This document shows positions 1 through 64,000 of a DNA stretch of 64,000 nucleotides, piece by piece (within the stretch, counting starts at the first letter, position 1; every line of letters begins with the position of its first letter). The DNA lies in NCBI GenBank assembly GCA_016234115.1, contig JACRHD010000025.1, positions 1 through 64,000 on the forward strand, written 5' to 3'. A model generated the notes under the pieces. It was not told the DNA's origin and ran no database searches. It worked only from the letters and a program-made list of their open reading frames with translations. This DNA is from Nitrospirota bacterium (lineage in GTDB: Bacteria; Nitrospirota; Thermodesulfovibrionia; UBA6902). A program made the translations under genes and the position numbers.

Positions 1-3000
1 CCGTTATGCCGGCCACGTCATTGTCGTTGTTGGTCACCTGGACGTCCTGGGCATTCAGATTGTTGTAGTTCGAGTCTTCGCTGGTTGCAGACGACGTCAG
101 TATCGTGTAGGCGATGTCTCCATCATCCGTGTAATCGTCCATTCCCTCTACCGTAACGATCTGAGGCAGGTCCCAGTCTGCCGCCGTGAATGTCAGGCTC
201 ACAGGCGATACCGTGCCCTCGGTTGTGTCAGTGCTGCTGAGGGCAATCGTGACATCCGCTACAGGCTGACTGTTAAGCGCCACTGTAAATGTTGCCGTAG
301 CTCCTCCCTCAGTTGTCAGCAGTCCTCCGGCAGACGTCACTGTTATGCCTGCAGGCATTATCGTTATCATACCGGTAGAATATGCGCTGACCTGCCTGTT
401 TCCATCTCCTGCGACGCCGTAAACGTAGTAAGCGCCCGGTTGCACGCCGGAGGTGTCCCATGAGCACGTTATATTCGAGCCTTCAGCAGCGGAGGCGCAT
501 GCCCCGGGGATTGCGGTTCCGTTAAGACCCTGCTTATCAATGTCATAATAAAATGCCGCGGTCACGGCACTATCAGGATCGCTCAGGGAATATCGAACGG
601 AATACGGATTGCCCCTGGTCCACACGCCCTGTGTCCCGTCCGGCCTGGAAATACTCAGGGACGGAGGCACATTGGTTGTATACGAAAATACATACTTTGA
701 CGTCATCGGGTTCCCTGCGGTATCAGTCACCGAAGCCGCAACGGTTACCGTATATGTGGTCGAGTCCGCCTGCCCGGCGGGTGTAAAGACGGCCTTTTTG
801 TTGCTGCAGGAGGTCCTCGTCCATCCGACCGAAGGGGCAATTGTTACAGTAGTCCCATTGACGGATGCGCAATCTATTTGCATATTCCAGTTAATCGTCA
901 CGGCGCTGTCCGGAATGACGGCTGTCGCGCCGCCGGCCGGACTGGTGGAGCTGACCGAAGGGCTGCCCCTGTCAACGGTGACATCTATTCCGGCCCAGTC
1001 GGTTTCCGGGACCCCCGTGTTGTCAACAGCCTTACTCCTTATGTTATAAACTCCGTTTCTGGGCAATGTCCAACTGTAAGTCCAGGTCACGTCGGCGCCG
1101 GGACATCCCTGACAGTTTGCCGTGTGCCAGGTCTGTCCGCCGTCTGTAGACACCTCTATGCGGTCCACACGTTCATTATCGCTTGCAGCGCCGGTAATCA
1201 GGTATGGATTCGGCGCGCTTGCGCTTATGGTCGCGCCGTCGGATGGAGCTGTTATCGATGACACTGGAGAATGGTCCAGACTGAACGTGAACGTATCGAT
1301 TGCCGCCGGAAGCGGGGTCTGACACGAGGCATCGACTCCGGTCACTTCCAGGATCTTCGGGCCCTCGGTCCAGCCTGAAGTATCAACGGAGCGCGCCTCG
1401 CTGTGACTCCCCGTAAAGATGGTGACCGCGTTGTCGGACCCGATTACGAGTTCTCCGTCGAATACGAGGTCCGAGCTGAGGTTGTCCGAATTATAGACCC
1501 CGACGGCAATTACGTTTGAACCGTTGACCAGTGCGCCTATGTAAGGGTCCAGATTGAACGTCTGATATGTCCGGCCCGATTCATGCAGCGTCGAGCCCCC
1601 GTCCCACGGCGGGGGGTCGCCCGACACGCCTGCAACGGCGACCCGTGTCCCGTTAATATAGACTGCCAGCCCGTCATCATACGTTGCGTTAAAACTCAGA
1701 GAGGTCACGGCTCCGGCATTACTTACTGCAAAAGTCTTGCGGAAATAGACGGCCATCTGGCCCGGAGCGCCGACGGGCGTATCGATGTAGGATTCGCCGT
1801 ATCCGAAGATGCCGCTGCCCGTGCTCCAACTGCCGTCATTGAATCCCGTGTTCTTCCAGGAAGTGCCGATATTGCCGTTGTTGGCGCCGTTATATTTCCA
1901 GGAGTCCTGCTTAGTGATGACTGCCTCTTCGGCGGCCGTGCTGATTACGAGTTCTCCGTCGAATACGAGGTCCGAGCTGAGGTTGTCCGAATTATAGACC
2001 CCGACGGCAATTACGTTTGTGCCGTTGACCAGTGCGCCTATGTAAGGGTCCAGATTGAACGTCTGATATGTCCGGCCCGATTCATGCAGCGTCGAGCCCC
2101 CGTCCCACGGCGGGGGGTCGCCCGACACGCCTGCAACGGCGACCCGTGTCCCGTTGATATAGACTGCCAGCCCGTCATCATACGTTGCGTTAAAACTCAG
2201 AGAGGTCACCGCGGCCGCATCGCATATGGTAAACGTCTTGCGAAAGTAGACGGCCATCTGGCCCGGAGCGCCGATGGGCGTATCGATGTAGGATTCGCCG
2301 TATCCGAAGATGCCGCTGCCCGTGCTCCAACTGCCGTCATCGAATCCCGTGTTCTTCCAGGAAGCGCCGATATTGCCGTTGTTGGCGCCGTTATATTTCC
2401 AGGTGTCCTGCTTAGTGATGATCGCCTTGTCGGACTGCGCCGGACATGCTGCCGCTTCTTTCACGGAATAAACGAGGTCTGTAGCGTCCGAGTAACTGGT
2501 GATCGTCGTGAGGTCGATGGGATTCCCCTGCAGGGTCTGCCCCGACTCGACCGAAATGGACCCGCTTTGAGAGCATCCTCCGGCAATCGACTGACTCATG
2601 ACGTCGAAGACATCCGTATTATCAAGATATGGGCCGCGGACCGGGTCGGTCGCATTTTCATGGAGAGAAATCAGTTCCGCGCCTGCCCCGCGGACATACA
2701 GGGGGATCAGCATATTCGTATGCGCTCCGGTATTCCAGTACCAGTAGACAGTCTCACCGGCATCGATGTCGCCGTCGCTGTCGGCATCGTTCCAGCTTGC
2801 GCGACGCCCTCCGCTGCCGGAAACGGTCCCTTCATCCGACAGGGTGGAGGGATTGACCGCGCCGATCGGCTGGTCCGGGAAGACACCCGGACCGGCAGTG
2901 AGGTAGCCGCAGGAGTGATCACCGGTGACAATTGCCAGAGTATTGTCCCAATTACTGTCGTTGCCCGGGTCTTCTACCCACTCAATAACGGTCCGGACGG

Positions 3001-4054
3001 CCTCGTCAAAGTCCTTTTGTTCACCGATAAGGTTGTCCATATTATTCGCATGTCCGGCCCAGTCGATGGCCCCGCCTTCGATCAGGAGCACGAAACCGTT
3101 GGGGTTGCGGTTCAATACCTTGAGGGCGGCTGCGGCGCTTTCGCTGAGGGTCGGATTCTCATGGTCGTACCCTGAACCGTCGGCATTATGGTACTCGTGG
3201 TCGAACAGACCGACGAGCTTTTTCGTGGAAGACTTGTTCGCCTCGGCCATAAGGGCATTGCCGGCGTCACTGCCGGATTCCTTCTCAACGAGGACGTGCC
3301 TGCCGGGCTGACCGCTTTCGTTCCTAAGCCTGACAAGGGATTGAGAGCTGATGTAATCGGGGCCCCCCGCGCCGATAAGGACGTCCACGGGGACCCATGG
3401 ATTCGCGGGGTCATAGTAGCCTCCGTCCCATTTCTCGTCTGTCGCTGTTGTCCCGTTAGCGTTGGGATTTCCGTAAAGGCCCTCGTCCAGTATCGCGAAA
3501 GTGTTTGACCGGCTGTCGTTATGTGCCATCCATCCCCCTGGAGACGCATGGGAAACGGGCACGGTACTGATGGCGCCTGATGCCGCGCCGCGGGCCTGGG
3601 CCATCTCAGATATCGTGGTAAAGACCGTCGAGGCGCTGCCTGATACATTAATGCGCCCCGAGGCAGTCTTGGACCCGGAAAAAAGGCCGGTCGAGGCGCA
3701 GGCGCTTTCCTGGACGGCGTTACTCACATATTCAAAATCGGACCAGGCCTCATTTGCGTTATAGCCGTCTCCCTTGCAGAAGGTGGATATCCAGTGCAAT
3801 GTCCATTCGTCCGGCCCGGGCGACGCGCCGGCCTGCTGGTATTGCGGCGTATTGCCGGTGTACTTATTGGTCGCCTTAAGTTGGTTCTCTTCCAGACCGT
3901 CAGCCAGTAAAAATATAATGTATTTCGCATCGCCTCCGTATACTGTCGAACTGCATGGCAATATCAGCAGGCAGAGCGCCAGTGCGAAAATGCAGCATGA
4001 GATCCTTGAAAAACGGTTTGTGAGCTTCGCGTTACAATATTTGTTTGTCAGCAT
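1..4054 (-). CDS. Secreted multidomain alkaline phosphatase, 3' end beyond window
   Basis: At least 1351 codons are open from ATG 4054 to the left edge, with AGGGGAGGT six bases before the start. A signal peptide (hydrophobic residues about 21-33) precedes a PhoA-type domain, residues about 43-520. It has candidate metal ligands D52, E326, D331, H335, D379, H380 and H445, and the probable nucleophile S117 in ESACAST. A DxDxDGxxD calcium-loop-like motif lies near residue 423. Two near-identical 167-residue modules follow (about 538-871), resembling galactose-binding-like beta sandwiches. Then come Ig-like modules (about 930-1230, one Big_5-like) and a Calx-beta-like module. The likely role is extracellular phosphomonoester hydrolysis by a surface-retained enzyme. 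Family assignment is secure; the substrate and the tail function are not. Confidence 0.9.
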   Translation of the reverse strand, partial: MLTNKYCNAKLTNRFSRISCCIFALALCLLILPCSSTVYGGDAKYIIFLLADGLEENQLKATNKYTGNTPQYQQAGASPGPDEWTLHWISTFCKGDGYNANEAWSDFEYVSNAVQESACASTGLFSGSKTASGRINVSGSASTVFTTISEMAQARGAASGAISTVPVSHASPGGWMAHNDSRSNTFAILDEGLYGNPNANGTTATDEKWDGGYYDPANPWVPVDVLIGAGGPDYISSQSLVRLRNESGQPGRHVLVEKESGSDAGNALMAEANKSSTKKLVGLFDHEYHNADGSGYDHENPTLSESAAAALKVLNRNPNGFVLLIEGGAIDWAGHANNMDNLIGEQKDFDEAVRTVIEWVEDPGNDSNWDNTLAIVTGDHSCGYLTAGPGVFPDQPIGAVNPSTLSDEGTVSGSGGRRASWNDADSDGDIDAGETVYWYWNTGAHTNMLIPLYVRGAGAELISLHENATDPVRGPYLDNTDVFDVMSQSIAGGCSQSGSISVESGQTLQGNPIDLTTITSYSDATDLVYSVKEAAACPAQSDKAIITKQDTWKYNGANNGNIGASWKNTGFDDGSWSTGSGIFGYGESYIDTPIGAPGQMAVYFRKTFTICDAAAVTSLSFNATYDDGLAVYINGTRVAVAGVSGDPPPWDGGSTLHESGRTYQTFNLDPYIGALVNGTNVIAVGVYNSDNLSSDLVFDGELVISTAAEEAVITKQDSWKYNGANNGNIGTSWKNTGFNDGSWSTGSGIFGYGESYIDTPVGAPGQMAVYFRKTFAVSNAGAVTSLSFNATYDDGLAVYINGTRVAVAGVSGDPPPWDGGSTLHESGRTYQTFNLDPYIGALVNGSNVIAVGVYNSDNLSSDLVFDGELVIGSDNAVTIFTGSHSEARSVDTSGWTEGPKILEVTGVDASCQTPLPAAIDTFTFSLDHSPVSSITAPSDGATISASAPNPYLITGAASDNERVDRIEVSTDGGQTWHTANCQGCPGADVTWTYSWTLPRNGVYNIRSKAVDNTGVPETDWAGIDVTVDRGSPSVSSTSPAGGATAVIPDSAVTINWNMQIDCASVNGTTVTIAPSVGWTRTSCSNKKAVFTPAGQADSTTYTVTVAASVTDTAGNPMTSKYVFSYTTNVPPSLSISRPDGTQGVWTRGNPYSVRYSLSDPDSAVTAAFYYDIDKQGLNGTAIPGACASAAEGSNITCSWDTSGVQPGAYYVYGVAGDGNRQVSAYSTGMITIMPAGITVTSAGGLLTTEGGATATFTVALNSQPVADVTIALSSTDTTEGTVSPVSLTFTAADWDLPQIVTVEGMDDYTDDGDIAYTILTSSATSEDSNYNNLNAQDVQVTNNDNDVAGIT
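1442..2443 (-). repeat. 501-bp tandem duplication inside the phosphatase gene
   Basis: Positions 1442-1942 and about 1943-2443 are two adjacent copies with a 501-bp (167-codon) offset. Long stretches are identical, for example from 1442 and again from 1943. Differences are scattered substitutions, with more drift at the distal end of the second copy. Each unit encodes one beta-sandwich-like module, so the reading frame is kept. The high DNA identity points to a recent duplication or ongoing homogenisation. Confidence 0.9.
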
Positions 4055-4152
4055 TATTGCACCTCCCCTTTCTCTGAGGCTTCAGAGACAGGAACGAATG
4101 AAAAAATTTGACTGTTTATATCATCCTTGCCTCGCTCGTGAGACTTCTCCAT
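4054..4152 (-). CDS. 32-aa leader ORF coupled to the alkaline phosphatase
   Basis: An ATG at 4152 follows AAAGGAGG, the best Shine-Dalgarno in this area. The frame runs 32 codons to a TAA whose last A is the first base of the phosphatase ATG (TAATG). The peptide is hydrophilic (starts MEKSHERGKDD, ends EKGEVQ) with no membrane segment, and I recognise no family. The one-base overlap implies translational coupling, with the leader perhaps controlling reinitiation on the secreted enzyme gene. It could also be a chance ORF, though the strong ribosome site argues against that. Confidence 0.55.
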   Translation of the reverse strand: MEKSHERGKDDINSQIFSFVPVSEASEKGEVQ

Positions 4153-4281
4153 AGTTTCCTCCTTTATTTTTTTAAGTTGCTTGTTTTGTTAAGGTCGGAT
4201 TCGGCGAAACCGTATATCGGACAGGCTGTTTACCGGAAAAGGTCAGGGGTGCCGGGATTGAAATTGGATTAGAATGCTATT

Positions 4282-4905
4282 TCAGAGTTCATTTAATAAT
4301 TCTTTGTCCTGCAAGTATCTGATTATCTTATTCACGCACTCCCTTAAGTCGGTCTGCCCGGTGTCGACAACAAGCTCCGGATTATCAGGCACTTCATAAG
4401 GCGATGATATCCCTGTAAATTCGGATATCTCTCCCCTTCTCGCTTTTGCATAAATCCCCTTCACGTCTCTTGCCTCGCAGACCTGAAGACCGGCGTTACA
4501 GTAGATCTCGATGAAGTCGCCGCTGCCGACCATCCGCCTCAGATAATCTCTGTCTTCCCTGAAGGGTGATATAAACGCTGTAAGGGCGATGACCCCCGCT
4601 TCAATGAACAGCTTGCACATCTCGCCGATGCGCCTTAAGTTTTCCTTCCGGTCTTCTCGTGAAAAGCCCAGGTCCCTGCAAAGTCCGTGACGCACATTGT
4701 CTCCGTCGAATACAAAGGTCCTGCATCCATGTTCATGCAGTTTTTCTTCAAGGGCATGGGCAAGGGTGGATTTCCCGGCCCCCGAAAGGCCGGTAAACCA
4801 GAGTATGACGCTCTTGTGGCCGTTCTGCCGTTGACGCCTTTGCCGCGTTACTGAGGCGCTGTGCCACGAAATCACATGTTCCTGCCTTCTCATGTTCTTA
4901 CACAC
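4282..4905 (-). CDS. cysC: Adenylylsulfate kinase (APS kinase)
   Basis: This 207-aa protein phosphorylates APS to PAPS using ATP. The P-loop GLSGAGKST lies at residues 39-47. The DGDNVRHGL substrate segment and the FISPFR motif holding the phosphorylated or active serine are present, as is the C-terminal [10 protein letters not shown] segment. The start overlaps the wzt stop by 8 bp; a second ATG four codons in would remove the overlap. About 30 basic residues precede the kinase core. It sits at the end of a glycan export operon with no sulfate-reduction gene beside it, which suggests PAPS supply for sulfated glycan, but no sulfotransferase is visible in the window. Confidence 0.93.
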
Positions 4906-6259
4906 TCATGTCTTGAGGATCGGTCGGGATTTTTTTCCCGTTGGGGTCAAACCGGGTCTCCCACTTCAGCAGAGGCCTTATTACGCCGCCGAGGTCATAC
5001 GCGCAATCAACTCTTGCCGAATCGCCGTCCATACTGTCGATGACCTGAAAGGCCACCGCGTCATCCACCCTGAAGCGGCGGACTTCGGGGTCCTGGGTCC
5101 TCAGCGCGGGTGTGACGTAGAAGATCCCTTCTGCCAGAAAATTTCCCGGGATCCGCGCGGCGGCCGTATACCTTCCGGCGGCGCGCCTGCGCCTGCGCCA
5201 TTCGGGGTCGTTCTCAAAGGACTCAAAGAGCTCCAGGCCTTCTTCATTGACAAGATGAAAATACGCAAACAGGGCGTGCCCCGGCTCGAGGACTTCGTAT
5301 TCCATCTCGATGACGACCGGTTTCCGGATGTCTACCGCGTCCGCAGTCTTCCCGTTCTCTGTTCGCACGCGCACCGCGAGCAGGCGCGCAATATCATCAC
5401 CCGGCGCGTCTTCCGGGTCCGGCCACAGGCGTTCAGCCCTCGTTCCCTTTTCAGAATCCATGTAATAACCGACAACCTTGTGGGACGGTCCGTCCGCGTG
5501 GATCGCCCCCCCTCTCAACAGGACAGTCCTTGGACAGAGTCTCGTAACCGCCTGCATATTATGAGAAACAAAAAGCACTGTTCTCCCCTGCTGTCTGACG
5601 GCGTCCATTTTGTTAAGGCATTTCTTCTGGAACTGCGCGTCACCTACGGCAAGCACTTCATCGATGAGGAGAATGTCCGGCTCCAGATGCGCCGCTACCG
5701 AGAAGGCGAGCCTGACCTTCATCCCGCTGGAATAACGCTTGACCGGAGTGTCGATGAACTTTTCAACTCCTGAAAAATCCACGATGGCGTCGAATTTACG
5801 GTTGATCTCCTTATTCTTCATCCCCAGTATCGTCCCGTTGAGATAGACATTTTCCCTCCCGGTAAGCTCGGGATGAAAACCCGTTCCCACTTCGAGCAGA
5901 CTGGATATCCTCCCGTGAATCTCGGCGCGTCCCCTGGTAGGCCCGGTGATCCTCGAAAGTATTTTAAGGAGAGTGGATTTTCCGGCGCCGTTGGTCCCTA
6001 TGATCCCCACGATCTCTCCCTTTTTTACTTCGAAGGAAACGTCCCTCAGCGCCCAGATAATATCGGACGGGCAGCGGTCCTTTTCAAATATCGAGTCGTC
6101 GAATCTGTAAAGCGAGCGGTGCCTGCGATAATTACTGACCGGATTGCCGATGAAGGAAATTATATTTTTCAGAAGACTGTCGTGCATGTTCTCCTTAAGC
6201 CCGATGCGATAGCACTTGCTCAGATTCTGCACCTTGATTGCGGTTTCCCTATCGTCCAT
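4898..6259 (-). CDS. wzt: O-antigen/capsule ABC exporter, ATP-binding subunit with carbohydrate-binding tail
   Basis: This 453-aa protein powers export of lipid-linked polysaccharide across the inner membrane with Wzm. Walker [10 protein letters not shown] is at residues 88-96, the signature [11 protein letters not shown] near 175, and Walker [13 protein letters not shown] follows. Residues from about 290 form a beta-rich Wzt C-terminal domain, which in characterised homologues recognises the modified non-reducing end of the finished chain. That implies chain length is set by a terminal cap. The start has AGGAGG upstream. It lies downstream of wzm with a short gap and overlaps cysC. Confidence 0.95.
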
Positions 6260-6316
6260 CCCTTTTCCTCCTGTCTCTCCGACGCCTGTCTTCTGATACC
6301 CCGGCCGCCCTCTTCA

Positions 6317-7147
6317 TCATATTACATCCGCGAATATGCGCTCCATCCGTTTGAAGTAGAAGGCCCCGCTTACAATAATAATGATTTCAGTGACTGCGCC
6401 GGGTATGATATAGACCCAGGGGACCGGGGCGCCCAGCAGACAGGCCCTGAACCCTTCTATTACTCCGACAATGGGGTTCAGTGAATAGAAGATTCGGTAT
6501 TGTTCACTTATCGATGAAGCCGAATAAACTATGGGGGCCGAATAGATCAGCATCTGTATTATGAACGGCATGGCATGTTTTACATCGCGAAACCGTATTG
6601 CAAGAGACGACAGCCACAGGCCGATGCCGGCCGGCACGGCCATCATCATTATTGTCAGACAGGGAAATAAAAGGAGGTTCCATGTTGGACTGACGCGATA
6701 ATATAAACAGACCCCTAATATAATGATCATGGAGATGCCGAAATCAACCAGCCTTGACAATACGGGAGTCAGCGGAAATACCAGTCTGGGGAAATAGACC
6801 TTTCCAAGCATTGCATGTCCCGTGACAAGGCTCTCGCTCGATTCGGTCATGGCCTGTGACATATAGGTCCACGGGATGATGGCGACACTCGAAAACAGAA
6901 TGTAGGGAATTCCGTCCGACGACACCCCGGCCACCTTGCCGAATATGACGGAAAAAACCACGATCTGGAAAAGGGGTTTGATCAATGCCCACGAAAAGCC
7001 GAGGATAGTCTGGGCGTACAGGACCTTTACCTGCCGGGTGACAAAGGACAAAAACAGGTCGCGGTACTCCTTCAGCTCCCTGAGATCGACGAATTGCCGG
7101 CCGGGGCCAGGCTCGATAACGGTTATGAAACTTTTTTTTGTTTTCAT
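6317..7147 (-). CDS. wzm: O-antigen/capsule ABC exporter, permease subunit
   Basis: A 276-aa ABC-2 type permease with about six hydrophobic spans and the family's N-terminal amphipathic segment (around YRDLFLSFVTRQVKVLYAQT). LGFSWALIKPL and SLNPIVGVIEGFR are typical Wzm/TagG features. It forms the channel with Wzt for export of undecaprenyl-linked glycan. The ATG shares the ATGA overlap with the upstream gene stop, and GGAGGAG precedes it, so the two genes are translationally coupled. Confidence 0.94.
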   Translation of the reverse strand: MKTKKSFITVIEPGPGRQFVDLRELKEYRDLFLSFVTRQVKVLYAQTILGFSWALIKPLFQIVVFSVIFGKVAGVSSDGIPYILFSSVAIIPWTYMSQAMTESSESLVTGHAMLGKVYFPRLVFPLTPVLSRLVDFGISMIIILGVCLYYRVSPTWNLLLFPCLTIMMMAVPAGIGLWLSSLAIRFRDVKHAMPFIIQMLIYSAPIVYSASSISEQYRIFYSLNPIVGVIEGFRACLLGAPVPWVYIIPGAVTEIIIIVSGAFYFKRMERIFADVI

Positions 7148-8151
7148 GCCTGCTCCTCCGGATCATACCAGTCAAAGCCGTCAACGCATGCCATCCATTT
7201 GCCGTCCCTCAGCCGGCAGGCGTCTATATGATGCATGCCCCCGTTGTTCCATCCGTAACTGCCGGGCGCCACTATGGGTCTTTCATTAAGCCTGACCTCC
7301 CTGTATTTCGTGGGTGAGAGCTCGGCGATCTCAAAGGCATAAACCTGCTTTCCGTAAACGGGAACAACATCCTGCGTAAAGCGAACGGGCCGCCCGTTCA
7401 TGATAATTACCCGGCCCCCGGGCCTTGCAATGTGAGGGTCGGATTTGACGACGGGACTGAGAGGATGTTCGACCCACGGACCCGGCAGCTCTTTGGAATA
7501 ATACAGACTGAGCACGGGAGACATGTAATTTTTTCCCGTGTCCGTCAATATCCACCACATGTCGGCATACCTGAAGATGGAACTGTCCACGATGCGACGG
7601 CCGCTTATTAATTTGCCCATGCATGACCATTTTTCAGGGAAACTTTCAGCCCTGTAAAGGCTTACTCCTCCGCTTTTCCACGCTTCAGGCAGCATGTAGT
7701 ATTCTCCCTGCCATTCAAATACATACGGGTAGGACAAATGAAAAGGCTCGGCAAGAACGATCCGTTGATACCCCCATCTCAGTCCGTCGGCGCTCACGGC
7801 CAATCCTATCTCGCCTTTATTATTGTCCCGGCGTTTTACTTCGAAAAACATATACCAGGCATTGTCCTTTAAAAACATGAACGGATCGGCAATGTAATAC
7901 GCCTTAATATCGGATATGTCTTCATGTGTAAGCACCGGATTTGCCGCGCCCTCCGCCGGGGTAATGGAAAGAGGCGAGTCTCCGCAATAAATCCCGATCG
8001 ACCACCTCTGCTTCCTTTCGGCAACGGGAGGCCGCTTATTATTTTTTCCCCATAAAAGTCTTCTTAGACGTCTGCCTGCCATTTTCAGAATGTCTTGCAT
8101 TCCCGGGGCCTTCTGCATTGTGAGGAAGGAGCTGTAAAAAAGTTTGAGCAT
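7144..8151 (-). CDS. Glycosidase-fold (GINT1-N-like) glycan enzyme
   Basis: This 335-aa protein has the five-bladed beta-propeller sequence style of GH43-like and GINT1 N-terminal domains: IADPFMF near residue 90, then MFFEVK, YPYVFEWQGEYYMLPE, and a late GWNNGGMHHIDAC segment. Such proteins are common in O-antigen and lipooligosaccharide clusters, often beside transferases. No signal peptide is evident, so it probably acts in the cytoplasm during glycan assembly. The first 30 residues are poorly conserved in style and the true start could be an inner ATG. Its stop overlaps wzm by 4 bp. The specific reaction is unknown. Confidence 0.7.
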   Translation of the reverse strand: MLKLFYSSFLTMQKAPGMQDILKMAGRRLRRLLWGKNNKRPPVAERKQRWSIGIYCGDSPLSITPAEGAANPVLTHEDISDIKAYYIADPFMFLKDNAWYMFFEVKRRDNNKGEIGLAVSADGLRWGYQRIVLAEPFHLSYPYVFEWQGEYYMLPEAWKSGGVSLYRAESFPEKWSCMGKLISGRRIVDSSIFRYADMWWILTDTGKNYMSPVLSLYYSKELPGPWVEHPLSPVVKSDPHIARPGGRVIIMNGRPVRFTQDVVPVYGKQVYAFEIAELSPTKYREVRLNERPIVAPGSYGWNNGGMHHIDACRLRDGKWMACVDGFDWYDPEEQA

Positions 8152-8154
8152 ACT

Positions 8155-9396
8155 TTAATGAATTATCGACTCGCACATCCGGGTAAATCTTCGGACCCAC
8201 AAATTTATGTCGTATCCCGTGACTGCATTTTCACGACAATTACCGGCCATCGACTCGTGCAGGGCGCTTTCTTTAAGGAGCCTGAGAATGCCGTTGCGGA
8301 AATCTTCCGCGCTCTCGGGCTCGGCAAGATATCCGGTAATGCCGTGGCGGACGTGGTCTGTAACTCCGCCGACCCGAAATGATACCACCGGTGTGCCGCA
8401 TGCCTGGCTTTCGATCGATACCAGACCCAGGGTTTCAGCCCTTGTCGGGAACAGCAACAGGTCGGCAGCGGAAAAACAGGCCGCTTTCTTCTTATGTTCG
8501 CCTATGTATCCAAGGGTCAATGTCGGGACCTCGAGGCATTGAGAGATAGTTTCATCGCCTCTTCCCATAACCAGGAGCAAAATTTCAGCTTTCAATGATC
8601 GGGGCAGACCGTTCAGGGCTCTTATCAGAATATCACCGCCTTTCAGGCGGTCATTGAGCCTGTCGGCCACAAATAGAAGGACCTTCTTGCCAGGATGGAT
8701 TCCAAGCTCGGCGCGGCATTGTTCCTTGTCAAGAGGTTTATAAGTTTCCGTGTCTATCCCGTGAGGGATCTGATATATTGGGAAACGGTTGAGAATACTG
8801 TGCCTTACCTGTTCCGTCAGCCACCTGCTTGTAGTGACGATCGTAAGGTTTGAGTTACGATACGCGCGCTTCTTAAGGAGCCATTCCAGACGTGTCGCGT
8901 CTCTTCTTATCGCGGGCTGGATATCGGGTTTCGGACATTTACCGCAACCGGTCTTCCAGCGTTCGCAATCCAGACTGTGAAAACAATGTCCGGTAAAACT
9001 CCACATACTGCATATCGTAAATACCGCCGGCCTTGTCCGCGACAACTCGGGAAAGGCAAAATATGAAGCAGTGCCGCGCGCAGTATTGAAATGAAGTATA
9101 TCAAAATCCATTTGTTTCACATTTCTGACAAATGCCGCCGAAATCAGGCCCGGCGAGTGACTTAATCCGATGAGCTGCGCGATTTTTTGAGACAATCCGA
9201 AATATGCCTGTCCGAGCTTATTGCGCCTTAAATCCAGTCTGATAATTTCATTGGGCCCTTTTATCAGGGCGGAGTGTTCTCCATTGCACGCGGCAAGAAT
9301 ATTTGAATTAATGCCCGCCTTTCTCAGGGCGCGGTGGGCATCTATAAAAATAGAATCAGCGCCCAGAATTCCCGGAAGTATGTGCAGTATCCTCAA
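8155..9396 (-). CDS. GT4-family glycosyltransferase
   Basis: A 413-aa GT-B fold transferase. The N-terminal Rossmann half starts MRILHILPG, and the C-terminal half contains the EX7E element in PTRAETLGLVSIESQACGTP. NDP-sugar binding residues precede it in the LLFVADRLNDRLKGG segment. It would add a sugar to the lipid-linked glycan on the cytoplasmic face. The only reasonable start is a TTG at 9396 with a weak GGGGTATAG ribosome site. It is 3 bp from the downstream gene, within the export operon. Confidence 0.9.
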   Translation of the reverse strand: MRILHILPGILGADSIFIDAHRALRKAGINSNILAACNGEHSALIKGPNEIIRLDLRRNKLGQAYFGLSQKIAQLIGLSHSPGLISAAFVRNVKQMDFDILHFNTARGTASYFAFPELSRTRPAVFTICSMWSFTGHCFHSLDCERWKTGCGKCPKPDIQPAIRRDATRLEWLLKKRAYRNSNLTIVTTSRWLTEQVRHSILNRFPIYQIPHGIDTETYKPLDKEQCRAELGIHPGKKVLLFVADRLNDRLKGGDILIRALNGLPRSLKAEILLLVMGRGDETISQCLEVPTLTLGYIGEHKKKAACFSAADLLLFPTRAETLGLVSIESQACGTPVVSFRVGGVTDHVRHGITGYLAEPESAEDFRNGILRLLKESALHESMAGNCRENAVTGYDINLWVRRFTRMCESIIH

Positions 9397-9428
9397 GCTC
9401 TATACCCCTGCGTCATCCCGGCGTCACA

Positions 9429-10766
9429 TTAAGCGCACGGTTGCCCGTCTTTTAATAACCCGGCCTTCAGTAAGGCATCCGAGGCCGCGTGTATGATATT
9501 GAATTCCATTCCCGCTCTCTCCGCAATATCCAGCAGACTGTGCCGCCCGTCCGACATGTTCAGCAGCCACAGCAGGGCCATCCGGTCCGCAGCCGCGTGA
9601 CTCTGTCCGCCTGTTGAGGCATACAGCCCCCTGCTGCCCAGTTGCGGTTCGCATTTGGGATTTGTATTGATATATCTCCTGTTGTTCTCAAGCACGTTGA
9701 GGACCGACAGATATTTAAGGAATGAGTCCGTAAGGTGCTCGGGCCTGACAAGATCGCAGTTGTCGGCCGAGGTGTGATATTCAGGATACTCCCCATGCGG
9801 TGTACGCTGCAGGCACCCGACGGGGAGGTTGAAACCGGGCGAGCAGTATTGCCTCTCGTCATAACCGTACGGCGAAAAATCGACCACGCGGTACAGGCCG
9901 CCTGAATGCTTCAGCACGTGTTCGACGGCCCTGTCGATCTCCGCGTTCCCCTGTCGGCTCCTTTTGTATGTGGACATGCCGGGGTCGCCGGCGGCAGTGA
10001 CTACCAGGCCGTGCCGGATGTTTTTTACGGCCTCTTCGTTCAGGGAAAGCCAGGTTATGGAGCCTATGGTGCCCGGTATGAAGAGGATACGGTATGAATA
10101 ACGCAAAGACAGAGAGCTCAGTCGCCTGCCGAGTAACGCCGTCAGGACCATGCCGGAAACGTTGTCGTTGCACAGCGACGGATGGCAGGCATGGCATGAC
10201 AGCAGAAATTCTTCCGGCGTTTGTCCCCTGAGATAATATTCCCCGTAGGTAAGATGACCGTCCCTGAGAGAGGAGTCGATATGCACTTCATACATGTCTT
10301 CCCGGAGCCCGGAGAATTTCCTGTGAGTCATGCAGAAGCCCCAATCCTCCTTGTAGTATGAAGTCCTGTACGGTATCCAGTCCGGGCGTTCAGGCAATGT
10401 GTGCAGATGTTCTCTCAATTTCGACAAAGGCATCTTTTCATGGACAGGGACGCTGTAGCCCATAACGTGCAGGTTGGACTCATTGAAATCTATTACCTTC
10501 TCGCCGCTTGAATTCCTGACGTATGCGTCCCTGATATTCCACTCCCTGGGCACTGTCCAGTCAAACACCCTGGTGCCGGTCGGCACTTCATGCACTGTCA
10601 GCGGCATATATTCGGAGATGATTTTCAGGCTCTCCCTGAAACCGTCTCCGGTGATGCTCCTGCAGATGGGGAACAGCCTTGTCATCAGTGCGGTCATTTC
10701 CCTGAAAAGCCCCTGCATGTCGGGGACCTTTCCGGTCCCGTTTCCAGTGAAGGCAATTTTATTCAT
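9429..10766 (-). CDS. DUF4910/DUF2172 aminopeptidase-like protein with winged-helix tail
   Basis: A 445-aa protein of the M28-like DUF4910 group. The core holds HACHPSLCNDNVSG (candidate metal ligands H and D) and a late segment DERQYCSPGFNLPVG followed by RTPHGEYPEYHTSADN. The C-terminal 70 residues look like a winged helix. Members recur in polysaccharide loci, often next to C-methyltransferase and 3,5-epimerase genes as here, so a role in sugar modification or deacylation is possible. In PGTIGSITWL a glycine occupies a position where I would expect an acidic residue in an active M28 peptidase, so peptidase activity is doubtful. Confidence 0.8.
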   Translation of the reverse strand: MNKIAFTGNGTGKVPDMQGLFREMTALMTRLFPICRSITGDGFRESLKIISEYMPLTVHEVPTGTRVFDWTVPREWNIRDAYVRNSSGEKVIDFNESNLHVMGYSVPVHEKMPLSKLREHLHTLPERPDWIPYRTSYYKEDWGFCMTHRKFSGLREDMYEVHIDSSLRDGHLTYGEYYLRGQTPEEFLLSCHACHPSLCNDNVSGMVLTALLGRRLSSLSLRYSYRILFIPGTIGSITWLSLNEEAVKNIRHGLVVTAAGDPGMSTYKRSRQGNAEIDRAVEHVLKHSGGLYRVVDFSPYGYDERQYCSPGFNLPVGCLQRTPHGEYPEYHTSADNCDLVRPEHLTDSFLKYLSVLNVLENNRRYINTNPKCEPQLGSRGLYASTGGQSHAAADRMALLWLLNMSDGRHSLLDIAERAGMEFNIIHAASDALLKAGLLKDGQPCA

Positions 10767-10790
10767 AGCGCAAAGGGCAGAGAGTTTCGC

Positions 10791-11324
10791 CTACGGCAAT
10801 TTGTAATCCGGATAGTGACGGTCCCGTTCCGACATGACCTTCACCTCGGCAGGCCACTCAACGGACAGGGCCGGATCATTCCACCTCACCCCGCGCGCCC
10901 GCTCGGGGTGATAAAACTCGGACATCTGATAGAAGACTTCGGTATCGTCTTCGAGGGTAAGAAAGCCGTGCGCGAACCCTTCGGGCACATACAGCATCGT
11001 CCTGTTTTCTCCGGAAAGCACCACGGGGAGCCACTGCCTGAAGGTCGCCGAGGCGGGCCGCAGATCTACGATCACGTCATAAACGCTCCCCCTCGTGCAC
11101 CTGATCAGTTTTGTTTCCGCATTTGGAGCGGCCTGGTAATGCATCCCCCTTAAGGTCCCTCGCTCCTTATTAAATGATATGCTGCATTGCGCCGGGGTCG
11201 TGACCAGACCATGCATTTCAAACTCCTTCCAGCACCACGTGCGCGCAAAAAACCCCCGCTCGTCCTCGAGTCTCTCCGGCTCGATTATATAAGCCCCTTT
11301 TAATTTCGTCTCCGTGAAAAGCAT
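10791..11324 (-). CDS. rfbC: dTDP-4-dehydrorhamnose 3,5-epimerase family protein
   Basis: A 177-aa cupin of the RmlC family. The catalytic histidine lies in RGMHYQ near residue 62 and the catalytic tyrosine region is EVFYQMSEFYHPE. RmlC itself epimerises C3 and C5 of dTDP-4-keto-6-deoxyglucose. No rmlA, rmlB or rmlD is in the window, but a C-methyltransferase lies 4 bp upstream and rfbF in the same operon. The substrate is therefore more likely a C-methylated 4-keto sugar on CDP, as with TylCVII-type epimerases. That substrate choice is inference. Confidence 0.88.
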   Translation of the reverse strand: MLFTETKLKGAYIIEPERLEDERGFFARTWCWKEFEMHGLVTTPAQCSISFNKERGTLRGMHYQAAPNAETKLIRCTRGSVYDVIVDLRPASATFRQWLPVVLSGENRTMLYVPEGFAHGFLTLEDDTEVFYQMSEFYHPERARGVRWNDPALSVEWPAEVKVMSERDRHYPDYKLP

Positions 11325-11328
11325 CCTG

Positions 11329-12570
11329 TTAAAGGACCGCCACCTCGGGAATTAGGACCACGAACTTCCCGCCCCACGCGCGAATATGAGACATCTGCCT
11401 CATGATCTCATCCTTGATGTTCCATGGAAGAAGGACCAGATAATCGGGTCTGCTCTCGCTGATTTTGTCCGGATGATATATCGGTATGCGCACGCCCGGC
11501 AGGAAGCGCCCCTGCTTGTGGGGGCTGCGGTCTACGGTATAATCGATGAAGTCCGTTCCGACGCCGCAGTAGTTCAGGAGGGTGTTGCCTTTGGCGGGCG
11601 CCCCGTATCCGGCCATGCTTTTCCCCCGCCGATTGTCGTCGATCATGAAATTCAGGATGTTCCTCTTTGTCTCCTTCACCTTTTCGCCGAACGACAGATA
11701 GCTCTCCAGCTTCAAAAACCCTTTTCCCCTTTCCCGTTCGGCAAGGTCGCCTACCCGTGCCTCGACGGGCCTTGAGCCGTCCTCCGCATGACATGCGTAT
11801 ATTCTCAGTGAGCCGCCGTGTGTCGGCAGCTCCTCAACGTCGAATATCTTCAGACCGTGCGCCGCAAATATTCTTCCTGCGGTCATAAAGGAAAAGTATG
11901 AGAAATGCTCATGATAGATGGTGTCGAACTGGTTCTCCTCCATGAGCTGCATCAGATGCGGAAACTCCATCGTCACAATCCCGCGCGGCTTCAGGATGAT
12001 CTTCATGCCTCTGACAAAGTCGTTCAGATCAGGCACGTGGGCAAGCACATTGTTGCCCACAAGGAGGTCCGCCCGGACGCCCTCCGTAAGCGCCAGCTCT
12101 GCGGCGGTCTTCGCGCCGAAAAATTTGACCACTGTCGGGATCCCCGCCCTTTCGGCGGCGCAGGCTACATTTACCGCAGGCTCGACCCCGAGGACCGGGA
12201 CCCCTCTTTGTTTAAAGTATTGAAGGAGATACCCGTCGTTGCTTGCGATCTCGACAATCAGGCTGCTCCCGTCAAACCCGAAACGCTCGGTCACCATGCC
12301 GGCATAGTCTTCAGCGTGCCTGAGCCAGGATTCGGAATAAGAGGAGAAGTAAGCGTAATCGCTGAAGATGGCTTCAGGGGATTCGAACACGGGCAACTGG
12401 ACCAGAAAACATTTCCCGCAGACATACGTGTGCAAAGGATAATAAGGCTCCATTTGACAAAGCTGTCCCGCTTCCAGATATGAATTCGCCATCGGCGACA
12501 TGCCGAGGTCCACGAAGGTCGTCTCCAGCGCGGACCCGCAAAATCTGCACTTATGATTATTGCCGTTCAT
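11329..12570 (-). CDS. NDP-4-keto-sugar C-methyltransferase (TylCIII-like)
   Basis: This 413-aa protein has three parts: an N-terminal zinc-binding segment (CRFCGS near residue 8 and CGKC near 51), a class I SAM-dependent core (IVEIASNDGYLL, and GNNVLAHVPDLNDF as the acidic loop), and the C-terminal Rossmann-like domain of this family (GYGAPAKGNTLLNY). YHEHFSYFS matches the catalytic Tyr/His-Glu/His region of sugar C3-methyltransferases. It would methylate C3 of a 4-keto-6-deoxy nucleotide sugar. It is tightly packed between the aminotransferase and epimerase genes. Confidence 0.9.
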   Translation of the reverse strand: MNGNNHKCRFCGSALETTFVDLGMSPMANSYLEAGQLCQMEPYYPLHTYVCGKCFLVQLPVFESPEAIFSDYAYFSSYSESWLRHAEDYAGMVTERFGFDGSSLIVEIASNDGYLLQYFKQRGVPVLGVEPAVNVACAAERAGIPTVVKFFGAKTAAELALTEGVRADLLVGNNVLAHVPDLNDFVRGMKIILKPRGIVTMEFPHLMQLMEENQFDTIYHEHFSYFSFMTAGRIFAAHGLKIFDVEELPTHGGSLRIYACHAEDGSRPVEARVGDLAERERGKGFLKLESYLSFGEKVKETKRNILNFMIDDNRRGKSMAGYGAPAKGNTLLNYCGVGTDFIDYTVDRSPHKQGRFLPGVRIPIYHPDKISESRPDYLVLLPWNIKDEIMRQMSHIRAWGGKFVVLIPEVAVL

Positions 12571-12604
12571 AACTGTCCGGAAATTAATAACATAGACCTA
12601 TACA

Positions 12605-13513
12605 TTATGAGGCTGAAAAACATGACAACTCCACAAAGGGATGAGGCATGGTCCCTTTAACGGCCTGGAAATATCTGTCCTGCAGGGCGCGCAGGACCGG
12701 CGGTTCTTTATGAAGCGGCAGGCCCTCGACCTCCCTGATCAACGTCACTTCGGCCAGGGTCCCGCAAATTGCGATCTCGTCGGCCACAAGCAGTTCGGTC
12801 CGGTCAATCGGGCGGCGGAAAAAATCGATTCCGAGCGAATGCGCCAGGGCTTCCACTATGTCGACGGTTATGCTTTCAAGCGCTCCTTCAGTCGCAGGAG
12901 GCGTATAAACGGCCCCGTCGCGGACGATAAGTACGCAGGAACCGGTGGCCTCGGCGACACGGCCCCACTGATTGAGAAGGACCATATCCTCGCACCCCCT
13001 GGCCCGGCCTTCGATCCTTGCGAGACGGCCTGCCTGGTAGTTGGTGCTCGTCTTGATCCTGGCGGGCAGAGACACGTCGGCGCTGCGCCGCCAGGAGCTC
13101 ACGCCGAGATTGATGGATTGGGGTATCTGCTTATTCTGGTGATAAGCGGTCACGACCAGGTCGGCTACCGTGTTTTCGCCCCAATGCCCCTCGATTACAT
13201 AAAGGGTCGTACGCGCCCACATGTCCCTGTCCGGCTCAAGCAGCGCCCCCATAAGGTCGCGGACGGCCTTCACGTATTCATCATAGGTCTGATTGAAGGG
13301 GATGTGCAGCAGCCGGGCGGACCGGCGGAGCCTCTCGTAATGCTGACGGAGTTTAACGATGCCGAAACTTCCGTCAGGCTGCCAGTATCCCTTGAGCCCT
13401 TCAAACACGTTCAGACCGCGGGTCACGGCCTCGCACCCCACATGCAGCGTCGCCTCATCCCAAGGTCTGAGCCTTCCTCCCATATAGACGAACTTCGGTC
13501 TTTGCAGTTGCAT
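12605..13513 (-). CDS. Class IV PLP aminotransferase (branched-chain type)
   Basis: A 302-aa fold-type IV enzyme. The Schiff-base lysine is likely in RIKTSTNYQAG, and EATGSCVLIV plus ELLVADEIAICGTLAEV match the PLP phosphate-binding elements. ATG 13513 is chosen because CAGGAGG precedes it and it overlaps the SDR stop by one base (TGATG); an earlier start would overlap the SDR by 51 bp. Sequence alone suggests IlvE-type transamination, but the location inside a nucleotide-sugar operon and the tight coupling raise the possibility of a dedicated role in glycan decoration. Confidence 0.85.
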   Translation of the reverse strand: MQLQRPKFVYMGGRLRPWDEATLHVGCEAVTRGLNVFEGLKGYWQPDGSFGIVKLRQHYERLRRSARLLHIPFNQTYDEYVKAVRDLMGALLEPDRDMWARTTLYVIEGHWGENTVADLVVTAYHQNKQIPQSINLGVSSWRRSADVSLPARIKTSTNYQAGRLARIEGRARGCEDMVLLNQWGRVAEATGSCVLIVRDGAVYTPPATEGALESITVDIVEALAHSLGIDFFRRPIDRTELLVADEIAICGTLAEVTLIREVEGLPLHKEPPVLRALQDRYFQAVKGTMPHPFVELSCFSAS

Positions 13514-14598
13514 CACTTTTGCCTCCTGACTGTTGATTCTACTCCGGACATCCTGCCCGCCCATTCAAGGTCCTCCGTCAACAACCCCTGTTCCCTCAAA
13601 CTCGTCAGCGCCTTCAGTCTCATGAAACCGGAGCTCCTGAAGTTCCCGTCCCTGAAATTCATGGCCTCCAGGCCTTCTTTCAATTCCTTAATGGCCTGCG
13701 CGAGGCCGACCGACGGCTGATATTGCGGGGCCAGACTCCTGAACAACCCGAAGCCCACCCTGTAAGAGCGCTTGTCCGGCTGTGCGTTTCCGTTTATCGA
13801 AACTTCCACGCCGGGGATGAGGGACGCCACGGCCCCGGCAAGTTCTCCGACCTGATAATTCCACTCATCGCTGCCGACGTTTACGGCCAGGAAATCCCCT
13901 CCGTTTTGCGCTTCTCCCGCAACCGCCCAGTCCACCGCCTTCGCCATGTCCTTGATATCGATCAACGGTCTCCAGGGCGTGCCGTCGCTGAGGATGGTGA
14001 TCTTTCCGGTCGATACCGCCCCTGCGACAAAATCATTAAGGACCAGGTCCAGTCGAAGACGCTCGCTCATTCCGCAGGCCGTTGAAAACCTGAGAGATGT
14101 TACCCTGAAGCGGCCGTCGGCGAGCAGTTTCAGGTCTCTCTCTGTCGCGACCTTCGATTTCGCGTACGCGGTCAGAGGGTTGAGCGCGGAATCCTCAGTC
14201 CTCGGCCCGTCGTCGGCAGCCCCGTACATGCTGCAGCTCGAGGCGTAGACGAAATTCTTCACCCCCGCTTCTTTCGCCTTTTTTGCCAGGGCGATGCTCG
14301 CGACGTGATTAATGTCGTAAGTGACCTTCTCGAATGTATTGCCCATCGGATCATTGGAAATCGCGGCCAGATGCACTATGGAATCCACACCTTCAAGCAC
14401 GTCGGTCGAAAGATTCCTTACGTCCATAAAATATTGAGTGTCCACCCTGCACTCGGGCAGGACCGCGGCATTCGTCAAACAGTTCGCAAAATATCCCATA
14501 TCGAGTCCGGCCAGTAAAGCGTCGGGGTAAGATGACCGCAGTCTTTGTACTACTGCGGGACCGATATAACCCATATTGCCGGTAATCAGTATTTTCAT
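13513..14598 (-). CDS. Extended SDR, NDP-sugar epimerase/reductase
   Basis: A 361-aa extended short-chain dehydrogenase. The nucleotide site is TGNMGYIG at the N-terminus, the catalytic serine segment is YASSCSMYG, and YAKSK is the YxxxK pair. SSCSMYG-type SDRs commonly accompany RfbF and sugar C-methyltransferases. The enzyme may reduce or epimerise the 4-keto group of the CDP-sugar, or supply the 4,6-dehydration that is otherwise missing. AAAGGAG precedes the ATG. The last 50 residues after the SDR core have no clear counterpart and overlap the BCAT-like gene by one base. Confidence 0.88.
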   Translation of the reverse strand: MKILITGNMGYIGPAVVQRLRSSYPDALLAGLDMGYFANCLTNAAVLPECRVDTQYFMDVRNLSTDVLEGVDSIVHLAAISNDPMGNTFEKVTYDINHVASIALAKKAKEAGVKNFVYASSCSMYGAADDGPRTEDSALNPLTAYAKSKVATERDLKLLADGRFRVTSLRFSTACGMSERLRLDLVLNDFVAGAVSTGKITILSDGTPWRPLIDIKDMAKAVDWAVAGEAQNGGDFLAVNVGSDEWNYQVGELAGAVASLIPGVEVSINGNAQPDKRSYRVGFGLFRSLAPQYQPSVGLAQAIKELKEGLEAMNFRDGNFRSSGFMRLKALTSLREQGLLTEDLEWAGRMSGVESTVRRQK

Positions 14599-14613
14599 GA
14601 CTTTTCTCCTTTA

Positions 14614-14817
14614 ATCCGGATTATTCATAAACTCCAGGAGGTATGATTGAAAAACATGTTGCTGCAATACCTTGGCCGGAATTTTCGCGTTGTGTAAAAA
14701 GTACACTCTGTAAAAGCAATAACTTAAATAGCGAAAAGTCCTTACAAATAATCTCATTGCTTTGAAGATGTTTTTCAATCATGCCTCCCGCAGTACGATA
14801 TTCGTGAATAATCCGGG
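14614..14817. repeat. Imperfect inverted repeat pair between SDR and rfbF genes
   Basis: Arms at about 14614-14658 and 14767-14817 are inverted copies. Both contain CCGGATTATTCA and, after 13-19 unlike bases, GGAGG(T/C)ATGATTGAAAAACAT, which matches at 21 of 22 positions. The 108-bp interior is AT-rich with no convincing gene. The arms fill most of the space between the rfbF stop and the SDR ribosome site. It could be a small transposon-like relic or a long hairpin in the operon mRNA. Confidence 0.65.
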
Positions 14818-14831
14818 TCAATACTCAGCCG

Positions 14832-15605
14832 TTACCATACCTTCCAGGGCGCCCCCCCGGAATTCCACAGACCTTCAAGCTCATATTTATCTCTTAAGGT
14901 GTCCATGGGATGCCAGAACCCGTAATATTTATAAGCGGACAGATTGCCTTCGTCAGCCAGGTTCCGCATCGGTTCCTGCTCCCATACCACAGCGTCGTCC
15001 TCAATATACTCCATCACCCCCGGCTCCAGCACGAAAAAGCCCCCGTTTATCCATGCATCGTCGCCGTCGGGCTTTTCCCTGAAACTCGCTATCTTTGATC
15101 TCTCGTCATTGATTTTTATGACGCCGAACCTGCCGGGGGGCTGGACGGCCGTTACAGTGGCCAGGGTCTTTTGAGATTTATGAAACTCGACCAGTTTCAC
15201 AATATTGATGTCGCTCACCCCATCTCCGTATGTGAAACAGAACGTCTCGTCTCCGACATGGTCTTTTATTCTCCTGAGACGCCCGCCGGTCATCGTCTGT
15301 TCACCCGTGTCGACCATCGTGATCTTCCACGGCTCCACCCCGTTTTTATGGATGTCGATTCTGTTGCTTTGAAGGTCGAGGGTGACGTCCGCCGCGCGCA
15401 GAAAGTAGGTGGAAAAGTATTCTTTAATCATATATCCTTTGTATCCGCAGCAGATGATAAAATCGTTGATGCCGTATGCCGAGTAGATCTTCATGATATG
15501 CCAGAGGATGGGTTTTCCGCCGATCTCCACCATCGGCTTGGGTCTGATAGTTGTTTCTTCGGAGAGTCGTGTGCCCAACCCTCCGGCAAGGATTACCGCC
15601 TTCAT
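14832..15605 (-). CDS. rfbF: Glucose-1-phosphate cytidylyltransferase
   Basis: A 257-aa nucleotidyltransferase that makes CDP-glucose from CTP and glucose-1-phosphate. It begins MKAVILAGGLGTRLSEET with the RPKPMVEIGGKPILWHI segment, and TYGDGVSDIN holds the metal-binding aspartate. WINGGFFVLEP and the YGFWHPMDTLRDK end are hallmarks of RfbF rather than RmlA. Length is typical. GAAAGGAG lies upstream. It should start the CDP-sugar branch encoded by the genes below it; the usual partner, CDP-glucose 4,6-dehydratase, is not seen in the window. Confidence 0.95.
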   Translation of the reverse strand: MKAVILAGGLGTRLSEETTIRPKPMVEIGGKPILWHIMKIYSAYGINDFIICCGYKGYMIKEYFSTYFLRAADVTLDLQSNRIDIHKNGVEPWKITMVDTGEQTMTGGRLRRIKDHVGDETFCFTYGDGVSDINIVKLVEFHKSQKTLATVTAVQPPGRFGVIKINDERSKIASFREKPDGDDAWINGGFFVLEPGVMEYIEDDAVVWEQEPMRNLADEGNLSAYKYYGFWHPMDTLRDKYELEGLWNSGGAPWKVW

Positions 15606-15623
15606 CTTATGCTCCTTTCGAAT

Positions 15624-15749
15624 TTACTTTCTGTAATGGGCCCGCTCTATCCTCTCGTCTTCCCTGGCTGCCGCCGACAGGACAGCCATGACTACGATCC
15701 CGATAAAACCTCCCAAGAGAAATGCGCCAAGGATCAAAAGCCATTGCAT
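15624..15749 (-). CDS. 41-aa single-pass membrane protein (DUF3789-like)
   Basis: An ATG at 15749 with GGGGGAGG five bases upstream opens a 41-codon frame. A hydrophobic glycine-rich helix (about residues 3-24, including LLGGFIG) is followed by a charged tail (REDERIERAHYRK), predicting an inner-membrane protein with a cytoplasmic C-terminus. An in-frame ATG 21 bases earlier lacks a ribosome site. The pattern resembles small DUF3789-type proteins. It lies between the PglF-like gene and rfbF in the same direction, so it may be an accessory peptide of the membrane-bound glycan machinery. Function unknown. Confidence 0.6.
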   Translation of the reverse strand: MQWLLILGAFLLGGFIGIVVMAVLSAAAREDERIERAHYRK

Positions 15750-15847
15750 GGTCGCCTCCCCCTCATTCATGCCCTTTGCGCAGAGGCCGGACTTACTGCT
15801 GCGCGCGGGGGAAATGATGTATTGAATTTATTAACCGGCGCTTATGT

Positions 15848-17929
15848 TTATATTTGCCGCCTCTCATTCAACGTCTTTCCGTTGTTAAAGTCCGGCAATA
15901 TCCGCTGCAGGGCGGGGACAATGCCGTCTACCGAATAATTCCTGACTATGCGCTCAAACTCCGCAATGCAGCCGTCAAGGTCGGCTGTCGGAGCGGGCTG
16001 AGGGACCGCTATCCTGAGCTTTTCATGAATGGAGGGAATCATTGTTTCCGACTTGTCAAAAAGCTCTTCATACATTTTCTCTCCGGCCCGCAGTCCCGTA
16101 CACTGGATCTTGATCTCCCTGTCCGGAATAAATCCCGCGAGTCTTATGACGTTTTCCGCAAGGTCCATTATCTTCACGGGCTTGCCCATGTCCAGCACGA
16201 ATATCTCCCCCCCGTTTCCGACGGACGCCGCAAGCAGCACAAGCTGGACCGCTTCGGGAATGAGCATGAAGAACCTCTTCATATCCGGGTGCGTTACCGT
16301 CAGGGGCCCGCCCTTGCTCAGTTGCTCCTTGAACAGGGGGACGACGCTCCCGCTGCTGCCCAGGACGTTTCCGAACCTGACGGTCTTGAATTTCGTGCCG
16401 GAAGTCGAGTTTTTCATTACCGTCAGAAACTCGGCCACCCGCTTGGTCGCCCCCATGATGCTTGACGGGTTTACCGCCTTGTCGGTCGATATCATCACGA
16501 AACTCTCAGCACGATATTTCGCTGTAATATCGATAAGATTTTTTGTCCCGAGAATATTGTTCCTTACGGCTTCGACGGGGTTGTATTCCATCAGGGGCAC
16601 ATGTTTGTGGGCCGCGGCATGAAAGACAAGTTTGGGCCTGTATATTGAAAATATGTGATCCATCGTCGGGGCGTCGCTTACATCTCCTATAACCGGCACG
16701 ACGGCGCTCCGGTGTTTCCCGTTGCCGTTGCCGTTCTCCGCCCTCAGCTCGACGTCTATGCCGAACAGGCCGTTTTCATACCGGTCAAGCATTACAAGCT
16801 CCGAGGGGCCGTACTTCAATATCTGTCTGCAAAGCTCCGAGCCTATCGAGCCCCCGGCGCCGGTCACAAGAATGGATTTGTTCTCGATATAATTTCTGAC
16901 CGATTCAATATTTGTCCTGACCGGCTCTCTCTGAAGAAGGTCTTCGACTGAAATCGGTTTCATGTGAGAGATGCCGAACTGCTTCTGGAGAAATGAGACG
17001 AGCCTGTCTTCGGAAATATACCCGAGCTTTACAAGCTTGGACCCGAGCCTCCCACCTTCCTTCTTTTGCAGTTCCAGCGCCTGCTGCACTTTTTCTTCGG
17101 TCACCAGGCCGGCGTTTATCAGTTGCTGCCCGAACTTCGCGGCCGACGCTATGTTGCCGTCAATTATGTCGTTTATTCCCGGCAGCCTTTTAATCGGGAT
17201 ATTGTAAGACTTGCTCAATTCGTAAATCTTCCTGATATTGTCGTTGTTCCTTGAAGAGATGGTGACAAGGATTTCATCGGGATAAAATGTTTCGATAACA
17301 TAGGGGATCATGCTTATGGGTCCGAATATGGGCATACCGTGTACAACGAGCCCTTTTTTATACGGGTCGTCGTCGATGAAGCCTATCGGATGATATGCCG
17401 ACTTCGGATTGTTTTTTATGTCCTTCGCGATCTTCACCCCCGCGTCCCCGGCGCCGACCACAAGAATTTTCTTTCCGGAATGCCGTGAGTTCAGGTACTC
17501 TTTAAACACAGTTATAAAAAGCCTGCTGCTGCCTGAAAAGATAGTAATAAGCAGAAGGTCGATCACATATACCGAGCGGGGATATGGCGCGCTTCCCGTA
17601 AAAATTGTATTTGAAACGGCGAATATTATACTTCCGGCAGTCATGAATTCTATGATTCTGACGATGTCGCGGAGTCCCGAATAACTCCACATGTCCCTGC
17701 AGAGACCTCCCTTGATATACAGGGAAAGACGTATCGCGAGGAGAAGGGGCAGGCTGTGCAGAAACACGCCCAGATGACCGTTCAGGGTAATGGAGTCGAG
17801 CCTGATCATAAACGCCAGATAGTTGGCCAGCGCGGTTTCAAGGAGATGAACAATAGCGACCGCGACCCGCCTGTTTCCGACAATGAGATCTTTAAAAAAT
17901 TGATATATGTGTTTCGAAATCTTGCTCAT
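15848..17929 (-). CDS. PglF/CapD-type NDP-sugar 4,6-dehydratase with MshEN-like insert
   Basis: This 693-aa protein has about four membrane spans (residues 20-140), a CoA-binding-like Rossmann domain (VVGAGDAG at 157-164), an unusual insert (265-320), and a C-terminal SDR with VTGAGGSIGSE at 355-365 and STDKAVNPSSIMGATK at 481-496. The latter carries the Asp-Lys pair and the methionine that replaces tyrosine in PglF-like 4,6-dehydratases. It likely makes UDP-4-keto-6-deoxy-GlcNAc or a relative at the inner membrane. The insert fits the two-repeat cyclic-di-GMP-binding MshEN pattern, suggesting allosteric control. Family members are normally about 600-640 aa, so the extra length matches the insert. 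Confidence 0.93.
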   Translation of the reverse strand: MSKISKHIYQFFKDLIVGNRRVAVAIVHLLETALANYLAFMIRLDSITLNGHLGVFLHSLPLLLAIRLSLYIKGGLCRDMWSYSGLRDIVRIIEFMTAGSIIFAVSNTIFTGSAPYPRSVYVIDLLLITIFSGSSRLFITVFKEYLNSRHSGKKILVVGAGDAGVKIAKDIKNNPKSAYHPIGFIDDDPYKKGLVVHGMPIFGPISMIPYVIETFYPDEILVTISSRNNDNIRKIYELSKSYNIPIKRLPGINDIIDGNIASAAKFGQQLINAGLVTEEKVQQALELQKKEGGRLGSKLVKLGYISEDRLVSFLQKQFGISHMKPISVEDLLQREPVRTNIESVRNYIENKSILVTGAGGSIGSELCRQILKYGPSELVMLDRYENGLFGIDVELRAENGNGNGKHRSAVVPVIGDVSDAPTMDHIFSIYRPKLVFHAAAHKHVPLMEYNPVEAVRNNILGTKNLIDITAKYRAESFVMISTDKAVNPSSIMGATKRVAEFLTVMKNSTSGTKFKTVRFGNVLGSSGSVVPLFKEQLSKGGPLTVTHPDMKRFFMLIPEAVQLVLLAASVGNGGEIFVLDMGKPVKIMDLAENVIRLAGFIPDREIKIQCTGLRAGEKMYEELFDKSETMIPSIHEKLRIAVPQPAPTADLDGCIAEFERIVRNYSVDGIVPALQRILPDFNNGKTLNERRQI
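16970..17137 (-). other. MshEN-like cyclic-di-GMP-binding module within the dehydratase
   Basis: Residues 265-288 and 294-317 form two 24-residue motifs separated by exactly five residues. Both fit R-L-G-x2-(LVI)2-x2-G-(hydrophobic)2-x4-(LVI)-x3-L-x2-Q. The second is exact except for tyrosine in the first hydrophobic position after G303; the first has K265-F266 in place of Arg-Leu. This is the known signature of MshEN (GspE N-terminal) domains, which bind cyclic di-GMP in MshE. The insert lies between the two Rossmann domains, where ordinary PglF/CapD proteins have a short linker. Binding is inferred from the motif. Confidence 0.8.
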
Positions 17930-17941
17930 ATGAAAACCGCC

Positions 17942-18115
17942 TTATTGATTCCACGATGCTGCCGGCATCCCCGTTCCGCCTTCAAATACCTTCATCCCGT
18001 GCAACGGACACAAATAATGCAGCATCGTGGAAATGCCCTTCTCCCTGAGATGTTCCTGTGATTCCATACGCCTCGGGGCGCGCACGGAATTCGTTTTTTC
18101 CCTGTCCCGAGTCAT
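17942..18115 (-). pseudogene. C-terminal remnant of a DegT/DnrJ/EryC1/StrS aminotransferase
   Basis: A 57-codon frame ends at TAA 17944-17942 and encodes LREKGISTMLHYLCPLHGMK followed by VFEGG. This matches the C-terminal region of the intact aminotransferase at 58231-59382 (KGVSTMVYYPYPLHKMKVF). The catalytic lysine domain is absent, a stop codon precedes the first ATG, and the frame ends soon after, so this is a decayed fragment. It lies just upstream of the PglF-like dehydratase, whose keto-sugar product such an enzyme would use. A functional copy may once have stood here. Confidence 0.75.
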
Positions 18116-18501
18116 TCATAAACAGAGAAGCAAGGTAATATGGATATATCTATTTCCTGCCTGGCGGCCGCGTCTCCGGACGTCCTGAAGGCGACGGCTT
18201 TAAAAAAACGGTCTGTGAAATTATTCTCCTGAGAAGCGTATATCTCGTTTGTCAGGCCTTATGACCACGAATGGTCCGGGCGATATCTGCCGGGGGCCTA
18301 TGTTCTTTCCGACCATGTCTTTGGATGCGCGGTTTTTCTGAAGCAACACAGCTCATAATTTGCGGGTGCAGGAGGCCCGTGTTCCTCTCTGCATGCTCGT
18401 TGAAGCAAAGACTCGTGAAGATTTTGTTGGAAGGATTTTTTATCTTTTCAGAGAAAGATAAAGATGATACGTATGCATTTTTATTATTCATATACATGCA
18501 A
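18116..18501. other. Intergenic stretch without a recognisable gene
   Basis: No convincing frame is seen on either strand. An AT-rich hairpin (TTATCTTT and AAAGATAA on the minus strand) lies about 50 bases beyond the wzc stop near 18440-18462, but it lacks a T-run and is a weak terminator candidate. The rest may be further decayed sequence from the aminotransferase remnant next to it. Confidence 0.4.
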
Positions 18502-20688
18502 TCAGATTTGTTCGGCAGGCGTCCCTTTTTCCGGCCTGCCCGGCAAATAAGCCTTATGGTAGTAGGTGTAACCATACTTCGAACCGGCGCCGACCCCGTT
18601 GATCAAAACGCCGAGGACATTCGCCTTCACCCCGTCAAGGGCCCTGTAGGTCTGCGTCAACGCGTCTCCCGGCGTGCTGCCGGCCCTGACCACTACTATT
18701 ACGGATTCAACAAAGGCGGAAAGGATCAGGCTGTCGGATAGACCCAGGATCGGCGGAGAATCGATTATCACATAGTTGTATGTTGCTGACAGCGTATTTA
18801 TGAGATCCTTCATACGCGATGAATTCAGGAGTTCGAAAGGATTGGGCGGCATCGGACCGCTCGTAATGACGTCCAGTCCTTTAATGGACGACTTTCTGAT
18901 CGTCTCATCAAATCCCGTGAACCCGGAAAGAAATGTGGAAAGTCCTCTGGAATTATCGAGATTAAGAAGGGTATGCACATTAGGCCTTCTGAAGTCCACA
19001 TCGACAATTATTCCGTTTCCGAGAAAACCCGCGAGACTCTTCGCGGTATTTACGGACAATAGCGTCTTGCCCTCTCCCGGCAACGGGCTTGTGACCAGAA
19101 TCTGCTTCGGCAGGTTTGAATCTTTGGTGAAGCGTAGATACGCGCCCAGAGACCTGAAGGCTTCTGTAAAGAGATCATTGTTGTTCGACCTGACGTAGGT
19201 AATCTCCCTCGGGTTAACCTTCGAGACGGGGACCATGCCCAGCACCGGCAGCGAAGACCTCTTGACTATGTCATCGGGCGTCTTAACTGAGCGGTCGAAA
19301 TATTCAACAAGGAAGGCGATGAATGCGCCGCCAAATAAACCCAGGATGACGGCCAGCGCGGCATTGACTGCTTTTTTGGGTCTGAAAGGGGACCCCGGCA
19401 CCCGCGCCCTGTCAAGGACCTGTACGTTGCTTTCAGCCAGCGCCGCGCTGACGCCGACTTCTTTCAGTCTCTGCAGCAGACCGTAATAAAGTTCACTGTT
19501 CGTATCAACGTCCCTCTTCAATATCTGTATCTGGACCACCTTGTCCTGCAGGAGAGCGGCTTCCCGGCGAAGTTTTTCGATTGCGGAAGAAAGATAGTTT
19601 TCCTTTTTCAGGGCCAGCCTGTAGTCGGAACTCAGGGTATTGATCTTCTTTTGCTCCTCTGTTTCTATTCGTTTTTTCAGCGCGTCAATCTGCTCATTGA
19701 GGCGGACCATCCTGGGATATTGGGGCTTGTGTATTTGCAGGAGATTGAAATAATCCGTCTCCAGTTTTATATAGTCCCTGGTAAGCGACTGTATCAGCGG
19801 GTCCTGTATAATAACGCTGTAATCAACACCTGCCTTACTGATTTCCTGATAGACCGATTCCTTTGATATCCTTTCGGCCACCGCCGTATTCAACTCTCTG
19901 GAAAGGGCTGAAATCCTTTCTGAAATTGAATTGTCATAGACATTATCTTTACTGATCAGGTAGATTTGATTTTTAGTTATGTAGCGGTTTAACTGTTCTT
20001 CCGATGCCTCGAGTCTGGCCTTCATTTCAGCGACCTCTTTTTCAAGCCTCCGTTTTGCCTCCTGTGTCGGATTGAGTCTGTTCTCAAGCGTATATGCAAT
20101 GTATTCGTCGGCGACCGTATTGGCGACAAGGGCCGCCATTACGGGATCGGGAGATTCAAAACTGACGTTGACAAGCTGGGATTTTTTTACCGGCTCGACT
20201 ACGAGCTCCTTCATGAGGACTTCCGACGAAATGTCCGTATACTCTGAAGAGACAAGCATGCTGCGGTCCAATAATTCAGGGACCCTCTTTGTATTTAGAG
20301 TGGTTATGACCCGTTCCGCAAGATTTCTGCTGTTCAATATTTTGTATTGAGTTTCATCATAATCGTCGGCAGACAGGCTTTCAAGATAGAACTCCTTAGT
20401 AATGTTGGGGCTCACATTTCTTATCTGAAGGGTCGCAGTCGATTGATATACCGGATCCATCAAAAAAGATGCGAGCATTGCCGTTATGAAGACAAAGACA
20501 AGAAAAGCGAGAACAATCCATTTCCTTCTGATCAGTATCTCGATATAGTCGCTCAGGTGAGGTTGTTTGTCTTCGTCTTCAAAATAGACCTTCAGATTCG
20601 GGGCCGGAGGGATGTCTCTTTCCGTCGCCGGCAACGGCCCGGACCGCACTCTGACGGCCTTCTCCAGGCTGTCTTCGATTTTGTTCAT
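18502..20688 (-). CDS. wzc: Polysaccharide co-polymerase with tyrosine autokinase domain (Wzc-like)
   Basis: A 728-aa inner-membrane protein that sets chain length and drives polysaccharide secretion. It has an N-terminal Wzz domain with a first membrane span near residue 60, a long periplasmic coiled coil, a second span near residue 450, and a cytoplasmic BY-kinase. Walker A is SPLPGEGKTLLS, Walker A' IIVDVDFRRPN, Walker B YVIIDSPP. The C-terminus carries a tyrosine cluster (YGYTYYHKAY) for autophosphorylation. ATG 20688 is preferred to a TTG 69 bases upstream that lies within wza, but neither has a strong ribosome site. It follows wza closely. Confidence 0.93.
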   Translation of the reverse strand: MNKIEDSLEKAVRVRSGPLPATERDIPPAPNLKVYFEDEDKQPHLSDYIEILIRRKWIVLAFLVFVFITAMLASFLMDPVYQSTATLQIRNVSPNITKEFYLESLSADDYDETQYKILNSRNLAERVITTLNTKRVPELLDRSMLVSSEYTDISSEVLMKELVVEPVKKSQLVNVSFESPDPVMAALVANTVADEYIAYTLENRLNPTQEAKRRLEKEVAEMKARLEASEEQLNRYITKNQIYLISKDNVYDNSISERISALSRELNTAVAERISKESVYQEISKAGVDYSVIIQDPLIQSLTRDYIKLETDYFNLLQIHKPQYPRMVRLNEQIDALKKRIETEEQKKINTLSSDYRLALKKENYLSSAIEKLRREAALLQDKVVQIQILKRDVDTNSELYYGLLQRLKEVGVSAALAESNVQVLDRARVPGSPFRPKKAVNAALAVILGLFGGAFIAFLVEYFDRSVKTPDDIVKRSSLPVLGMVPVSKVNPREITYVRSNNNDLFTEAFRSLGAYLRFTKDSNLPKQILVTSPLPGEGKTLLSVNTAKSLAGFLGNGIIVDVDFRRPNVHTLLNLDNSRGLSTFLSGFTGFDETIRKSSIKGLDVITSGPMPPNPFELLNSSRMKDLINTLSATYNYVIIDSPPILGLSDSLILSAFVESVIVVVRAGSTPGDALTQTYRALDGVKANVLGVLINGVGAGSKYGYTYYHKAYLPGRPEKGTPAEQI

Positions 20689-20725
20689 ATGATCTGCCTG
20701 ATGTCCTGTCTTCAGAGGAATGCTG

Positions 20726-21796
20726 TTACAGTCCTGCGCCGATCTCGGCGCTTCCAAGGGATATCATCCCTCTGAAAGTCCTGACAAAGCCGCTGAAAAA
20801 CTCTTTCACCCCGCTTTTGGGAACGATTATCACGTCTTTGTCCTTTAAAATAATGTCAGGTGTCTTTTTGCTTAAAATAGCATCGTAATCGACATCCATG
20901 ATCTCCATAGCGTCCGTGCCGGAATTTCTATAAAGTTTCAGTTCATCGCTTATTGCCACGCTGTTAAAACCTTTCGCCATCGCAATGACCTGTGTCAGGG
21001 TGACCGTCCCCTTCATCGAGAACGCCCCGGGGCCCTTCACGGCGCCGTCCACAAATACAACACCCCCGCGCGGCACATTGATTATATCTTCGGCGAGGAC
21101 CGGGATGTTGAGTTTGGGGTCGCCTTTCATGAGCAGGTCGTTCAGGTTTATCACTATAGTTTCGCTTCCCCGCCGGACATAACATATGTCCCCCGCGTCC
21201 TCCGAGAGTCCGCCCGAGGCGGACAATATGTCAAGCAGAAATTTCTGGCGCGTCACATTAATCGTCTGCGGGGTCTTGACGGCCCCGAGGACCGTGACCC
21301 TTTGACTCCTGTATTCCTTTATTACTACAGTAACTATAGGCTCCTGGAGATATTGCTCGAGCCTTCTGCTTATCTCCGCCTCAAGCTCCGCTACGGTCAA
21401 TCCCGCGGCCGTTATGTCGCCCAGGAGAGGCAGTTTCAGCAGGCCGCCTAAACCGATTCTCGCGGTCCGTTTCAGTTCATCGACCTGATAAACGTCTATT
21501 TCAAGAAGGTCCTCGGGCCCGAGAATATAATCAGTTAAAGGGGCAGTCTTGATCGCCTGTTCCAGCAGCAGGGAATTACGCTTGTCGAGCCCGGACCCCT
21601 CCCCCGCATTACCCGGAATAACAGCTGGTTTTGCGGTATCGGCGCTGCTGCAGGAAAGCGCGCTGAAACAGATCAAAATTGCAGCGAGACTTGTCAGCGC
21701 CCTCGCTGACGACAATAAATGATTCCCACGGGTCGTCATCCCGGCCGTCCCGGCAAAAAAACTGTTTCGCCTTGATAACAATAATAATATTGACAT
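20726..21796 (-). CDS. wza: Polysaccharide export outer-membrane lipoprotein (Wza-like)
   Basis: A 356-aa protein with a signal peptide ending in a lipobox-like FSALSC, then the polysaccharide export (PES) domain (DYILGPEDLLEIDVYQVDEL) and SLBB-type soluble ligand-binding domains (VTVLGAVKTPQTINV and VFVDGAVKGPGAFSM). It forms the outer-membrane pore working with Wzc. ATG 21796 has a weak AGAG site; the in-frame ATG at 21739 would give a more usual signal-peptide length. The gene is the first of the minus-strand glycan run, and the long region upstream may carry its control elements. Confidence 0.93.
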   Translation of the reverse strand: MSILLLLSRRNSFFAGTAGMTTRGNHLLSSARALTSLAAILICFSALSCSSADTAKPAVIPGNAGEGSGLDKRNSLLLEQAIKTAPLTDYILGPEDLLEIDVYQVDELKRTARIGLGGLLKLPLLGDITAAGLTVAELEAEISRRLEQYLQEPIVTVVIKEYRSQRVTVLGAVKTPQTINVTRQKFLLDILSASGGLSEDAGDICYVRRGSETIVINLNDLLMKGDPKLNIPVLAEDIINVPRGGVVFVDGAVKGPGAFSMKGTVTLTQVIAMAKGFNSVAISDELKLYRNSGTDAMEIMDVDYDAILSKKTPDIILKDKDVIIVPKSGVKEFFSGFVRTFRGMISLGSAEIGAGL

Positions 21797-21818
21797 CTCT
21801 ATTGTTCCGTGATTAAAT
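21790..21818 (+). promoter_or_regulatory. Sigma-70-like promoter for a divergent transcript
   Basis: TTGACA at 21790-21795 is followed after 17 bases by TTAAAT at 21813-21818 (4 of 6 matches to TATAAT). The predicted start is near 21825, at the beginning of the structured segment described next. The -35 box overlaps the start region of wza on the other strand, so the two transcripts could interfere. Confidence 0.45.
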
Positions 21819-21824
21819 TAAAAC

Positions 21825-21898
21825 AAGCCTTTAGATGCCTGGTTTCCCGACCTCATTTACTGGCTTACGCCCTTGCTTCGGCAGGGGCGTTCTTTTTT
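21825..21898 (+). ncRNA. Candidate small RNA ending in an intrinsic terminator
   Basis: Downstream of the predicted promoter, AAGCC at 21825-21829 can pair with GGCTT at 21862-21866, enclosing a small GGT/ACC hairpin. Directly after comes ACGCCCTTGC-TTCG-GCAGGGGCGT (21867-21890), a strong stem with a TTCG loop and one mismatch, followed by TTCTTTTTT. A roughly 75-nt RNA divergent from wza is therefore plausible. I do not recognise it as a known riboswitch or sRNA family. No gene ends here on the plus strand that would otherwise need this terminator. Confidence 0.45.
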
Positions 21899-21957
21899 AT
21901 TTACCAGGCAGCAGAAAATAAAAAAGCCCTTAGCATGTTTTGGTTTCCCGACCTCAT
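21825..21957 (+). repeat. Duplicated leader motif upstream of wza
   Basis: A 17-bp sequence, TGGTTTCCCGACCTCAT, occurs at 21840-21856 and 21941-21957. Both copies are preceded by an AAGCC(C/T)TTAG...ATG element. Only the first copy is followed by the terminator hairpin. The duplication 101 bp apart suggests a functional motif (protein site or RNA element) or a recent local duplication. Confidence 0.6.
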
Positions 21958-22191
21958 CATTATTTTGCGTCCGCTCAGATATTGTTTAAGATTCTATTGT
22001 CCGGTCTTTACATCACGACTCCTTATACGGCACTGCTCCGCCTTTTCAGTTACATTGCGACCTTTCTGCAACCGATTCAGTCTTAAAATGTGTGCTGCTT
22101 TATGCAACAATCAGAAAAGCAGCAATCTTTCATACCCGGCCCGACAAATGTCAGCGGGTGCGGCAACTCATTTTGAAAAGAATGAACGCCC

Positions 22192-22239
22192 AAAAAAAAT
22201 CAGCCGGACATGCCTCTCCTTCTCCTTCGGCATCCGGCT
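22192..22239 (-). terminator. Rho-independent terminator reading toward wza
   Basis: On the minus strand AGCCGGATGCC and GGCATGTCCGGCT form an 11-bp stem with a two-base bulge around a purine loop with two GGAG motifs, followed by GA and eight T's (22199-22192). The nearest upstream minus-strand gene ends 350 bp away, so it may end an unseen short transcript or attenuate a wza leader. I found no promoter I trust nearby; TTGACT at 22382-22377 lacks a good -10. The rest of 21960-22590 holds no supportable gene. Confidence 0.55.
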
Positions 22240-22592
22240 ATATAATCTGATAATCCATATGCTACAAACCCTTCCACCAGCAACAGGACGCAGCTTTTCG
22301 GATATTAAATTGTTCTGAAGACTGTCTTAGGAATACTTCTTCATTAAGAAGTAATTAGCACGAAATAATGTCCGAGTCAATTTGATATTCGTTATATAAA
22401 TATAATTCGACCTTATTCATGAAGCGCGTCCGGACAATATCAGTGGAAGGCCATTACGACGCAGCGGGCTTTTCGTGGAGGACGGATCTGACAGTTGCGG
22501 ATAGCATCAAAGACAGGGAGCCCGGCGTCGGCAGGGCGAAAAGACAGCGGGGCTTTTGGTCGCCCCTGTCATCCCGGTTTAGATAATCGGGA

Positions 22593-22949
22593 TTACATTG
22601 CCTTTGACTGCCACAGCCCAAAAGTCGCGCCGGCCGGGTCCGTAATTACGCTGAACCACCCCATGTCCGGGACCTCGGTAACATCCTTGCAGATCGTCGC
22701 CCCGAGAGTCAGCGCCTTTTTTGTCGAGGCCGCAACGTCATCAACCAGGATATACGGAAGCCAGATGTCGGGCATGTCCGCAACAGGCTTCTTCATTATC
22801 CCGCCGCCTGTTCCATCCCCGACTTTAATTATCGTGTAGTCCATGCCCGGGATTTCTTCAAGCGTCCAGTCGAACATGCCGGAATAGAACTTCTTTGATA
22901 TTTCCGGGTCCCCGGTCTGCAATTCAACGTGTACAAACGGATTTGCCAT
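22593..22949 (-). CDS. VOC/glyoxalase superfamily protein
   Basis: A 118-aa single-domain VOC protein of the Cfp30B-like type. It starts MANPFVHVELQTGDPEISKK and ends DPAGATFGLWQ, both typical of this group. Two beta-alpha-beta-beta-beta half modules are visible, around residues 5-50 and 60-115. Metal ligands are not obvious beyond H7 and a possible late acidic residue, so it may bind rather than transform a small molecule. GGAGGAGCAGG lies before the ATG. It stands alone with no functional context. Confidence 0.85.
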   Translation of the reverse strand: MANPFVHVELQTGDPEISKKFYSGMFDWTLEEIPGMDYTIIKVGDGTGGGIMKKPVADMPDIWLPYILVDDVAASTKKALTLGATICKDVTEVPDMGWFSVITDPAGATFGLWQSKAM

Positions 22950-23057
22950 CCTGCTCCTCCTGAAGGTAAATTTATAATTACAAGTTTAGCAGGTATATGT
23001 CTTCCGTCAAGCCGATGGAGGGGACGCGGCGGAGATGCAAAGCAGCAGCCTGAGCGG

Positions 23058-23501
23058 CTATATGGTCTCCAGGTACTCGTTCACTTCGGATTTGAATTTC
23101 GAGATCACGTCGTTTACCGCGTCCGAAAGGGCCTTGACGTTCTCCCATTTAACATTGAAGATGTAGTTGTAAATAAAATAATTCCTGAAAGAGAGGTAAT
23201 TCGACAGGACATGGAAGAGATCGGGCGGGAGTATTCCTATCTCACTCGATTTCCTGAGCACCTTTTCGTGCCACTCGGGAGAGTCATGAACATCGAGTTT
23301 GTCGAACAGGAGCATTTGCTTTAATATCCGTTCGACCCCGCTGTAGATATTTACGATAAAGGTCGCAACCGCCGCCTGCTCGGCCAGCGTATATTCAGTT
23401 TTCTCCTCTCTGTAAAGAGAAAAGAGCTCACTGACAATTCTGTATATGTTTTCAAATTCCTGGCCGGTATGCTTCTTTAGTTCTTCGATGGTCATATCCA
23501 T
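23058..23501 (-). CDS. HepT-like HEPN-fold protein with degenerate catalytic motif
   Basis: A 147-aa, fully helical protein of the larger HepT-like class (MDMTIEELKK start, FIVNIYSGVERILKQMLL core, HDSPEWHEKVL middle). Relatives carry an FRHxxRHAY-type RX4-6H ribonuclease motif near the C-terminus; here the corresponding FRNYFIYNYIF lacks the histidines. GAGGAGG precedes the ATG. No nucleotidyltransferase partner is adjacent. It may be an inactivated toxin or a helical binding protein. Family placement is from sequence style only. Confidence 0.6.
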   Translation of the reverse strand: MDMTIEELKKHTGQEFENIYRIVSELFSLYREEKTEYTLAEQAAVATFIVNIYSGVERILKQMLLFDKLDVHDSPEWHEKVLRKSSEIGILPPDLFHVLSNYLSFRNYFIYNYIFNVKWENVKALSDAVNDVISKFKSEVNEYLETI

Positions 23502-23516
23502 TACCTCCTCTGAAGA

Positions 23517-23592
23517 TATTCAAAATTCAAGATTCAAGATAACCTTCCGGGATGCGCCCTTTTTGAATTTTGAATTTTGAATCTTTGAATTG
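23517..23592. repeat. Inverted heptamer array (TTGAATT type)
   Basis: AAATTCA-type units (23520-23545) face TTTTGAA-type units (23565-23592) across a short spacer, giving a potential long hairpin. Unit length is seven bases with small variations. It fills the gap between the HepT-like gene and ubiB. The same unit reappears inside tgt. Confidence 0.75.
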
Positions 23593-25299
23593 TTAAAGCC
23601 TTCCCGATCGTAAAATCGATATCAACAGCCTCAACCCTAATATAAAGGCGACCAGAAAACCTACGGCCCCTACCGTCGGCATGCCGAGGATCTTGCTCCC
23701 GACATTGGACTGGATCAGCACGGACGACCCGACAATGATGGAGGCGACGATGATGCTGAAGGCAAGACGGTTGCTTGAACGGTCTATGTCCCTTATCAAT
23801 TTATCCAGCCCTATCGGGTTTATATTGAGGTTGATTTCATCCCGCAGAGATTTCCTCAGCAACCTGTTCAACTGTTTGGGGGTATCTGTCAGAAAACGGC
23901 GCAGGTCGGACACGTTTTCCTTTGCCTTGTCAATGATGGACTTGGGGCTGAGCCTTTTCTTTACTAATTTTGAGGCGTACGGCGCCGCGGCCGTTACGGC
24001 GTTGAAATCCGGATCGAGCTGCCTGCCTATATTATCGAGTATCAGGATTGTTTTGTTAATGAGCATGAGTTCAGACGGCACCCTGAGCCCGTGTTTGATC
24101 ACCAGACGGGTGAGCAGGTCGAGATATTCAGGGAAGTTCACTTCGGAAATGGTAATGTCATAGAGCGGTTCGATTATCCCGACAAGATCGGCCTTGAGCT
24201 CCCTTTTGAATTCTTCAATGTCCACATCCCCCGCAACGAGGCCGAGATCTATATACGTATCTATAAGGTCGTCGAAATTTCTGTTATACAGCGCGAGGAA
24301 GGCGCCGGCTATGTCTTCCATGAGGTCAGGCGTCAGCCAGCCCACTATCCCGAAATCCAGGAGACCTATGCTGCCGTCCGAAAAGACAAGGATATTACCC
24401 GGGTGAGGGTCCGCGTGAAAGAAGCCGTCTTCGAAGATCATCTTGAAGTAGGCGTTGACCCCTTTCTGCGCCAGTTCGCTCCTGTCTATGCCGAGGGCGT
24501 CTATCTCCGGTATGTTGTCTATCTTCACGCCCTCAAAACCTTCCATGACTATTACCTTATCCGTAGACAGATGGGAATAAATCACGGGGATGCGAATATC
24601 CTTGACGTCCGCGAAGTTTCTTTTGAAGCGCTGGGCGTTCCTTGCCTCGGCGATGAAATCCAGTTCTTTTCTTACGGTCTTTGAAAATTCGTTGACAATC
24701 CCCTCCGGGTCGAAAAGCCTGCTTTCAGGAATGTATTTCAGCATCAGCCGCGCTATGGCATTCAGAATCGTTATGTCGTCCTGGATTATCTCCCGGATAT
24801 CGGGCCGCTGGACCTTCACGATCACCTTCTCGCCGGTTTTAAGTGTGGCCCTGTGCACCTGCGCTATTGAAGCGGCCGCAACCGGGACCTCCTCAAAATC
24901 CGAAAATACGTCCTTCAGGTCCATCCTGAGCTCGGACGCAATTATCTCGACCGCTTTTTCCGAAGGGAAAGGCGGGACCCTGTCCTGGAGTTTTCTGAAT
25001 TCCTCCGCGTATTCGCTGGTGATCAGGTCGGGCCTTGAAGACAGGAGCTGGGCGAGTTTGATAAAGGAAGGCCCCAGCTCGCTGAACGCCATTCTCAGTC
25101 TTTCGGGGATGGTGTGCTTCTCTACTTTTTCCCCGCGGTCGGGGAATTTAAACCTTTTTCTCAGCGGGATGAAGCGCTGGAGATTGACACGCTCTACAAA
25201 CTGTCTGAACCCATGCCTGATGAAGACATTGACGATATGCTTTATACGCTTGATATTTTTGTAGGTCTGCCAGTATCTGAGGAGATTGGTTATTGCCAT
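23593..25299 (-). CDS. ubiB: UbiB/ABC1/ADCK atypical kinase-like protein
   Basis: A 568-aa protein with the ADCK core and two C-terminal membrane spans (about residues 505-560). The alanine-rich nucleotide loop is VAAASIAQVHRA; VIVKVQRPDI holds the lysine; DPHPGNIL and LLDFGIVG are the catalytic and metal-binding segments. The family's KxGQ motif reads FIKLAQLLSSRPDL here, with alanine for glycine. UbiB proteins support quinone biosynthesis as ATPases or small-molecule kinases at the membrane. No other quinone gene is near; a phasin-like gene lies upstream in the same direction. Confidence 0.93.
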   Translation of the reverse strand: MAITNLLRYWQTYKNIKRIKHIVNVFIRHGFRQFVERVNLQRFIPLRKRFKFPDRGEKVEKHTIPERLRMAFSELGPSFIKLAQLLSSRPDLITSEYAEEFRKLQDRVPPFPSEKAVEIIASELRMDLKDVFSDFEEVPVAAASIAQVHRATLKTGEKVIVKVQRPDIREIIQDDITILNAIARLMLKYIPESRLFDPEGIVNEFSKTVRKELDFIAEARNAQRFKRNFADVKDIRIPVIYSHLSTDKVIVMEGFEGVKIDNIPEIDALGIDRSELAQKGVNAYFKMIFEDGFFHADPHPGNILVFSDGSIGLLDFGIVGWLTPDLMEDIAGAFLALYNRNFDDLIDTYIDLGLVAGDVDIEEFKRELKADLVGIIEPLYDITISEVNFPEYLDLLTRLVIKHGLRVPSELMLINKTILILDNIGRQLDPDFNAVTAAAPYASKLVKKRLSPKSIIDKAKENVSDLRRFLTDTPKQLNRLLRKSLRDEINLNINPIGLDKLIRDIDRSSNRLAFSIIVASIIVGSSVLIQSNVGSKILGMPTVGAVGFLVAFILGLRLLISILRSGRL

Positions 25300-25338
25300 C
25301 TAAAATTTTGTAATTAAAATTTTAAATTCAGATAATCT

Positions 25339-25430
25339 GTCATTCCGGCAGTCCTTAAGCCGGAATCCAGGCTTACCATGACGAGCTTGTCGAAGGGCTG
25401 GATTCCCGCTTACTGAATGCGGGAATGACG
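25339..25430. repeat. REP-like extragenic palindromes, tandem pair
   Basis: Two units in opposite senses: TCATTCCGGCAGTCCTTAAG-type and TGGATTCCCGCTTACTGAAT-type, each a CCCGC/GCGGG or CCGG hairpin with conserved GGATTC and GAATGAC flanks. Related copies lie at 22566-22593 (partial), 49305-49340, 60657-60690 and 60802-60838. This marks a dispersed REP family. Confidence 0.8.
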
Positions 25431-25463
25431 GTTCAATGGTCAGGCAACTTAGATTTACAGAAT

Positions 25464-25784
25464 TTAATCGCTCGTTCCCGAAGCCCCTTCGAGTTTCTTC
25501 ACCCGTGCTGAGAGGGCCGTCACTTTCCGTTCCAGTTTTTCAACCTCTTCTTTTGTCGGGATGTTCATCTTTTCAAGGGTCGAGTTAATAAGGTCCGTCA
25601 TGCTCTTGCTGATATCATCGCCGGTCTTGCCTGCTTTTTCAGACCATTCTTTCACAAACTTTGCCCCCTGCGATTCGCTGAGCTCGCCTTTTTTCACAAG
25701 GTCGTCGATCATCTCTTTCATTTTTTCAGGCACCCCGAGCCCCGCCATCAGGGTCTTATGCCATAATTCGTTGATATTCATCAT
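25464..25784 (-). CDS. Phasin-like small helical protein
   Basis: A 106-aa protein, nearly all helix. Residues 1-70 are amphipathic (LWHKTLMAGLGVPEKMKEMI, then KFVKEWSEKAG) and residues 75-105 form a coiled coil (EEVEKLERKVTALSARVKKL). This is the pattern of phasin/COG3937 proteins, which coat polyhydroxyalkanoate granules or act as small scaffold proteins. The start is set by GGGAGGG before ATGATG at 25784; an earlier ATG would lie in the adjacent heptamer array. It sits between alaS and ubiB in the same direction. Confidence 0.75.
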   Translation of the reverse strand: MMNINELWHKTLMAGLGVPEKMKEMIDDLVKKGELSESQGAKFVKEWSEKAGKTGDDISKSMTDLINSTLEKMNIPTKEEVEKLERKVTALSARVKKLEGASGTSD

Positions 25785-25799
25785 GGTCCCTCCCTTTTT

Positions 25800-25872
25800 A
25801 GAGTTAAGAGTCAAGAGTTACGAGTTAAGCTTTGTGGCTGCTTAACTCATGACTCTTAACTCATGACTCGTT
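25800..25872. repeat. Inverted heptamer array (GAGTTAA type) at the alaS 3' end
   Basis: GAGTTAA/GAGTCAA units at 25801-25829 face TTAACTC/ATGACTC units at 25842-25870, a strong hairpin. The distal arm runs into alaS so that its last codons (reading RVMS then stop) come from the array. Period seven is clear. Confidence 0.85.
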
Positions 25873-28483
25873 GTTTAACTAAGTCCACTACCGACTCAAT
25901 CGCCTTATCAATGCCTTCAACGTCCTTTGTCCCGCCCTGGGCCATGTCCGGCCTGCCGCCGCCTTTGCCGCCGGTGGCCGCCTTCAGGAGTTCTCCGGCG
26001 TGGAAGCGCGAAGTCAGGTCCTTTGTAACCGCTGATACGTAATACGCCTGCCCGTCAAGAGAGGAGGCAAGCATGATGATGGCGGAGCCGAGCTTGTTTT
26101 TCAGGTTGTCCGACAGGTCCCGCAGGGCCTTCATGTCGAGGCCGTCGATCTTGCGGGCCAGGACCTTTATGTTGTCTATGGATACGGCGTGTTCAAGTAT
26201 GGCGTCCGCCCTGCCTTTGACCGCCTTCTGTTTGAACTTCTCAAGCTCCTTTTCCTGCTGTTTTAATTCCGTTATGATTTTCTCCACACGCTCCGCAACC
26301 TTTTGCTCAGGGATTTTCAGCAGGGCGGCGGTCTTTGTCAATTCATTGTCCCGCGCCCTGTAATAGTCAATTGCGGCAAAACCCGTGACAGCCTCTATCC
26401 TCCTGATGCCCGCGGCAACGCTCCCTTCCGATATTATCTTGAACAACCCGATCTCGCCCGTTGCGTCACTGTGGGTGCCGCCGCAAAGCTCCGCCGAGAA
26501 ATCCCCGGCCCGGACGACCCTCACGGTCGAGCCGTATTTTTCGCCGAAGAGGGCGATGACTCCCCTGGACACCGCGTCGTCGAGGGTCGTGGTCGATTTA
26601 TGAACAGGCAGATTTTTTATTATCTGTTCATTGATGATTTCTTCCACTTCACTGATTTCCCTCTCATTCATCGCATAAAAATGGGTAAAGTCGAACCTGA
26701 GCCTGTCGGGTGTCACAAGCGAACCGGCCTGCTTGATATGGTCGCCTAATACCGCCCTTAACGCCGACTGAAGAAGATGCGTTGCCGTATGATTGCGCAT
26801 GATCGCCCTTCTTCTCTCTTCGTCCACAGTCGCGGAAACGGTCATGCCCTTTCTGATTGTTCCTTTCTTCACAGAGGCATTATGGATAAGTATATCACTG
26901 AATCTCTTTGTGTCCAGCACTTCTATCCTTAATCCGTCCGCCTTTATTGTCCCTCTATCTCCGACCTGGCCGCCTGATTCCCCGTAAAATGGGGTCCTGT
27001 CTAAAATGATTTCCACGCTCTCGCCTTCATGCGCCTCATCCGAAAGCGCGCCGTTTTTTATAATTGCGGTCACCGGGGAATCCGAATGCAATGATTCGTA
27101 GCCTGAAAAAATTGTAGCGCCGTACTGCTTTTTGATGTCGCGGTAAACGCCCGTTACTTCTTCTTCTCCGACCCATGAGGCCCGGGCGCGGGTCTTTTGA
27201 AGCTCCATTTCATCGTTAAAGCCCTTGAGGTCTATTTTGAATTTATTGTCTTCCGCGATGTCCTGAGCAAGGTCGGCGGGAAAACCGAAGGTGTCGTACA
27301 ATTTAAAAAGCTCCGCCCCGGGAATAGCATCTTTGCCGGAGGCCTTCAGGTCCTCCATCATTTTATTCAATATCGCCATCCCTGAAGACAGAGTGTGCGC
27401 GAACCTCTCCTCTTCGAGCTTCAGGATTTTTTTGCTCCTCTCCGTATTGTCGGGCAGATCGGGGTACGGCCCCGACATGATTTCATTGACGGTATCGAGC
27501 AAATTGTAAAGGAAGGGCTCCGTGATGCCTAACAGGAAGCCGTGCCTTGCCGCCCTCCTGATTATCCTCCTGAGGACATAGCCCCTGCCTTCGTTTGAAG
27601 GAAACAGTCCTTCGGAAATCACAAAGGCCGCGGAGCGGATGTGGTCGGCGATTACACGCATGGATACATTCGTCGCCGGATCGATGCCGTATCGTTTGCC
27701 GGATATCTTTTCAACCGCCCTAATAATGGGCATAAAGAGGTCGGAGTCGAAATTATTGTGCTTGCCCTGAAGCACCGCGGATAATCTTTCAAGCCCCATA
27801 CCGGTATCGATGCTCGGCTTGGGCAGGGGGGTAAGTTTTCCGGAAGGGTCCCTGTTAAACTGCATGAACACGAGGTTCCAAATCTCAAGGTACCTGTCGC
27901 AGTCGCAGCCGACCGCGCACGCGGGTTTGCCGCAGCCCATCTCAGGCCCCTGGTCGATCAGGATTTCGGAGCACGGCCCGCACGGCCCGGTATCGCCCAT
28001 CTGCCAGAAATTGTCCTTTTCTCCCAGACGGTAAATCCTTTCCGCGGCAATACCTACATGGTCCCTCCATATCTCAGCGGCTTCATCGTCTTTTTCGTAA
28101 ACGGTAATGTAGAGCTTGTCCGCGGGAAGCTTATATCTTTCCGTCAGTAATTCCCAGGCCCACTGGGCCGCCTCTTTTTTGAAATAATCGCCGAATGAGA
28201 AATTACCTAACATCTCAAAAAACGTATGATGCCGCGCCGTCCTTCCGACATTCTCAAGGTCGTTGTGCTTGCCGCCCGCGCGCAGGCACTTCTGCACAGT
28301 CACCGCCCTTTTATAAGGCCGCGTCTCCTCGCCTAAAAAAACGGACTTGAACTGGACCATCCCCGCGTTCGTAAACAAAAGTGTCGGGTCGTCCTTAGGC
28401 AGCAGGGCCGAACTGGAGACCGGCTCATGTCCCTTTTCCGTGAAGAAATCGAGAAACAGTTGTCTGACTTTTTTGCTTTCCAT
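25856..28483 (-). CDS. alaS: Alanyl-tRNA synthetase
   Basis: An 875-aa class II synthetase charging tRNA-Ala. The catalytic domain begins near VRQLFLDFFTEKGHEPVSSS, with DTGPCGPCSEI. The editing domain holds HTATHLLQSAL and CGGTHSDATGEIG, whose His, His, Cys and His bind zinc. The C-terminal domain has GKGGGRPDMAQGG. Length is normal. The extreme C-terminus is formed by the neighbouring heptamer array, which has replaced or extended the original end by a few residues. Confidence 0.98.
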   Translation of the reverse strand: MESKKVRQLFLDFFTEKGHEPVSSSALLPKDDPTLLFTNAGMVQFKSVFLGEETRPYKRAVTVQKCLRAGGKHNDLENVGRTARHHTFFEMLGNFSFGDYFKKEAAQWAWELLTERYKLPADKLYITVYEKDDEAAEIWRDHVGIAAERIYRLGEKDNFWQMGDTGPCGPCSEILIDQGPEMGCGKPACAVGCDCDRYLEIWNLVFMQFNRDPSGKLTPLPKPSIDTGMGLERLSAVLQGKHNNFDSDLFMPIIRAVEKISGKRYGIDPATNVSMRVIADHIRSAAFVISEGLFPSNEGRGYVLRRIIRRAARHGFLLGITEPFLYNLLDTVNEIMSGPYPDLPDNTERSKKILKLEEERFAHTLSSGMAILNKMMEDLKASGKDAIPGAELFKLYDTFGFPADLAQDIAEDNKFKIDLKGFNDEMELQKTRARASWVGEEEVTGVYRDIKKQYGATIFSGYESLHSDSPVTAIIKNGALSDEAHEGESVEIILDRTPFYGESGGQVGDRGTIKADGLRIEVLDTKRFSDILIHNASVKKGTIRKGMTVSATVDEERRRAIMRNHTATHLLQSALRAVLGDHIKQAGSLVTPDRLRFDFTHFYAMNEREISEVEEIINEQIIKNLPVHKSTTTLDDAVSRGVIALFGEKYGSTVRVVRAGDFSAELCGGTHSDATGEIGLFKIISEGSVAAGIRRIEAVTGFAAIDYYRARDNELTKTAALLKIPEQKVAERVEKIITELKQQEKELEKFKQKAVKGRADAILEHAVSIDNIKVLARKIDGLDMKALRDLSDNLKNKLGSAIIMLASSLDGQAYYVSAVTKDLTSRFHAGELLKAATGGKGGGRPDMAQGGTKDVEGIDKAIESVVDLVKQRVMS

Positions 28484-28487
28484 AATT

Positions 28488-28690
28488 TACTTCTAAGCCA
28501 CAGAGGACACAGAGAAAATTCACTGTTCAAACTGTAACGGTGTTCCCTGAGGGTAATACATATTTAAGGCTCTTATATGATACCGTATTATAGCAATTTT
28601 ATGTACAGTTTTTGAGGAAACCCCGTCCCCGCAGCGTCGGGATTTATTCCCGACGAACCCTCCCGGTGGAAGTAAGTTTACAAATCGCCC
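28488..28690. repeat. Intergenic repeat remnants upstream of alaS
   Basis: CCACAGAGGACACAGAG at 28499 matches the end motif of the MITE-like elements at 36114 and 54216. CGTCGGGATTTATTCCCGACG near 28637-28657 is a perfect short hairpin. No gene is seen between alaS and the divergent ATPase gene. Confidence 0.5.
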
Positions 28691-28754
28691 CCAGTAAATG
28701 AGGGCGCTACGACTGGCACATCCGGACCGTTTAATGGTATCTTTAAAATATCCC

Positions 28755-30230
28755 ATGAACACAGACAATCCTGAATTCATCCCTGTCACCATCGACAAAA
28801 GCCATATCATTACAATAGGCGAAAGGCTCTACACGGAAAGCATCGAGTTTGTGCGGGAGATCGTAAACAACGCCTATGACGCCGACGCGACCCTAATTGA
28901 AATAATTGTCGGCGAAGATATTATTGAAATAAGGGACAATGGATCGGGAATGGACAGGGAGGGGCTCAGGCAGTATTTCAATATAGGCTCGCAGCAGAAG
29001 CTCTGTTCTCCGAAATCCCCGGTTTATGGCAGAGACAGGATCGGGCAGTTCGGGATAGGGAAGTTTGCTACACTGTCCGCGGCAAAGAGGTTTGAGGTGA
29101 TAACGAAGAATGGTGATTTCGTGGGACGGGTCACGTTCGACAAGGAAGAATGGGAGAAGGTCAAAGACGTATGGCGGTTGCCGCTTGAGGTCCTTCCGGC
29201 TGATTTCAGGAAGATGGACGGCACAACTGTTATTTTAGCTGGGCTGAACAAGAAGTTTGATCCGAAAGATATCGAGGCAAAGATAATTGAAGGTACGCCG
29301 TTAAAAGCGCCGCATTTCAGGGTGAGACTGAACGGACACACGATTACGCCGAGGAGCCTGTCGGGGCACAGGATACCGTTTCTTGAAGGGACATCGTTTG
29401 GGCCGGTTACAGGTGAAATAATAATAATCCCCGAAACCGCTTCTTCAATCAAGGAATTAGGGATAGAGATAAAGGTAAAGCAGGTGACCGTAAGACGTGA
29501 GTATTTCGGCATGGAGACATGGGGCAAGGCAATGGCTCGGATAGCCGGAGAAGTGAATGCGGATTTCCTGCCTATTACAAGCGACAGGACGGGATTCATA
29601 AAAGACTCACCCGAGTATGAGGCATTTCAGAATGTCATGCAGCAGGTCGTAGCGGATGTCAGGAGCATCCTGCAGAAGCTGTCTGGAAAAAAGGAGGGCA
29701 GAAAGGTCAGCAGGGCGTTGAAAGAGGCGCTTCAGAAAATATACAAGGCATTGGCCGCCAATCCCGATTTATCTCCCTTTGGAGCTTTCCCCGTAGGCGA
29801 GGAAACAAAGGGTATCGGCGGGGCCGCGGCTACACCAAAAGAACCGGATGAAACCGATCAAACGGTTCAAGCGGCTCAAGCGGCTCAAGCCGAACAAAAG
29901 AAGAAGAGAAAAAAGAAACCAAAAGTAAAACAACTGACGCCGAATGCCGTGATCAAGCGGATGAAATTCGGCGACATCGGGGTTTCGATATGTGTGGACG
30001 GCTTCGGGGAGGACGGGGCGGAGGTCTTTTCAGAAGAGACGACGATTTACATAAACAGGGACCACCCTCTTTATAAGAGAGAATCTTCAAAGGTCGATAC
30101 ACACGTTCTCAATCTCGCGCGTCTCATCACGCAGGAGATATCCCTCATGAAAGACCCCAAAAATCCGAGGCAGGCGTTTGAGAGACAGAGCAAATTATTG
30201 AGGGACGCGTTTATTGATAAAAGCGAATGA
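28755..30230 (+). CDS. Stand-alone GHKL (Hsp90-like) ATPase
   Basis: A 491-aa protein with a Bergerat-fold ATPase at residues about 10-200: EIVNNAYDAD (N box), IRDNGSGMD (G1) and GQFGIGKFATLS (G2). A second domain follows (VKQVTVRREYFGMETW, SDRTGFIKDSPEY), as in MutL/Hsp90-like transducers. A low-complexity linker (AAQAAQAEQKKKRKKKP) leads to a C-terminal helical domain. ATG 28755 is chosen because conserved sequence starts there; upstream ATGs at 28698 and 28734 lack ribosome sites too. Its stop overlaps the radical SAM start (ATGA). The biological role is unknown. Confidence 0.85.
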   Translation: MNTDNPEFIPVTIDKSHIITIGERLYTESIEFVREIVNNAYDADATLIEIIVGEDIIEIRDNGSGMDREGLRQYFNIGSQQKLCSPKSPVYGRDRIGQFGIGKFATLSAAKRFEVITKNGDFVGRVTFDKEEWEKVKDVWRLPLEVLPADFRKMDGTTVILAGLNKKFDPKDIEAKIIEGTPLKAPHFRVRLNGHTITPRSLSGHRIPFLEGTSFGPVTGEIIIIPETASSIKELGIEIKVKQVTVRREYFGMETWGKAMARIAGEVNADFLPITSDRTGFIKDSPEYEAFQNVMQQVVADVRSILQKLSGKKEGRKVSRALKEALQKIYKALAANPDLSPFGAFPVGEETKGIGGAAATPKEPDETDQTVQAAQAAQAEQKKKRKKKPKVKQLTPNAVIKRMKFGDIGVSICVDGFGEDGAEVFSEETTIYINRDHPLYKRESSKVDTHVLNLARLITQEISLMKDPKNPRQAFERQSKLLRDAFIDKSE

Positions 30231-31762
30231 TACTTATTCACCCCCCTGTTGCAAAGCCGTGTGAACCGCCCGCCGGAATAGCTCGGCTCTCAGGCGCGCT
30301 TAAACATTATAAAGTCCGGCATGAAATCCTCGATGCGAACATGGAGGCGCTTCTCAATCTGAGAAACAATCCACGGCAGAACCGTTCTTCCTCTGACCGC
30401 TGGACAGCCCGCGCCTTCCGTAATCTTTCCCAAAACCATACTTTGCTGAAAGACTGGAAAACCTATAATAATATCGACCGCTACAAGCGCGCAGTCATTG
30501 ACCTCAACCGGGCAGTTGAGATGTCCCTCAATAACGGTTTTACAGCCGGGCTTGCGGATTTCCATCATCAGGAGCTTTCTCCCCTGCGAAGCGGCGACCT
30601 CATCAGGGCCGCGGAAGAGCCGGAGCTAAATCCCTATTACCCGTATTTCAGTAAAAGACTCCGCGAGCTTGTTCACAAGGGGAGTTTCTCGGCAGCGGGA
30701 TTTTCCCTGAATTATTTAAGCCAGGCGCTCTGTACATTTGCTATGATCGGTTTTCTTAAAAAAGAATTTCCCGGACTGACTATCGTAATGGGCGGAGGGC
30801 TTGTGACGTCCTGGATGAGGAACCCGGACTGGAAAGACCCGTTCAAGGGATTGATTGATCATCTCGTTGCAGGGGCCGGAGAATATCAATTGCTTTCAAT
30901 CCTCGGCGTCAACGACATTAAGGAAGAATTCTTCACCCCATGTTATGACCTCCTGCCTTCAGGCGATTACCTTTCCCCCGGTCTTGCCCTGCCGTACAGC
31001 GCTTCAGGCGGGTGCTACTGGGGCCGGTGTTCCTTCTGTCCTGAAAAGGCGGAAGATAATCCGTATATTCCAATACCCGTTGATACAGTGATGAACGATC
31101 TGAATGAGCTGACTGCAAAAACAGCACCGGTTATGGTCCATCTGCTGGACAACTCCATAAGCACGGCGCTTTTGAAAAGACTCGCCTGTAATCCCGTCGG
31201 CGTTCCGTGGTATGGCTTTGCGCGGATCAGCAGCCTCCTGACTGATATCGATTTTTGCAGGGCTTTAAAAAAATCCGGATGCGTCATGCTCAAATTAGGC
31301 ATTGAGTCAGCAGACCAGGGGGTGTTAGACAGTATGCAGAAGGGGATAGATATCAAGACGGCTTCCCTCGTATTGAAGACTTTGAAGGAGGCGGGGATTG
31401 CCGCATACGTCTATCTTATCTTCGGCACCCCCGCGGAGACCCTGAATGAGGCGCGGAAGACCCTTGAATTTGTCGTCAGGCACAGGGAGGAAATCAGTTT
31501 CCTGAACCTCGCGATATTCAATATGCCGGTGTGCGGGACCGGAGAGTGGAAATTTAAAACAAATACTTTTTACGAAGGGGACCTTTCACTCTATACGGAC
31601 TTTATTCATCCGAAGGGGTGGGACAGGAGACAGGTCAGGGTGTTCCTCGACAGGGAGTTCAAGAGAAACAGGGCGGTCTCCGGGATATTGAAGAACGAGC
31701 CCCCCATTTTCACATCCAACCACGCGCCGCTTTTTGTGATGAAAAACGGCAATGGCCACTGA
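30227..31762 (+). CDS. Radical SAM protein with B12-binding-like N-terminus
   Basis: A 511-aa enzyme. The first part resembles cobalamin-binding domains of B12 radical SAM proteins (LIHPPVAKPCEPPAGIARLS start, ILDANMEALL). The cluster motif is SGGCYWGRCSFCPEK, a CX4CX2C spacing rather than CX3CX2C. LKLGIESADQGVLDSMQKG and YLIFGTPAET continue the TIM-barrel pattern. It would generate a 5'-deoxyadenosyl radical for an unknown substrate. ATGA overlap with the GHKL ATPase implies joint expression, an unusual partnership. Confidence 0.85.
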   Translation: MILIHPPVAKPCEPPAGIARLSGALKHYKVRHEILDANMEALLNLRNNPRQNRSSSDRWTARAFRNLSQNHTLLKDWKTYNNIDRYKRAVIDLNRAVEMSLNNGFTAGLADFHHQELSPLRSGDLIRAAEEPELNPYYPYFSKRLRELVHKGSFSAAGFSLNYLSQALCTFAMIGFLKKEFPGLTIVMGGGLVTSWMRNPDWKDPFKGLIDHLVAGAGEYQLLSILGVNDIKEEFFTPCYDLLPSGDYLSPGLALPYSASGGCYWGRCSFCPEKAEDNPYIPIPVDTVMNDLNELTAKTAPVMVHLLDNSISTALLKRLACNPVGVPWYGFARISSLLTDIDFCRALKKSGCVMLKLGIESADQGVLDSMQKGIDIKTASLVLKTLKEAGIAAYVYLIFGTPAETLNEARKTLEFVVRHREEISFLNLAIFNMPVCGTGEWKFKTNTFYEGDLSLYTDFIHPKGWDRRQVRVFLDREFKRNRAVSGILKNEPPIFTSNHAPLFVMKNGNGH

Positions 31763-31773
31763 TTTTTCTGTGT

Positions 31774-32002
31774 TTCGGGAGTCCCTCCCGAAACCGGTCC
31801 AGCGATGTGATGATTAAAATGGGGCTCTGCCCCAAGCCCCGGTTACTTATTTGCGCGGCCAAATAAGTAACCAACAAAGGCCGCCCCGGATTGTTTCTTA
31901 ACGGGATAATTCAGGACTGCCCGCTAAATTCAAAAAACTCGCTTCGCTCGGACACTTTTGAATTTTAGACGCGTTCAGTCCTGAATAATCCCTGAAACAA
32001 TC
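31774..32002. repeat. Nested palindrome region downstream of the radical SAM gene
   Basis: TTTCGGGA/TCCCGAAA (31774-31794) is followed by GGTTACTTATTT and AAATAAGTAACC (31841-31852 with 31861-31872), a perfect 12-bp stem. A three-level nested hairpin comes next: GATTGTTTC (31889) with GAAACAATC (31994), ATTCAGGACTG (31909) with CAGTCCTGAAT (31976), and TAAATTCAAAA (31925) with TTTTGAATTTTA (31956). No gene is visible. It looks like a dispersed palindromic element and could fold strongly in RNA. Confidence 0.8.
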
Positions 32003-32025
32003 AAAGGGGATTACAGGCGCAAAGG

Positions 32026-32544
32026 TTATTTTTTTAATCGTCGTGAAAGCTGATCATGAATGAAAAGGATGATACCGCCGGTTGCGCCTCCAAGGACGGC
32101 GCCGGCGATGACGTCGGACGGGTAATGGACGCCCACATATATCCTTGAAAAGGCGACGATGAAGGCGACAACGAACGCCGGAATTGCGCCCCTTCTGAAG
32201 AGATGACCGATGATGGACGCTACCGCAAAGGAGGTAGCGGCATGGTTTGAAGGAAGCGAAAAAGATTTGCCGCACGTGACGAGGAGTCTCGCGTTTTCAA
32301 GTTCATGACAGGGTCGGGGCCTTGCGATAAGGTGTTTCAGTATGTCCCCGCTGTGGTCTGCGATGATAAAACCGAGAATGGAAAGAGTGGTAATAAGGAT
32401 CCCATTCCGCCGGTCTTTAAAAAATATAGGGACCGCGATTGCGATGAAAAGGAGATATCCCCTGTGCGTCATAAAGGGCATTACAACGTCAAAGACGCCG
32501 TTCTGCAATCCCTGGTTGATGAATATGAATAATGAAGTGTCCAT
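32026..32544 (-). CDS. PAP2-family membrane phosphatase
   Basis: A 172-aa inner-membrane protein with about five spans. The PAP2 signature is complete: KHLIARPRP (KX6RP), LPSNHAATS (PSxH) and SRIYVGVHYPSD (SRX5HX3D). Such enzymes dephosphorylate undecaprenyl pyrophosphate or lipid phosphates, which fits the glycan genes beside it. The start is ATG 32544; a longer frame to 32628 is translated from the heptamer array and is rejected. No Shine-Dalgarno precedes the chosen ATG, perhaps because the array abuts it. Confidence 0.9.
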   Translation of the reverse strand: MDTSLFIFINQGLQNGVFDVVMPFMTHRGYLLFIAIAVPIFFKDRRNGILITTLSILGFIIADHSGDILKHLIARPRPCHELENARLLVTCGKSFSLPSNHAATSFAVASIIGHLFRRGAIPAFVVAFIVAFSRIYVGVHYPSDVIAGAVLGGATGGIILFIHDQLSRRLKK

Positions 32545-32553
32545 TATAAAATA

Positions 32554-32702
32554 CAGTGACAAGTAACAAGTAACAAGTAACAAGTGACAAGTACAAGTGA
32601 CAAGTACAAGTACAAGTGACAAGTACAAGTGACAAGTACAAGTGACAAGTACAAGTGACGACGATTGTTAGTAAGTTGCACGTTACTCGTCACTTGTCAC
32701 TA
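32554..32702. repeat. Heptamer array (ACAAGTA/ACAAGTG type)
   Basis: About 14 units of ACAAGTA, ACAAGTG or the 6-base CAAGTA run from 32557 to 32658. A short opposite arm (TTACTCGTCACTTGTCACTA) lies at 32683-32702. The opposite arm encodes the last codons of the GT2 gene. The array is the longest of the heptamer family here and reaches the start of the PAP2 gene. Confidence 0.85.
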
Positions 32703-33438
32703 TATTGCCCTCCCGCGTCTTAGCATATTTAAGGTACGTATAATAACCGTACAGGGCCGCCAAAACCAACCCGTGGACCCCGTCAAGGAATCCGAGTCTC
32801 AGAAAGTACATCTTGATAAACGTTGCCGGTGGTCTTATAGCAAGAGAGAAGATCCCGGACTTCCCGGATTTTTTAATTATCTCCCGGGCGGCAAGCTCCG
32901 AATATTTTTCGCTTCTCAGGATAAAATCCGAAATGCCCCGGTAAGTATAATGCTTAAGAGGGTTCTTCAGATGTCCGACCCTGCCTTTCACCAAGACCTT
33001 CTCGTGAACTTCACGGACCTCGAAGCTTCCTTTGTCTTTCCTGAAAAGGCGCAATGTATAATCAGGCCGCCAGCCGCCGTAGCGTATCAGCTTGCCGGAA
33101 AAATAATTTTCCCTCGGGACATAAAAGCCGCTGAAGTCCGTGTCCGGCAAGGTCTTCATTATCTCCTCTCTGAGACCGGACGTGACCCTCTCGTCCGCAT
33201 CGAGCACCAGGACCCACGGCCCTTCCGTATAATCCACGGCCCTCTGTTTCTGCCGGGCAAAACCCTGCCACTCATGCTGAAAGACCTTGTCCGTGTACCT
33301 TCGGCATATCTCAGCCGTCCTGTCGCTGCTGAAGGAATCGACCACGACTATCTCTCTTGCGTCGCTGACGCTTTTGAGGGCGTCTTCGATGCACTGCTCT
33401 TCGTTCTTAGTAATTATGGCAACAGAAACGGGTAACAT
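32683..33438 (-). CDS. GT2 glycosyltransferase, WaaE/KdtX-like
   Basis: A 251-aa GT-A enzyme. SVAIITKNEEQCIEDAL opens the fold, VVVDSFSSDRT and LVLDADERV give the nucleotide-sugar and DXD-type metal site, and WRPDYTLRLFRKDKG plus VHEKV are characteristic of the WaaE/KdtX group that adds glucose to inner-core heptose. A C-terminal hydrophobic stretch may attach it to the membrane. GGAGACACAC precedes the ATG. Its last residues (VTSDE) are encoded by the heptamer array. It belongs to an LPS-core-like run. Confidence 0.9.
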   Translation of the reverse strand: MLPVSVAIITKNEEQCIEDALKSVSDAREIVVVDSFSSDRTAEICRRYTDKVFQHEWQGFARQKQRAVDYTEGPWVLVLDADERVTSGLREEIMKTLPDTDFSGFYVPRENYFSGKLIRYGGWRPDYTLRLFRKDKGSFEVREVHEKVLVKGRVGHLKNPLKHYTYRGISDFILRSEKYSELAAREIIKKSGKSGIFSLAIRPPATFIKMYFLRLGFLDGVHGLVLAALYGYYTYLKYAKTREGNIVTSDE

Positions 33439-33463
33439 GTGTGTCTCCGGCCTTCCAGCCCTC

Positions 33464-34495
33464 TTAACAGGGCAGCATCTTTTTGATTGAGTCGTAAACG
33501 TCTTCTTCCCTGATATCTTTTACGTCGCCGTCGGCAGTAATTATGGTATGCCGGGTCCTCCACGGATACCATGACAGGCTTTTTGCCTTTGTCATCAGTG
33601 CGACAGTTGTTTTTTTTAAGGCGGCGGAGATATGTAAAGAACCTGTGTCAAGTGTCAGCACCAGATCGGAACTGCCTACCGCGCATATCAGCGCTTCGAG
33701 CGTCTTTGTGGGACAGGCAATTATTGTCTCCTGAAAATGTTTAATGACCGAATCCGCGAGTTCGTCATCACCGGGGAATGTGGGATGACGTCCTGTCCCT
33801 GGCGCCCATAATAATAAAACATTTGCGATTTCTTCATCCAACATTTTTTGTATCAGATTAATAAATCTTTCCGGCGGCCATTTGTTATTTTGTATCCGGG
33901 CGCTGATGCAGACCGCTAAAAGTGGTTTACCCGGTTTTCTAATGCGGGATTTTATGAAATTCCCGACCCTGTTCAGTTCCGTGACGTCAGGCCGTAAAAT
34001 CATATCGCCCGGCGCGGTATTAATGCCTAAAGGGGTCAAAAGAGAAAAAGTTCTCTCAACTTCGTGCATATCCTGCTTCGGCTCCGCGATGCGGACATCA
34101 TACAGGGAATTATTGTCTTTTGAAAAACCGATTTTGACTCCGGCCCCTGTCATATATGTGTACCGTGACAGTCTCGGAGAATAAGAGCCGCAGCCGATGG
34201 CAAAATCGTGATGCTCTCTTCTTATTCTCAGGAGGACCCTGAAATTGCTCCACCACACGGACAATTTGCTTTTGTCGAGCGCATGCTTTGCCTTTTCATA
34301 GATATAAATCTCATCAATGTCCGGATTGTTTGCTATCATGGCGGCGTTATATGTATTTACCAGTATCCCGATCTTTGCCTCCGGGAACTTTTCTCTTACC
34401 GCATGAATTGCCGGGGTGGTGCAGATCAGGTCGCCGATGTTGTCGCGACGGATAAAGAGTATTTTAAGGGGCTTCGACTTTTTTGTTTGAGGCAT
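33464..34495 (-). CDS. GT9 heptosyltransferase-like protein
   Basis: A 343-aa GT-B enzyme of family 9. It begins KILFIRRDNIGDLICTTPAI, the typical acceptor-side signature with the conserved Asp. The C-terminal half has PPERFINLI and DTGSLHISAAL, where the aspartate-serine pair binds ADP-heptose in WaaC/WaaF. It lies 25 bp from the GT2 gene and 7 bp from the GT39-like gene. Donor specificity cannot be read from the sequence. Confidence 0.9.
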   Translation of the reverse strand: MPQTKKSKPLKILFIRRDNIGDLICTTPAIHAVREKFPEAKIGILVNTYNAAMIANNPDIDEIYIYEKAKHALDKSKLSVWWSNFRVLLRIRREHHDFAIGCGSYSPRLSRYTYMTGAGVKIGFSKDNNSLYDVRIAEPKQDMHEVERTFSLLTPLGINTAPGDMILRPDVTELNRVGNFIKSRIRKPGKPLLAVCISARIQNNKWPPERFINLIQKMLDEEIANVLLLWAPGTGRHPTFPGDDELADSVIKHFQETIIACPTKTLEALICAVGSSDLVLTLDTGSLHISAALKKTTVALMTKAKSLSWYPWRTRHTIITADGDVKDIREEDVYDSIKKMLPC

Positions 34496-34502
34496 AACAC
34501 CT

Positions 34503-36017
34503 TTACTTGCCGATCATAAAAATAAATATATCGTCACTACTGCCGTTGAATACTTTCACCGGAGCATGGGGATTTACCGCGCTGTTCCTTTCGCCGGACT
34601 TATATATAAGAAAATCGGCGCCTTTCCCCAGGGCCTCTTTCATGCACTGTTCTATGTCGGCGCACTCCACATCGATATAAGGTTTGTCCGCGCTGAAGGG
34701 CACGGCAGGGACGTTTGTGACTATTATACTCCGGGAAGGGATGCCGTACTGCGTCCATTTTCCGGCCTCCACAATGTTTTTGTTCGAGAGGGACGAGTTC
34801 CGCATTGAATAGAATTTGATGCCGGTGGCGCAGATAATAAGCGCCCCGGCAATAATTGCAGTTACCGTGCTTTTTATCAAAAACTTCTCTTTTAAATACG
34901 TCTCCGCCCTGATATACCCTATCCCCGCCCATGGAAATAACGCGACAGCCCCCGGTATGAGATAACGGGGCTCTATGTAATTAACTTTTAAAAGGAATAT
35001 ATAGTTCATTACCGCATATGCCAGAAATACGGACAACAGATATGATCTTCCATAACTGTTTATCTTTTCCTTCCTCCGGAAAAGGCCTGCAACGATTAAT
35101 GGAAATATGGCGTAGCCGCATGCCCTCATCAGCGCATCCGTCAGTCCGATGAGATAAATGACATGCATGTAATGACGGGCTATCTCGAAAAAATCAAAGT
35201 ACCTCCCGCCCGGCGTCATCTGCTCGTACTTTCTCAGCTCTCCGGCAGTGTCATCCAGTTTGAGGAAGGAGAGGTCTTTAAAGATGTTGCTTACAAGGGT
35301 CACCTTCCAGAAAGCGTTCTGATTGTCCGCATTGTCCGTCGGCCATAAGGGTATTGCGAAGACAATCAACAGTAATATGGTGACGCCGATAACTAAGAGC
35401 CTCTTCACGTTGTTCCTGTTGAAGTAAATTGTCCAGAAGACATACAGGGGAAAGAATACTATCCCTGCAATTCTTGTCAGGACCGCCAGCGACCCCAGGA
35501 AAACAGAAAGGCCTCCATGCAGCATATTCCCTTTTTCATACGACATCCATAACAGCCATAGGGCCAGAAGTGACAAAAGGAGAAAGGACGCGTCGCTGCC
35601 GATACCCGTGGAGATAAAGTTGAGGTCCGGCGATACGATAAAAAAAAGAGAAGATATGATGGCAATTTTCTCATCGAAAATATTCCTTGTCAGCAGATAA
35701 AACGGCACGATCGCCAGCCAGCCTGAAAAAAATGAAACGAGCTGGGCGGCAGCAGTCCAGTCCTTTATCAGGACATGCGCCCCGGCAATAAGGACCGGGT
35801 AAAAAGGCAGATAGGATTTTGCGGATAGCGATAAGGCCTCGTTTATCTCCCCGCCGAAAATATGTTTTGCAATATTCATATATTGCATGGTATCGGGCCT
35901 CAGCATGACCCACCTGTTTGCAAGCAAAAAGGCCTTCACCGCAAAGGAAAATATCAGCAGCAGGATTATCGGTCCAGCGGACCTCCTGAAGGGTGACAGG
36001 TTATTCGGGGTCTTCAT
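34503..36017 (-). CDS. Membrane glycosyltransferase, GT39/ArnT-like
   Basis: A 504-aa polytopic membrane protein with about 11 hydrophobic spans and a C-terminal soluble segment (about residues 400-504). The first periplasmic loop carries MLRPDTMQYMN, the acidic catalytic position of GT-C enzymes, followed by YLPFYPVLIAG. Such proteins transfer sugars from polyprenyl-phosphate donors on the periplasmic side, to lipid A, core or proteins. It is the first gene of this minus-strand group; the space upstream contains a MITE-like element. Confidence 0.87.
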   Translation of the reverse strand: MKTPNNLSPFRRSAGPIILLLIFSFAVKAFLLANRWVMLRPDTMQYMNIAKHIFGGEINEALSLSAKSYLPFYPVLIAGAHVLIKDWTAAAQLVSFFSGWLAIVPFYLLTRNIFDEKIAIISSLFFIVSPDLNFISTGIGSDASFLLLSLLALWLLWMSYEKGNMLHGGLSVFLGSLAVLTRIAGIVFFPLYVFWTIYFNRNNVKRLLVIGVTILLLIVFAIPLWPTDNADNQNAFWKVTLVSNIFKDLSFLKLDDTAGELRKYEQMTPGGRYFDFFEIARHYMHVIYLIGLTDALMRACGYAIFPLIVAGLFRRKEKINSYGRSYLLSVFLAYAVMNYIFLLKVNYIEPRYLIPGAVALFPWAGIGYIRAETYLKEKFLIKSTVTAIIAGALIICATGIKFYSMRNSSLSNKNIVEAGKWTQYGIPSRSIIVTNVPAVPFSADKPYIDVECADIEQCMKEALGKGADFLIYKSGERNSAVNPHAPVKVFNGSSDDIFIFMIGK

Positions 36018-36113
36018 TTATCTTCTTTGTCCTCATGCGCGCAAAGCATATTTTAGCATAAAAATATAATGTGGCACTTTAGTTGATTTACTTTGATTGT
36101 CCCGCCTGAAAAA

Positions 36114-36301
36114 CATCCGGAATCCACCACCTAACCACAGAGGTCCCAGAGAAAAGATTTATTTATCCGCAGATTACACAGATTTCACAGATTGAAAAAA
36201 TATTTCTAAATACATCTGTGTTAATCAGTGTAATCTGCAGATTAATATTTATTTTTTTCCTCTGTGGTCTCTGTGGTTTGTCTCTTGATGGTGAATCAGG
36301 G
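36114..36301. repeat. MITE-like element, copy 1
   Basis: In the minus-strand sense it begins CCTGATTCACCATCAAGAGA, continues with ACCACAGAGACCACAGAG and ends ACCTCTGTGGTTAGGTGGTG then GATTCCGGATG. Its interior is an inverted pair of CGCAGATTACACAGATT-type units. Copy 2 at 54216-54411 has the same ends but a different interior. No transposase is present. The rest of the space up to the GT4 gene holds a TATAAT at about 36339 with no good -35. Confidence 0.7.
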
Positions 36302-36436
36302 ACATGCGGGGCCGGAGCGGAGCGTCTCATTTTTTGATATAATAAGCTTTGCAAGGCCCAGGCATTTCTTTTCCGGTAGCATTGACTCGCTGGGGACATC
36401 CATGGAAGACGTACGCAGACCGATGGAAAGTAACTG

Positions 36437-37543
36437 ATGATTAATATCCTCTACCTCTTTGTAACGCTCCCGGTAGGAGGCGCCGAAGAGCATTTACTGA
36501 CCATTTTAAGGAACTTAAATCCTGAAGAATACAGGCCGACTGTTTTATGCATCAGGGACAAAGGAGAGATAGGCAGGGAAATAGAGGGCATGGGGATAGA
36601 CGTAATTTCTTTGAATAGAGACAGTAAGGCAGCGGATGTACGGATCATCAAAGACATCCTGAAGGTCATGCGCAAACAGAATATAAGTCTTGTCCACACC
36701 CATCTTTATCACGCCAATATGTACGGCAGGACGGCCGCGTTCCTTGCTGAAGTCCCCGTGGTTTCAACTGAACACAATGCTTACCCCAAGTACAAATTCA
36801 AGAGAAGGATCGTGAACTGGCTTCTGGCCAAAAGAACGGGAAAAATAGTTGCCGTTTCCGATGCGGTCAAGAATCATATAGTTGCAAGAGACTGGATAAC
36901 TCCCACGAAAGTTGAAGTCATTCACAACGCCGTTGATATTTCCCGGTTCGACTCTGTTACAAGAGAAACGTCGCGGCAGAAGCTTTGTATCGCCCCGGAG
37001 AGCCTGGTCATCGGGACCGTCGGGAGACTGATAGAACAGAAAGGGCATATATATCTTATCGAGGCGCTGCACGCCGTCAGGGAGGCCGTCCCGCAAATTA
37101 AACTCGTGTTAGCGGGATCGGGTACTTTGGAAACCAGTCTTAAAAATGAAGTTTCCGCGAAAGGTCTTGATGAACATGTCATGTTCCTGGGACAAAGGAG
37201 GGACATCCCTGATATTTTAAAGGCAATGGACATCTTTGTCCTGCCTTCTCTTTGGGAAGGTTTACCGATGGTTTTATTGGAGGCCATGGCCTCAGGGCTG
37301 CCGATAGTGGCTACTTCCGTCAGCGGGGTCACCGAGATTGTCAGGGACGAGATTAACGGAATTATCGTCCCCGCCCGCAACAAGACGGCGCTTGCCGGGG
37401 CAATTATCGGTCTGTCGGCAGACAGTGTCAAACGGAAGGCCTTCGGCCGCAGCGGCAGGAAGATGGTGGAGGACCGCTTTTCCTCGGTCCGGATGGCGGC
37501 AAGACTTGATTCCGTATATAAATCGCTGATACAAAATTCCTGA
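36437..37543 (+). CDS. GT4-family glycosyltransferase
   Basis: A 368-aa GT-B transferase. INILYLFVTLPVGGAEEHLL shows the glycine-rich acceptor-side loop, VHTHLYHANMYGR holds the conserved histidine, IGTVGRLIEQKGH the donor phosphate site, and LWEGLPMVLLEAMASGLP the EX7E element. The arrangement matches WcaL/PimA-like enzymes. It is divergent from the GT39-like gene and stands alone on the plus strand before a GT9 gene. Confidence 0.92.
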   Translation: MINILYLFVTLPVGGAEEHLLTILRNLNPEEYRPTVLCIRDKGEIGREIEGMGIDVISLNRDSKAADVRIIKDILKVMRKQNISLVHTHLYHANMYGRTAAFLAEVPVVSTEHNAYPKYKFKRRIVNWLLAKRTGKIVAVSDAVKNHIVARDWITPTKVEVIHNAVDISRFDSVTRETSRQKLCIAPESLVIGTVGRLIEQKGHIYLIEALHAVREAVPQIKLVLAGSGTLETSLKNEVSAKGLDEHVMFLGQRRDIPDILKAMDIFVLPSLWEGLPMVLLEAMASGLPIVATSVSGVTEIVRDEINGIIVPARNKTALAGAIIGLSADSVKRKAFGRSGRKMVEDRFSSVRMAARLDSVYKSLIQNS

Positions 37544-37667
37544 TAAAATGATTGGTATTAATATCCGGCTTGGTGCTTTGAATAAATTTTATCCATGTAA
37601 GACGCTGTCTTTTCATGCTTTTAGAATAACGGAAAAAGGGTCTGCGACATAAGAGTTGGTGCAGCAT

Positions 37668-37761
37668 AGCCCCCTCTTTGAAAAAGAGGGGTAAGGGGAG
37701 ATTCTTTAAAAGAGATTATTCCAAAAAATCCCCCTTCATCCACCTTTGCCAGAGGGGGAAT
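37668..37761. repeat. C-rich palindromic repeat (CCCCTCTTTGAAAAAGAGGGG type)
   Basis: CCCCCTCTTTGAAAAAGAGG opens one hairpin, and a second divergent unit (CCCCCTTCATCCACCTTTGCC then AGAGGGGG) lies 50 bp on. The spacer AAAGAGATTATTCC is typical of the paired form also at 45490-45585 and 47885-47960. The remainder of the 37544-37868 space has no supportable gene. Confidence 0.8.
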
Positions 37762-37868
37762 GTGGCTTTACCAATAAATTTGTCGTACACCCACGGAAAA
37801 ACACTCAGTGGTAATTTATACGCGTTATGCCTAAAATTTTCTTTTCACTTCTTAAAGGGGGCTTCTCA

Positions 37869-38960
37869 ATGGCCTTCAGGTTCGACAGAAGAAGGCCCTC
37901 GTATAAGGCTGAAGACGTAAAGAGCATTCTTCTGCTCAACACAACGGCCATTGGCGATACCCTTTTTTGCACGCCTGCCATAAGGGCATTAAGGCGGGCG
38001 TTCAGGGGGGCGAAGATTACATCCTTCGTAAGTCCCGCGGCAAAAGAAGTCTTATGGAACAATCCCCATATAGACAGATTAGTGGATTGTCCCGGCAGGG
38101 TAAATCTCCCTTTCTTCCTGAAACTTCCGTGGATACTGAGGAATTTAAGGAAAGATAAATTTGATCTCTCCATAGTCCTCGATTCCAATGATATGGAGGC
38201 CGGTCCATTTTCTTATTTGTCCGGGGCGCCGGTGAGAATCGGCTGGCGCGAAAGCAAATTTGCCTTTCTGTTTACAATCCTGATGCCAAAGAGGACCGGG
38301 GGCCTTCACGTTGTGGACAGAAGACTCAAGACACTCGAGGTGATCGGAGTAAAATCCGACGGGGGGACCCCGGAAGTATTTCTGACCGGCGAAGAGATAA
38401 ACAGGGCGGACACGGTCATCAGGGAGGCGGGTCTTTCCGGGGAAACATTAGCGGGTATACACCCGTTTGGGGCCAGGAGAAACAGATGGTGGCCGGAAGA
38501 GTACGCCGTCTCCCTGTGTAATCAGCTCTCCGGGAAATACGGTCTCAGACTGATTATTTTCGGGGGGAAAAAGGAAATGCCTTTTGCACAGAGGATAGCG
38601 GAAAGGACAAAAGGCAGGGCGCTTGCGGCAGCCGGAAGGTTTAAGATCCGGGAATCGGCCGCGTTGATGAAGAAATGCGATTTCCTGGTATCGCCGGACA
38701 GCGGCCCGTTACATCTGGCCCAGGCAGTGGGTACTCCCGTAATAGCCCTTTTCGGCCCTGCCGATCCGGCCGTTACAGGGCCTTCGGGAGAGAAAAAAAT
38801 CGTCTTAAGAAAAGAAACAGACTGCAGCCCCTGCAACGTTTATGACTGCGCCCATGTCTCCTGTATGAAGGCCATTGCGGTGGAAGACGTAATTGCCGCA
38901 CTGGAGGAGATGAAAGCAAGGGGCTGGGTCAAGGCAAATATCTCTGTAACAAAATCCTGA
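37869..38960 (+). CDS. GT9 heptosyltransferase-like protein
   Basis: A 363-aa GT-B enzyme. ILLLNTTAIGDTLFCTPAI is the GT9 N-terminal signature and SPDSGPLHLAQAVGTPVIALFGPADP the donor-binding region. A late cysteine set (CSPCNVYDCAHVSC) is common in this group. ATG 37869 is preferred since AAAGGGGG precedes it; an ATG 42 bases upstream has no ribosome site. Its 3' end overlaps the convergent GT9 gene by 32 bp. Confidence 0.92.
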   Translation: MAFRFDRRRPSYKAEDVKSILLLNTTAIGDTLFCTPAIRALRRAFRGAKITSFVSPAAKEVLWNNPHIDRLVDCPGRVNLPFFLKLPWILRNLRKDKFDLSIVLDSNDMEAGPFSYLSGAPVRIGWRESKFAFLFTILMPKRTGGLHVVDRRLKTLEVIGVKSDGGTPEVFLTGEEINRADTVIREAGLSGETLAGIHPFGARRNRWWPEEYAVSLCNQLSGKYGLRLIIFGGKKEMPFAQRIAERTKGRALAAAGRFKIRESAALMKKCDFLVSPDSGPLHLAQAVGTPVIALFGPADPAVTGPSGEKKIVLRKETDCSPCNVYDCAHVSCMKAIAVEDVIAALEEMKARGWVKANISVTKS

Positions 38961-40053
38961 TTTCCTCCGGCGTTATGTCCTCAAGACACCTGCTTCTTTT
39001 ACTCCTCTGACAACCGTCCTCTCCGCAGGGAACGCATTCCCACTCCCTCTGGACCACGGTATGCGCCCCGCAAATCTGAAGACCGTTCCTGTTCCGGTAC
39101 GCATTTTCCGGGTCTGCCGAATTGTCCCACGGACCCCAGTTAAAGGCCCCGCTGGGGCCGAACAATGCAATGACGGGCGTTGCGACTGCCGCGGCAATAT
39201 GCATGGGCGCCGAGTCCACGCCCAAAAAAAAGTCCGACTCCCCGGAAACGGCCGCAAGCTGCCCGAGGGTGGTCTTACCGCATAAGTCTATCAGCCTCGG
39301 GGAGCGGGCAGCGGTGAGTGCCGGGCAAAGGGAAAGAATTTTTTTTGCCTTCTCAAATTCTTTTTTGTCGGCGGACGAGGTCACAACGACCTTGATCCCC
39401 TGTTCAATCAGCCAATTTATTACATCTGCCATATATTTGTCGTCCCAGCATTTAAACAGCCACCTCGACGTCGGATGGATATGAACAAGCGCGTCGCCGG
39501 GCCTCTTTCCAAGGATGTCCCCGGCGTAATCCATGTCCCTCGCGTGAATACGGAAGTCCACAGAGAGGTCGCCGGTTTTTATGCCGAACGCATTGACGAC
39601 CTCAAGGTTCTGAAGCACCATGTGCCTGCCGGGCCGGGGCTCGATCATATGGGTATAAATATATTTTTTCCATTCAAGCCCTTTTCCCGGCTTCCATCCA
39701 AGTTTGTATTTCGCCCCTGAGGAAGCGGATATTATCGACGCCCTGTCTCCGCCTGTCAGGTCCACGGTCATGTCGAAATCCCTCGTCCTGATGCCCTTGA
39801 GAAATTTGATTTCTCTCTGGTATCGCCTGGCCCCGGAGAGATTTTTGATCGCGCCGTCAAATACCATAATCTCATTGATATACGGCGACCCGCTCAGCGC
39901 TTCTTCAGTCCCGGAATTAACGAGGGCCGAGATGCGGGCCCCGGGGAAGGTCTCCCTGAGCGCCCTGAAAACAGGAACAGTCAGGAGGACGTCGCCGATA
40001 TGGCGCAGCTTTATTACGAGGATACTGTTGACGTCTTTAAATTGACTCATCAA
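38929..40053 (-). CDS. GT9 heptosyltransferase-like protein (WaaQ-type)
   Basis: A 374-aa GT9 enzyme. ILVIKLRHIGDVLLTVPVF is the N-terminal signature; HPTSRWLFKCWDDKYMADVI and GVDSAPMHIAAAVATPVIALFGPSG form the donor site and match the WaaQ (heptosyltransferase III) style. Cysteines in CVPCGEDGCQRSKRSRC close the protein. Its ATG lies in an ATGA overlap with the GT4 gene upstream, so the pair is coupled. Confidence 0.92.
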   Translation of the reverse strand: MMSQFKDVNSILVIKLRHIGDVLLTVPVFRALRETFPGARISALVNSGTEEALSGSPYINEIMVFDGAIKNLSGARRYQREIKFLKGIRTRDFDMTVDLTGGDRASIISASSGAKYKLGWKPGKGLEWKKYIYTHMIEPRPGRHMVLQNLEVVNAFGIKTGDLSVDFRIHARDMDYAGDILGKRPGDALVHIHPTSRWLFKCWDDKYMADVINWLIEQGIKVVVTSSADKKEFEKAKKILSLCPALTAARSPRLIDLCGKTTLGQLAAVSGESDFFLGVDSAPMHIAAAVATPVIALFGPSGAFNWGPWDNSADPENAYRNRNGLQICGAHTVVQREWECVPCGEDGCQRSKRSRCLEDITPEEIRILLQRYLP

Positions 40054-41207
40054 AAAAAAGTTTTTCGCCCAGGGCGCCTGTTTTGTTGATGACTGTTGGA
40101 TAAAGTCGATTCATAACAGTTATAGGTCTTATCGACAAATACCTTTAGTGAAAAATCTTTTTCAGCCTTTTTTCTTGCCGCTGCGGAAAATTTATCGAGG
40201 GCGTCCGCGTTTTTGACGATCTCCGCGACCCTGAAAGCTATTGAACTTACGCTGAGCGTCTCGGTTATCCAGCCGTTTATTCCGTCGTCTATGTTTTCGG
40301 GCAGACCGGCATAATCGGAGATCAATACGGGTTTTCCCATAGACATCATCTCTCTGCACGCATAAGATATCGATTCAATTCTATGGGACAGGACAAACCC
40401 CACGTCCGCCAGGGCAACTACCTCTCTGACGTCCTGAAGCAGACCCGTAAAGATTACATTGTCCCTCATGTTGAATTTGTTCACATACGTTTCCATAATT
40501 TCCTTGCCGGGAAGGTTGCCCGCTATTATTATTTTAATCCTGTCTCTCAGTCTGTTGTCCAGCCTGGAAACCGCCTCTACCAATAAATGCCACCCTTTAT
40601 GCAGGGCAGTCCCCGCAGTGCTTACAAAGACGATATCGGTGTTGTTGATATTGTATTTGTTCCTGAGCGCTCCGCTCTTGCGCGCGAAATAAAAATGGTC
40701 CGTATCTATCCCATTATGTATTACCGTGAACTCGTCGTTTCCATATCCATTTTCAATCATCATCCGGGTCTGAAAGTTCGACGGCAGGATTATTCCATCC
40801 GTGAAATATCTTTTGACCGATGAAAGAAGGCCTTTTTTAGGGACCAGTGAATTATGTATTGTTTTGATTACAGGTGTCTTATTACGCAGCAAAAGCTTTG
40901 AATAGATTATCATCGAGTGATCGGGCGATCCATTTACGTGTATCAAATCAAAGTCGATGTTCTTAATTATCGGGACGAGTTTGTTCAAATTGCCGGCGAT
41001 ATGCTTTATCTCTCTTATCTTGCCCGGGAAATCGATATCAAAGACATTATCTCCTTTTATTTCTTTTGCGAGGCGATTCAGTTTGCTGGTTTTCGGACAT
41101 GCGAGATAAACGTCATTAAATGTATTCAACTCTCTAAACAGGTAAAGGAGATATGTAGTGTGCCCCCCCCCAAAATAAGGATGGAAGTTTGTAAGTAATA
41201 CTTTCAA
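40050..41207 (-). CDS. GT4-family glycosyltransferase
   Basis: A 385-aa GT-B enzyme. KVLLTNFHPYFGGGHTTYLL gives the acceptor-side loop with GGGH, VSTAGTALHKGWH the donor phosphate site, and RIESISYACREMMSMGKP the EX7E pair. A TTG at 41207 with AGAAGG five bases before it is the best start; a GTG seven codons earlier is possible. It overlaps the downstream GT9 by 4 bp. Sugar specificity unknown. Confidence 0.9.
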   Translation of the reverse strand: MKVLLTNFHPYFGGGHTTYLLYLFRELNTFNDVYLACPKTSKLNRLAKEIKGDNVFDIDFPGKIREIKHIAGNLNKLVPIIKNIDFDLIHVNGSPDHSMIIYSKLLLRNKTPVIKTIHNSLVPKKGLLSSVKRYFTDGIILPSNFQTRMMIENGYGNDEFTVIHNGIDTDHFYFARKSGALRNKYNINNTDIVFVSTAGTALHKGWHLLVEAVSRLDNRLRDRIKIIIAGNLPGKEIMETYVNKFNMRDNVIFTGLLQDVREVVALADVGFVLSHRIESISYACREMMSMGKPVLISDYAGLPENIDDGINGWITETLSVSSIAFRVAEIVKNADALDKFSAAARKKAEKDFSLKVFVDKTYNCYESTLSNSHQQNRRPGRKTFF

Positions 41208-41300
41208 ATGCCTTCTCCCGCATAGCACGCTTCAATTGCAGTCATTTTTTCCTCCGGCGCACAGCCGGCTCTTCAGGCCGCCCCGGAAAGCCCCTTGTCT

Positions 41301-42407
41301 TCACATTCCCTTTTTGCTTTTTAAAAGCCTTTCATACAGGGACTCGATCTTGTCCAGCATAGGACCCACGGAATAATTTTGCTCGACAAGTCTCCTGCCT
41401 TCTTTCCCGAACTTCGTCCTGAGTTCAGGGTCGTAGTAAAGTTCGCAGACCTTCCGGGCAATCTGTTCAGGGTTCTCCGGCTCGATCAAAAAGCCCGTCT
41501 TTCCATCAATTACAATTTCCCTGACGGCGCCTGCGTCGGAGGCCACAACGGGTCTTTCCATCGCCATGGCCTGAAGAACGGACTGCGGCACCCCCTCATG
41601 CCCGTACGAAGGATGGACCAGTACGTCCATGGACGCCAGGATTTCAGGGATGTCGTCCCTGTGTCCGAGCATAAGGACCTTATCTTCGAGAGATAATTCC
41701 CTGATCATGTTCCTGATGTTCTGTGACATCGGCCCGTCGCCTACTATATAAAAATTCGCCTCCGGCAGCTCTTTTAATATGGAAGGCGCGGCCTCCAAAA
41801 GGTATTTATGACCTTTCCAGCTCCTTAAGACGGAAACCATACCTATTGAAAAACCGTTTGATCGCGGCCCTGCGGTCACCTTTTCCGGATCAAACCGCTC
41901 TGTATCCACTCCTGTCGGTATCGAAACAATTTTACCTCCATCAAACCGGTTGACGTTGATCATCCTCCGCCTTATCTCTTCTCCCGTAGTGATTACCGCA
42001 TCAGGCAGCCTGTTATATATCAGCCTGCTCAGAAAATTCCCGCTGATAGGTGTCGAGAGATGCCTGGTCCTGAGGACAAGCGGCGTTGACCCCGAAAACC
42101 CGGCGGCAATTGTGGCCACCCAACTGTCGGAAGAGCTGTGGGTATTGACGATGTCAACTTTTTCCCGCTTGATAATTTTACCGAGCCTGCAGATGTCCGG
42201 CAGATTTTTTTTCCTGAACGGCAATGGAAATGAGGGAATACCGGCGTCCCCGGCCTTTCGAAGGATGACACTTTGTACGGGGGCCGCAATGCAGACCCTG
42301 TGCCCCCTTTTCAGCATGCCGAGGGCCTCGTTTACTATCCGGATCTCCTGTCCTCCCCATCCGGTCGAGGATTCCGTGTGAAGTATTGTCAGTTTTATTT
42401 CCGTCAT
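41301..42407 (-). CDS. GT4-family glycosyltransferase with altered EX7E
   Basis: A 368-aa GT-B enzyme. LHTESSTGWGGQEIRI supplies the acceptor-side loop, IGMVSVLRSWKGHKYL the donor phosphate region, and YGHEGVPQSVLQAMAMERP the EX7E region. There the second glutamate is glutamine (E-GVPQSVL-Q). That residue contacts the donor sugar in the family, so donor choice or activity could differ. No Shine-Dalgarno is clear. It sits in the minus-strand core-glycan run. Confidence 0.9.
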   Translation of the reverse strand: MTEIKLTILHTESSTGWGGQEIRIVNEALGMLKRGHRVCIAAPVQSVILRKAGDAGIPSFPLPFRKKNLPDICRLGKIIKREKVDIVNTHSSSDSWVATIAAGFSGSTPLVLRTRHLSTPISGNFLSRLIYNRLPDAVITTGEEIRRRMINVNRFDGGKIVSIPTGVDTERFDPEKVTAGPRSNGFSIGMVSVLRSWKGHKYLLEAAPSILKELPEANFYIVGDGPMSQNIRNMIRELSLEDKVLMLGHRDDIPEILASMDVLVHPSYGHEGVPQSVLQAMAMERPVVASDAGAVREIVIDGKTGFLIEPENPEQIARKVCELYYDPELRTKFGKEGRRLVEQNYSVGPMLDKIESLYERLLKSKKGM

Positions 42408-42434
42408 GGTCTTAAAATAAACTTATAGCTTATA

Positions 42435-43541
42435 TTATGTTTTGTCCAGGGCGTTGATGACCTCTATGATCTCATCGACCGCCTTTTCCAGGGGGTGGCC
42501 CTCCGCCCTGGTCCTTGCCTGCCTTCCCATTTCCCCTGAGCGCCTTAAGGCGACGGAAATTTTTTCAGCAAAGTCGGGGGCGTCCACCGGATCGTCGATC
42601 TTAAATCCCTGAACGCCATTCTCAATAAGCTCTGAAGCGCCGTTTGACGACGTCGTCACAACCGGAAGCCCCGAGGCCATCGCCTCGAGGGCGGCATTAC
42701 TGAAAGGGTCGTAGATGGTCGGCAGGACAAAGACATCCGCCGCTGCATATAGTTCCTCCATTCTTTTTTCAGCGCCCCGGAAAATTACCTTCCCGGAAAT
42801 TCCGAGGCCCTCTGCCATCGATACGAATTCAGGCCCCGGCTGCCGCCCGGCTATTATCAGTCTGACATCCGGCTCCTTCATCAGGGCGAACGCCCGTAAT
42901 AAGGTCGGAACTCCTTTTCTCCTGAAATCGGCGCCGGCAAACAGGATGACTTTTTCCGTCCCGATATTGAGTGACTTCCTTATCTCCATTCTTCGGGGAC
43001 GGTCAGAAGGCCTGAATCTTTCGAGGTCCACCCCGTTATAAATGACGCGCATTTTACCGGGGTCAATCCCATAGTGTCTTATAATATCATCCCTGACCAT
43101 GGCCGAATTGGCTATTATTATCCCGGAATTCGTAAGGCACTTCTTTTCAAGCAGGAGAATAAGTCGATGGTGCGGGTCAAAGGCGAAACTTGCGCCCTTC
43201 AGCAGCGGCTCAGATATGCGCCGCCTTCTCAGCCATTCCTTGTGGCAGCCGTCGCCGGCCCTGTAAATGTCCTGGAACAGGGTGCGCTCAAAACTGAGTA
43301 TGCAGCCGAAGGCCCCCCTGCTGAGCCGCCTCCTGCAATTCAGGGCAAAGAGCAGGTTCGACAGCAGGGAAGGTTTGCCAACGGTGCCGACCCTCGTAAC
43401 TTCAAAAGTCCGGGGCCAGGTCCCGGCGCTGAAAATACGCACGCGGTGGCCCCTTGCCGAAAGCCCGCCTGCCACGAGCCCCAGGTAAGTCTCCGCTCCG
43501 CCGTATTGAGTATAGTTCTTGCGAATAAGGGCAATATCCAA
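42435..43541 (-). CDS. waaG: WaaG-like GT4 glycosyltransferase
   Basis: A 368-aa GT-B enzyme most like LPS core glucosyltransferase I. RKNYTQYGGAETYL is the acceptor-side loop; FERTLFQDIYRAGDGCHKEW is a WaaG hallmark; ILFAGADFRRKGVPTLL is the donor phosphate site, and YDPFSNAALEAMASGLP the EX7E position with Asp for the first Glu. It probably adds the first outer-core hexose to heptose. The start is a TTG at 43541 with only a weak AGG nearby. Confidence 0.88.
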   Translation of the reverse strand: MDIALIRKNYTQYGGAETYLGLVAGGLSARGHRVRIFSAGTWPRTFEVTRVGTVGKPSLLSNLLFALNCRRRLSRGAFGCILSFERTLFQDIYRAGDGCHKEWLRRRRISEPLLKGASFAFDPHHRLILLLEKKCLTNSGIIIANSAMVRDDIIRHYGIDPGKMRVIYNGVDLERFRPSDRPRRMEIRKSLNIGTEKVILFAGADFRRKGVPTLLRAFALMKEPDVRLIIAGRQPGPEFVSMAEGLGISGKVIFRGAEKRMEELYAAADVFVLPTIYDPFSNAALEAMASGLPVVTTSSNGASELIENGVQGFKIDDPVDAPDFAEKISVALRRSGEMGRQARTRAEGHPLEKAVDEIIEVINALDKT

Positions 43542-43695
43542 ATTGTTATACCTGAGAATGAGTTTTCACTAACTATAGGAAAAAGCAGATGTTGGGAAGA
43601 AATATGTTTTTCGATACCTTAACGTAATGTCAATTAATGTTCATGTGTAAATTTTATTTAAAGTCTTATGCATAATTTAACAAAAATCTATCGAA

Positions 43696-45462
43696 TTAAA
43701 GATATTTCTGAGCAATGTCTGCTTTTTCCGGTTCAATCACCGTCTCCTGTCCCCTGAACTGAAGCTCGTACAGCTTCTGATAAGTACCGCCGCGCGCCTG
43801 GAGCTCGGCGTGCGTGCCGGTTTCGATAATACTGCCCTTTTCCATGACGACTATCCTGTCGGCCTTTCTGACAGTAGAAAGCCTGTGCGCAATCACAATC
43901 GTGGTCCTGCTCTTCATCAACCCTTCGAGGGCGTTCTGTATCATCATCTCGGATGAGGTGTCCAGTGAAGACGTCGCTTCATCCAGGACAAGTATCGGAG
44001 GGTTTTTCAGGATGGCGCGGGCAATGGAGATCCTCTGTCTCTGTCCTCCGGAGAGCCTGAGCCCCCTCTCTCCGATGACTGTCTCGTAACCTTCGGGGAA
44101 CTCCATAATGAAGTCGTGCGCGTACGCGGCCTTTGCCGCTTCAATCACCTGTTCAGCCGTGGCGCGGCGGCTGCCGAACCTGATATTTTCCATAAGGGTG
44201 TCATTAAAGAGGATCACGTCCTGGCTTACAAGTCCCAGCAGGGACCTCAGGGACTTCAGCGCAGCGTCGGAGATGTCGGCGCCGTCAATCAGTATCCGGC
44301 CCTCATCGGGTATGTAAAACCTCGGGAGCATGCTGATGAGGGTCGTTTTACCGCCGCCGCTCATGCCTACCACCGCCACCAGTTCCCCTTTTTTTATGGA
44401 AAGACTGACCTCGTTCAGGGCCCTGCTGCGTGAAGAAGGGTATGAAAATGAAACGCGGTCGAACCGTATCTCGCTGCGGAATTCCCCTATCTCGCGATGC
44501 CCGTCTTTTTCCGTGCTTATGGAAAGCACTTCCATTATCCTCTGGACCGGGGCGTGCGCCTTCTGTATCCCGGCGTTGACCTTGGCAAGCCTCCTTGCCG
44601 GGGTGAACAGAAGGATGATCGCCGTCAGGAAAGAGAAGAAATCTCCGATGGTAATGGCGCCGGCAACGATTAATTTCCCCCCATACCAAAGAACAAACGC
44701 GATACCCAGCCCTGTCACGACCTCCATCATCAGGCCCACAAGCTCCGTGACCCTGACGGAACGCATATTCTCGCGGTAGTAGTCCCTGTTGTTCTTTTTG
44801 AAGTGCTCCAGTTTCATCTGCTCCCTGCTGAAGGCCTTGATTATCCTGACCCCGGTAAAGCTTTCCTGGAGTATTTCGGTGATCACGGATATATTCTGCT
44901 GGGCGCGTTTGCTTATCTGCTTGAGGTTTTTTCCGAGTCTCGCGGCGCCGTAAAAGGCCCCTGGAAGCACCACTATGGCTATCAGCGCGAGGTCCCATCT
45001 GCGCCAGAAGGCCACAGCGGCCAGGGAAATGATAGTAGCGCTTTCTATCAGCAGGTCTTTCAATGTCAGTGAGATAACCGAATCGAGCGCATTGGCGTCG
45101 TTTATGACCTTCGATATCAGGGCGCCGCTTGAGGACTTGCTGAAAAAACCGACCGGCAGATGCATGATATGATCGTAAAGCCTGTTTCTGAGGTCCATGA
45201 CCATCTTCTGGGAGGCCGATCTCATCAGGTACTCATGGATGAACGTGAAGACGCCCCTGAACGTGAAGATCAGTATGATGGCGACCGGCAGGAGTATCAT
45301 CATACTGAAGTTCTTCTGTATCAGGACATCGTCCAGGGCGGGCTTTACCAGCCACGCAATGGCGGCGTTTATCCCTGAGACTATAAGGCTTATGACGCCC
45401 GCAAGGACCACCCTCTTCCAGAAGGGTCTTACGAGGCTCAGCAGGGTCCTGAAGTCTTTCAT
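43696..45462 (-). CDS. msbA: MsbA-like lipid A/LPS flippase ABC transporter
   Basis: A 588-aa half transporter with six membrane spans (residues about 15-310) and a nucleotide-binding domain: Walker A VGMSGGGKTT, Q loop LGLVSQDVILFND, signature LSGGQRQRISIARA, Walker B ILVLDEATSSLD, and IAHRLSTV. It would flip lipid A-core to the periplasmic face. CTGGAGAG precedes the ATG. It heads the minus-strand LPS core group, which fits the role. Confidence 0.94.
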   Translation of the reverse strand: MKDFRTLLSLVRPFWKRVVLAGVISLIVSGINAAIAWLVKPALDDVLIQKNFSMMILLPVAIILIFTFRGVFTFIHEYLMRSASQKMVMDLRNRLYDHIMHLPVGFFSKSSSGALISKVINDANALDSVISLTLKDLLIESATIISLAAVAFWRRWDLALIAIVVLPGAFYGAARLGKNLKQISKRAQQNISVITEILQESFTGVRIIKAFSREQMKLEHFKKNNRDYYRENMRSVRVTELVGLMMEVVTGLGIAFVLWYGGKLIVAGAITIGDFFSFLTAIILLFTPARRLAKVNAGIQKAHAPVQRIMEVLSISTEKDGHREIGEFRSEIRFDRVSFSYPSSRSRALNEVSLSIKKGELVAVVGMSGGGKTTLISMLPRFYIPDEGRILIDGADISDAALKSLRSLLGLVSQDVILFNDTLMENIRFGSRRATAEQVIEAAKAAYAHDFIMEFPEGYETVIGERGLRLSGGQRQRISIARAILKNPPILVLDEATSSLDTSSEMMIQNALEGLMKSRTTIVIAHRLSTVRKADRIVVMEKGSIIETGTHAELQARGGTYQKLYELQFRGQETVIEPEKADIAQKYL

Positions 45463-45489
45463 TTAGTTTTCTCTCCAGTGAGCAATGGT

Positions 45490-45585
45490 CCCCCCCTTTG
45501 AAAAAGGGGGGTGAGGGGGGATTTTTTGATAAGAAATAAATTTATTACAAAATCTCCCCTGACCCCTCTTTTCCAAAGAGGGGGA
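45490..45585. repeat. C-rich palindromic repeat, paired form
   Basis: CCCCCCTTTGAAAAAGGGGG plus GTGAGGGGGG faces TCCCCTGACCCCTCTTTTCC then AAAGAGGGGG. The two units are separated by an AT-rich spacer (ATAAGAAATAAATTTATT). It lies between the divergent msbA and UDP-sugar epimerase genes. Confidence 0.85.
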
Positions 45586-45718
45586 TAAGTTGCACCAGTA
45601 ACTGAATGGACACCTATGGTTAGAAATTCCGTTTGTATTTGGTTTTTTCAGTATTGTATTATAACAAATTGCTTTCTATAAGCCACATCTATCCATAACA
45701 CATGAAACAGGAGGATTA

Positions 45719-46720
45719 ATGAGGTTCAAATTTCCAGACAGCCGCATAAAAACAATCGTCGTCACGGGCTGCGCAGGCTTCATAGGGTGGAAGGTCGCAC
45801 GGACGCTCCTCGATATGAAAAAGAAGGTCATAGGCATCGACAATATCAATGATTACTACGACCCGGCATTAAAACACTGGAGGCTTAAGACATTAAAGAG
45901 CAGCCCGGACTTCAGTTTCCACAAGATAGACATCGCGGATTACAAGAAACTGAAAAAGGTATTTCAGGAAAATAAGGCGGACGCGGTCATAAATCTCGCT
46001 GCAAGGGCGGGAGTTCGGGCCTCGGTCGAAGACCCCTGGGTCTATCTTGACACGAATACGAAAGGGACGCTGAACCTCCTCGAATGCTGCAAGGACCATA
46101 AAGTGAAAAAATTGGTCCTCGCGTCCACTTCAAGCCTTTATGCGTCGCTGGATATGCCGTTCAAAGAGACTTCAAAGACTGATACTCCGCTGGCGCCGTA
46201 CTCTGCCACGAAGAAGGGGGCCGAGACGCTGTGCTATGCCTACCATTACCTTTACGGTCTCGATATAACGGTCCTCAGGTATTTCACTGTATACGGGCCC
46301 GCGGGCAGGCCCGACATGAGCATCTTCAAATTCGTCAAAAATATGGATGCGGGCAAACCCATTCCTCTTTTTGGAGACGGGACGCAGACACGCGATTTTA
46401 CCTATATAGACGACATAGCTGACGGAACGATACGTGCGCTGAAACCCGTCGGTTATGAAATTATAAACCTCGGCAGCGACCATCCTGTTCAGTTGAATTA
46501 TGTGATCGGACTTCTCGAAAAATATTTAGGCAAAAAGGCCAAAATTAAAAGGTTCAAGCTCCATCCTGCCGACGTGACTGCTACATGGGCGAATATAGAC
46601 AAAGCGGAAAAGATGTTGGGCTGGAGGCCCGGGATGCCCCTTGAGCAGGGGGTTGAAAACACGGTCAGATGGTTTGTGGAGAACAAGAAGTTTCTGAAGG
46701 GCCTGAAGTGGAAGGACTAA
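45719..46720 (+). CDS. UDP-glucuronate 4-epimerase-like extended SDR
   Basis: A 333-aa extended SDR. VTGCAGFIGWKVA is the NAD site, IDNINDYYDPALK matches the GlcA epimerase style, STSSLYA carries the catalytic serine, and YSATKKGAE is YxxxK. DFTYIDDIADGTIRAL and WANIDKAEKMLGWRP complete the family pattern. It likely interconverts UDP-GlcA and UDP-GalA or related sugars for LPS or capsule. CAGGAGG precedes the ATG. It is a single-gene unit. Confidence 0.9.
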   Translation: MRFKFPDSRIKTIVVTGCAGFIGWKVARTLLDMKKKVIGIDNINDYYDPALKHWRLKTLKSSPDFSFHKIDIADYKKLKKVFQENKADAVINLAARAGVRASVEDPWVYLDTNTKGTLNLLECCKDHKVKKLVLASTSSLYASLDMPFKETSKTDTPLAPYSATKKGAETLCYAYHYLYGLDITVLRYFTVYGPAGRPDMSIFKFVKNMDAGKPIPLFGDGTQTRDFTYIDDIADGTIRALKPVGYEIINLGSDHPVQLNYVIGLLEKYLGKKAKIKRFKLHPADVTATWANIDKAEKMLGWRPGMPLEQGVENTVRWFVENKKFLKGLKWKD

Positions 46721-46810
46721 TTAAGTAGCAAGTAGTTAGTAGTAAGTAGCCAAGGGGAAAGGTTTCCTATAGTTTATCCCTTAACTACTGACTACTTGCT
46801 ACTTACTACC
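46721..46810. repeat. Inverted heptamer array (AAGTAGT/AAGTAGC type)
   Basis: AAGTAGC, AAGTAGT and TAGTAGT units at 46723-46750 face GACTACT, TGCTACT and TACTACC units at 46790-46810. The distal arm encodes the last residues and the TAG stop of the TIGR01777 SDR gene (GSK then stop). It sits between two convergent genes and could act as a bidirectional terminator. Confidence 0.8.
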
Positions 46811-47821
46811 GGTTTTTTTGTATATCGCCTTCAGCGTTTCGTTGATGTCAGTATACTTGAACCTGTACCCTGTCTTCAATATCTTTTCGGGCAGGACGCG
46901 CTGGCCGGTCAGGAGCACGTGTCCGAATTCTCCGAGGGTAAATTCAACCATGAAGGCGGGGACCGCGAAGTACGTGGGTTTGTTGAGGGTCTTGCCGAGC
47001 GCAAGGGTGAACTCTTTGTTCGTGACCGGGTTGGGGGCGGTAGCGTTCACCGGGCCGGAGATTTCTTCATGTTCGAGCGCGAATTTTATAATGCCGACTA
47101 CATCGTCGCGGTGTATCCAGGAGAACCACTGTTTCCCGCTCCCTATCGGGCCGCCGAAGGAAAGTTTGAAAGGGATCACTATATGCGGAAGCATGCCTCC
47201 GTCCGCTTCAAGCACGGCGCCGAAACGCGTTATAACAACGCGGACACCATATGCCCGTGCAGCTAATGCCTCAGCCTCCCACTTAAGACATACCCCGGCA
47301 AGAAAATCAGACCCCGGCGGGGAATCCTCTGTGATAAGTTCATCACTGCGCGCCCCGTAATATCCGACTGCGGAGGCGTTGATAAGGACTCTGGGTAATC
47401 CTCCTCTGTCTTTTTTCAAAATCTCCCCTTCCCCCTCTTTTCCAAAGAGGGGAATCTTAGAAGTCTCCCCCGTTAGCAAAGGGGGATTGAGGGGGATTTG
47501 TTTTATCGACTCTACCAGTGCGTGTGTGGTGACTACGCGGCTTGAAAGGATGCGTTGCTTCTTGTCCGCTGTCCAGCGTCCGGGAGCGATCTGCTCCCCT
47601 GCGAGGTTGATGACGGCGTGAAATTTTGAAATTACATCCGGAGGAATAAGTCCGGGCGGGTTCCACGTCATAACCCCCCCTTGCCCCCCCTTATCCAAGG
47701 GGGGGCAAGGGGGGTTAGTCTTCTGCCTTGTGGTAACGACAACGGTATGTCCGGAATTCCGCAGCTCACGGCTTAATGCCGAGCCTATAAAGCCTGTGCC
47801 GCCTATGATAAGGATATTCAT
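46799..47821 (-). CDS. TIGR01777/SDR39U1 epimerase with two repeat-derived insertions
   Basis: A 340-aa atypical SDR (YfcH family). It starts NILIIGGTGFIGSALSREL, continues with VINLAGEQIAPGRWT and INASAVGYYG, and ends with the DUF1731-type tail (PAFMVEFTLGEFGHVLLTGQ). The family is usually about 300 residues. The excess comes from residues 35-49 (TNPPCPPLDKGGQGG) and about 109-141 (LNPPLLTGETSKIPLFGKEG and on), both translations of the C-rich repeat. They sit in loops after the second strand and before the catalytic-serine strand, so the fold may survive. Substrate unknown. Confidence 0.9.
   Translation of the reverse strand: MNILIIGGTGFIGSALSRELRNSGHTVVVTTRQKTNPPCPPLDKGGQGGVMTWNPPGLIPPDVISKFHAVINLAGEQIAPGRWTADKKQRILSSRVVTTHALVESIKQIPLNPPLLTGETSKIPLFGKEGEGEILKKDRGGLPRVLINASAVGYYGARSDELITEDSPPGSDFLAGVCLKWEAEALAARAYGVRVVITRFGAVLEADGGMLPHIVIPFKLSFGGPIGSGKQWFSWIHRDDVVGIIKFALEHEEISGPVNATAPNPVTNKEFTLALGKTLNKPTYFAVPAFMVEFTLGEFGHVLLTGQRVLPEKILKTGYRFKYTDINETLKAIYKKTGSK
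47399..47497. repeat. C-rich repeat inserted in frame in the SDR gene (copy 1)
   Basis: TCCCCTTCCCCCTCTTTTCC then AAAGAGGGGA, and CCCCCGTTAGCAAAGGGGG next to it, form the paired C-rich unit seen between genes elsewhere. The frame stays open, adding about 33 codons. Confidence 0.85.
47675..47719. repeat. C-rich repeat inserted in frame in the SDR gene (copy 2)
   Basis: CCCCCCTTGCCCCCCCTTAT followed by CCAAGGGGGGGCAAGGGGGG is a near-perfect palindrome. It adds about 15 codons near the N-terminus. Confidence 0.88.
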
Positions 47822-47884
47822 AGGATAATTATATCAGATGGTTTTATCCCCTTTTTGGAAAAGACCAACAGTAGGTGACTTAAG

Positions 47885-47960
47885 CAGGGGTCAGGGGAGT
47901 TATTCGGTAAATTATTTTATTACAGAATCCCCCTTCATCCCCCTTTTTCAAAGGGGGAAT
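47885..47960. repeat. C-rich palindromic repeat, paired form
   Basis: AGGGGTCAGGGGAG, a TTATTCGGTAAATTATTTTA spacer, then CCCCCTTCATCCCCCTTTTT followed by CAAAGGGGG. It lies between the SDR and tgt genes. Confidence 0.8.
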
Positions 47961-47964
47961 AAAG

Positions 47965-49200
<1,236 letters not shown>

Positions 49201-49304
49201 CTATTCCCGCAGGCTGAGTTATTACTAAAGCGTTCATAAATAAAGACACATGAAGTTACGTCATGCGCGAAGTTCTTAATCGGGCATCCAGTTCTTTTAA
49301 TTCT

Positions 49305-49340
49305 CTCTGGCTTCCCGCTTACTGCCTGCGGGAATGACGA
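49305..49340. repeat. REP-like palindrome
   Basis: CTCTGGCTTCCCGCTTACTG then CCTGCGGGAATGAC, a single unit of the dispersed CCCGC/GCGGG family. It lies between tgt and the hepT gene. Confidence 0.75.
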
Positions 49341-49345
49341 GCTAT

Positions 49346-49765
49346 TTACAGGTTATACTTGGAAACTATAGCCTTACAGAACTTATCGAAATCGGAAAGG
49401 TGCTTTTTCCAGACAGTATGGACAATCTTCATATCCGTCTTTTCGTATTCATGAACTATCTGGTTCCTGAATCCAACCATCTGAATCATCTTTGCTGCAA
49501 GAGGTCTCGTGATGATTTTATTATCTGCGAGTATTTCAAATATATTCGCCTGCGTTGTCGGAGCATCCCAGCCGGAGTCACTGATAATATGAGCGCCGAT
49601 GTCGATGCATGCCTGTACGAGCTGAATCAGATTGAAAAGGACGATGCTTTGCAAGTCTTTGTCTTTTGAAAACCGTTCAACGCCCGGATCTTTTCTCTGA
49701 CGAATCTGTGTAAAGTAAGTTTCGATCCGTTCCAGTTTCTTGCTGACAAGTGTTTTATCTACCAA
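49346..49765 (-). CDS. hepT: HepT-type HEPN ribonuclease toxin
   Basis: A 139-aa helical protein of the DUF86/HepT family. The active site RX4HxY is intact as RNQIVHEY near residue 113. LIQLVQACIDIGAHII and LAAKMIQMVGFRNQ are typical. The TTG at 49765 is chosen since AGGAGG lies just before it; the longer ATG frame to 49792 would extend the overlap with mntA from 11 to 38 bp. HepT cleaves RNA and is neutralised by MntA through AMP transfer to the tyrosine of HxY. It forms a pair with the gene upstream. Confidence 0.9.
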   Translation of the reverse strand: MVDKTLVSKKLERIETYFTQIRQRKDPGVERFSKDKDLQSIVLFNLIQLVQACIDIGAHIISDSGWDAPTTQANIFEILADNKIITRPLAAKMIQMVGFRNQIVHEYEKTDMKIVHTVWKKHLSDFDKFCKAIVSKYNL

Positions 49766-50183
49766 CTGCCGCCCTCCTGAAGCGGTTTGCAACAGCCTTG
49801 TTGAAAATATCTTCTATAGGCTTGAAGTCGAGATACTCGATAATCGCCTGTGTAGTAAATCTCACCCTTAATCGCCTGTTCCTGTCAAAGAGTATCTTCC
49901 CGGTTTTGATGACCCGGTGTTTGAGGTAAGGGGAGGCGGCGTTCAGGACGGCAATGTCCACTGGGCGCAAAGAGAATGCCGGGGATGCTTTATAGTAGAT
50001 GCTTTTCAATCGTTCAAAGTTTTTTCTTTGCAGCTTCTTTTCGTCGATGAGCACCGCTATATCGATATCGCTTTCCGGCAAGGCCCTGCCTTCAACGATA
50101 CTGCCGAACAGGTATAATGCAGAGACCTCTTTTCTGCCTTTAAAATAGCTTATGATCCTCTTTATATCATCGCCGGTTTGCAT
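49755..50183 (-). CDS. mntA: MntA-type nucleotidyltransferase antitoxin
   Basis: A 142-aa minimal nucleotidyltransferase. LFGSIVEGRALPESDIDIAV is the GSX10DXD active site, with a third acidic position in RPVDIAVLN. In characterised pairs MntA AMPylates HepT to block its RNase. It overlaps hepT. TATAAT lies at 50194-50189 with only five bases to the ATG and no Shine-Dalgarno, which suggests leaderless translation. This is TA module 1. Confidence 0.9.
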   Translation of the reverse strand: MQTGDDIKRIISYFKGRKEVSALYLFGSIVEGRALPESDIDIAVLIDEKKLQRKNFERLKSIYYKASPAFSLRPVDIAVLNAASPYLKHRVIKTGKILFDRNRRLRVRFTTQAIIEYLDFKPIEDIFNKAVANRFRRAAVGR

Positions 50184-50188
50184 GGAAG

Positions 50189-50194
50189 ATTATA
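50189..50194 (-). promoter_or_regulatory. -10 box adjacent to the mntA start
   Basis: TATAAT on the minus strand ends five bases before the mntA ATG. No clear -35 is seen at 17 bp. Transcription would start at or within the ATG. Confidence 0.4.
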
Positions 50195-50302
50195 GCATAT
50201 CGCGGGGACACCATATCCCGATGCTGCTGTCCTCTTCGCTGTCAGGAAGTTAAAGAAATTGAAATTCGTAAATGGAGGCGCTTCTCAACATTCGGAATAT
50301 AG

Positions 50303-50308
50303 TATAAT
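50303..50308 (+). promoter_or_regulatory. -10 box just upstream of the plus-strand HEPN gene
   Basis: TATAAT at 50303-50308 lies 13 bases before the ATG at 50322, giving a leader of only about seven bases. No Shine-Dalgarno and no good -35 are present. It mirrors the arrangement at mntA. Confidence 0.4.
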
Positions 50309-50321
50309 TAAAAATTAATTT

Positions 50322-50744
50322 ATGAACCGTGAACAAATAAATACAGACAAAAGAAACATCAAATTGGCGGAAGAATGGTTTGCTCAGGCCGGCTATGATT
50401 TCAAGACTGCTGAGGCAATGTTTAATGCGAGAAGGTACATCTACACTGTTTTCATGTGCCATTTATCTATTGAAAAAGCACTTAAGGGATTATTAACTCA
50501 AAGACTTAACAATACCCCTCCGAAGGTGCATAATCTTATTTATTTAATTGAAAGAACGGGGATAACGCCGCCTGAAAATTTAATGGAATTTGTTATACAG
50601 TTAAACAAGGTCAGCGTACCCACTCGTTATCCTGAAGAATTAAAAGTCCTTATCAAGGATTATAGCAGGCAGAGAACGAACGACATTCTTAAAAGTACAG
50701 GAAGGCTGCTAAGATGGCTAAAAAAAGAATTAAAGAAGCGGTAA
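50322..50744 (+). CDS. HEPN-domain protein (second HEPN/MNT module)
   Basis: A 140-aa helical HEPN protein of the PF05168 type: LAEEWFAQAGYDFKTAEAMF start and FMCHLSIEKALKGLL core. LPS-like RX4-6H is not obvious; the C-terminus reads YPEELKVLIKDYSRQRTNDI. Such proteins pair with minimal nucleotidyltransferases. Here HEPN is first and MNT second, with a 31-bp overlap, the reverse of module 1 order on the other strand. It is a toxin-antitoxin or a nucleotide-transfer regulator; which is unclear because the RNase motif is missing. Confidence 0.85.
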   Translation: MNREQINTDKRNIKLAEEWFAQAGYDFKTAEAMFNARRYIYTVFMCHLSIEKALKGLLTQRLNNTPPKVHNLIYLIERTGITPPENLMEFVIQLNKVSVPTRYPEELKVLIKDYSRQRTNDILKSTGRLLRWLKKELKKR

Positions 50745-51046
50745 CATACCTTAGAGATTTGCTGTATGAAAAAGGGCTTGAGATTAACAAGATAATCCTG
50801 TTTGGTTCTCATGCAAGGGGCAATTACACCAAAGACAGTGACATCGATATAGTTGTGATCTCAAGGAACTTCAGTGGGAAGGACACCTTTGAAAGGGCGA
50901 AAATGCTTGGGGACACGGAGTGGCGGCTGATAAAGAAATACTTATTCCCTTTTGATATCGTTACCATGTCTCCTGAAGAATTTAAAAAAGGCGTCTCGTC
51001 CGTTTCCCGGTTTGCCAGGGGCGGGAAGGTCGTTTACAGTAAGTAA
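50714..51046 (+). CDS. Minimal nucleotidyltransferase (MNT) partner of HEPN
   Basis: A 110-aa polymerase-beta-like domain. ILFGSHARGNYTKDSDIDIV is the GSX10DXD-type active site, with a further acidic residue in FPFDIVTM. The start lies 31 bp inside the HEPN gene, and AAGATGGCT gives no strong ribosome site, so coupling is likely. It is expected to modify or bind the upstream HEPN protein. Confidence 0.88.
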   Translation: MAKKRIKEAVTYLRDLLYEKGLEINKIILFGSHARGNYTKDSDIDIVVISRNFSGKDTFERAKMLGDTEWRLIKKYLFPFDIVTMSPEEFKKGVSSVSRFARGGKVVYSK

Positions 51047-51065
51047 AAGGGAATAATTGGGCGGG

Positions 51066-51335
51066 TTAGATTTCTGAAGTACAGATTTTTTCTATTTCTT
51101 CAAGCACGTCTGATAATTCAATCAGGCCGGACTCAACGATGTTATCGTTCAGATGCTTATGATGAGGAAAAGATTTAACTTCTTTTGCTGAGGGGTCAGG
51201 GGCATTATCATATCTGAAAATGACCAATGAGTCTGCCCGGTAGTTGTATGCTTAGTTGTACTTTTCGATACCGGCAGCGGTGTTCTCTATGAACTCCTTG
51301 AAATCAGCGAAGACCTCTTTTCCCTCTGCATTGGC
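51066..51335 (-). pseudogene. Broken TumE/DUF6516-like gene
   Basis: One minus-strand frame reads EVFADFKEFIENTAAGIEKYN, then a TAA, then ADSLVIFRYDNAPDPSAKEV, KSFPHHKH, and a C-terminal ELSDVLEEIEKI to a normal stop. FRYDNAP and FPHHKH are hallmarks of the TumE toxin family. The premature stop, absent N-terminus and a C-rich repeat fragment at 51334-51356 where upstream sequence should be show it is dead. No antitoxin gene is left. It sits next to two HEPN/MNT modules, suggesting a toxin-antitoxin hotspot. Confidence 0.7.
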
Positions 51336-51365
51336 AAAGGGAGGCAGGGGAGATTTTATAAGATT

Positions 51366-52829
<1,464 letters not shown>

Positions 52830-52846
52830 TTACTCCTTAAAAATAA

Positions 52847-52928
52847 GTTAAAAGTGTGAAGTAAGAAGCAGGAAGTTAAGAAAATGCATTTTTACTTCTC
52901 ACTTCTTATTTCTCAGTTCTCACTTATA
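52847..52928. repeat. Inverted heptamer array (AAGTAAG/ACTTCTT type)
   Basis: GTGAAGT, AAGAAGC and AGGAAGT units (52856-52878) face ACTTCTC, ACTTCTT, ATTTCTC and AGTTCTC units (52894-52922). It lies between the SurA-like gene and guaB and overlaps the end of the former. Confidence 0.8.
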
Positions 52929-53889
52929 ATTTGATCTCTATAAACGCCTTTTCTTTCAGACCGGCCTTCCACATGAGATATTTCGACTCAAAGGCCCTCT
53001 GGAACAGTTTTTCCTTTATCCCGTCCCTGACCTTTTCGATCCCTTCGGCTTCAACCTTTTCCTCCAGTTTTATTATATGGAGTCCTGCCGGCCCCCAGAA
53101 CGGCCTGCTGACCTCTCCGGTATTAAGGGAGAAAGCCGCGTCTTCAATCTCTTTCAGCGCGCTGCCACGGACGATATGTCCCAGGTCCCCGCCGAACTGC
53201 CTGCTCCGGTCTTCGGAGAAGTCGGAAGCGAGTTTTGAGAAGTCTTCTCCGGCGCTGATTCTCTGAATAATGTCCCGGGCCTTTGCCTCAACCGCCTCTC
53301 TGCCTGAGCCGGTCTTCGGCGCGGCAAAGAATATCTGTCTTATCCTGCGCTTCTCCCTGCTCACGAGGTCGTCTTTGTTGGCCTCATAATATTCTTCGAT
53401 CTCTCTGTCCGTGATTACGATATTGGTCCTGACCTCAAAATTGACGACCTTCGACAGAAGGATCTGCTCTCCAAGCCGGGTCCTGTATTCCTCCATATTC
53501 ATCCCCTCCGCAGTCAGGGAATTCCGGAGCGCCTCATCCGTCAGGTTAAATTTCTTTTTAATATCCTCGATGGCGCCGTCAATCTCCGCAGGGCCGATGT
53601 CCAGTCCTGTTTTCCGCGCCTCCTGGAGCTGCAGTTTCGCCTCGATGAGACTGAATACGTAATCCTTCTCAAGCCCCCTTATCGCCTCTTCCTTCCCCTT
53701 TTCCGGGATATTTTCCAGAAACCCCTTGCCCTCGAGGGCGAGCGCGCTCCGCAGTTCGCTCCAGGTTATGACCTCGTTATTTACGACCGCGGCAATGCGG
53801 TCCAGCAGGACGGCTGCGGAAGCGCCGCTGCCTGCGAAGGTCAGAATGAAGAACATTGTAATGAGAAGTGTCTTAGACTTTTTGTTCAT
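52924..53889 (-). CDS. SurA-like periplasmic peptidyl-prolyl isomerase
   Basis: A 321-aa protein with a signal peptide (KSKTLLITMFFILTFAGSG, cleavage near GASA), a SurA N-terminal chaperone domain (LLDRIAAVVNNEVITWSEL), and one parvulin domain (about residues 185-285: RRIRQIFFA, SRQFGGDLG, GLHIIKLEE). It assists outer-membrane protein folding. ATG 53889 has AAGGTGGTGT before it; an upstream ATG adds 16 cysteine-rich residues ahead of the signal and is rejected. Single parvulin domain, unlike E. coli SurA with two. Confidence 0.9.
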   Translation of the reverse strand: MNKKSKTLLITMFFILTFAGSGASAAVLLDRIAAVVNNEVITWSELRSALALEGKGFLENIPEKGKEEAIRGLEKDYVFSLIEAKLQLQEARKTGLDIGPAEIDGAIEDIKKKFNLTDEALRNSLTAEGMNMEEYRTRLGEQILLSKVVNFEVRTNIVITDREIEEYYEANKDDLVSREKRRIRQIFFAAPKTGSGREAVEAKARDIIQRISAGEDFSKLASDFSEDRSRQFGGDLGHIVRGSALKEIEDAAFSLNTGEVSRPFWGPAGLHIIKLEEKVEAEGIEKVRDGIKEKLFQRAFESKYLMWKAGLKEKAFIEIKL

Positions 53890-53937
53890 ACACCACCTTG
53901 GTCCAACGATTATATCATTGCAACAGCAGTAGTTCAA

Positions 53938-54215
53938 AATTGTTCTTTACACCGGTAAACCAGCCTGAAGTGTTTTGAACGATCTTGATCTATTTCGAAA
54001 GTGTTTCCGTTATTTAGAATAACGGTCATTATGACATGGCTGAAAGAGTGAAAGCAAGCGGTATGCCTGACAAAATCGGGAAATGAGTCCCATTCCCGAT
54101 AATTGGACGGCGCTCCTTTTAACCCGGATAATTTAAGGGGGAAGAGAATCGTCCCCCCCTCTTAGAATAAGAGGAGTTCAGGGGGGGCGGCAGCTCATAT
54201 CCACAATCAGCATGA
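53938..54215. other. Intergenic region with hairpins and a C-rich repeat
   Basis: CCGTTATTTAGAATAACGG at 54007-54025 is a perfect hairpin, and CGGGAAATGAGTCCCATTCC then CG near 54080 is another. A C-rich repeat (AAGGGGGAAGAG with CCCCCCCTCTTAGAATAAGA) lies at 54135-54190. No gene is supported. Confidence 0.5.
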
Positions 54216-54411
54216 CCCTGATTCACCATCAAAAGACAAGCCACAGAGACCACAGAGTTTTTTCTACCGGATATCAGGTGCTTATTGCGAAGAGCAAGTT
54301 TTTTTTTATAAATGCCGGGGTGTGCAGAGTTAACGCAGCTATTATGGTATTTTTTCCTGAACAACAATACTTTCTCTGTGACCTCTGTGGTCAGGTGGTG
54401 GATTTTGGATG
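54216..54411. repeat. MITE-like element, copy 2
   Basis: Begins CCTGATTCACCATCAAAAGA then CAAGCCACAGAGACCACAG and ends ACCTCTGTGGTCAGGTGGTG then GATTTTGGATG. Both ends match copy 1 at 36114-36301, which is in the opposite orientation. The 110-bp interior is unrelated to copy 1 and has no recognisable gene. Confidence 0.7.
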
Positions 54412-54417
54412 AGTTGA

Positions 54418-54444
54418 CTAAATTACGATTCTGTCGTAAATTAG
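54418..54444. promoter_or_regulatory. Palindromic operator-like site before the DUF4143 ATPase
   Basis: CTAAATTACGA-TTCTG-TCGTAAATTAG is a near-perfect interrupted palindrome ending four bases before the ATG, where a ribosome site would be expected. It could bind a dimeric regulator or fold as an RNA hairpin that controls translation. Confidence 0.45.
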
Positions 54445-54448
54445 TCAT

Positions 54449-55672
54449 ATGTATAGGAACAGGTCGCTTGAACCTTTTATAAAAGAACTCTCCCGCTCTT
54501 TTCCCGTCCTGCTGCTGACAGGTCCGAGGCAGGTCGGGAAAACGACTCTCCTTGAATACTTAGGCAAAGAAGCATCTCCCCGCAGAAACTACGTGTCGCT
54601 GGATGAGTTCGGCCCCCGGTCACTTGCAAACGAAGACCCCGAGTTGTTCCTTGAGCGTTATAAACCGCCGTTGACGATTGATGAAATCCAATACGCTCCC
54701 GGCCTGTTGCAGAGAATCAAGGTGCTTACAGACCGCTCAGGGAAGAACGGCGAATACTGGTTGACCGGTTCACAGCATTTTACATTAATGCGGGGGATTT
54801 CGGAATCACTTGCCGGAAGAGTTGCTATTGTAAAACTGATCGGGCTTTCCCAGACTGAAGAATACAGGAAGAATGATCAACCGGACCCTGTCAGACCCGA
54901 CAAAAAACCATATCCCCGAATAAATAAGCTTGCCGGTCCCGAGGCCGTATTTGAGCGCATTGTTCGCGGCACATTTCCCAGGTTTATTCATAAGACCCCC
55001 CCCCCGGCGGAGACCTTTCACGGTTCTTATCTTCAAACCTACATAGAGCGCGACTTGAGGACGATTATCAGGGTCATTAATATCAGCGCCTTTGAACGGT
55101 TCCTGAAGCTTGCCGCTGCGAGGACCGGCAGTCTGTTAAATCTGTCAGAGCTTGCACGGGACGCTCAGATAGCCGTCAGCACAGCCAAAGAATGGATGGG
55201 GATTTTAGAGGCAAGTTTTCAGGTTTATCTGCTCAGGCCGTACTACCGTAATATCAGTAAACGGCAGCTGAAAACGCCAAAGCTTTATTTCCTTGACACG
55301 GGCATGGTCTGCTACCTTACCGGCTGGCGCAATGCCGAGGTAGCCTCTCACGGGGCCATGGCTGGGAACCTTCTCGAAAATTACGTTGTGAGTGAAATAA
55401 TAAAAAGCTACTGGCACCATGGGCGGGAAGCCCCTTTGTGGTTCTGGCGGACTAAAGAAGGGGATGAAGTCGATTTGATTATAGAGGAGGAGGGAAAGCT
55501 GTTTCCTGTCGAGATTAAAATGTCGATGAGACCCGACCTGAACATGGCAAAGGGCATTCTGAAACTGCAGCAGTTCAGCAAAGACGTCGGGCAGGGAGCA
55601 ATTATTTGCCTTTCGGAATCCGGACAACCGCTTAACAGAGAAATAAACATTGTTCCTGTTTCCTGCATATAA
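54449..55672 (+). CDS. AAA ATPase with DUF4143 (nuclease-like) domain
   Basis: A 407-aa protein. Walker A is LLTGPRQVGKTTLLEYLG near residue 22, Walker B PPLTIDEIQYAPGLL, and sensor WLTGSQHFTL. The C-terminal DUF4143 part includes YIERDLRTI, YFLDTGMVCYLTGW, and the restriction-enzyme-like ELFPVEIKMS type segment (KEGDEVDLIIEEEGKLFPVE). These proteins are widespread, laterally mobile and functionally unclear. A palindrome precedes the start. It stands between a MITE-like element and the sugar operon, with no evident partner. Confidence 0.92.
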   Translation: MYRNRSLEPFIKELSRSFPVLLLTGPRQVGKTTLLEYLGKEASPRRNYVSLDEFGPRSLANEDPELFLERYKPPLTIDEIQYAPGLLQRIKVLTDRSGKNGEYWLTGSQHFTLMRGISESLAGRVAIVKLIGLSQTEEYRKNDQPDPVRPDKKPYPRINKLAGPEAVFERIVRGTFPRFIHKTPPPAETFHGSYLQTYIERDLRTIIRVINISAFERFLKLAAARTGSLLNLSELARDAQIAVSTAKEWMGILEASFQVYLLRPYYRNISKRQLKTPKLYFLDTGMVCYLTGWRNAEVASHGAMAGNLLENYVVSEIIKSYWHHGREAPLWFWRTKEGDEVDLIIEEEGKLFPVEIKMSMRPDLNMAKGILKLQQFSKDVGQGAIICLSESGQPLNREINIVPVSCI

Positions 55673-55762
55673 GAAAAAAAACTCACCGGCCCCTTAGGTT
55701 ATATGGGAGAAGAGGCCGCCGGCCTTGACAAAACCGGACGAGATCATTATTGTGTTCATAGC

Positions 55763-56350
55763 ATGAACAATTCGGAGACGGACAGGCGCGATGCTATTGC
55801 TTTAAAGATTCTCGACGAGCTGAGCCGCGAATCATCAATAACCCAGCGTACTCTCTCAAGCAGGCTCAACATCGCGCTCGGCCTTGTCAATGTCTGTATC
55901 AGAAACCTTGCCAAGAAGGGTTACATCAAGATCAGGAAAGGCCCCATGAACAGGGTAAAATACATCCTGACACCCCAGGGGTTCACCCACAGGGTCGGCC
56001 TGACTTACAATTACATGAACTCTTCCCTGCGGCACTTCAAGGACCTTCGGTCGAGGACCGACGGCGTATACCGGGAGATGGTCCGGTCGGGAGTCAGGGA
56101 CCTCCTTATATGGGGCGACGGCGAGCTCGCGGAGCTGTCGTATATGTTCATGCGCGGCCTGCCGCTCAGGCTCGTCGGGGTGATCGACGGAAAGAACGAG
56201 GAAAAAGGTTTCTTCGGACACAATATTTATTCGCGCGAGGACCTTTCACAGTTGTGTTACGATGCGATACTTATCGCCTCATTCGGCAAGGAAGATATCC
56301 GGAAGGTAAAGGCCCTCGGCGTCGACGAGAAGAAGATATATTCGTTGTGA
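55763..56350 (+). CDS. Winged-helix regulator with Rossmann-like C-terminal domain
   Basis: A 195-aa protein. Residues about 10-75 form a winged helix (ILDELSRESSITQRTLSSRL then NVCIRNLAKKGYIKI) of the EPS-associated MarR-like type. The rest resembles the nucleotide-binding half of sugar enzymes: LLIWGDGELAELSYMFM has a glycine pattern and RLVGVIDGKNEEKGFFGHNI echoes the CapD/PglD-type VVGFIDDDP strand. ATG 55763 is chosen over 55703, as the extra residues look random. It heads the sugar operon and probably controls it in response to a nucleotide or nucleotide-sugar. Confidence 0.8.
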   Translation: MNNSETDRRDAIALKILDELSRESSITQRTLSSRLNIALGLVNVCIRNLAKKGYIKIRKGPMNRVKYILTPQGFTHRVGLTYNYMNSSLRHFKDLRSRTDGVYREMVRSGVRDLLIWGDGELAELSYMFMRGLPLRLVGVIDGKNEEKGFFGHNIYSREDLSQLCYDAILIASFGKEDIRKVKALGVDEKKIYSL

Positions 56351-56465
56351 GCTTAGAGTTAAGAGTCATGAGTCAAGAGTTTAGTTTAGAGTTTTGAACC
56401 TTGATTTATTATTTTATTCTTGACTCTTGACTCGTAACTCTTAACTCTTAACTCTTAACTCTAAG
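56350..56465. repeat. Inverted heptamer array (GAGTTAA type)
   Basis: GAGTTAA, GAGTCAT and GAGTCAA units at 56356-56380 face TTGACTC and TTAACTC units at 56419-56462. Similar unit to the array at the alaS end. It lies between the regulator and the WbpB-WbpD fusion gene. The following 56466-56640 holds no gene. Confidence 0.85.
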
Positions 56466-56640
56466 ACCCCAGCCGGTTGCAATCTGTAACCGAAAGGGCG
56501 GAGCAGTGTCCTGAAAACGCTATGGAGACAATGTCAACGGTATAATAGTTTCGTCGATCATACGTGAGAATTCCGGGACCACGGGAACGCGGCGGAAAAA
56601 CTGATATGAATTCGATTAAAATCAACGGCAAGGAGCAATA

Positions 56641-58230
56641 ATGAGCGTTCAAAAAAAATTTATAGCCAACATCGGCCTCGGGTACTGGGGCAAAAACATT
56701 CTGCGCAACCTTTATGAGTTAGGCGTCCTGCATACGGCGTGTGATTCGAGCGAACAGACGATAGCGCAGCGGAGACAGCAGTGTCCCGATGTAAACTTCA
56801 CCACGTCCTTCGATGAAGTCCTGGAAAACCCGGACATTGCCGCGGTGGCGATTTCATCTCCTGCAGTCACGCATTACAATTTTGTTAAAAGGTCTCTCCT
56901 TGCCGGGAAGGACGTATTTGTGGAAAAACCGCTCGCCCTTACTTTCAGGGAAGGCAGGGAGCTTGTGGATATCGCGGAAAAGGGAAAAAGGATACTGATG
57001 GTGGGACATATTCTCCAGTATCATCCGGCCGTAAGAAAGCTTAAGGAGCTTGTCGCCTCGGGAGAGCTCGGAAAGATACAGTATATCTATTCCAACCGCC
57101 TGAACATCGGGAAGTTAAGGACGGAAGAAAACATCCTGTGGAGCTTTGCCCCTCATGACATATCTGTCATTCTCATGCTCCTCGGCGAGGAGCCCGTCAA
57201 TGTGTCGGCCGTCGGCGGAGATTATCTTAATAAGGGGATCTTCGACACTACACTGACCACGCTGGAATTCAGAAACGGCGTAAAAGGGCATATCTTTGTC
57301 AGTTGGCTCCATCCTTATAAGGAACAGAAGTTGATCGTCGTGGGTTCAAAGGCCATGATTGTGTTTGACGATGTGAGCAAAGAAAAACTGTTTCTTTATC
57401 CTCACACCATAGAGTGGAAAGACGGAAAGATCCCGATTGTGCAAAAGGCCGATTACCAGGTGGTCCCTGTTGAGGCCGGAGAGCCGTTGAGGCTTGAGCT
57501 CGGTCACTTCGCCGACTGCGTAACCCAGAGGACAAAGCCGGTCACGGACGGCGCCGAGGGCTTACGGGTACTGAAGATACTCGAGGCCTCGGAGAATACA
57601 CTCGGCGGCATACAGGCCCCTCCTGCAAAGTCTCACGCCCCGGCGTCCCCTTCATATTTTGCGCACGCGACCGCTGTTGTGGACGAGGGTGCCCGGATAG
57701 GCAAGGGGACCAGGATATGGCATTTTTCCCATATACTTAAGGGCTCAAAGATAGGCGACAACTGTATCATAGGGCAAAACGTGGTAATAGGACCCGACGG
57801 CGAGGTCGGCAACGGGTGCAAGATACAGAATAATGTGTCGGTTTATAAAGGCGTTGTCCTCGAAGACGGCGTCTTTTGCGGACCCTCATGTGTGTTTACC
57901 AATGTCTACAACCCGAGGGCGTTTATTGAACGAAAGCATGAATTCCTGCAGACGCGGGTAAAGACCGGGGCCACCATCGGCGCCAATGCCACGGTCGTCT
58001 GCGGCTCAATCATCGGCAAGTACTCGATGATAGGCGCCGGAGCGGTCGTCAAGTCGGACGTCCCCGACTACGCGGTCGTCGCGGGGGTGCCCGCCAAACA
58101 GATAGGATGGGCGTGCAGGTGCGGCACTACTTTAAAACCCGGCAACGGCCGGGCGGTCTGCGGATATTGCGGCAACGAATACGAATCGGTGGACGACAAA
58201 CTCATAATCATAAAAGAGGAGATGAATTAA
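56641..58230 (+). CDS. WbpB-WbpD fusion: UDP-sugar 3-dehydrogenase and N-acetyltransferase
   Basis: A 529-aa bifunctional protein. Residues 1-320 are a Gfo/Idh/MocA oxidoreductase (NIGLGYWGKNI for NAD binding, FVEKPLAL with the catalytic lysine, SFAPHDISVI with the histidine). Residues 340-495 are a left-handed beta-helix acyltransferase (hexapeptides such as IGKGTRIWHFSHI, IGDNCIIGQNVVIG, VTN-type FTNVYNPRA). The last 35 residues have CRCG and CGYCG, a zinc-ribbon-like tail. With the next aminotransferase it would make UDP-2,3-diacetamido uronic acid: oxidise C3, transaminate, acetylate. AAGGAG precedes the ATG. Confidence 0.92.
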   Translation: MSVQKKFIANIGLGYWGKNILRNLYELGVLHTACDSSEQTIAQRRQQCPDVNFTTSFDEVLENPDIAAVAISSPAVTHYNFVKRSLLAGKDVFVEKPLALTFREGRELVDIAEKGKRILMVGHILQYHPAVRKLKELVASGELGKIQYIYSNRLNIGKLRTEENILWSFAPHDISVILMLLGEEPVNVSAVGGDYLNKGIFDTTLTTLEFRNGVKGHIFVSWLHPYKEQKLIVVGSKAMIVFDDVSKEKLFLYPHTIEWKDGKIPIVQKADYQVVPVEAGEPLRLELGHFADCVTQRTKPVTDGAEGLRVLKILEASENTLGGIQAPPAKSHAPASPSYFAHATAVVDEGARIGKGTRIWHFSHILKGSKIGDNCIIGQNVVIGPDGEVGNGCKIQNNVSVYKGVVLEDGVFCGPSCVFTNVYNPRAFIERKHEFLQTRVKTGATIGANATVVCGSIIGKYSMIGAGAVVKSDVPDYAVVAGVPAKQIGWACRCGTTLKPGNGRAVCGYCGNEYESVDDKLIIIKEEMN

Positions 58231-59382
58231 ATGAAACAGCTTCCGATGCTTGACCTGAGGCTCCAATACGAGTACATGAAAAATGATATCGACGCCGCGT
58301 TGAAGAAATGCCTCGACCACCAGAAATGGATACTCGGTCCCGAGGTAAAGGAGCTTGAGGACAAGATAGCAGCCTACCTCGGCGTCAAGCACTGCATCGG
58401 CGCGTCATCGGGGACCGAGTCGCTGGTCATGTCTTTGCGCGCCCTCTCAATAAGTCTGACGGGACGGGAGTTCTTTGACGGGACGGACGAAATCATAACC
58501 ACTCCGTTCACATTCACGGCCACGGGAGACACGATATTGAGGGCGGGCGCAACACCTGTCTTCATAGACGTCGATCCCGATACTTACAACATCGACGTCC
58601 GCAAGGTCAGGCAATATCTGACGTCCCCGCAAAAGGGCAAGGTCGTCGGCATCGTGCCGGTCCATCTTTACGGCCAGTCATGCGATATGGATGAAGTCAT
58701 GAGGCTTGCCGGCGAGTTCAATCTCTTCGTCGTGGAGGATGTCGCCCAGGCCTTCGGCGGTTCGTGGAAAGGGAGAAAACTCGGCTCAATCGGGGATTTC
58801 GGTTCTTTCAGCTTTTTCCCCGCGAAGAACCTCGGCGGCTTCGGCGACGGGGGGATTATCTCCACAAATAATGATCAGACGGCGGAGCTTGTGAGGATGC
58901 TTCTCAAACACGGCGGCAAGGACAAATACAACGTGGACCACGTGGGCTATAACGGAAGACTCGATACCCTTCAGGCGGCAATACTGTTGGCCAAGTTCAA
59001 GTATATAGAAGAATTCAATGAGAGAAGAGGCAGGGTGGCCGGGCAATACGACAACGGCCTTAAAGGCCTTGACGGCATCGTGACCCCCAGGACCCTCCCG
59101 GACGCGCAGCATGTGTATCATCAGTATACGCTGAGATGCACAAGAGGAGACAGGGATGAATTTCAGAAACGGTTGAAAGACAAGGGCGTCTCCACAATGG
59201 TGTATTATCCTTATCCTCTGCACAAGATGAAGGTCTTTGGAAACGGCAGGAGCAAGACCTTCGGGAGCCTTGCAAACGCGGAAAAGGCGAGCGAGAGCGT
59301 CTTCAGCCTGCCCATAGAGCCGCTTCAGAGCGCGGAGGATACGGCTTATGTTATTGAATGTGTAAAGGGCCTTGTTTCCTGA
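58231..59382 (+). CDS. DegT/DnrJ/EryC1/StrS aminotransferase (WbpE-like)
   Basis: A 383-aa PLP enzyme. GASSGTESLVMSLRAL, TTPFTFTATGDTI, VVEDVAQAFGGSWKGRKLGS and SFFPAKNLGGFGDGG (with the Schiff-base lysine) are in order. It should transfer an amino group from glutamate to the C3-keto nucleotide sugar produced by the preceding fusion protein. Its ATG immediately follows the TAA of that gene and GAGGAG lies in the gene's last codons, so the two are coupled. Confidence 0.95.
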   Translation: MKQLPMLDLRLQYEYMKNDIDAALKKCLDHQKWILGPEVKELEDKIAAYLGVKHCIGASSGTESLVMSLRALSISLTGREFFDGTDEIITTPFTFTATGDTILRAGATPVFIDVDPDTYNIDVRKVRQYLTSPQKGKVVGIVPVHLYGQSCDMDEVMRLAGEFNLFVVEDVAQAFGGSWKGRKLGSIGDFGSFSFFPAKNLGGFGDGGIISTNNDQTAELVRMLLKHGGKDKYNVDHVGYNGRLDTLQAAILLAKFKYIEEFNERRGRVAGQYDNGLKGLDGIVTPRTLPDAQHVYHQYTLRCTRGDRDEFQKRLKDKGVSTMVYYPYPLHKMKVFGNGRSKTFGSLANAEKASESVFSLPIEPLQSAEDTAYVIECVKGLVS

Positions 59383-59417
59383 CAGCGGAATCCTTAAGTA
59401 GTTTAGAAAAGCTCATG

Positions 59418-59442
59418 TCCCCCTCTTTAGAAAAAGGGGGAG
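59418..59442. repeat. C-rich palindromic repeat, single unit
   Basis: CCCCCTCTTTAGAAAAAGGG ending in GG, between the aminotransferase and the FAD oxidase gene. It is the simple hairpin form of the family. Confidence 0.75.
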
Positions 59443-59497
59443 ATATCAATTTACCCACATTATTACGAGAAGACCCAAATAAGCAACGTCTGAACAC

Positions 59498-60625
59498 ATG
59501 GATGAAGTCGATATAACTATTATCGGGGCCGGTGTTGTAGGTTTGGCCATAGCAGCCGAACTCTCAGGGCAGTATGACAATATCATCGTCCTTGAGAGGC
59601 ATCCCGCTTACGGGCGGGAAACCAGCAGTCGCAACAGCGAGGTCATGCATGCCGGCATTTACTATCCCAACGGCTCCTTAAAGGCGCGCCTGTGCGTAGA
59701 AGGACTGGAGCTGCTGTATGGTTACTGCGAAAGACACTCAATCCCTCATTCAAAAATCGGGAAACTCATAGTTGCGACGGAACAATCGGAGTTTGCGCAG
59801 CTTGAAGAGCTGATGGCCCAGGGACTGCGAAACGGCGTGAGCGGACTCTCCATTATCGATGGGGCCTCCCTTACGGACCTGGAGCCGAATGTCGCCGCCC
59901 TTGCCGCGATATATTCTCCGCGCACAGGGATCATCGATTCACATTCGCTGATGAAATATCTCTATGCCGATGCGACTGCCTCGGGGGTCACTTTCTCTTT
60001 CGGCAGTGAAGTCGACCGGATAACTCCCGGCAAGGACGGAAACGTCATAGGCATCAGGGATGAAGACTATAATTTTTCCTCAAAGGTCGTGATAAATTCA
60101 GCCGGCCTTTTTGCGGACCGGATTGCCGGGCTGGCAGGAATCGATATTGAAAAGGCGGGCTATAAACTCAGTTATTACAAGGGTTCTTATTTTTCGTATT
60201 CAAAGGCGTCTCCGGTCAAAAGACTGGTATACCCGTTGCCCCATAAAGACCTTACGGGTCTGGGGGTCCACGCAACACTGGACCTTGCGGGACGGCTGCG
60301 TTTCGGTCCTGACGCCGAACACGTAGACGCGCCCGACTATACGGTAGACGCGGGAAAAGCCGACAGCTTTTATAACGGCGCTTCCCGGTTTATAAGGGGA
60401 CTTGAAAAGGCGGCCTTTGTTGCCGACATGGCCGGAATCCGTCCGAAGCTTCAGGGCGGCGGCGTCAGGGACTTCATTATAAAAAATGAGATTGGCAGGG
60501 GCATGAACGGGTTCATCAACCTCATCGGGATTGAATCACCCGGTCTTACCGCCTGCCTTTCCATAGCAAAATACGTGTCCGCTTTAGTCGGGGATTCGCA
60601 TTTATTAAAAAGGGTCATCGCGTAA
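59498..60625 (+). CDS. lhgO: LhgO-like FAD-dependent 2-hydroxyglutarate oxidase/dehydrogenase
   Basis: A 375-aa DAO-family flavoprotein. DITIIGAGVVGLAIAAEL binds FAD; ETSSRNSEVMHAGIYYPNGS is the LhgO hallmark; VVINSAGLFADRIA and the C-terminal LIGIESPGLTACLSIA complete the family. It oxidises L-2-hydroxyglutarate to 2-oxoglutarate in known cases, with electrons to quinones or oxygen. In this operon it follows WbpB- and WbpE-like genes, whose chemistry uses the glutamate/2-oxoglutarate pair. No Shine-Dalgarno is clear. It could equally be a housekeeping repair enzyme placed here by chance. Confidence 0.9.
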   Translation: MDEVDITIIGAGVVGLAIAAELSGQYDNIIVLERHPAYGRETSSRNSEVMHAGIYYPNGSLKARLCVEGLELLYGYCERHSIPHSKIGKLIVATEQSEFAQLEELMAQGLRNGVSGLSIIDGASLTDLEPNVAALAAIYSPRTGIIDSHSLMKYLYADATASGVTFSFGSEVDRITPGKDGNVIGIRDEDYNFSSKVVINSAGLFADRIAGLAGIDIEKAGYKLSYYKGSYFSYSKASPVKRLVYPLPHKDLTGLGVHATLDLAGRLRFGPDAEHVDAPDYTVDAGKADSFYNGASRFIRGLEKAAFVADMAGIRPKLQGGGVRDFIIKNEIGRGMNGFINLIGIESPGLTACLSIAKYVSALVGDSHLLKRVIA

Positions 60626-60656
60626 TTGTGTGGGTTGATTATAAACGGAAGCAGTG

Positions 60657-60690
60657 TCATTCCCGCAGTCTGTTGAGCGGGAATCCAGAG
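60657..60690. repeat. REP-like palindrome
   Basis: GTCATTCCCGCAGTCTGTTG then AGCGGGAATCCAGAG, one unit of the dispersed REP family. It is the reverse orientation of the unit at 60802. Confidence 0.75.
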
Positions 60691-60801
60691 AATATAAGTA
60701 CATTTCTTTTAATAAAATAAATTATAACCGTTATCGCCATAAAGCTTGTTCAGAAAGGCGGTAGTCAAAGGACGGAAATGCGGAAACAATTGCTTCTTAA
60801 G

Positions 60802-60838
60802 CTGCTGGATTCCCGATTAAAAACTTCGGGAATGACGT
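60802..60838. repeat. REP-like palindrome
   Basis: GCTGGATTCCCGATTAAAAA then CTTCGGGAATGACG, a second unit facing the one at 60657. The 60626-60954 space has no gene besides these two repeats. Confidence 0.7.
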
Positions 60839-60954
60839 TGCCTGGAAACCATCTTGGACCCACACTCTTACACGATGAGCCTTAAATTGAAAAAGGTATC
60901 TCGACGGGAAAGGAGATTTACCGCTTTGAGATGCGATCATGAGGCATTGACCCT

Positions 60955-62100
60955 GTGAAAATAGTAAACATCATCGGCGCGCGTCCCCAGTTCATCAAGT
61001 ATGTCCCTGTTTCAAAGGCCATAGAAAAGATAAATGCCTCGGGACATCCCGTCCGGGACGTCCTTGTCCACACCGGGCAGCACTATGATTATTCGATGTC
61101 GAAGATCTTCTTTGATGAGCTCGGCATTAAAGAGCCCGACTACCATCTGGGCGTCGGCTCGGGTCCTCACGGGATGCAGACTGCCTCGGTCCTTCAGAAG
61201 ACGGAAGAGGTCTGCCTTCAGGAGAGGCCCGATATCGTCGTGGTTTATGGAGACACGAATTCGACCCTGGGCGGGGCGCTGGCCTCGGCCAAACTGCATG
61301 TCCCGATAGCGCACGTCGAGGCCGGGCTGAGGAGTTTTAATAAATGCATGCCGGAGGAGATAAACAGGATACTCACCGACCATATTTCATCCGTGCTCTT
61401 CTGTCCGACAAATGCCGCCGTAGACAATCTCTGCAGAGAAGGCTTCGAGGTCCGGGCAGTCAACGGAGGACCTCCGCATATCTCATCTCCGCTGATCATC
61501 AATACGGGCGACGTGATGTATGACGCGCTCCTTTATTCCCTTAAAATCGCGGAAGAGAAATCGTCCGTCCTGAGGGACCTCGATATCGCGCCGAAGACCT
61601 ACAGGGTCCTGACTGTTCACAGGGCGGAAAACACGGACAATGAAGTCAACTTTAAAGAAATCATAGATTTTGTCAATGACACATCCTCCGGCAGCAGCAT
61701 ATTGTTCCCGATGCATCCGAGGACGAGAAAGGTCTACGAGAATATCAGGACAAAGTTTTCGGGCAATGTCAGGATCATCGGACCGGTGGGTTATTTCGAT
61801 TTCCTGACGCTGGTGAAAAACAGTGAGCTGGTAATGACGGATTCGGGCGGGCTTCAAAAAGAGGCGTACTGGCTTAAAGTCCCCTGCGTGACCCTCAGAC
61901 ATGAAACAGAATGGGTGGAAACGGTGCAGAGCGGCTGGAATGTGCTTTACCGGGATTATAAAGGCAGTCACAGGCCGTCGGAAGCGGAAGGATTATTATA
62001 CGGAGACGGCAGGGCCGCGGAAAGAATAGTGGAGACCCTGATCGGATCCTTCGAATGTCGGAAGTGCCCGTCCGGCGGAGCGCATGGAGGGCCTTTTTAG
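60955..62100 (+). CDS. wecB: UDP-N-acetylglucosamine 2-epimerase family (WecB/WbpI-like)
   Basis: A 381-aa non-hydrolysing 2-epimerase. GARPQFIKYVPVSKAI, HTGQHYDYSMS, HVEAGLRSFNKCMPEEINR (with catalytic residues), TVHRAENTDN and MTDSGGLQKEAYWL are all present. In this operon it fits WbpI, which epimerises C2 of UDP-2,3-diacetamido-glucuronate to the manno form. The start is GTG 60955 with GAGG 11 bases upstream. Its 3' end overlaps the radical SAM gene by 17 bp. Confidence 0.95.
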   Translation: MKIVNIIGARPQFIKYVPVSKAIEKINASGHPVRDVLVHTGQHYDYSMSKIFFDELGIKEPDYHLGVGSGPHGMQTASVLQKTEEVCLQERPDIVVVYGDTNSTLGGALASAKLHVPIAHVEAGLRSFNKCMPEEINRILTDHISSVLFCPTNAAVDNLCREGFEVRAVNGGPPHISSPLIINTGDVMYDALLYSLKIAEEKSSVLRDLDIAPKTYRVLTVHRAENTDNEVNFKEIIDFVNDTSSGSSILFPMHPRTRKVYENIRTKFSGNVRIIGPVGYFDFLTLVKNSELVMTDSGGLQKEAYWLKVPCVTLRHETEWVETVQSGWNVLYRDYKGSHRPSEAEGLLYGDGRAAERIVETLIGSFECRKCPSGGAHGGPF

Positions 62101-62974
62101 ACAGCGGATGACTCAGGCCTTACAAGTCCATTCCTTCCCGGAGAGGATCGTTATTGAATTGACCCCACGGTGCAATCTCTCCTGCCCAATGTGTCCCGGC
62201 CGTCACATGCAGCCTCAGGACGGCAATATCAGCGGGGAGTTATGGGAGAAGCTCATCGATGAAATCGCCCGGACAAATCCGGGGTCGATAGTTATCCCTT
62301 TCTGGCGCGGTGAATCGTTGCTGCATCCGGACTTTGAAGGTCTCCTGAAATATGCCTTGAGCAGGTCGGTCAGAATCCACATATCTACCAACGGACATTC
62401 CATGACGGAGAGTCAAAGCAGGACACTGACGCGCTGCGAATTCGTCACTTTCAGCGTGCATACGCTTAAAGGATATTCCAACGCAAAACAATTCCTGTCC
62501 CTCAGGGAAGGGGCTTGTCCGCTGGTACAACTGTCGTTTGTCCGGGGAGAGGAGACAGCAGCAAGGCTTCTTGAAACCGTGCTCGCTTCCCCTGATTTGG
62601 AAGGCTTCGACAGTATCAGGCTCTATGAAGAGCATACGAAAGAAGGCGTATTCGGGAGGGCGGACGTGTCCAAAGACCCGCAGAGACGCTTTTGCAATAA
62701 ATTGCAAGACACGCTGGTCATTGCGTACGACGGCTCATTTTCCCGCTGCAACCATATCTGGGTGACAGAAAATGGAATTAATCTCAACGGCTCCAGTATT
62801 GCGGAGGTATGGACTTCCGCCATGCTGGAGCGCATACGCGGCGCTTATCCTGACGACAGGTGCGGCAAATGCGACCAATGGATAGGACATACTCTGGGCG
62901 AGTCATGGCGAATGGAAGCCGGCAGACTCGATCATCGTATATTTGCGGCCGGTAATCGGAATGAGAAAAATTAA
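62084..62974 (+). CDS. Radical SAM protein with SPASM-like cysteines
   Basis: A 296-aa radical SAM enzyme. LTPRCNLSCPMCPGRH carries the CX3CX2C cluster motif; FWRGESLLHPDFEGLLKYA matches the GGEPL-like region; the C-terminal part has FCNKLQDTLVIAYDG, CNHIW and CGKCDQW, an auxiliary-cluster (SPASM/twitch-like) pattern. It could carry out an unusual sugar or peptide modification. It overlaps both neighbours (17 bp with wecB, 14 bp with the next aminotransferase), so it is firmly part of the operon. Confidence 0.88.
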   Translation: MEGLFRQRMTQALQVHSFPERIVIELTPRCNLSCPMCPGRHMQPQDGNISGELWEKLIDEIARTNPGSIVIPFWRGESLLHPDFEGLLKYALSRSVRIHISTNGHSMTESQSRTLTRCEFVTFSVHTLKGYSNAKQFLSLREGACPLVQLSFVRGEETAARLLETVLASPDLEGFDSIRLYEEHTKEGVFGRADVSKDPQRRFCNKLQDTLVIAYDGSFSRCNHIWVTENGINLNGSSIAEVWTSAMLERIRGAYPDDRCGKCDQWIGHTLGESWRMEAGRLDHRIFAAGNRNEKN

Positions 62975-64000
62975 TATCTCCACGCCATCTCTGGGTAAGG
63001 ACGAGTGGGACGCCTTAAAGGGACCTCTGTTTAACGGGTGGGTGACCCAGGGGCCCAGGGTCGCGGAATTCGAAAGGTCTTTTGCGGAGAAACACGATGT
63101 TGCATATGCCATAGCAACAACAAGCTGCACCACTGCCCTGCATCTTGCCCTCGCTGCGTTAGGCATCGGCGCCGGCGATGAGGTAATTGTTCCTGCCTTT
63201 ACCTGGATAGCAACTGCCAATGTCGTTGAATATACCGGGGCGAGACCCGTGTTTTGCGATATTGACCGGACAAGCTATAATATCGACCCCTCCCAGGCGG
63301 AAAAATTAATTACCTCAAAGACACGCGCAATAATACCTGTGCATCTTTTCGGTCTGTGCGCGGACATGGAGCGGCTGTCAGCGACCTGCAGGGCAAGGGG
63401 GATCAGAATCATCGAGGACGCAGCCTGTGCCGCAGGGGCCTCATATATGAAGCGAATGGCCGGGTCCTTCGGCGATATCGGATGTTTTTCCTTTCATCCA
63501 AGGAAGATCATAACTACGGGGGAAGGCGGCATGTGCACTACAAATGATAAGGAGCTGGCAGACCGCATGATATGCCTGAGAAACCACGGCGCCTCCGTGT
63601 CCGAGGAAGAGCGGCATGGGGGGCCAAGACCTTATTTAATGCCGGACTTCAATATGCTCGGCTTTAATTACCGGATGACGGACATACAGGGCGCAGTCGG
63701 TTCAGTCCAGCTCGGCAAGTTGTCTTCTCTTATAAAGGAACGGCAGCACTGGGCCGGCTGGTACAGGGAGCAGCTTGCTGATTTGCCGTGGCTCAGGACG
63801 CCGGTCGTCCCGGAAGGTTTTGAGCATGTATATCAGTCCTATGTCTGTTATGTCGACGAAGACAGGGCCCTTCTGTCACGCAACGCCATAATGGAAAGAC
63901 TGCATGCAAAAGGGATCTCAACGAGGCCGGGGACACACGCGGTGCATATGTTGAATTACTATGCAATAAAATACGGATTGCGCCCGGAAGACTATCCCGC
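62961..64000 (+). CDS. DegT/DnrJ/EryC1/StrS aminotransferase, 3' end beyond window
   Basis: At least 346 residues are open to the right edge. KINISTPSLGKDEWDALKGP, TSCTTALHLALAALG, VPAFTWIATANVVEY, IIEDAACAAGASYMKR and SFHPRKIITTGEGG (Schiff-base lysine) define the family. It is distinct from the enzyme at 58231, so the operon uses two sugar aminotransferases. The start overlaps the radical SAM gene by 14 bp. Likely substrate is a 4-keto or 3-keto nucleotide sugar; the PglF-like enzyme at 15848 could supply a 4-keto sugar. Confidence 0.93.
   Translation, partial: MRKINISTPSLGKDEWDALKGPLFNGWVTQGPRVAEFERSFAEKHDVAYAIATTSCTTALHLALAALGIGAGDEVIVPAFTWIATANVVEYTGARPVFCDIDRTSYNIDPSQAEKLITSKTRAIIPVHLFGLCADMERLSATCRARGIRIIEDAACAAGASYMKRMAGSFGDIGCFSFHPRKIITTGEGGMCTTNDKELADRMICLRNHGASVSEEERHGGPRPYLMPDFNMLGFNYRMTDIQGAVGSVQLGKLSSLIKERQHWAGWYREQLADLPWLRTPVVPEGFEHVYQSYVCYVDEDRALLSRNAIMERLHAKGISTRPGTHAVHMLNYYAIKYGLRPEDYP

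Follow-up and report, generated by a model that had tools for sequence, protein, structure and literature searches.

An MshEN_N subdomain inserted in a PglF/WbpM-type nucleotide-sugar dehydratase of Nitrospirota, a candidate point of cyclic di-GMP control over sugar precursor supply

In the literature consulted, cyclic di-GMP control of surface glycans acts at synthases, as in the case of NfrB. How Wzx/Wzy-dependent glycan assembly is regulated is little understood, and the N-terminal domains common to PglF-type dehydratases and large phosphoglycosyl transferases have been called puzzling (PMC10942596). The stretch of DNA analysed here, referred to as the window (64,000 nucleotides of contig JACRHD010000025.1 from a Nitrospirota bacterium), raises the question of whether cyclic di-GMP could also act on an enzyme which makes an activated sugar precursor, since the initial annotation had read one of its genes as a PglF-type dehydratase interrupted by an MshEN module.

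The 693-residue product of this gene is a PglF/WbpM-type dehydratase, in which the SDR fold, the catalytic signature and both the membrane and the CoA-binding-like regions are present (Table 1). The full-length AlphaFold2 model places the membrane helices at residues 20-44, 50-73, 86-111 and 118-146, and its best Foldseek matches are the PglF entries 5bju-5bjy, with 44% identity over the catalytic part; residues 324-685 can be aligned with the crystal chain 5bju of C. jejuni PglF at an E-value of 3e-90. TDK-x7-M-x3-K is the fingerprint given for PglF and WbpM (PMC8987622), and in the alignment the signature residues of the window protein coincide with T395, D396, K397 and M405 of PglF (PMC8987622). 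The PF02719 match, the crystal-chain alignment and this signature thus uphold the enzyme assignment, and both Pfam and the AlphaFold2 model locate the insert where it had been claimed to lie, after the membrane/CoA-binding-like region and before the SDR domain. No GT2 domain was found by Pfam in the protein, which separates it from glycosyltransferase-MshEN proteins of the NfrB type. The substrate would be UDP-GlcNAc, although this is not certain, because a cytidylyltransferase-type gene adjoins in the window operon.

Table 1. Features of the dehydratase, of its locus and of the transferase-fused relatives (window coordinates, except for the loci named L065 to L080).
Feature	Residues	Coordinates	Strand	Basis or remark
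PglF/WbpM-type membrane nucleotide-sugar 4,6-dehydratase with inserted MshEN_N	1-693	15848..17929	-	693 aa ORF
N-terminal helical membrane region	~17-146	17492..17881	-	as in WbpM, PglF, WbaP; AlphaFold2 model and PMC10942596
CoA_binding_3 / DUF Rossmann-like domain	128-246	17192..17548	-	Pfam PF13727, 1.4e-8
Inserted block, ~58 residues	~262-319	16973..17146	-	missing from unfused homologues (alignment, tree)
MshEN motif I, KFGQQLINAGLVTEEKVQQALELQ	265-288	17066..17137	-	NF053729 match
Spacer, exactly five residues	289-293	17051-17065	-	
MshEN motif II, RLGSKLVKLGYISEDRLVSFLQKQ	294-317	16979..17050	-	NF053729 match
SDR dehydratase domain Polysacc_synt_2	353-640	16010..16873	-	PF02719, E 1.7e-114
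Catalytic signature TDK-x7-M-x3-K	482-496	16442..16486	-	sequence and PglF alignment
Wzz/Wzc-like chain-length protein with tyrosine-kinase-like domain		18502..20757	-	upstream of dehydratase
Wza/OPX polysaccharide export protein		20726..21796	-	upstream
Downstream glycan genes		4898..15605	-	same-strand locus
Downstream set, part 1				NTP-transferase (own reading: glucose-1-phosphate cytidylyltransferase type), SDR epimerase, class IV aminotransferase
Downstream set, part 2				C-methyltransferase, RmlC-like epimerase, DUF4910 protein, GT4, GINT1_N protein
Downstream set, part 3				ABC permease, Wzt-like ATPase
Transferase-fused dehydratase, L065		4507-7290		
Transferase-fused dehydratase, L066		861-3668		
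Transferase-fused dehydratase, L067		4504-7293		
Transferase-fused dehydratase, L069		4552-7278		
Transferase-fused dehydratase, L071		4459-7275		
Transferase-fused dehydratase, L080		2-2743		

The assignment of the insert as MshEN_N is solid by profile, by sequence and by predicted fold. In fact, the NCBIfam model NF053729 (c-di-GMP_motif, MshE-related) is matched over positions 1-53 of 53 by residues 265-317, with 58.0 bits against a cut-off of 38 (E 5.8e-16, whole protein), and the two 24-residue motifs with their five-residue spacer are exactly as first described. The earlier statement that both fit the MshEN pattern holds for the profile over all 53 positions, but less well for the strict published pattern. 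Of the 11 fixed positions of this pattern motif I keeps 8, having K in place of R and F and V each in place of L, while motif II keeps 10, with Y where L/V/I is expected. A phmmer search with the insert retrieves MshE (5htl) at 1.8e-9 together with PilB/PilF, and a profile made from 26 inserts finds the same set (PilF at 9.7e-24, MshE at 3.3e-12); the start of TIGR03029, the profile of EpsG-type chain-length tyrosine kinases, also matches residues 263-323. Pfam MshEN PF05157, on the other hand, has no match in the 693-residue protein, so that a profile search succeeds with one model and not with the other. Since the PilB-type genes of this genome have their PF05157 match directly downstream of that of NF053729, PF05157 describes the C-terminal subdomain MshEN_C, and its silence was rejected as evidence against MshEN. 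What is present is therefore the binding subdomain MshEN_N only, MshEN_C being absent and the catalytic part following directly, and the module originally proposed has to be narrowed accordingly. Its range has to be shifted as well, from 16970-17137 (residues 265-320) to the block missing from unfused relatives, at about residues 262-319 (16973-17146).

The predicted structure agrees with this reading and with the expectation of an MshEN-like fold. AlphaFold2 models the insert with short flanks as four helices (11-23, 29-42, 46-53 and 58-68), with pLDDT of about 72-85 in the core and low confidence in the flanks; these helices recur when the full-length protein is modelled. When the model of the insert is compared with the PDB by Foldseek, the first eleven matches are without exception MshE/PilF GSPII-B domains with cyclic di-GMP bound, at an rmsd of 0.9-1.5 Å over 53 residues and 34-43% identity; their E-values (0.018-2.2) are weak because the query is short, the best probability is 1.00 and nothing else ranks higher.

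Whether such a subdomain could still bind its ligand can be judged from the contact positions, which were mapped onto MshE (PMC5013675) and counted over 31 fused proteins. The glycines G267 (MshE G11) and G296 (G40) are invariant, and Q288 (Q32), L295 (L39) and L314 (L58) are each kept in 30 of the 31, followed by L285 (L29; L in 28), L310 (L54; L in 26) and R294 (R38; R in 25). The remaining positions vary more: K265 (R9) is K in 25 and R in 6, F266 (L10) is L in 19, I in 10 and F in 2, V281 (L25) is V in 14, I in 9 and L in 8, and Q317 (Q61) is Q in 22, with H, K, T, D or P in the other nine, while the turn glycine of motif I is Asn in 18. As to whether the motif persists where the insert does, these counts are mostly favourable, with the glycines and the 30-of-31 positions on one side and the final Gln, lost in nine, on the other. 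Taken together, no part of the insert is as well conserved as the ligand-contact positions, with a column entropy of 0.64 against 1.47 for random insert columns (permutation p 0.001). The window copy retains both Gly, both Gln and most Leu of the contact set, F266 and V281 standing in for Leu, and these two replacements might weaken its binding of cyclic di-GMP. K265 is no obstacle, since the consensus has been widened to (R/K/L)LG and PilF GSPII-B, with Lys in motif I, binds with a Kd of 6 nM (PMC11731258); in one orthologue (L053) motif I reads R-L-G. Moreover, the isolated MshEN_N of MshE, without MshEN_C, binds cyclic di-GMP at 0.35 µM (PMC5013675). Binding of cyclic di-GMP by the insert is likely.

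The same architecture recurs outside the window. The deduplicated set comprises 31 fused and 17 unfused proteins, one fused member (L082, from Anammoxibacter) having been added by eye from the alignment; 29 of the fused proteins, the window's own included, belong to Nitrospirota, to the class Thermodesulfovibrionia wherever group codes are given, and two to anammox Planctomycetota. Of 101 genomes searched, 12 have the fused region (again with the window's own), as do 21 of 396 across the phylum, the latter all of the window's class. A scan of 84,980 species genomes, which used two exact peptide patterns that distant fusions may escape, placed the fusion in Nitrospirota/Thermodesulfovibrionia and in Ca. 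Scalindua and Ca. Anammoxibacter; in the class of the Scalindua genome it occurs in 3 of 75 genomes (L063, L082 and L144, the last a third Planctomycetota copy found later and lying outside the tree). The insertion point is identical in all 31 proteins, between GN(V/I)xx(S/A) and (H/Q)(M/I)KP(L/I)SLEDLLQRE, and 12 close homologues without the insert read ...GN(V)(T/S)-VSQIRPLSLEDLLQRE... in the alignment, the block of about 58 residues being cleanly missing, so that relatives with a short linker only do exist, as had been stated. Additional domains considered for two longer proteins, L113 (782 aa) and L124 (798 aa), were rejected, as they look like upstream extension of the open frame.

In a tree built without the insert columns, a single branch separates the fused proteins from the others (ultrafast bootstrap 88, SH-aLRT 85; in 88% of bootstrap trees), and a single gain of the insert is therefore favoured. 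The two Planctomycetota proteins, L063 and L082, branch with Nitrospirota proteins, which suggests horizontal transfer. PilB-type MshEN of the same class is up to 66% identical to the insert, and a donor of that kind may be guessed. The insert is under purifying selection: of the nine pairs for which codon comparisons could be computed, eight give a dN/dS of 0.05-0.15 and one gives 0.29, similar to the neighbouring domains; its mean pairwise identity (57%) is above that of the preceding DUF region (52%) and below that of the SDR domain (71%). An assembly chimera, contamination or a chance motif, for which it may be said that the sources are mostly metagenome-assembled genomes, was rejected as practically negligible, since the same open frame and junction recur in 31 distinct proteins from separate assemblies, the profile score is far above its cut-off and dN/dS stays far under 1 both within the insert and on either side of it.

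Regarding genomic context, the dehydratase belongs to a same-strand glycan locus (Table 1), in which the DUF4910/DUF2172/HTH_47 protein is encoded at 9429-10766 and the GINT1_N-domain protein at 7144-8151, both on the minus strand. Pfam and NCBIfam found no MshEN in the neighbouring Wzz/Wzc-like protein, and no cyclic di-GMP riboswitch or other Rfam RNA was detected in the window at the gathering threshold. Cyclic di-GMP is probably made in the cell, since the genome has 20 GGDEF matches, besides 14 PilZ matches; GGDEF genes are present in both Planctomycetota genomes tested. Among the scanned genes of the window operon there is no phosphoglycosyl transferase, and the six that the genome has all lie on other contigs. 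Elsewhere among the fused loci, the dehydratase has as neighbours a Bac_transf phosphoglycosyl transferase (directly upstream in many) and a DegT-type aminotransferase. Furthermore, in six proteins of 909-939 aa a Bac_transf-type transferase is fused in frame, N-terminal to the PglF-MshEN dehydratase (profile-confirmed for L067), and this fusion is a feature of one subclade.

Some further observations were made on these loci. In several families of the class, the fused dehydratase repeatedly has genes for NusG-like (RfaH-type) proteins and NtrC-type response regulators next to it (at 1221-1898 and 7298-8620 in L064, with equivalents in other fused loci), and the L082 locus has the order Wza-Wzc-PglF-cytidylyltransferase, like that of the window. 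A second PglF-type dehydratase of the same genome, L091 (G000 contig C1, 68152-69000), is without insert, and a Bac_transf gene, L104 (C1 70136-70705), lies close to it. Elsewhere in the window, an HSP90/gyrase-B-like ATPase-domain gene (28698-31762, plus strand) overlaps a radical SAM gene, with alaS adjoining, and a HepT-like protein is encoded at 23058-23501 on the minus strand.

On the whole, the explanation which accounts best for these data, and which is held to be rather more probable than its rivals together, is that the inserted MshEN_N binds cyclic di-GMP and that dehydratase output or coupling follows its level. The 53-residue subdomain would have entered, probably in a single event, where the CoA-binding-like (DUF) domain passes into the catalytic SDR domain. 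Its two motifs would together bind one cyclic di-GMP, as they do in MshE and PilF, and binding would alter how the membrane/DUF part and the catalytic part are placed relative to each other. Dehydratase output, or the coupling of the enzyme to the next one in the membrane, would then follow the cyclic di-GMP level, most probably upward. Such a ligand-driven change is the most likely mechanism because the insert joins the dehydratase to the DUF, which in WbaP mediates dimerisation and has been proposed to regulate the catalytic domain (PMC10942596), and because in PilF GSPII-B a helical turn is unwound and the subdomains take up a new orientation when the ligand binds (PMC11731258). By analogy with NfrB (PMC8669469), activation appears more likely than inhibition. 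That cyclic di-GMP controls the dehydratase or its assembly is a well-founded proposal, put forward with moderate confidence. The stricter proposal, that it allosterically gates the synthesis of the activated sugar precursor and that in one subclade a single polypeptide would put precursor synthesis and glycan-initiating transfer under one signal, is tentative and somewhat short of even.

Catalysis need not be affected, since the catalytic region of WbpM retains full activity when the N-terminal region is missing (PMC8987622), and assembly or docking is for this reason the main rival. MshEN_N could bind cyclic di-GMP without acting on catalysis, setting instead the location or the partners of the enzyme, for example by docking to a phosphoglycosyl transferase or through recruitment by a diguanylate cyclase, and so channelling precursor at high signal. 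The transferase gene directly upstream in many fused loci and fused in frame in six proteins, the dimerisation role of the DUF adjoining the insert and the independence of WbpM catalysis all speak for this possibility, which is a serious alternative, though clearly the less likely one; against it, the window operon has no such transferase among its scanned genes, with the six copies on other contigs, and the insert is directly joined to the catalytic domain.

Less probable still is that the insert is a former MshEN, now a structural spacer or docking surface which no longer binds cyclic di-GMP, as XpsE (PMC5013675) or PilF GSPII-A (PMC12002112), documented members of the family that do not bind. 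PilF GSPII-A shows that minor changes may suffice to abolish binding in a domain which keeps its fold (PMC12002112), and deviations are seen here in the loss of the final Gln in nine proteins, the Asn at the turn glycine in 18, and F266 and V281 of the window copy. The degenerate insert of L082 has a two-residue deletion in the spacer, an Arg at the first Gln and Gln residues lost, yet it has been retained. Such a loss of function is opposed by the contact positions, which are the best conserved of the insert, and by the two glycines, which never vary; nor does the window copy show the multiple losses known from XpsE (PMC5013675).

If the allosteric gating by cyclic di-GMP were true, the control point would move from the polymerase to precursor supply. 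A receptor domain within a sugar-nucleotide dehydratase, in several families of one class, would show control before the lipid carrier is committed. Moreover, the insert sits exactly where the catalytic part joins the DUF, which belongs to the N-terminal domains called puzzling in PMC10942596, and the contrast between proteins with and without insert, the degenerate L082 and the transferase-fused copies make the idea directly testable in vitro.

Compared with known systems, this is a known domain in a known enzyme, in a combination apparently undescribed: no description of MshEN with a PglF-type dehydratase was found in the literature, an earlier listing in the supplementary domain tables of PMC5013675 being possible. 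WbaP-type large phosphoglycosyl transferases have the four-helix membrane region and the DUF in common with PglF-type dehydratases (PMC10942596), but their catalytic domain is another one and they lack MshEN. PglF of C. jejuni (5bju) and WbpM of P. aeruginosa share with the window protein the membrane region, the CoA-binding-like domain and the SDR domain with TDK-x7-M-x3-K; they are without MshEN insert, and cyclic di-GMP control of them was not found in the literature. The start of the EpsG-type profile (TIGR03029) fits the insert, but belongs to a kinase and not to a sugar-nucleotide enzyme; MshEN has been reported in exopolysaccharide biosynthesis of Methylobacillus (PMC5013675). With MshE of V. 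cholerae (5htl) and PilF GSPII-B (8pdk) the insert shares the 53-residue, two-motif, four-helix unit with its glycines, both Gln and most leucines, and differs in the lack of MshEN_C, in K-F-G of motif I and in V281; in addition, their MshEN lies in the N-terminal part of a pilus or secretion ATPase, whereas the MshEN_N of the window lies inside an SDR-family enzyme. A functional parallel is NfrB of E. coli, a glycosyltransferase-MshEN protein which binds cyclic di-GMP with a Kd of 1 µM and whose glycan needs both functions (PMC8669469). In both cases MshEN is joined to a membrane glycan enzyme, and the glycan output of NfrB is controlled by cyclic di-GMP; NfrB, however, is a polymerising synthase with a C-terminal MshEN, while the window enzyme makes an activated sugar precursor and carries the domain internally.
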